Shown here piece after piece: positions 1 through 22,259 of a stretch of DNA of 22,259 nt (the first letter of the stretch is position 1; every line of letters begins with the position of its first letter). Under the pieces are notes generated by a model. The model did not search any database and was not told the DNA's origin. It worked only from the letters and a program-made list of their open reading frames with translations. The stretch is from a virus. The position numbers and the translations under genes are program-made. The stretch is from positions 1 to 22,259 of the IMG/VR virus record IMGVR_UViG_3300046467_002058; one strand, given 5' to 3'.

Positions 1-1016
1 GTTGCAAACGTTGATTTGGGGAAGGTAATTGGAGTCTCAATCAAGCTACCATCATCGGCTGTGCTTACTTTATAAAAAAGGACCTGTGGCTGTAACTGAG
101 ATAATACCTCGTGCGGAATACTAAACCTAGCGCTAGTGTGGGGGCCCTGAGTTAATCTATTGAGAAAGCCAAAGGGTGCTCCGCCGGCCATTAAGCATCC
201 TTGGGTGCTTTTTGTCGGATATTGTTTCTTTTTTACAAAGTTCCCCGATCGCCTCATCTCCACTAATGGAAAGATATTGGCCTGAATAAAACATTGTTCG
301 CGGAAGGGGGTACCCAAATAGTTTTCATTAGGGTTGAGGGCCGCGATTCCCTTGTCTGCTATTTTCTGCGCATCGTCGATTTTTTTAGCGTCTTCTGCGT
401 CGGCATCTGCGGTGGCCTCATCGAGGATATACGCTCCGAGGACGCCCCAGAGGGTTGGCGCGCCTACGAACTTGCCGCCTTGGATGTCTCCGGTGATGGG
501 GTCAAGGCCGGCTTCAACTTGTTGCGCCCCAGATTGGCCGGTGCCGGATTGGCCGTCTGCCAGCATCTTCGCTTGGAACTTCCTATTTACTTGCGCCAAC
601 GCCGCACCGGCCTGAAACGCGGCGCGCATGGCGGCTAGGGCCTGCGTAATAAGGCCCAGTGCCGTCTCCGAAATACCGTCTTCCGTTTTCAGGAACTCCA
701 GGTCGAAGCGGATGTCTCCCAGTTTATGATTGTACGGTAGCATGGCGCCCCCATCGCCTTTCGCGAAGAATGCGGAGTCCACGGGATTGGTTGTTAGCTC
801 ACTCGTAAAGTCGGCTGGCAGTCCCTCGATGGCGTGGGCGCCATGGTCGGTGGCTTTCAGGGCTTCGTCCAAGGCATCGAGGGTACCATTGAGTGTGTCG
901 CCGCGGGACTTGATGGTATTAATGGCGCCACCCATCTCAGTACAGCCGCCGCCGTCAAGCCATGCCTTCGTAAGCGGATACTCTTCAGTCAGGTCTTTGC
1001 TACATTTATCAGACAT
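1..1016 (-). CDS. Large virion/baseplate-associated protein, 3' end beyond the window (partial)
   Basis: The minus strand is open from an ATG at 1016-1014 to the left edge: 338 codons read by hand without a stop, so the C-terminus is missing. The protein begins MSDKCSKDLTEEYPL. Residues about 30-60 and 200-230 look helical and charged, the middle is Ala/Gln/Gly-rich, and the last ~55 residues contain FLNRLTQGP and LQPQVLFYKV. I recall similar segments from large uncharacterised structural proteins of marine myoviruses, but cannot confirm this. The start lies 7 bases after the stop of the gp53-like gene, and an AGGAT ribosome binding site overlaps the end of that gene, so the two are probably translated from one message. 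The position after tape measure, gp48/54-like and gp53-like genes argues for a baseplate or tail role. The reading frame is well supported; the function is not known. Confidence 0.8.
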   Translation of the reverse strand, partial: MSDKCSKDLTEEYPLTKAWLDGGGCTEMGGAINTIKSRGDTLNGTLDALDEALKATDHGAHAIEGLPADFTSELTTNPVDSAFFAKGDGGAMLPYNHKLGDIRFDLEFLKTEDGISETALGLITQALAAMRAAFQAGAALAQVNRKFQAKMLADGQSGTGQSGAQQVEAGLDPITGDIQGGKFVGAPTLWGVLGAYILDEATADADAEDAKKIDDAQKIADKGIAALNPNENYLGTPFREQCFIQANIFPLVEMRRSGNFVKKKQYPTKSTQGCLMAGGAPFGFLNRLTQGPHTSARFSIPHEVLSQLQPQVLFYKVSTADDGSLIETPITFPKSTFA

Positions 1017-1023
1017 TGCTTGG

Positions 1024-1365
1024 TTATCCTATTCCAAGAAGAGCTAACACGGGTGCGGCTTGAAGGGGGATCGTCAGCAGATCTCCCGGAAAGCAATCTG
1101 ATTCTGTTGGGCGCCCGTTATACCACGCTATGATCCACCACAGCTTGGGGTCACCATAGTATTGATCGGCTAAGTTATAGTAGCGATCTCCGACGGCCCA
1201 AATATGAGTGGTTGTGTTGAGGCTTGCGCGATCTATTACATCCGGCTGATACAGGATCGGCGTTTCGTAGTGGCGGATATTAGCAAGATCGTTTCTTTCT
1301 TGTCTTAAGAAGCGATAATATGGACTGCTATTGTTTAATATTTTATATCTGTTATATCTTGACAT
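1024..1365 (-). CDS. LysM-type baseplate wedge protein, gp53-like
   Basis: A 113-residue protein. Residues about 54-101 form a LysM-like module: HIWAVGDRYYNLADQYYGDP, then KLWWIIAWYNG, and a closing PGDLLTIP. This pattern is known from T4 gp53, a baseplate wedge protein that helps join wedges around the hub, and from small LysM tail proteins of other contractile phages. The N-terminal 50 residues are basic and Tyr-rich, as expected for a peptide that docks on other wedge proteins. It is shorter than T4 gp53 (about 196 residues), so it may be only the core. An AGGAAAAG ribosome binding site precedes the ATG. It lies 22 bases after the gp48/54-like gene and 7 bases before the partial gene at the left edge. 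The alternative is a small LysM tail protein that joins the tube end to the baseplate without true gp53 homology. Confidence 0.7.
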   Translation of the reverse strand: MSRYNRYKILNNSSPYYRFLRQERNDLANIRHYETPILYQPDVIDRASLNTTTHIWAVGDRYYNLADQYYGDPKLWWIIAWYNGRPTESDCFPGDLLTIPLQAAPVLALLGIG

Positions 1366-1387
1366 GTTCTTTTCCTAGTTATAAGGG

Positions 1388-2503
1388 TTAATCACCGATG
1401 AAGTCTGAATAAAACTCTTGTGTGCGTTCTTGTCGCTCCTGGTCCGTTTGTCCTTGTGCTATATAACCCTGCTGAGCGCTCCATAGGTATTCATAATTTT
1501 CCACTACACGGTCGGTACTTTTCCCTTTGGCGGCGCGATCATGGGCACGGTCGTACATTCTGCCCATGCGTTTGGCATCTTTTTTTCGGCTCCGATTTCC
1601 AAACATTCCGTCATAGCCGCGGGCCTCAGCGTTTGCCCGGTCTTGTTCTGCCTGCTGTCGGCCTCGCTCTTCGGCTTTACGAGCTTCTATCTTCTCGCTA
1701 TAGCTTTGATCTTTCATAATACTGGGGTCCTCTTGCTCCATACGGGCGCCGTAGGGGAAGGACTCGTCCATAAAGGTAGAGTCCTTGTCTGCTGTCCAAC
1801 CCAATGTTTCCTCGTGTATAACCGTAAAGTCTATACTCACGTCAATTAATTTGGGAAGGATTGTGTTTTGTTTCATTTGAAGAATGCCGGCAGCGGGGTT
1901 TTCGAGATTGTGATTTATATTCAAGCTGTTAATGACACCCAATATTCCGTCGGACGGATCATTGGTTGAAGTATACGAACTAAAGAGCTGGCCGGCGGTT
2001 TCCGAGAAGTCCATGGCCGCTAGCGCGTCTGTTTTTTGTGCAAGATTCATTATCTTTAAGCGCACGAGAGGGCTTTGAGACAAAACATCGCGAACTTCAT
2101 CTAGTTTGGCATAGGTTGGATACAAAAACTGAGCCAACCTCTGTACTTTAGCAAGATTCTCGTATGCTTCACCCATGGTGTCTGCAGGAATCTTCCAAGC
2201 TAATGTAAATCGGCGTGTGTTGTTTTTAAAGGTGTATATACCGTCAGTACGACCAAACACCTTTTCTTCATTCCAGTCCGAAGTATAACTCTCCTGAAAA
2301 GTAGTAATAAAGGCTTTAAAGAATACATCCGTCTCGGAGGGGATATGAAAGAAGCTCAATACTGCTTCGGCGTTGTTGGCAATGCCATCCGTGGTGGCAG
2401 GACTCAGGTGTCCTGCGCGGGTGCCATTTTTATCATTAAGAGTAATCTTTTTATAGCGTTGTTGATCAAACATTCCTAAACTATCTGCCGGTTTCTGTGC
2501 CAT
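1388..2503 (-). CDS. Tail tube-baseplate junction protein, gp48/gp54-like
   Basis: A 371-residue protein directly after the tape measure gene, where T4 carries genes 48 and 54 (tube cap and tube initiator on the baseplate). Residues 60-135 carry FFKAFITTFQESYTSDW, VFGRTDGIYTF, TRRFTLAWKIPA and AQFLYPTY. I recall this block from tube-like baseplate proteins of contractile phages, where it forms the barrel that stacks under the first tube ring. A second beta segment around residues 205-240 (ILPKLIDVSIDFTVIHEETLGW) fits the same fold. Residues about 268-333 differ: a very charged stretch rich in Arg, Lys, Glu and Ala, probably helical. AAGGATAAAG precedes the ATG, and the gene starts 18 bases after the tape measure stop. 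I cannot tell whether it corresponds to gp48, gp54 or a merged version; no second such gene is present in the window. Confidence 0.6.
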   Translation of the reverse strand: MAQKPADSLGMFDQQRYKKITLNDKNGTRAGHLSPATTDGIANNAEAVLSFFHIPSETDVFFKAFITTFQESYTSDWNEEKVFGRTDGIYTFKNNTRRFTLAWKIPADTMGEAYENLAKVQRLAQFLYPTYAKLDEVRDVLSQSPLVRLKIMNLAQKTDALAAMDFSETAGQLFSSYTSTNDPSDGILGVINSLNINHNLENPAAGILQMKQNTILPKLIDVSIDFTVIHEETLGWTADKDSTFMDESFPYGARMEQEDPSIMKDQSYSEKIEARKAEERGRQQAEQDRANAEARGYDGMFGNRSRKKDAKRMGRMYDRAHDRAAKGKSTDRVVENYEYLWSAQQGYIAQGQTDQERQERTQEFYSDFIGD

Positions 2504-2521
2504 TTTCTTTATCCTTGTTTA

Positions 2522-5044
2522 TTAATTGAGTAGAGGTGTTATTATATCGTTGAGGGCGGTCTCAATCTTAGAGGGTTTAACCTCCACGTCTTCAATATAT
2601 ACCTTCACCTCAACTTTTGGTGGTGGTTGATTTGCAGGTGCCGCGGCAGCAGTCCTATTTGCAGCAGCACTATGGGCACCCGTAGTTGCCGATGCGCGGG
2701 CATGCTCAAAGGCCGTAGAGAGTGCTAAAGTAGGCATGAGGGGGAGAGTATTGATGGCGTCTGCGATCGCAACAATCTCGCTAGCTACTTGTGTCAATCC
2801 GGACGAATCTTGGGCCAATGACGAAAGATTTCCGGTAAACTGGGCGAAAGCAGTGAGGGAACCTTCCATCATCATCATCGCTACGCCCATAGCCAGAAAG
2901 CCGCCGGCTAGCATACTCATACCTGCGTAGCCAACGGGGCCCAAGGATCCCAGCAGGGCGATGGATAGTGCGAGCGTTCCAAGAACCAATACAAACGATT
3001 GAAGTTGGTCTACACTAGCATGCTCGAACATCTTACCAAAACCCTCACCCATTAGTCCTATACCAGCGGCCGCTAAGCCTATTCCGGCGCCGATCATCAT
3101 AACAGAAAACGCGAGGGCCAGCAGGGGTCCGGATGCTGCTGCCGAGGCGCCTCCTAAGAAATATATACCGGCCCCTATCGCAAGAAGAGCCACCCCCACA
3201 GCAGCCATGGCGGCGCCGTCTAAGCCGCTGAATGCCTTTGCCATGGACGCAATACCCTCGGAAGCCATCCAGATGCCAGCACCTACAAGCGCCACGGCGG
3301 CACCAAAGGCCAGCATGGGACCAACGGTGCCCATGATGCCTGCGGCTACAGGAGGGGCCGCGGCGCCGATGCCAAGGAGCGCCTTTACGAACAACCATAG
3401 CTTGCCGACGAGCACAAGGAGGCCTAGGCCTGCAATACCGTACGCGACGAGCTTGAAGTTTTCTGCCACCCACTTGAGAACTGTCCCCATGGTCTCGAAG
3501 GTGCCGGCGATATCCTTGATCATCGTCTCGTTCTCTGATAGGGTATCCATAAGATCGTGAAAAAATACGATTGCTTTCTCTAAGTGCGGAATCATCTTTC
3601 GAAACAGGTTTTTGAACTTTTCTCCGATATCTTGGAATTCTTTGGTTCTCGCCGCAAGGTCTTCAATCTCAGCGCTCGACATTTTGCTAGATTTGGTAAG
3701 CTTATCCATATTGCCCGACATAAGCAGAGCCAAATCGTTCACATCATCTAAGCCTGCAGCTTCGGCATAAAACTTCTTTTGGTAATATGACATTTCATCA
3801 AAAGAAAGTCCGGTGTTCATAATGGCGTCTTTAATCATTCCGAAACGTTCAGCAGGATCGGTGGTCATCATGAGATCCATTGCATTTACAAAGTTTCCAC
3901 CCAACGCAGCGTTCAACATTCCGGCTTGTTCTGCTGCGCCTTCGAATGTGTCGAATTTATCAGTTATTTTGAGCAACTTATCAATCGAAAGACCAGTTGA
4001 CTTAGAAACAATAGCAAGATCTTTGAAAGCTCTGACTCCATCAGAGCCGAACTTGGCAAGTTGACCACCAGCATTGGCGAAATCAGCTGCCATCTGCTTG
4101 GGAAGTACCCCTATGTTGGCTGCCAAGCTATTAAGCTCGCGACTAGCGGCTGTGGATGCCTCTGCACTCATTCCAAAGGCCTTGGTGGACGTTTGCATCC
4201 CTTTCGCGTAATCATCAAGGGATACGCCCTGCTCAGCCAAGAGGGCGCCTGTCTCGCCAATAGCGCGCTGTTGCGTTACTGACATCATTGAGAAGTCTGT
4301 CATGGATCCGCGGAGAGCAGTGTGAGCGGCTGTTAGTTCTCCAACCTCAACGCCTAGGCCGGCCATGGCTTGGCGATTTGCCACCATTGCAAGTGCATGC
4401 TCTCGGGTCACGCCGGTGTTGCGCATCAATGCCGATGTTTCCTTGTCGACCTCCATTGTGATCGCCAGAACTGAATCCACAAAAGCTAGAAGAAGGCCAG
4501 TGACTGCTGCTTGGGCAGCACCCAGAAGGCCAACTTCTTTTATCTGTTTGCCCATACTCACAATATTGGCTACATTCACCACATTGTGCTTCTGATAAGC
4601 CATCATTGAGTTTTGGACACTGTTTGTCATCGACTGGATGGCGGCGTTGTTAGCTTCGCGAGACTGAGTGTTTCTATCTAGCTCGGCAGATTGGCGCTCC
4701 AACCCGTCAGTCGCTGCCCGGGCATCCTCTAGATTTTCTAAAGCAGCTCTTCGGGATTCTGCGCTAGCGCTCGTATTGGCCATCTGGGCATCATACACGG
4801 CCTGCATCACTTGTTCCTCGTTACGGGCCTGTTCAATCGCGTTTTGACGAATAGCCTGATCACGCTCGGAGGATGCAGCACGTTGGTCTAGGAGCGCGCG
4901 TTGTCGTTCTAGAGCCTCATTTTCGCTGTTGAGTCCCTCCACACGGCGCTGGATCATCTCCGGACTGTCGGGGTTCTGAGCGGCAGACTGGGCTGAACCC
5001 ATACTATTAATCGCTGCAACAACATCATCAAGGGTGGCGGCCAT
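2522..5044 (-). CDS. Tail tape measure protein
   Basis: An 840-residue protein, the only long helical, Ala-rich product in the tail block. It would span the tube lumen, set tail length and leave with the DNA at infection. Residues about 30-150 are heptad-like, with many Glu, Arg, Gln and Ala (coiled coil). A hydrophobic segment lies at about 171-197, a helical middle follows, and residues about 520-735 hold several Gly/Ala/Leu/Met-rich stretches able to cross a membrane. The C-terminus has an Ala/Pro linker and an acidic VEVKVYIEDVEVKPSK segment. Position supports the call: just after the overlapping assembly ORFs and just before the tube-baseplate junction gene. T4 gp29 has 590 residues. AAGGAT lies 9 bases before the ATG, and an ACTATTTA motif sits 20 bases upstream. 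Sequence conservation in this family is poor, so the call rests on composition and context. Confidence 0.85.
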   Translation of the reverse strand: MAATLDDVVAAINSMGSAQSAAQNPDSPEMIQRRVEGLNSENEALERQRALLDQRAASSERDQAIRQNAIEQARNEEQVMQAVYDAQMANTSASAESRRAALENLEDARAATDGLERQSAELDRNTQSREANNAAIQSMTNSVQNSMMAYQKHNVVNVANIVSMGKQIKEVGLLGAAQAAVTGLLLAFVDSVLAITMEVDKETSALMRNTGVTREHALAMVANRQAMAGLGVEVGELTAAHTALRGSMTDFSMMSVTQQRAIGETGALLAEQGVSLDDYAKGMQTSTKAFGMSAEASTAASRELNSLAANIGVLPKQMAADFANAGGQLAKFGSDGVRAFKDLAIVSKSTGLSIDKLLKITDKFDTFEGAAEQAGMLNAALGGNFVNAMDLMMTTDPAERFGMIKDAIMNTGLSFDEMSYYQKKFYAEAAGLDDVNDLALLMSGNMDKLTKSSKMSSAEIEDLAARTKEFQDIGEKFKNLFRKMIPHLEKAIVFFHDLMDTLSENETMIKDIAGTFETMGTVLKWVAENFKLVAYGIAGLGLLVLVGKLWLFVKALLGIGAAAPPVAAGIMGTVGPMLAFGAAVALVGAGIWMASEGIASMAKAFSGLDGAAMAAVGVALLAIGAGIYFLGGASAAASGPLLALAFSVMMIGAGIGLAAAGIGLMGEGFGKMFEHASVDQLQSFVLVLGTLALSIALLGSLGPVGYAGMSMLAGGFLAMGVAMMMMEGSLTAFAQFTGNLSSLAQDSSGLTQVASEIVAIADAINTLPLMPTLALSTAFEHARASATTGAHSAAANRTAAAAPANQPPPKVEVKVYIEDVEVKPSKIETALNDIITPLLN

Positions 5045-5064
5045 GCTAAAGTATCCTTACTCAA

Positions 5065-5072
5065 TAAATAGT
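5065..5072 (-). promoter_or_regulatory. ACTATTTA motif, candidate phage late promoter (tape measure unit)
   Basis: The minus strand reads AACTATTTATTGAG, 20 bases before the tape measure ATG and directly after a weak terminator-like hairpin. It is one of six intergenic copies of the motif. The promoter role is inferred from position and recurrence. Confidence 0.5.
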
Positions 5073-5080
5073 TTGCATAC

Positions 5081-5106
5081 AAAAAGAGAGAGCTTTAACC
5101 CTCTCC
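5081..5106 (-). terminator. Weak intrinsic terminator or attenuator overlapping the short ORF stop
   Basis: The minus strand has GGAGAG, an 8-base loop, then CTCTCT, followed by C and five T. The stem is only five pairs plus a G-T pair, so termination would be partial. It lies between the short chaperone ORF and the ACTATTTA motif before the tape measure gene, where a unit boundary is expected. Confidence 0.35.
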
Positions 5107-5349
5107 ATATTTTTTCCCGTAAGAAATGGGTGCGGGAGGGCCGTTTGCTTCTGTGAGGGTGCTCGTCTGGGAACGTTGATTGCCACTTCCCTTGGACGCC
5201 TGTTCAATGGCTTCTTTTTCAGCCTCTAATTGTTTAACGAGCCTTTCAACAAACCACTTGCGTAGACCTATGGGTAAATTGTAGGCCTCCGCCAGTGACC
5301 AGCCTCCTGAATATTTCAAAAAGAAGAACTGCTCATACACGTTCTCCAT
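5095..5349 (-). CDS. Short overlapping-frame ORF, C-terminal part of tail assembly chaperone
   Basis: From the ATG at 5349-5347 the product has 84 residues: MENVYEQFFFLKYSGGWSLA, then EAYNLPIGLRKWFVERLVKQ, then a Ser/Gln/Pro-rich tail. The frame stays open upstream to 5493, overlapping the preceding gene in a different frame. The ATG lies only 4 bases after that gene's stop and has no ribosome binding site near it; the closest GGAGG is about 30 bases upstream. Expression therefore needs either coupled re-initiation or a ribosomal frameshift at the T7 run at 5374-5368. A small helical ORF between an assembly protein and the tape measure gene is the typical place for the second half of a tail assembly chaperone pair (lambda G/GT type). 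The protein segment looks conserved, but its function is inferred from context. Confidence 0.7.
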   Translation of the reverse strand: MENVYEQFFFLKYSGGWSLAEAYNLPIGLRKWFVERLVKQLEAEKEAIEQASKGSGNQRSQTSTLTEANGPPAPISYGKKYGEG

Positions 5350-5353
5350 GTAG

Positions 5354-6214
5354 TTAGGCGTCAGGCCAAAAAAAGTCCGCAGAAAGCGGCACCTCCAATT
5401 CACTCTCGTAATCGCATTCTGAGCATTCAAAATGTTGAGCGAGATCGATATTGGGGTTTGCTTCTTTGTAGGCTGCACGCAAGTGGCGTGCATCCATGGA
5501 TGGAATATTCTGTACCAGATAGTTGATGGCTTCAGCAGTAGTGTTTCCGTTAACTCCTACAATCATATTAAGAAGCTGCCTCGTGATATTTCTTTCATGA
5601 GTGTTCTTTTGCTTGCGGTCATGTTCCACTCCTTCTATAAAGCGCCGTTCATCGGCTCCATTTAAGAGCCGAAAGGTGATTTCTAACTTTGTGCGCGGAA
5701 GAAGAGTGGTGAAAGTGCCATCATTGTTGTTATTGGTAACATATGCCGGATCTGTATATCCAGTATAAGTCTTCCCATGGTTAAGATCAAAGTTATACTC
5801 TTGGGAAGTACTGCACTCGGGACATGTCACTGTGGTGTTGTACTCATTCCCATAAGCCGAGACACGTGCGGCGATAATAAGGGCATTTCTATCCCCTACC
5901 AGCAATGAATCAGGATGAATGGCTTTATTAATAATAATGCTCGCTAATACTCGTTCAAGCGCAATACCTTTCTTCAAAAGAGTTCTCGAAGTGAGGATAT
6001 CTTCTTCTTTAGCTGTCATTTGCTTGATTTCGATTGAGTCCATCCCATGCAGCGGATGGCCTTCATGATAGTATGCTCCCTTTGAGGGTAGATCTACCAA
6101 CTCGGTGGGAACAATAAACGAGAAGTCGTTTGTTTCCGTATTTTGGATTAATTGTTGAGTGGGGGCTGTATCTGCATTGGTTTGGGCGCCCATTCGATCA
6201 CTGTTTCTTGACAA
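5354..6214 (-). CDS. Baseplate hub/tail assembly protein, T4 gp26-like, with zinc knuckles
   Basis: A 286-residue protein matching my memory of the T4 baseplate (gp26/gp51-type) family of marine myoviruses: DLPSKGAYYHEGHPLHG (41-57), MTAKEEDILTS (66-76) and GDRNALIIAARVSAYG (107-122). Two CxxC pairs, C131/C134 (CPEC) and C264/C267 (CSEC), probably bind one zinc ion across about 130 residues. The likely start is TTG at 6214, because AGAGGTG sits 4 bases before it; the next ATG (6193, residue 8) has no ribosome binding site. The gene lies between the tube and tape measure genes. It overlaps the start region of a short second-frame ORF, with a T7 run five codons before its stop codon. It probably acts as a chaperone that loads tube subunits on the tape measure, or helps hub assembly. 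T4 names differ between annotations, so the symbol is left blank. Confidence 0.75.
   Translation of the reverse strand: MSRNSDRMGAQTNADTAPTQQLIQNTETNDFSFIVPTELVDLPSKGAYYHEGHPLHGMDSIEIKQMTAKEEDILTSRTLLKKGIALERVLASIIINKAIHPDSLLVGDRNALIIAARVSAYGNEYNTTVTCPECSTSQEYNFDLNHGKTYTGYTDPAYVTNNNNDGTFTTLLPRTKLEITFRLLNGADERRFIEGVEHDRKQKNTHERNITRQLLNMIVGVNGNTTAEAINYLVQNIPSMDARHLRAAYKEANPNIDLAQHFECSECDYESELEVPLSADFFWPDA
5368..5374 (-). promoter_or_regulatory. T7 slippery run, candidate programmed frameshift site
   Basis: The minus strand reads GAC TTT TTT TGG in the frame of the assembly protein (residues 280-283). A +1 slip, or a -2 slip of the Phe tRNA within the T run, enters the frame of the short ORF and gives a fusion of about 372-373 residues. 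A -1 slip meets TGA after two codons, so it would not work. This is inferred from sequence only. Confidence 0.45.
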
Positions 6215-6246
6215 TATACACCTCTTTTGAAATATCGTATGTGAAC

Positions 6247-6255
6247 ATTATAGCA
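6247..6255 (-). promoter_or_regulatory. Extended -10 sigma70-type promoter candidate
   Basis: The minus strand reads TGCTATAAT, a perfect extended -10 element, about 32 bases upstream of the TTG start of the gp26-like gene. The hexamer 17 bases further up is a poor -35 (GTACAA), which extended -10 promoters can tolerate. This unit lacks the ACTATTTA motif seen before its neighbours, so it may be read by unmodified host polymerase. Confidence 0.4.
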
Positions 6256-6274
6256 TGTTTAAGAGATTCTTGTA

Positions 6275-6865
6275 CTAGGATTGGAAGAAAGTGGTTGCTT
6301 CATTACCGCCCGTAGCGCGGGAAGGACCGTTAGGAGTTTGAAGGCGCGCCCAATCGTAGCGAAGCTCAAGGGTTAATTCTACCAAATCATCGGTACCGTA
6401 CGACAGGTCACCGTACTTAACATTTGTAATAAATGCATTCCATAAAGTCCACTTCTCAATCTCGTTGCCATCGCCATCAATCTGGGAAATGTATACCGCT
6501 CCGAGGGCACCCGCAGCGCGTGATTTTGACATAGTGCCAAGCGAGTTGGGGTTGGAAGGAGGAGTATAACCAGAAAGGTTAATGATGTCGGAAAGAGTAG
6601 CAGTCATATCGGGATCGCGGGGATCCACTAAGGTGACACTAATCGGCTCCCATTTCACTGAACCGGGGTAATAGAACGTATGGTTCAAGTATTGGTGCTC
6701 TGACGTTTCAATAGTAAACGCCGGCTTGTTGACGGACTTGGCATACCATAAGAGAGAACCTCCCTGTGGTGCGCTGATCCCTGTAAATTCAACCTTGAAC
6801 CTAAACTGACGCTTAGGATCTTTGAGTTGTGTGCTTTCGGCAAAGTTGTCTGACCAGAATGGCAT
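6275..6865 (-). CDS. 19: Tail tube protein, gp19-like
   Basis: A 196-residue protein, close in size to T4 gp19 (163 residues), placed directly after the sheath gene as in T4. Characteristic segments are DPKRQFRFKVEF (16-27), WYAKSVNKPAFTIETSEH, TFYYPGSVKWEPISVTLVDP and, near the end, LTLELRYDWARL. These match the beta-sandwich tube fold that forms stacked hexameric rings around the DNA channel. The start is set by TAGGAGC 8-9 bases before the ATG. A 47-base spacer with an ACTATTTA motif separates it from the sheath gene, giving the tube a possible promoter of its own; that would suit the high copy number needed. No oddity is seen in the coding sequence. Confidence 0.9.
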   Translation of the reverse strand: MPFWSDNFAESTQLKDPKRQFRFKVEFTGISAPQGGSLLWYAKSVNKPAFTIETSEHQYLNHTFYYPGSVKWEPISVTLVDPRDPDMTATLSDIINLSGYTPPSNPNSLGTMSKSRAAGALGAVYISQIDGDGNEIEKWTLWNAFITNVKYGDLSYGTDDLVELTLELRYDWARLQTPNGPSRATGGNEATTFFQS

Positions 6866-6891
6866 TTTAAATGGCTCCTATGTTCAATTGT

Positions 6892-6899
6892 TAAATAGT
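6892..6899 (-). promoter_or_regulatory. ACTATTTA motif, candidate phage late promoter (tube gene)
   Basis: The minus strand reads GAACACTATTTAACAATTG, in the spacer between the sheath stop and the tube gene, 26 bases before the tube ATG. Confidence 0.5.
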
Positions 6900-6912
6900 G
6901 TTCAGATTATTT

Positions 6913-9894
6913 TTAATCATCAAATGATGCGCCGGTGGAAGCAATTACGAAGTCAATCGCAATATATTCGATTGAACGGGCAGGCTTCACCATGATCTTT
7001 GCATACATGATGTTTTGATCGATAAGATCGGGGGTTGTAGTTGATGAATCAAGAATCAACTTGTAGTCAGAGATACCGAAGTTACTCTTAACATTCGCAA
7101 GGAACGGCTCAACAAGACCGATAAAGCGATTCCATGTGGTTTGCACATTCTGTTCAAAGAGAATCTTGGTGGAGATGACAGAGATTTGCTTCTTCAAGTA
7201 AATCACCAGACGTCTGACGTTAATTCTATCTAAGGCAGATTGCCTTTCTTGGAGAGTTTTCTGGCCGAACACCACGATTCCACTCGATGGGAATGAGGCG
7301 ATCGGGTTGATGTTGGCTTCGTAAAGAAGATCGCGTTGTTTAGAAGTTAGCTTCTCGGTAACCGCTGTGACGGGGATCCCCGCAGCGCCCTCCGAAAGGC
7401 CACCGCGATTGAACCCAGCCGGGGCGAACCACAGCTGTGCTTTCTTCTGAGAACTAGCGAGAACACCCAGCATTACTGTACTCGGAGGTACCCATACTGC
7501 GGCGCCGGTGTTGGCATCGCGAGTCTGGACCCAAGGGTAGAAGGTTGCGCCGTAAGAAGAGTCAATTCCTCGATCTCTCAGGGCCGTTGCTGCAGTTTGG
7601 GGGTTCCCCGGAACGCGTGCGGCGACAGTGCTTTTATATTCTTCAGCTACGGGGATGTAGATGTCGGGGAGATCAATAAGAGACATCGTATCGGCCCGCG
7701 ACTCGCACACGTTAATCATGTGCTGGGTCAACCCAGTTTGGGTGATGCCGGGTGCCGTGAGTAGATTAATCTCTACCTGTTCTGGCTCAGCGAGAGTATC
7801 GATGGCCCGCTTAAGGGTGTAGTATGCAGCGTTGTTTTTCTCAGTTGCTGCCGTCGACATTCCCTTATTATAGAGAGGATCTGGCAGCTTAATGTCAAAG
7901 CCGTCAAAGCCGCCCCAGAATGGAACAGTAAATCTATCGTAGCCCGCATCCAGCAGGTTGACATAGCCGCCCGAGATAGCGGTGTAGGAAGTTTCGCTGG
8001 TACGGGATCCCGAACGATAGAACAGTGACGTTGTTGACAGGCCAGCATCTTGAAGGTTGTCGAGGGTGAAGATATACGCATATCCATCAATACCAGTCTT
8101 CGCGAATGTGGAGTTGTCAGCGAGTGCTCCCATATCGTTGGTGAGCAAGTCTTGAACGTTCGGAGTACTTGGATCGAAGCGACTTGACCCGGAGTTGCGC
8201 GTTGGAGAGAAACCCCAGTATGAGTTTCGAGGGTTCGTAATACCGCCGTCGGATGCCGAGTTACGCAGTCGAACCGAGGGGAACTGAAGTTTAACCTCTG
8301 GTCGACTACCGGTCAGGGCTTCATTGGAGGCTGACAAAGTAAATGTCTCCCCGATAGTAATCTCCGCCACCGTTGACCCTGTGACCAATGTGATAAAACG
8401 AGACCCTCCGGAGGTGGGCTCGATTGAGGAATCTGATGTGCCGGCGATCTCCTTCAGTGTCGAAATCCGCACGTTATTGACGTCTGCCCATTTAGGGGGA
8501 CCATAGTAGCCGAATGGAATCAGTTTCTCCATGCCGGTTGCGCCGGCGGCGACGTCTCCGTTCATATCAACATAGATATACTTGGATTGGTTAGGATATT
8601 CGCCGTATTCCTTTAATCTCTTCTCGGTCTCATCCCATGTTGTATACCGATCGCCAATCTTGCGGGCGATATAGTTAGGTGAAGTCGGATCGAGTGAACA
8701 CTCATCATAGCGCTCCAAAATCTGTATAGCATTGTCTGAATCCCAGATGGCGCGGATAAGAACCGAGAAACTACCATAGTCGGTAGTGCTCGTGTTAGAT
8801 TGGCGGATGTTGGAAATCGAGATCTTAGCGTTCTTGTTCAACCATGCACCATGGCCGCGGCCAATCAAGCGGAAAAGCTTTTGGGTAGTAGCGGGGTTGA
8901 AGTCGCTGGCGAGTTCCGTGTCTTGTCCGATCATCCAGCCGGCGACTGCTTCACGGGCGACGCAACTAGAACCTAGACGGTTCGCAGGCGATGTTTGTCT
9001 ACTGCTGCTGAGGTGGATCGGCACGATGGCGCCCCAGCATTTCTGGGAGACATTATTACCTAACAGGTCTCGTATTTCTTGCTCGTAGGATTCTCCGAGC
9101 CAATAAGATTGTTCGGAGGCCGTTGGGTAGAAGTTTCCCGATGTATATAACATCGGATTAGTGTTGAATGTTTTTCTGACAAACTTGCTATTGCTATCGT
9201 CCATGCTAAATTCGTAGGATTTTGAGGCACCGGTGCCGTCGAGGTGGGTGGCCTTAAACACGCCGTCGCCGTCCGATAAGATAACTGTGCCCACTCCCTT
9301 ATAATTTAGGCGGCTGGCCTCAGAACTGGACCCAATCGTAGTTCCTGAAAGCATCATCAGGCCCGCTTCAAGGTACCAGATACATGCCAAGCTTCCTGTT
9401 AGGCCCGGGCCGCCGATGACTGAGCCACTGCTCGGCACCATTGATCCGGACGCTCCAATAAAGAGACCGTAGGCGCCACCACCTTGTGCGGTGGTAAGCA
9501 GGTTCTCCGTTCTCCATCCCGCCTCAGAAGAAAAATGGGGAGCATCAGCGGGAGAGACTGCGTCGGGGTGCTGGTGTCCGAGGGTTCTCACATAAGTGAG
9601 TGGTGCGATTCCTGCGTTCAGGAACGCTTTAGCTCCATATGTGCCGTATACGGGCGACTGGGTGTCGAGGCCGTTACGAAATACATCACCGCCGGCGGCG
9701 CCCGGTATCGTATCACCAAACATGGTTACAAACTCGGAATACGATTCCACCTTAACAGGCTGCATGGCCAATCCGGTTCTGGCTCGGCCGATAACCCCTG
9801 GGCCGATCTCTGTCGGCGAGCGGGGGATAAACGAGTTATCAATCTCGTTAATGAAAACTCCAGGGGAGACAAACTTAAATTTCTTTACTGACAT
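6913..9894 (-). CDS. 18: Contractile tail sheath protein, gp18-like, enlarged
   Basis: A 993-residue protein. The N-terminus has the usual sheath opening (KFVSPGVFINEIDNS, then GPGVIGRARTG and SYSEFVTMFG). The C-terminal third has RGGLSEGAAGIPVTAVTEKL, then LLYEANINPIASFPSSGIVV, RRLVIYLKKQI and EPFLANVKSNFGI. These belong to the core that binds neighbouring sheath subunits and the tube. T4 gp18 has 659 residues; the extra ~330 lie between about residues 100 and 650 and are rich in Ser, Gly and Thr, so they are probably surface domains on the sheath. GAGGAT lies 9 bases before the ATG. A 117-base leader separates it from the gp15-like gene; T4 genes 16 and 17 (terminase), which lie there in T4, are absent. 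The contractile tail makes this a myovirus-type particle. Confidence 0.93.
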   Translation of the reverse strand: MSVKKFKFVSPGVFINEIDNSFIPRSPTEIGPGVIGRARTGLAMQPVKVESYSEFVTMFGDTIPGAAGGDVFRNGLDTQSPVYGTYGAKAFLNAGIAPLTYVRTLGHQHPDAVSPADAPHFSSEAGWRTENLLTTAQGGGAYGLFIGASGSMVPSSGSVIGGPGLTGSLACIWYLEAGLMMLSGTTIGSSSEASRLNYKGVGTVILSDGDGVFKATHLDGTGASKSYEFSMDDSNSKFVRKTFNTNPMLYTSGNFYPTASEQSYWLGESYEQEIRDLLGNNVSQKCWGAIVPIHLSSSRQTSPANRLGSSCVAREAVAGWMIGQDTELASDFNPATTQKLFRLIGRGHGAWLNKNAKISISNIRQSNTSTTDYGSFSVLIRAIWDSDNAIQILERYDECSLDPTSPNYIARKIGDRYTTWDETEKRLKEYGEYPNQSKYIYVDMNGDVAAGATGMEKLIPFGYYGPPKWADVNNVRISTLKEIAGTSDSSIEPTSGGSRFITLVTGSTVAEITIGETFTLSASNEALTGSRPEVKLQFPSVRLRNSASDGGITNPRNSYWGFSPTRNSGSSRFDPSTPNVQDLLTNDMGALADNSTFAKTGIDGYAYIFTLDNLQDAGLSTTSLFYRSGSRTSETSYTAISGGYVNLLDAGYDRFTVPFWGGFDGFDIKLPDPLYNKGMSTAATEKNNAAYYTLKRAIDTLAEPEQVEINLLTAPGITQTGLTQHMINVCESRADTMSLIDLPDIYIPVAEEYKSTVAARVPGNPQTAATALRDRGIDSSYGATFYPWVQTRDANTGAAVWVPPSTVMLGVLASSQKKAQLWFAPAGFNRGGLSEGAAGIPVTAVTEKLTSKQRDLLYEANINPIASFPSSGIVVFGQKTLQERQSALDRINVRRLVIYLKKQISVISTKILFEQNVQTTWNRFIGLVEPFLANVKSNFGISDYKLILDSSTTTPDLIDQNIMYAKIMVKPARSIEYIAIDFVIASTGASFDD

Positions 9895-9909
9895 GATTTG
9901 GTAATCCTC

Positions 9910-9921
9910 ATAAATATTTAT
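9910..9921 (-). promoter_or_regulatory. 12-base palindrome upstream of the sheath gene
   Basis: ATAAATATTTAT is a perfect palindrome just upstream of the sheath ribosome binding site. The minus strand also reads AATAAATA across it, one base from the T4 late promoter consensus TATAAATA. It may be a second promoter or a protein site; it could also be chance in an AT-rich leader. Confidence 0.25.
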
Positions 9922-9948
9922 TGTCTTGTAGACGTCACAATCATTACT

Positions 9949-9956
9949 TAAATAGT
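9949..9956 (-). promoter_or_regulatory. ACTATTTA motif, candidate phage late promoter (sheath gene)
   Basis: The minus strand reads AAATACTATTTAAGTAATG in the 117-base leader of the sheath gene, 54 bases before its ATG. The rest of this leader (9895-10011) holds the palindrome at 9910 and no ORF. Confidence 0.5.
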
Positions 9957-10011
9957 ATTTGGGATTCCAAAAGGATGAACCAAAAGTAGAAAATAAGGTT
10001 TAGTTCCTGAA

Positions 10012-10887
10012 TTAGTCTTCCAAAAAGCCGGGTTGACCAGGAAGGGGGGATGACTCCCGCGGATAGGTGACTTCGACCACGCTCTCGTCCACCCTTACGA
10101 TTGAGCGATCATCGTTTTCACCTTCCCCAATGAGATAACCTAAAATCCTGATATTAATGGATGTTTCAAAGACCCTTAGTTCATCTCCGAGGTCCGCTAT
10201 GTTATTAGTGTGGGTAAAGTTCTGGTCTATAAACGCTTCATAGATATGACCATTCCTCCGCAGAAGGAATGAGTTAATCTGACCGGTACGAGTCATAAAT
10301 GGCTGTACTATCTGGTTCATCTGTTCCTGATATTCAGTCTTGATAACAATCTTATATTCCACATTCACATACACCGGGATTGGGATCGACAAGCTTTGGA
10401 TAACTACCTTTTTGTTTATTCGAGGATAGTAGTTTTGAAGTTTTCCTGCCGTGTTGGTCCGCGTGCCGTCTGCGACCGCAAAGTTGCGGGTTTTATCTTG
10501 TTTAATCTTTCGAGCGATAACCATGCGACCGGAGCGGCCATTTTGCCCGTCTTCATAGATATGTGCTTGATAACTACCCTTTCTTTCGGGATCTTTGGTG
10601 ATCCCCGTACGTTCAATACTCAAGACGGGCAAGATAAGAGATCCTTGCGTGTCTCGTAACTCTCGTTTAGCTTTTATTTGGTAGGCTCGCTCTGGAGTCT
10701 GCCAAAAAACCGGTACCTTGGTGTAACCGGCATTCGTTTTAGCACTTAGGTCCAGATCTTCTTTAACCCATGAAGTAATTGCGTAGTCAATCGTCTCGAT
10801 ATTGGATGAAAGCATCCCTATCTCTTCTAGAGTGGCATCAGTGGCATCCAGAGGTAGTTGGGCGAAGTCAAAATCATCAGGTAGCAT
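10012..10887 (-). CDS. 15: Tail sheath stabiliser/completion protein, gp15-like
   Basis: A 291-residue protein (T4 gp15: 272 residues). In T4, gp15 caps the finished tail, holds the last sheath ring and joins the tail to the neck. Supporting segments are TKVPVFWQTPERAYQIK (about 56-72), a LPVLSIERTGI strand, and IPIPVYVNVEYKIVIKTEYQ followed by EQMNQIVQPFM. The last resembles the T4 gp15 region where strands lead into a helix with the pattern QIVEQILPYF. Its ATG lies inside the end of the gp14-like gene (11-base overlap), with AGAGGAT 7 bases upstream, so the two are translationally coupled. Order gp13-gp14-gp15 is as in T4 and adds weight to a call that sequence alone would leave moderate. 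The C-terminal 35 residues are acidic and Pro-rich. Confidence 0.78.
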   Translation of the reverse strand: MLPDDFDFAQLPLDATDATLEEIGMLSSNIETIDYAITSWVKEDLDLSAKTNAGYTKVPVFWQTPERAYQIKAKRELRDTQGSLILPVLSIERTGITKDPERKGSYQAHIYEDGQNGRSGRMVIARKIKQDKTRNFAVADGTRTNTAGKLQNYYPRINKKVVIQSLSIPIPVYVNVEYKIVIKTEYQEQMNQIVQPFMTRTGQINSFLLRRNGHIYEAFIDQNFTHTNNIADLGDELRVFETSINIRILGYLIGEGENDDRSIVRVDESVVEVTYPRESSPLPGQPGFLED

Positions 10888-11365
10888 CGAATAATCCTCT
10901 TCTTGCGCGGCGACAGGTGCCCGTTATTTCAAAAGCGTGGTCGACTTGACCGAATAGCTTTCGAGGTTCGGACAATTTAACTATCTCATAATATATTTTA
11001 CCATACAAAATAAAATCGCCTGCGCGCACAAACAGATCCTGATCTTCCGTTAATCGTCTCTTATGGAAATGAACCGTGATGGTGGAATCGGTGTCAATGC
11101 CGACTGCGGAGAGATACGACGTTGCCTCGTCATTGAACTCGACCAGCGCATAGATTCGAACTGGGGGCAAATATGTCTTTTCTATTGCCTCTCCATATAG
11201 GCCATGGAAGTCGGTGGCTTCTAGATCAATAGGATAATATAAAATCTGTTGGCCAATTACTTTTTCAATAAGCTCGTCATTGACTTGCTTTACCAGATCA
11301 CGCTCTTTCTTACCTAAGAAGAGGGGTGGCGGTGGTGATTTCGGTCTTTCCCATTCGTTTGACAT
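10877..11365 (-). CDS. 14: Neck/head completion protein, gp14-like
   Basis: A 162-residue protein, shorter than T4 gp14 (256 residues). Shared with that family as I recall it are an early YYP segment (43-45), a GLYGEAIEK segment (56-63), a strand with DSTITVHFHKRRL (93-105), the turn VRAGDFILYG (113-122) and YYEIVKLSEPRKLFGQVDH (125-143). In T4 gp14 the corresponding part is a GDLIYFP turn followed by FEI-W-EP and QLG. In T4, gp13 and gp14 close the filled head and form the neck to which the tail binds. It starts 5 bases after the gp13-like stop with only a weak GGGG-type ribosome binding site, so it depends on coupling. The Pro-rich opening (SPPPP) is probably disordered. The C-terminus (CRRARRGLF) is very basic. 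Confidence 0.72.
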   Translation of the reverse strand: MSNEWERPKSPPPPLFLGKKERDLVKQVNDELIEKVIGQQILYYPIDLEATDFHGLYGEAIEKTYLPPVRIYALVEFNDEATSYLSAVGIDTDSTITVHFHKRRLTEDQDLFVRAGDFILYGKIYYEIVKLSEPRKLFGQVDHAFEITGTCRRARRGLFDAT

Positions 11366-11370
11366 TCAAT

Positions 11371-12645
11371 CTACCCCACAAAAATCGGTAAAGGAGAATT
11401 CTTAAATACATTCTGGCTAGCATCTGCCGATTCCGAATCGTATTTGACCAGTTCCTTGTATTCTGTCTCTTTGAGCATCTCCGATAACTTATCTTTTAGT
11501 TGTTGTTGCTCATCTTTTGCTTGACTCAGCAGTTCTTGGTGATTTAGGGTTACACTCTCGCCCGGAATAGGCAACGTCGTAAACTTTCCTCTAATTTGCG
11601 CTAGCATCTCTTTACATAATGCAAGACAATACTTCCTAATCCATTGTTTACCGATAGCATTGATATTAACATACGGAATATTATCGAAAGGAAGGGTGTT
11701 CATATTATTAACGCCCTCCACTCCATCGTTATAGCCGGAATTGGATGTAAATACCTCCAAATCTTGAACATAAAACCTAACCCACATGCTGTCAAGGTCA
11801 CTGAAGTCCCAGTGGCCCGGCTCGGGGTAAAGTCGGAGCTTGTTGTCGATTAGCTCATAGGAATAATGAGATGTGCGCGTAAAGATGTTGTCTTCATACA
11901 TTATCGCTTGCATTTTGTTCTGCCATGTCGGAATAAGCTCAAACGTCGAGTCATCGGCGAATTGGCCGTAAGTGGTCATATTTCCAACGACCCCTAAACC
12001 CCCATAATAGCCAAAAAAGCGCCACATAGAGCGAGGAGTCTTAAAGAACACCTTGGTAACAACCACTCTTTTGCCGTCGACCTTGCCGGCGAAGGGGACG
12101 GCGTTACCTTTCTGGTCGACACCGCTCGTAGAGGCGGTGTTGATGATTGCCTGCAAATCATAGTCTTGTTGTTTTGACTTGGGTGTAAAGGACGCAGAAT
12201 ATTGAGGCAACGTGCCTCCAAATCCAGCAATTGCTGACATGCCATCCCCAACTTTGCTAGCGTACGAAGCTTGAAAGCGTGGATAGCGCAAGTTTCCACT
12301 CACGGGGCCCGACAACAAAGTGCCGTCATGATTAAAGGTTCCGGTTGTGTTCCCAAGGGCTGTTGAAAGAACGTTCTTTCCTTGATGAAGATTAACGATG
12401 TACGAATACTCTAAAACAGCCTCTTCATAAGCCGCATAAACATTCCCCGTGGTAATCTCGATATCTACTACATCGCCGCCTAATTTTTTATAGACGAACG
12501 CAACCTGATCAACCGCACCACTAATAAAACCAGCGGAAGCCGTATATATTCCGAATGGGCACGCGCCCGTGACATCTGTGGTGGAACCCGTTGAAGTTAG
12601 TACAACCGCGCTGGTGGTTGATAATGGGCTTAAATTTGTAGGCAT
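11371..12645 (-). CDS. 13: Neck protein, gp13-like
   Basis: A 424-residue protein, longer than T4 gp13 (309 residues). Two blocks fit gp13: near the N-terminus KKLGGDVVDIEITTGNVY leading into AAYEEAVLEYSYIV (53-84), comparable to the T4 segment RRLGAP-INVEL followed by an amphipathic helix; and near the C-terminus GKQWIRKYCLALCKEMLAQI, an IPGESVTLN turn, a long helix with LLSQAKDEQQQLKDKLSEML, and a final PLPIFVG, where T4 gp13 ends in a similar GILVG. The central 200 residues are Ser/Thr/Gly-rich and unfamiliar, and probably form an extra domain. In T4, gp13 binds the portal side of the filled head and makes the neck ring with gp14. AGGAGGG lies 7 bases before the ATG. It is followed closely by gp14- and gp15-like genes. 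Confidence 0.78.
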   Translation of the reverse strand: MPTNLSPLSTTSAVVLTSTGSTTDVTGACPFGIYTASAGFISGAVDQVAFVYKKLGGDVVDIEITTGNVYAAYEEAVLEYSYIVNLHQGKNVLSTALGNTTGTFNHDGTLLSGPVSGNLRYPRFQASYASKVGDGMSAIAGFGGTLPQYSASFTPKSKQQDYDLQAIINTASTSGVDQKGNAVPFAGKVDGKRVVVTKVFFKTPRSMWRFFGYYGGLGVVGNMTTYGQFADDSTFELIPTWQNKMQAIMYEDNIFTRTSHYSYELIDNKLRLYPEPGHWDFSDLDSMWVRFYVQDLEVFTSNSGYNDGVEGVNNMNTLPFDNIPYVNINAIGKQWIRKYCLALCKEMLAQIRGKFTTLPIPGESVTLNHQELLSQAKDEQQQLKDKLSEMLKETEYKELVKYDSESADASQNVFKNSPLPIFVG

Positions 12646-12666
12646 TCATCAACCCTCCTGTGGTGA

Positions 12667-12921
12667 TTACTTGTTTTTGGTTCCGCGTTTAGAGGTTTTG
12701 GAAGATTTGGCTGTCTTCGTGCTCTTCGTAGAGGTGGTCTTCTCAGAACCCTTGGGGGATTCCTTGAGCACCGGTGCTGCCACTTCTTCAATCGCTTCCT
12801 CAACTGGCTTAATCGTCGGTGTGACGACAGCGGCTACTGGAGTTGCCACGGGGGCCTCCTCAACAGCAGCACGAGCGGCGTTTCTTCTCAGTCTTAAAAG
12901 ACGTTTCCATTTCTTACCCAT
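12667..12921 (-). CDS. Small basic Lys/Ala/Pro-rich protein of unknown function
   Basis: An 84-residue protein in three parts: a strongly basic helix (MGKKWKRLLRLRRNAARAA), an Ala/Val/Pro/Glu linker (residues 20-53), and a Lys/Ser/Thr tail with repeated TKS/SKT steps (55-84). The tail is like that of histone H1 or bacterial histone-like proteins, so nucleic acid binding is plausible, but no folded domain is visible. AGGAGAA 7-8 bases before the ATG and a motif-bearing leader show it is a real gene and the first of the neck unit. Small basic proteins of this build occur near capsid genes in marine myoviruses as I recall; whether this one enters the virion is not known. It could also be a scaffold-type or neck assembly factor. 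Confidence 0.75.
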   Translation of the reverse strand: MGKKWKRLLRLRRNAARAAVEEAPVATPVAAVVTPTIKPVEEAIEEVAAPVLKESPKGSEKTTSTKSTKTAKSSKTSKRGTKNK

Positions 12922-12954
12922 GATATATTCTCCTATATGTGTAAAGGTACCTAG

Positions 12955-12962
12955 TAAATAGT
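12955..12962 (-). promoter_or_regulatory. ACTATTTA motif, candidate phage late promoter (neck unit)
   Basis: The minus strand reads AGGAAACTATTTACTAGG, 33 bases before the ATG of the 84-residue gene and downstream of the strong terminator at 13031-13057. The remaining intergenic bases (12963-13030) show nothing else I can name. Confidence 0.5.
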
Positions 12963-13030
12963 TTCCTGTCTAACAAAAGTGAATATCTCCAAAATTTACA
13001 GGCGAAAAAATTGCAGAGATCGAGCTTTTT

Positions 13031-13057
13031 AAAAAAAACCCCGGCTTTTGGCCGGGG
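13031..13057 (-). terminator. Strong intrinsic terminator after the 157-residue gene
   Basis: On the minus strand CCCCGGC, a 5-base loop and GCCGGGG make a seven-pair all-GC stem, followed directly by eight T. It ends the transcript of the 157-residue gene 26 bases past its stop codon. Confidence 0.92.
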
Positions 13058-13083
13058 ATCTTTGTTTCTAAGTTGGGATGCCC

Positions 13084-13557
13084 CTATGCTTGGACCATAG
13101 CGCCGTGAGTCATGCCCTCAACGATCCACTGGGTACCGTTGCAGTAAAAGAAGAGGTGGTCACCAATGGCTGAACCTGCAATATGGGTAAGAGATGTCTT
13201 ATCATCAATCTCCACATGGCGGAATGCATCTGAGTTTGCGCCGAAGGCGCCTCCATTATGGACATAGGCTCCAAACAGTGTGGTCTCGGTAGCTGTGGTC
13301 TTAATAACATGGGCCGAAGAGTGGCCAGAAATAAAAGTAAAATGGCACCCTGTCGACGATGTCGCCGGCGGCAGCGTGTATATTTGAGCAGATGAAGTAG
13401 GGCTCATGACAGCACCTGAATCATTGGCTGTTAAAACTTTCGTCGACGTGTATGTCTTATTTCTATTTCCGGTCAGTTGGCCCGTCATCATAAGACGTGG
13501 GATTGCAAAATTCTCAAGCATTTTCTTGAGGCGGGCGATGTTCTGGTTAAAGGCCAT
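13084..13557 (-). CDS. Small beta-structured virion protein, possible head decoration or fiber
   Basis: A 157-residue protein I do not recognise by name. After a helical N-terminus (2-25) comes a beta-rich domain: VLTANDSGAVM (41-51), IYTLPPATSSTG (59-70), HFTFISG, and at the end GDHLFFYCNGTQWIVEG (132-148). The DSG...LPPA..TG...W pattern is a common module of phage fiber and capsid-surface proteins. A related form is seen at the C-terminus of the fiber-like protein at the right edge of this window (LPPA at residue 258, TG, and NWWVIS at the end). The gene stands alone between two strong terminators, directly after the capsid gene, with AAGGAGA before its ATG. A separately transcribed, well-translated surface protein such as a head decoration fits; a short fiber or whisker part also fits. 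Confidence 0.82.
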   Translation of the reverse strand: MAFNQNIARLKKMLENFAIPRLMMTGQLTGNRNKTYTSTKVLTANDSGAVMSPTSSAQIYTLPPATSSTGCHFTFISGHSSAHVIKTTATETTLFGAYVHNGGAFGANSDAFRHVEIDDKTSLTHIAGSAIGDHLFFYCNGTQWIVEGMTHGAMVQA

Positions 13558-13607
13558 TGTGAAGAGTCTCCTTGTGGGTTATATGTATAAAATACTCTTT
13601 TCTCTAT

Positions 13608-13615
13608 TAAGTAGT
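13608..13615 (-). promoter_or_regulatory. ACTACTTA, one-base variant of the intergenic motif
   Basis: The minus strand reads GGATACTACTTAATAG, 50 bases before the ATG of the 157-residue gene and just after the capsid gene terminator. It differs from ACTATTTA at one base. Confidence 0.4.
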
Positions 13616-13627
13616 ATCCTCCAATAC

Positions 13628-13656
13628 AAAAGCCCCCGTCGATTGACGGGGGCTTT
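13628..13656 (-). terminator. Intrinsic terminator after the major capsid gene
   Basis: On the minus strand GCCCCCGTC, loop AATC and GACGGGGGC form a nine-pair stem, extended by AAA/TTT to twelve pairs, with TTTTGTATT following. It lies 30 bases past the capsid stop codon and separates capsid transcription from the next gene. Confidence 0.9.
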
Positions 13657-13685
13657 AAATATTTAGCTTCTACTTGCTTTTAAAC

Positions 13686-15491
13686 TTAGCTAGTAGAGCC
13701 GCTCTCACCAATCATGCCGCGAATAACGACAAGGCCGTACATATCGGGACGCACCATCTTCTTAGCGTACCGAGTCATCACGCCCTTGCGAGGCACGAAG
13801 TCTTCTGGTCCGAAGATAGTTGGTGTGGTCTGCAGTGGGACGTACGGAGCGTACACATATCCGCTTTCAAGGAAAGAAGATCCGCGACGGCCGACGAGAA
13901 CCAAGTTACGCAAGAAGTATGGATCAACGTATACGTCGAACTTCTTGGTCAAGGCTCCAACCTTCACAGCGCCGATGGAGCCACGCTCGTCGTCACTAGT
14001 GACGGAAGCACGGAAGCCAGCAGTGAACTCAAGGACGTTAGCAACTTCAGGTCCGCAGACAATAAAGTTAGCTCCGCCGCGAAGAGTCTTGCGGTGAATT
14101 GCAGCAGACACATCGTTGATTGTTTCAACGAGAGTCTCATACCACTCGGATACAGTACCGGTGAAGTCGGGAGCCTTAGTGGCAGCACCAATTTCAGCGC
14201 CTGTGTCACGGTTGACAAAGAGACCTGGAGAACGGGCCCAGTACTTAGTACCGGCACGAGCGCCACGGATTAGATCTTCAAGGATCTCTTGATCGATTTC
14301 GAGAGCAACTTGCTCCGAAAGGATACTTGTCAACTCAACCTCAGCATCAAGGTTGTGGTAGGCGTTAAGGTCTTGACCTAACTCCGGTGTCCACTTAGCC
14401 TTGAGCTTCTTGGTCACAGCCGTCACAGCCACGGAATCGACTTTGATGTCAATTTCTGGGATGTTTTGGTTGTTTTCCAAGCCCCATGGATCGTCACCGA
14501 TCACAGAGCCGATCGCACCACCGTTGACGAAGTCGTCAACGATTGGCCAAGAGCCAGATGCGCGAGAGCCAAGAGCCAGATCGGATCCACATGCACCCGT
14601 AAGAGCTGCCATAAGGTCAGCCGCGCCTGTGCTACCGTCGTAGGAAGCAACAACAACAAGAGCATCACCTGTCGCGCCCGAACCAGTGATTCGGGTAAGA
14701 CGCTTAAGCTGTACACCCCCAACGTCAGAACCAGTAAGGTAAACACGGGCCATTCCACCAGCACCAGCAGATGCGGAGATGACGATTGCATTCAAGTTAC
14801 GGTTACCGTTAGAAGCGTCAAAGTCAGTAAGCTGACTAAGGGCTACAAGGCCTACAGCGACAGTCGCAGTACCAGACTGCGACTCAAGTTCAGGATCGAA
14901 CTCACAAAGCTTAGCGATGTCACCAGCAGAAGAGCTGTAGACACTGGAGCTAAGCGCTCTAATGAGCATTTGGCCTGACCCGGTTGGGGAAGCATACCCG
15001 TTGTTAAGGTTGTAGGGACCATCCTCGGCGTATTGGCCGGCAAGATCCACACCACCAGTCAACTGGGCAGCTACGACGTTACCACCGTAGAGCGACTCTT
15101 CATCCCCTTGAGGATCACCATATCCCAGACGCGGAAGACCCGCACCGTTACTTGAGATAGTGAAATCCAAGAAGAAAATGAGACCGCTTGGCAGACTCAT
15201 TGGTTGAACGGAAACGAGTTCGTTTGCGATCAAGCCAGCGAAAACACGACGAACGATGGGGAACGCGACGGCTGCAAAGCCCTCAACATCTCCACCCTTC
15301 ATTGTCGAAGTCTCGCGAAGTAGTTCTTTTGCTTGATTTTCAAGCAAGCGAGCCATAGAGTTACGTTTGCTGTCACCAACAAGTCCCTCTAAAAGACCAG
15401 TCTTCTCCCATTTAGAAAGAAGAGCTGAACCTTCTGCTCGCATATCACGATTGACCATACCTTCGGTCAATCTTTCGATAATACTAGACAT
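13686..15491 (-). CDS. 23: Major capsid protein, gp23-like
   Basis: A 601-residue protein (T4 gp23: 521). The N-terminus aligns with T4 gp23: LLSKWEKTGLLEG then ARLLENQAKELL (24-59). FPIVRRVFAGLIANELVSVQ and PMSLPSGLIFFLDF are the gp23 hallmark where the HK97-type fold begins. The C-terminus has PTIFGPEDFVPRKGVMTRYA and RPDMYGLVVIRG. In T4 the gp21 protease removes an N-terminal piece after an L/I-x-E motif at E65; here LLRE ending at E60 is the matching site, although no protease gene is in the window. Its ribosome binding site (AAAGGAGGTGAT, AGGAGG 8 bases before ATG) is nearly fully complementary to the 16S tail, as suits the most abundant virion protein. It follows the scaffold gene by 32 bases and has its own terminator. 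Confidence 0.95.
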   Translation of the reverse strand: MSSIIERLTEGMVNRDMRAEGSALLSKWEKTGLLEGLVGDSKRNSMARLLENQAKELLRETSTMKGGDVEGFAAVAFPIVRRVFAGLIANELVSVQPMSLPSGLIFFLDFTISSNGAGLPRLGYGDPQGDEESLYGGNVVAAQLTGGVDLAGQYAEDGPYNLNNGYASPTGSGQMLIRALSSSVYSSSAGDIAKLCEFDPELESQSGTATVAVGLVALSQLTDFDASNGNRNLNAIVISASAGAGGMARVYLTGSDVGGVQLKRLTRITGSGATGDALVVVASYDGSTGAADLMAALTGACGSDLALGSRASGSWPIVDDFVNGGAIGSVIGDDPWGLENNQNIPEIDIKVDSVAVTAVTKKLKAKWTPELGQDLNAYHNLDAEVELTSILSEQVALEIDQEILEDLIRGARAGTKYWARSPGLFVNRDTGAEIGAATKAPDFTGTVSEWYETLVETINDVSAAIHRKTLRGGANFIVCGPEVANVLEFTAGFRASVTSDDERGSIGAVKVGALTKKFDVYVDPYFLRNLVLVGRRGSSFLESGYVYAPYVPLQTTPTIFGPEDFVPRKGVMTRYAKKMVRPDMYGLVVIRGMIGESGSTS

Positions 15492-15495
15492 TTAA

Positions 15496-15507
15496 ATCAC
15501 CTCCTTT
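15496..15507 (-). promoter_or_regulatory. Near-ideal ribosome binding site of the capsid gene
   Basis: AAAGGAGGTGAT pairs along its whole length with the 3' end of bacterial 16S rRNA, and its AGGAGG core is 8 bases from the ATG. It is the strongest such site in the window and follows an A-rich unstructured stretch. Confidence 0.9.
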
Positions 15508-15523
15508 TTTTTATAAATTATGA

Positions 15524-16726
15524 TTATTTTATTCCAGCTAAACGACGCATTCTATCGGAGAATGGATCGTTGGGTTGTGACGACTCTTGACGAGTCGCCC
15601 GGATAACAGAAGACCGACGACCGATAGCTTCGCTCAGTGATTGTGGGCTTTGCCTAACAGGCTTAGCCTCCACTGTGCTTTGAAGCGTATCAAAAATGGT
15701 TTTGGCTTCTGTAACCGAACCGGCGGTGGAAATCGCTTCGACAATTTTATCTTTTTGTCGCTCATTTAAGGAGGAATTTCTTAAAACACGGTTCGTGTAT
15801 AGTAAGCGAGCATTCGAAAGATTAACCTCATAGAGGTTTTCTTTAATCTCTCCAATAGCGTGCTTATATTTATCTAACTGAGCCTTCAGTGAATTGTTTT
15901 CATCTTCAAGTTCAGTAATTGATTCGTTTAATTCAAGTTCTGGATCCAACTCGGCTTCTTCGTCGGTTGTTTCCGTGGGCGTCGAGGCTGCTCCAGCCCA
16001 TGCGCGCTGTTGGCCAAGCTTAAGCTGGCTCGTTGGGCGCCCAGCCCATCCCGAAAGCTCAAAACCGGTGTCGACATTCAACTTTTCCATTACAGCGTCG
16101 ATGATGTCCTCGGTATTAATACTATCTTCGTCAAGATTGGCGAGACCAGCCATGGCTTTCGAGTCTGCCTCTTCTTCGTCGGCTTCGTCATCAACAGTGA
16201 CATCCAACTCTTCGTTGGTCTCTTCTTTTGTAGCGCTAGCGCCCTTCATGGGTTCTTTCGTATCGCCATCATCATCCAAATCAAGGAAGTCGGGCTTCGC
16301 TTCGCTCAGTTCTATGTCAATGTCCTCATCTAAGGAACCAGCGAGGGCCTCGATGGACTCTTGGAGGGCACCAAGATCGATGGTAATCTCTATGTCTTCG
16401 CCATGGCCAGGGAGATCAGAAAGATTGTGGCCATCATTTTCAGCTAGTCCGTCGGTGGCCGCGAAAGGAATATCATCCTCTGTAACTGGAGTGGCGGGGG
16501 TTGTCTCGTCCATCGGCTCTTCGGGCAACGATGCTAAATCGGGGGGTGCGTCCATTGTCTCGGCAGGCGGCATGTCCATTGCTTCTTCTTCTTGTTCTAA
16601 AAGTTGTTCCAATGTCTTTTTAACTTCGTCAGAATATTTCTCAATAATTGTGCTTTCAGCATTTTTTAACGCGCTTGTGCGCAATGCTTTGGCATCGACG
16701 ATCGCCTCCCCAAGTAAACTAGACAT
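15524..16726 (-). CDS. 22: Prohead core scaffold protein, gp22-like
   Basis: A 400-residue protein from the ATG at 16726, chosen because GGGAGAG lies 6 bases upstream; the frame is open to a TTG at 16756 without such a site. T4 gp22 (269 residues) forms the core inside the prohead around which gp23 assembles, and is then digested. Matching features are an N-terminal helix (MSSLLGEAIVDAKALRTSAL), a very acidic Asp/Glu-rich middle (about 45-265), and a C-terminal coiled coil (about 270-300) followed by NARLLYTNRVLRNSSLNERQ and KDKIVEAI, the segment I recall as conserved in gp22. Its place directly before the capsid gene is as in T4. Residues about 147-160 read DFLDLDDDGDTKEPM, an EF-hand-like calcium loop. 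The size is larger than T4 because of the acidic middle. Confidence 0.85.
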   Translation of the reverse strand: MSSLLGEAIVDAKALRTSALKNAESTIIEKYSDEVKKTLEQLLEQEEEAMDMPPAETMDAPPDLASLPEEPMDETTPATPVTEDDIPFAATDGLAENDGHNLSDLPGHGEDIEITIDLGALQESIEALAGSLDEDIDIELSEAKPDFLDLDDDGDTKEPMKGASATKEETNEELDVTVDDEADEEEADSKAMAGLANLDEDSINTEDIIDAVMEKLNVDTGFELSGWAGRPTSQLKLGQQRAWAGAASTPTETTDEEAELDPELELNESITELEDENNSLKAQLDKYKHAIGEIKENLYEVNLSNARLLYTNRVLRNSSLNERQKDKIVEAISTAGSVTEAKTIFDTLQSTVEAKPVRQSPQSLSEAIGRRSSVIRATRQESSQPNDPFSDRMRRLAGIK

Positions 16727-16758
16727 GAATTCTCTCCCTATTTGACAATAATTCAAAA

Positions 16759-16766
16759 TAAATAGT
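16759..16766 (-). promoter_or_regulatory. ACTATTTA motif, candidate phage late promoter (scaffold-capsid unit)
   Basis: The minus strand reads TTATACTATTTATTTTG in the 109-base spacer between the propeller and scaffold genes, 32 bases before the scaffold ATG. The rest of the spacer has a weak CCACTTT/AAAGTGG inverted repeat with a 15-base loop over the propeller stop, too weak to call a terminator. Confidence 0.5.
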
Positions 16767-16835
16767 ATAAATGAGAGTCAAAACCCATTTTTAATAGCAT
16801 TATTGTCCACTAAAGCCACTTTTGTAGTCCTATAT

Positions 16836-17948
16836 TTAAAGTGGAAAATATTTGTTAAGTGCAACATACTGTATATCTTCTGTTCCGGAATCAAAGACAA
16901 GTGCACTGGCGCCTGAACTCCACGTGGTTCCATCATCGACGCTATAAGAGATATTTCCACCATTATGAACGACTACCCAGTTGCCCGCCCCGTCGCCGGC
17001 AATTGAATTTGCGCTCCCGTATGGCAAAACATTAATAAAGCGTGCACCGCTAGCACAAGAGTCTGTGCTGCGCCAAATGTCGTCGGAGTTTATTGCTATT
17101 ACTGTTGAAAGTCCTGCTGAAGCCGTAGACACGCAGGCCATCATATGGCGGTCTGTCGCGTTTGAACCCAACAGTGTGTCAGCAGTAGAAGTCCAACTAC
17201 CGGAACTTGCTGCATCTGCATATGCCACCACTTCACTCGCGCCGCCACCGCCGGCGGCCTTGGTGCACCACACAAACCACCTAGCATTTGAATAACGCAC
17301 GTCAAAACAATCACGATCATCATCGAAATCCTTCAATAAATACCAATTCGCACCTTGGTTGTTGGACGCATACAACCTATCTTCCTGCGTGAATATCCAG
17401 TTATTTCCCCCATCTGTCCCTATTCCCTTTGAACTTACTGTTGAAATGTCGGCTAGCGCGCTGATGTCGACGGTATTCCATGTAGCACCATCGCTTGAAG
17501 TTAAAACTGTTTGGGCCCCGCTATTCATAATGCCGGCGCCGACCCACTTATCATTACTCCACGATACAGCAAAAATCTTTCCGGAACTAATATTAATATC
17601 GGTCCAAGTGCCGTCTGTCTCTGGATCATCAGACCAACGCAATTCTCTGTTACCATCACTGGTTGTGCAAACCCATCGAGGATTTGTAGAGCCATCTTTA
17701 CCATATGCGAGATAGGCATAGTCGGTCGTAGTGTTTGGATCTCTGTATCCAACCCAGCCTGTAACAGGATTGCCCGGGGTCTCTTCAACGTGACCAAAGG
17801 CACCATCCTTGCCGGCGGCGATCCAAAGATTGTCTACGCCCGCACTCGGGGTGGTGGATCCATTAATACTAGCAATGCTACCTTTAAGGGCCCCATTAAC
17901 ACTAGTGATTGCAGTTGTATTAACATCATTAAGTTTGCTATATGACAC
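16836..17948 (-). CDS. Beta-propeller (Asp-box) protein, putative receptor-binding fiber tip
   Basis: A 370-residue protein with at least five Asp-box/BNR-type repeats, each a hairpin ending in S-x-D-x-G-x-x-W or a variant: 105-115 (SDDPETDGTW), 151-157 (SSDGATW), 195-202 (SNNQGANW), 336-343 (SVDDGTTW), and weaker ones near 244-252 and 294-301. Preceding strands such as FAVSWSNDKWVGAG and NNWIFTQEDRLYAS fit propeller blades. The first ~30 residues are Ser/Thr/Asn-rich and may attach to the fiber. No sialidase catalytic set is evident, so binding rather than cleavage is more likely. The start is GTG at 17948, which shares one base with the TAG stop of the fiber gene (TAGTG); GGTGAT lies 6 bases before it. 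The coupling suggests fixed amounts of fiber and propeller, with the propeller as the receptor-contacting part or an adhesin cap. Confidence 0.78.
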   Translation of the reverse strand: MSYSKLNDVNTTAITSVNGALKGSIASINGSTTPSAGVDNLWIAAGKDGAFGHVEETPGNPVTGWVGYRDPNTTTDYAYLAYGKDGSTNPRWVCTTSDGNRELRWSDDPETDGTWTDINISSGKIFAVSWSNDKWVGAGIMNSGAQTVLTSSDGATWNTVDISALADISTVSSKGIGTDGGNNWIFTQEDRLYASNNQGANWYLLKDFDDDRDCFDVRYSNARWFVWCTKAAGGGGASEVVAYADAASSGSWTSTADTLLGSNATDRHMMACVSTASAGLSTVIAINSDDIWRSTDSCASGARFINVLPYGSANSIAGDGAGNWVVVHNGGNISYSVDDGTTWSSGASALVFDSGTEDIQYVALNKYFPL

Positions 17949-20900
17949 TAGGTTATCACCAAATAATCGGGACTAGGATTAAAATAGATTACATTGGCGG
18001 TAGTGGTGCACGTCCCGAGCACGCGCACTATCTCTGTAGAGCCTGATGGGCGCATCGATGTGATATAGCCCGGCGCCGCAATATAGAGAGTTGTGCCCGC
18101 AGTAAATGCACCACTGAGATAAGAGTGCATATCGAAGAACCCTCGAAGGAGTACTCCATGGGAAGCCGGACTAGTGCCCAGAGCAATACCCAGCATTCCC
18201 AGGCCGCCAGAGGCTGCCGTACTTAGATCGGTCTGCTCCCATGAAGATCCACTGTGTAGATAGTAAAGTTTTCCGGCCGTCGTGGTGCCCGTACCGAATT
18301 GAACCACGTCACCCCCTCCGGCATCATTCCCTAATGTAGTGGGATTGTGGTGTACATCCAACGCGGTTAGGGCTGTCGGGGTTCCGATTCCCACGGTTCC
18401 TGTCACATTCAGCGTTCCGCCGAAGGAAGTGGCAGAATCGACATGCATACCACCAGAACCGGATATTATGTCCGCAGAAAAGAGGCCGACTGCTGTCACA
18501 GAACTACTAAGAGTGAGGGCGCCCTCCATGCTTGTTGCTCCCACCACATGCACGGTGGCCGAGCTAGAAAGGGGTGCGGTTAGCGTCAGGGGTGCCGATA
18601 CAGCGGTCGGGCCGGCCAGAGTGCTAGAGCCTGTCACCTTCAGATAACCTGAAGTTTCAACACCGGTGGTTAGTTGTGCGGTTGTGCCCGACAAAGAAGT
18701 GGGCGCGCCGGCAGTTACGTTGGTTAGCCCCGAGCCATCACCATAGAAGTTGGCTGCGTGAATAGCACCGGAGACAGCGATGTCTCCAGACCCCGAGATG
18801 GAGCCGACGAGCCGGGTTGTACCGGATCCGGAGATGTTGCCAACTATAGTGAGTACTTCAGAAGGTGTATCGGTATTAATACCAACCTTGTCGGTACCAC
18901 CATCCACAAACAGCATATGAGTATTATTATCCGATTCAACGCGGAAGTCCACCAATGAATCAGAGCCTTGGTTAACTACTACTTCTGGCACTGCTCCATC
19001 AATCCGAAACCCTTCGCGGATGGTGGCAGCATCATTTACTTTAAAGACGATGTGTTTATTAACAGTGTTGTTCTGGATTAAAATGTTATCCGATGAGTTA
19101 TAGCCCATTTGTCCTAGAGCGGTGCCGGCACTGCTACTAAAGTAGATTGTAGGTTCAGTGGCTTGTAAAGCAATGTTTCCGGAGACGTTCGTGTTTCCCC
19201 CCAAGACAGCATTACCAACCACCTGCAGTGTGCTGGAAGCTGAGATCGTGGTGGCAGTTACACCTGCTAGCGTGCTAGAGCCTGTCACCTTCAAATAACC
19301 AGACGTTTCAACACCTGTGGTTAGTTGTGCGGTTGTGCCCGATAAAGAAGTGGGGGCCCCAGCCGTTACATTGGTTAACCCTGAACCATCTCCATAGAAG
19401 TTGGCTGCGTGAATAGCACCGGAGACAGCGATGTCACCAGACCCAGAGATAGAGCCCACCAGACGGGTGGTGCCGGATCCGGAGATATTGCCTACCACAC
19501 TCAAGGCTTCCGCGGGTACATCTGTATTGATGCCTATCTTGTTTGTTGCGCCATCTGCGTGCAGGATCACCGCCCCATTATCAGCCATGATCTGAACGTC
19601 CAGATCTTCATTTGAATTATTCAATTGAATCTTACCGGTGCTCGTTTCTAACTTAATCGCTGATTTGCCGCCTGCAACAAGGTTTACAGTATTGGTTTGA
19701 AATCTTAGATAAGTGTCTGGATCGCCGGCGTGGTCTATATCGCCTGCTACGGTAACAGTCCCTGAAACCGCTAGTGTACTACCCAGCGTGGTGGCGCCGA
19801 CTGCTTGAAGAGTGCTAGATCCGGATATCGATCCGCTGGCCACAATATCAGAGACAGATCCGGTGCCTGTTATTGTGACAGGTCCGAGCGTGGCCGAGCC
19901 ACTAACCTTCAGATAACCAGAGGTTTCAAGACCAGTGACAGTATAAACCCGGGCTGAGCCAGAAACGTTCCCCGCAGAAATTCCGGTCAAGTTGGATCCA
20001 TCGCCATAGAAGTTGGCTGCATGAATGGCACCTGTCACCGCAACATCTGCCGAAGATGAAATCGAACCTACCGTCACAAGAGTGTTAGAGCCCGAGTAAG
20101 TACTGGCGTTAGTTATACCGTTTGCTGTCAAGGCTTCCATCACCGTGGTGCCGGACACATTCAAGCTGTTGCCTAAAATTGTACCGCCGACGACTTGCAG
20201 GGTGCTAGAGGCTGAAATCGTCGTGGCTGTCACAGCGCCCAGAGTACTAGAGCCTGTCACCTTCAGATAACCTGAAGTTTCGACACCGGTTGAGCTATAA
20301 ACTCTTGCGGAGCCAGAAACAGACCCAGCACTGATACCTGTAAGATTAGAACCGTCTCCGTAGAAAGTGGCGGCATGCACAGCACCCGTCACAGCAAGAT
20401 CGCCCGAGGAAGACATTGAAGAAACATTGTGAAATCCTCCGGACCCAGAGTAATAACCTATATTATAAATATAGGCGTTCCCGATTGGCGCGAATTGACC
20501 GGAGGTACCAACGTTAAAGTTTATTGTAATTTGTGCACTAGCAGCGGTGACGCTGTCGGCGTTGAAACCTGAACTTGAAAGCGATGTGGTGGTCACATCC
20601 GCCAAAGTACTCGAACCGGTCACTTTAAGATAGCCGGACGTTTCGACGCCAGTTGTGAGTTGAGCGGTTGTTCCCGAAAGGAATGTTGCGGCGGGAATAC
20701 CAGTTAACCCAGCAGCAGAACCATAGAAGGTTGTGGCGTGCATGGTACCAGAGGCGACGATATCCGTGGAAGAGGTTATTCCAAGCGCTGACGTGACGGT
20801 ACCCGAACCTGACACATTCACACTTTTGAGGGTGCCGTTGGTGATCGTAAGAATAGAGTTGGAGCCATCGAAGGTTAGAAGGGCTTCTCCAGTAAGAGTG

Positions 20901-21232
20901 CCATCGCCGCCGGCGGTAATCAATCGTGTGTCCGCATCATTGGCAATTGTAACTGTGGTGGCTGCGATAGATGTCAAGCCGGAACCATCGCCATAAAAGT
21001 TAGCTGCATGAATGGCGCCTGATACTGCTATATCTCCGGAGCCTGATATCGATCCAACATTTCGGAAGATACCAGATGCTGACATTTGTGTATTAACGAC
21101 CGACACTCGCGGGGCGCCACCCGTTCTCAATATAATTTGATCGTTCTCAAAATCAATCTGAACGTCGTTAGGGTCACCTTCGTATTGAAGGTCGCCTGTG
21201 TGCTGGGGGCCCTTATCAGAGTTATATGCCAT
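17948..21232 (-). CDS. Long repetitive tail fiber protein
   Basis: A 1094-residue Ser/Gly/Thr/Ala-rich protein with six copies of a module around GSISGSGDIAVSGAIHAANF then YGDGSGLT, and five copies of ETSGYLKVTGSSTL. The N-terminus (DVQIDFENDQIILRTGG) and internal NKIGINTDVP/DKVGINTDTP segments are typical of fibers in marine myovirus contigs as I recall them. Such repeats usually form a trimeric beta-rich shaft. A different C-terminal domain (about 970-1094) begins near LDVHHNPTTLGNDAGGGDVV and ends YFNPSPDYLVIT; no peptidase-S74-type chaperone is seen. AAAGGAAA lies 7 bases before the ATG. It follows the right-edge fiber-like gene by 28 bases and is coupled to the propeller gene. A role in host adsorption is expected; whether it is the long fiber, a side fiber or a baseplate spike cannot be told. 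Confidence 0.88.
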   Translation of the reverse strand: MAYNSDKGPQHTGDLQYEGDPNDVQIDFENDQIILRTGGAPRVSVVNTQMSASGIFRNVGSISGSGDIAVSGAIHAANFYGDGSGLTSIAATTVTIANDADTRLITAGGDGTLTGEALLTFDGSNSILTITNGTLKSVNVSGSGTVTSALGITSSTDIVASGTMHATTFYGSAAGLTGIPAATFLSGTTAQLTTGVETSGYLKVTGSSTLADVTTTSLSSSGFNADSVTAASAQITINFNVGTSGQFAPIGNAYIYNIGYYSGSGGFHNVSSMSSSGDLAVTGAVHAATFYGDGSNLTGISAGSVSGSARVYSSTGVETSGYLKVTGSSTLGAVTATTISASSTLQVVGGTILGNSLNVSGTTVMEALTANGITNASTYSGSNTLVTVGSISSSADVAVTGAIHAANFYGDGSNLTGISAGNVSGSARVYTVTGLETSGYLKVSGSATLGPVTITGTGSVSDIVASGSISGSSTLQAVGATTLGSTLAVSGTVTVAGDIDHAGDPDTYLRFQTNTVNLVAGGKSAIKLETSTGKIQLNNSNEDLDVQIMADNGAVILHADGATNKIGINTDVPAEALSVVGNISGSGTTRLVGSISGSGDIAVSGAIHAANFYGDGSGLTNVTAGAPTSLSGTTAQLTTGVETSGYLKVTGSSTLAGVTATTISASSTLQVVGNAVLGGNTNVSGNIALQATEPTIYFSSSAGTALGQMGYNSSDNILIQNNTVNKHIVFKVNDAATIREGFRIDGAVPEVVVNQGSDSLVDFRVESDNNTHMLFVDGGTDKVGINTDTPSEVLTIVGNISGSGTTRLVGSISGSGDIAVSGAIHAANFYGDGSGLTNVTAGAPTSLSGTTAQLTTGVETSGYLKVTGSSTLAGPTAVSAPLTLTAPLSSSATVHVVGATSMEGALTLSSSVTAVGLFSADIISGSGGMHVDSATSFGGTLNVTGTVGIGTPTALTALDVHHNPTTLGNDAGGGDVVQFGTGTTTAGKLYYLHSGSSWEQTDLSTAASGGLGMLGIALGTSPASHGVLLRGFFDMHSYLSGAFTAGTTLYIAAPGYITSMRPSGSTEIVRVLGTCTTTANVIYFNPSPDYLVIT
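18621..18905 (-). repeat. Direct repeat copy A within the fiber gene (second in coding order)
   Basis: About 285 bases closely matching 19272-19556 with a constant offset of 651 bases (217 codons). It encodes the identical peptide stretch running from SISGSGDIAVSGAIHAANF to VTGSSTLAG. Differences are mostly at third codon positions. Confidence 0.85.
19272..19556 (-). repeat. Direct repeat copy B within the fiber gene (first in coding order)
   Basis: Partner of 18621-18905. The intervening unique part encodes a segment with ATEPTIYFSSSAGTALGQMG, so the whole 217-residue unit looks tandemly duplicated with later divergence of one part. Confidence 0.85.
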
Positions 21233-21243
21233 TTATAGTTTCC

Positions 21244-21251
21244 TTTATAGT
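21244..21251 (-). promoter_or_regulatory. ACTATAAA, weak relative of the intergenic motif before the fiber gene
   Basis: The minus strand reads TTACTATAAAGGAAACTATAAATG in the 28-base spacer. ACTATAAA agrees with ACTATTTA at six of eight bases and overlaps the AAAGGAAA ribosome binding site, so a promoter role here is doubtful. Confidence 0.15.
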
Positions 21252-21260
21252 AATTAGCTT

Positions 21261-22259
21261 TTAGTTGCCTTTAGCACTGATTACCCACCAGTTTTCGCCG
21301 TCCGACTGGACCGAACACACGGAGTAGTTAGTTCTAAGAGTCATTTCGTCACGAAGATCGATGGTACCCTCGTTTACTTTGAGCAGAACGGGATAAGAGT
21401 TTATCTTGTATTTGTCAGAATTTGTTTTCTTAATGATCAGAACTCTCCCCGTATGATTGCAAGCCGGGGGGAGGATTACGGTCACCGGGCATTCTTTAGC
21501 ATCACACAATAAAGTGTAATCCATTGGTTGTACTTCATAGATCCTTGACGCTATAGTTTTAATATTTTGGATCATGGCACCTTCACAATGAATGTCACCC
21601 GTAATTTTGAGATTCTCAGTATGAGTGTTCCCGTCTACTTTCAAAGTGTTCGTAGAAATATCATAACTAAAATGAGGTGAAGACACAAAGCCTTGTTTAT
21701 CTTTTAGTTGAATTTCGTTAATCTTGCCTGCGGCATGATGTATTTTATTCTTAATGTACCCGTCATAAAAATTGGTAAGAGTAGTGTGGGCTACTTGATG
21801 GTGTGAGGTATCTGTAACAACTAACAAGTCACTATCACTCAGGTTTTGACCGTTGCGGGCTATATCTTCAGTCTTAGATATATCTATCGTTACTTTATTA
21901 TCTTGAAGCGATAAAGCACCGTGGCGAGCTAGGACTACTGAGATCCCATTGCGATCGATAGCGACACCTTCGTGAGCTTTAACTTGTACATTACCTCTTA
22001 CATTGGTGAGACCGTTTCCTAACTTGATGTGATGCGCGCCTATTGTGCCGACGAACTGATCGGACGGAACATTAGTGAGGCCGGCGCCAGATCCTTTGAT
22101 AAGAGCAGCTTGAACCTCTTTGGTTTTGAGTGTGGTACCATCGAACGTAAGGTTGAAACTTGCGTTTGCTACTCCAGCTTTTCCAAACGTTAAAATAGCT
22201 CCCTGTGTGGCACCAACAATTTTATTAACGGCAACGTCTTTCATTGTAGCGCAGGGGCT
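21261..22259 (-). CDS. Fiber-like structural protein, 5' end probably beyond the window (partial)
   Basis: From an ATG at 22244 there are 327 residues, but the frame stays open through the five codons to the window edge and no ribosome binding site precedes this ATG (the bases before it are GCGCTACA). The true start is therefore probably outside the window. The N-terminal part has GSGAGLTNVP and a beta-rich repeat-like region; the middle contains SSPHFSYDISTNTLKVDGNT, a pattern also used in marine phage fibers. The C-terminal ~90 residues form a separate domain: YEVQPMDYTLLCDAKECPVT, then VILPPACNHTGRVLIIKK and SDGENWWVIS, a module often found at the ends of phage fibers. It is followed by the long fiber and the propeller gene, so it is probably part of the same adsorption apparatus. 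Confidence 0.75.
   Translation of the reverse strand, partial: SPCATMKDVAVNKIVGATQGAILTFGKAGVANASFNLTFDGTTLKTKEVQAALIKGSGAGLTNVPSDQFVGTIGAHHIKLGNGLTNVRGNVQVKAHEGVAIDRNGISVVLARHGALSLQDNKVTIDISKTEDIARNGQNLSDSDLLVVTDTSHHQVAHTTLTNFYDGYIKNKIHHAAGKINEIQLKDKQGFVSSPHFSYDISTNTLKVDGNTHTENLKITGDIHCEGAMIQNIKTIASRIYEVQPMDYTLLCDAKECPVTVILPPACNHTGRVLIIKKTNSDKYKINSYPVLLKVNEGTIDLRDEMTLRTNYSVCSVQSDGENWWVISAKGN

Follow-up and report, generated by a model that had tools for sequence, protein, structure and literature searches.

The late promoters of phage T4, which carry the word TATAAATA and are served by gp55, gp33 and gp45, are among the closest described systems to the one considered here. PMC2988020 describes the T4 late promoter as a box of 8 bp lying roughly one turn ahead of the start, with AT-rich DNA just downstream and without conservation at -35, and PMC1524935 locates this box at -13 to -6. 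The two papers give the late consensus of the Aeromonas phage Aeh1 as (a/g)CTAAATA, with a C at -12. For the Far-T4 phages Roux et al. 2015 (PMC4360716) did not detect the T4 core transcription-regulation genes. A literature search that left subscription papers mostly outside returned no match for the octamer described below together with phage, none for CTATTTA as a late promoter and no description of Far-T4 late promoters. Here we present evidence that this octamer, ACTATTTA, is likely to be the -10-like (-13 to -6) element of late promoters in a marine branch of the Far-T4 phages, most likely read by a gp55-type sigma factor, with a predicted purine start at +13/+14 counted from the first base of the octamer.

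Results

A recurrent octamer in front of structural genes

The window analysed is a phage fragment of 22,259 bases in which every gene lies on the minus strand. Family searches identified the major head protein gp23 (13686..15491, minus strand; phrog_138, E 5e-69), the tail sheath gp18 (6913..9894, minus strand; phrog_23, E 1.7e-66) and the tail tube gp19 (6275..6865, minus strand; phrog_4542, E 3e-25), the latter two downstream of predicted promoters, and also matched a gp15-like tail sheath stabiliser, a gp13-like adaptor, a baseplate hub protein and a baseplate wedge subunit. An earlier sequence-only reading of this DNA had reported five exact copies and a one-base variant of an octamer, all in one orientation, 20-54 bases before start codons and with no exact copy inside a gene, and each of these observations is borne out. 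ACTATTTA occurs five times, on the minus strand only and so in the gene sense, and all five copies fall within the 861 bases of intergenic DNA. These exact matches, each a predicted -13 to -6 element, lie at 5065..5072 (for the 840-residue probable tape measure gene onward), 6892..6899 (gp19), 9949..9956 (gp18), 12955..12962 (an 84-residue gene with gp13-gp14-gp15) and 16759..16766 (gp22-gp23), and are followed by a start codon after 20, 26, 54, 33 and 32 bases respectively. The variant ACTACTTA is found at 13608..13615 on the same strand, 50 bases before a 157-residue gene. The gap at the gp22-like gene was counted to the ATG at 16726; the longest open reading frame there opens with a TTG at 16756, 2 bases past the octamer.

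Dinucleotide shuffles of the window led us to expect 0.69 copies of ACTATTTA on both strands and none of 100 shuffles reached five, while a second-order Markov model predicted 0.36 copies on the sense strand (P about 3.5e-5) and about 0.06 in the intergenic bases (P about 6e-9). With one mismatch allowed, as in the scan that had been proposed for the whole genome, the window has 17 matches, which is at the chance level (16.6 expected), so it is the exact word that carries the signal, along with two particular variants, ACTAATTA and ACTACTTA. No minus-strand sigma70-like site (TTGACA, 16-18 nt, TATAAT) was present at the window octamers. Three of the sites follow terminator-like hairpins, as the earlier reading had also noted: a rho-independent one at 13039..13057 on the minus strand (CCCCGGCCAAAAGCCGGGG then TTTTTTTT) upstream of the 12955 site, one at 5085..5106 on the same strand directly before the 5065 site and a GC stem just before 13608.

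Distribution of the octamer in related phages

A search of IMG/VR with the window gp23 gave at least 600 matches, indicating that viromes from the ocean commonly contain Far-T4 phages, and among the matches listed we took 80 ocean loci of 59-75% identity as relatives. In the 948 kb that these 80 contigs make up together with the window, ACTATTTA ranks first among intergenic 8-mers and occurs 261 times in the sense and 4 times in the antisense orientation, with 213 of the 261 sense copies fully intergenic although intergenic DNA makes up 5.4% of bases. A start codon usually follows 17-60 bases downstream. ACTAATTA is split 64 sense to 7 antisense and ACTACTTA 46 to 2, a bias like that of ACTATTTA which marks the 13608 variant as a real member of the class. 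The T4 word TATAAATA has 19 sense and 64 antisense copies in the relatives and is thus not used. De novo motif finding by EM with a zero-order background gave noisy results, most of its runs picking up coding composition, so strand-asymmetric k-mers were used as motif evidence instead.

The individual window sites have counterparts in the relatives. Before the gene that follows the 16759 site there are 56 intergenic relatives, with a mean pairwise identity of 0.96 over the octamer, and the leader of the 84-residue gene has 59 intergenic sites, that of gp18 has 53 intergenic relatives with an octamer site and that of gp19 has 25; six relatives have one before the same probable tape measure gene. 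In the leader family of the 157-residue gene position 5 of the octamer is mostly C (58%).

Long relatives show the same orientation bias, with sense to antisense counts of 21:0 in G017, 12:1 in G018, 13:0 in G019 and 8:0 in G023. The octamer is not confined to structural genes, since in the long relatives some half of its copies are found outside the structural block. In G017, G018 and G019 the ACTA[TAC]TTA sites are spread across the genome, with 41 of 80 inside the block, against 20 of 102 sigma70-like promoters (P 9e-6 for the difference), and this depletion of the sigma70-like class suggests that it is chiefly the octamer class that serves the block. Phage RM378, which we also looked at, has neither a ACTATTTA signal nor a gp55 match.

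The octamer extends to a cultured phage, Flavobacterium phage vB_FspM_immuto (NC_055915), where ACTATTTA is found at 12 intergenic positions in the sense orientation and once in antisense. Several genes, gp20 among them, have it 18-21 bases upstream, and the primase gene has it 61 bases upstream. Its early-looking region of small genes (60-76 kb) has a separate motif, TTG-N19-TATATTTAGGTAT. The word TATATTTA was considered as a variant late motif in immuto and rejected: with a fixed TTG some 20 bases ahead of it, and clustered as it is at 60-76 kb, it looks more like a host-sigma promoter. As a cultured carrier of the octamer, immuto offers a ready system for testing the promoter.

Promoter geometry

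When 209 intergenic sites from the relatives were aligned on the octamer, purines were found at +13 in 84% (P 1e-21) and at +14 in 81% (P 2e-18), counted from the octamer start, with a T-rich stretch at +8 to +11. The same script applied to T4 recovered 32 TATAAATA sites, the number of perfect late sites given in PMC2988020, with a purine at +13 in 81%. This shared offset places the octamer at -13 to -6 relative to a predicted start, and an AT-rich 8-bp box followed by a purine 13 bases after its first base is common to T4 and these phages. In the window all six sites have a purine at +14, and two have one at +13, where the other four have T. The predicted starts, all on the minus strand, are 16752..16753 for the gp22-gp23 unit, at motif start +13/+14 where the relatives have their purine peak, and 5058-5059, 6885-6886, 9942-9943, 12948-12949 and 13601-13602 for the other sites. 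With the layout of a T4 late promoter before the particle-building genes of this large group of uncultured ocean phages, ACTATTTA is very probably their switch. Transcription would begin at the purine 13-14 bases after the octamer start and each copy would open a structural transcription unit, whose expression is presumed to be late on account of its gene content.

An AU-rich word that is nearly always in the sense orientation and mostly 17-60 bases before start codons could also serve in RNA processing or mRNA stability, as a site within the leaders of polycistronic late mRNAs; RNA processing had been raised as an option in the earlier reading. We regard this as highly improbable, because the +13 purine peak and the conserved sequence near -33 described below fit promoters and not cleavage sites, and because a strong stem, often a terminator, lies at most 60 bases upstream in 80 of 297 intergenic sites, where read-through RNA would stop before reaching the octamer.

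A second element upstream of the octamer

The alignment of sites on the octamer also showed a conserved sequence of about GGCnTTT at -20 to -13 before the octamer, or about -33 to -27 from the predicted start. Five non-orthologous leaders compared in a single register (those of the 84-residue gene, gp22, gp18, gp19 and the 157-residue gene) have pairwise identities of 0.39-0.62 at -20 to -13 against 0.27-0.37 in both flanks. A further 259 sites that had previously been unused again gave a peak of TTT starting at -16, in 20 of 129 sites with a ribosome-binding site and start downstream and in 20 of 130 without, compared with 1-10 sites at most other offsets and 1 of 73 control octamers. The marine-branch promoter would thus carry a second, weaker element in addition to the octamer. 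The 32 T4 sites treated in the same way have no such upstream element.

Four of the six window sites have the T part of the element. The gp22 site has GGGTTTTG at 16779..16786 (predicted -33 to -26), in a leader family where the G is present in 77% and TTT in 95-98%; the T part is also seen in TCACTTTT (12975..12982) at the site of the 84-residue gene and in ATCCTTTT (9969..9976) at that of gp18. At the 157-residue gene the predicted -33 to -26 element, GGGCTTTT (13628..13635), overlaps a terminator-like hairpin in its 3' arm and T tract. CTCTCTCT (5085-5092) at the tape measure site and TGATTAAA (6912-6919) at the gp19 site are poor matches, all of these being on the minus strand. Some leaders retain only the G part, as in gp19 where G is found at -19 in 84%.

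Such an overlap raises the question as to whether the conserved GGCnTTT is nothing other than terminator T tracts packed against promoters that have a single element. The element does overlap a terminator stem in part of the sites (the 80 with a strong stem) and GGGGCTTT is frequent among intergenic words. Terminators do not explain the conservation at 192 stem-free intergenic sites, which keep the same register with T at -14 in 82% and G at -19 in 52% (octamer frame), and stems are found in only 3% of gp22 and 0% of gp18 leaders, yet T occupies -15/-14 in 93-97% of them, so that we consider this explanation unlikely. A scan of all viral contigs for GGCTTTTG-N12-ACTATTTA returned 24 stretches against 25 for an N17 control; this is the chance level and is no evidence for the spacing.

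A gp55-type sigma factor as the candidate reader

A 233-residue protein of the relative G001 matches the late sigma family phrog_234 and the same gp55-like gene is present in G017-G022 and G024. These matches are modest (E 3e-7 to 2e-4, also 3e-4), and an HMM built from 80 homologues added gp55 in G023, in immuto (E 3e-32) and in Microcystis phage Mel-JY01 (E 7e-23), the last of which has no clear octamer signal. The window stops short of the gp55 gene, which is known here from relatives. The gp23 proteins of G017, G018, G019 and G023 are 65-68% identical to that of the window, which together with gp55 in the same genomes ties the sigma factor to the phage type of the window.

The gp55 of the relatives is extended by a C-terminal domain of some 65 residues that hardly varies within the marine branch (EIFNKKAIYLYLREITGLNTKQVVNN), and ends after it in KWESGEI where T4 gp55 ends in SLDFLYEAND; judged by eye from the alignment, the hydrophobic-acidic clamp-binding C-terminus is not present in the relatives. 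In a predicted model (mean pLDDT 79) the protein is helical, and its end resembles a helix-turn-helix. Fold searches with the whole model gave weak matches, several of the top ones being sigma factors (SigB at E 0.25, sigmaE region 2, SigA and SigI), and those with the C-terminal domain alone gave weak matches, mostly to winged-helix and homeodomain folds, with E above 1. The gp55 alignment, used as a profile against PDB sequences, gave no match.

Searches for companion proteins covered G017, G018, G019, G003, immuto and Mel-JY01. Neither gp33 (phrog_254; controls T4 at E 1.6e-33 and Aeh1 at E 3.5e-21), of which a very divergent form would escape, nor the gp45 clamp searched as PF09116 (control T4 at E 4e-53) was found in them. 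The DNA polymerase of G018 has a bacterial DnaE-like beginning and matches phrog_405. No T7-like RNA polymerase (PF00940) exceeded the cut-off in eight relatives, in a search run without a positive-control genome. A cysteine-rich protein of 79 residues with sigma region 4 (PF04545, 36.9 bits against a cut-off of 24.1) is encoded by G003, G017 and G018 and was not detected in immuto or Mel-JY01, and a ACTATTTA site lies at most 120 bases from the end of its gene in 14 of 15 loci. Among these very few genomes its distribution parallels the presence of GGCnTTT.

The phage gp55-type sigma would most likely bring the host RNA polymerase to ACTATTTA. Reading by an alternative sigma factor of the host instead is quite improbable in our view; GGCnTTT and ACTATTTA together do form a two-element layout unlike that of T4 gp55 promoters, but the geometry is exactly that of T4 late promoters, the octamer recurs in a Flavobacterium phage and these phages have a gp55 of their own and, in other parts of the genome, make use of a separate class of sigma70-like promoters. 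The sequence-only reading had proposed a phage-specific late promoter read by a gp55-type sigma and had suggested comparing strands and intergenic with genic density and looking for a gp55 homologue. That proposal is now well supported by both comparisons, by the purine +1 at the T4 offset and by the gp55 homologues found in the long relatives and immuto. Its single-element style has given way to a promoter with a second element 13-20 bases upstream of the octamer, and gp45, which it had named in the T4 comparison, was like gp33 not detected in relatives carrying gp55.

Discussion

Recognition of GGCnTTT could be explained if Far-T4 phages use a two-part promoter whose upstream part is read by the C-terminal domain of gp55 or by the 79-residue protein, with no gp33 or gp45, so that late transcription would be uncoupled from a T4-type clamp and near-ancestral. 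We offer this reading tentatively and regard it as possible rather than probable. If true, the sigma would have a DNA-reading region 4 function that was lost in T4 and would be close to the ancestral state that gave rise to the split gp55/gp33 of T4. The promoter word and its probable sigma bear on the question of why the T4 late sigma is split into gp55 and gp33 and tied to the replication clamp, and they offer a means of recognising late genes in contigs from uncultured phages.

In comparison with T4 the system described here shares the box at -13 to -6, the downstream T-rich stretch, the offset of the purine +1, the sense-strand copies before structural genes and a phage-encoded gp55-type sigma. 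It differs in having ACTATTTA, with ACTAATTA and ACTACTTA, in place of TATAAATA or its known near variants, in the conserved element at about -33 to -27 found in five leader families where the T4-type promoter has none, in a gp55 with an added helix-turn-helix-like C-terminal domain and without the T4-like clamp-binding tail, and in that neither gp33 nor gp45 is detectable in the relatives that carry gp55. As two features that define the promoter and three that define the system were looked for and not found, on sequence grounds it is a variant of the T4-type late promoter and not a strict member of that class. Aeh1, judged from PMC1524935 and PMC2988020, shares the C at -12 (for A) and TA at -11/-10 and at -7/-6, and its CTAAATA differs from CTATTTA in two bases, AA for TT at -9/-8; it has gp33, and the passages on its late promoter in these papers describe no second element. 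Immuto shares the octamer and encodes a homologue of gp55 that carries the same C-terminal domain, and the GGCnTTT element is not clear in it, unlike in the marine branch. The Far-T4 phages of PMC4360716 likewise have a divergent T4-like gp23, with RM378 as a common relative, and in contrast to that report we find here a gp55 homologue and a likely promoter.

Motifs and putative regulators in related phages

Sites of the octamer class ACTA[AT]TTA were also seen within genes of the window's relatives, repeatedly at a fixed distance from the gene end. These were noted in the L083, L074, L043 and L076 contigs (G001, G002, G003 and G006) and are possibly internal promoters; in a 1050-aa gene the distance to the gene end is 121 bases, and in a 527-aa terminase-like gene it is approximately 310. 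Several leaders of the 84-aa gene family, which encodes a small basic protein, share another conserved sequence, TTTTTGAGATTTTCG, located 15-35 bases upstream of the intergenic octamer ACTATTTA (relatives such as L006-L085), and a looser form, TTTTGGAGATATTCAC, occurs in the window ahead of the octamer at 12955.

The relatives also share a cysteine-rich protein of 70-80 residues containing sigma-70 region 4 (PF04545, above cut-off), whose gene (L259:3001-3237 and relatives; 134906-135145 in the long relative G018, gp23-sense orientation) usually has ACTATTTA at its stop codon or shortly past it. In the cultured phage immuto approximately 20 near-identical TTG-N19-TATATTTAGGTATCAATAATTAAAAC sites precede small genes at 60-76 kb of NC_055915 (L231-L236 and L088) and are probably early promoters read by a host sigma factor.

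Gene content

The 132-aa ORF of the window (5095-5493) overlaps the baseplate hub gene (5354-6214), and comparison with relatives suggests a shorter true gene of about 71-80 aa with a predicted internal start at MENVYEQFF. A 1094-aa protein of the window (17948-21232) is made up of near-identical repeats, SGSGDIAVSGAIHAANFYGDGSGLT, and had no PHROG match. G018 encodes a GroEL-like chaperonin (139211-140782, gp23-sense orientation) and, instead of a recognisable T4 gp43, a bacterial-type PHP/DnaE-like DNA polymerase (126726-130166, same orientation).
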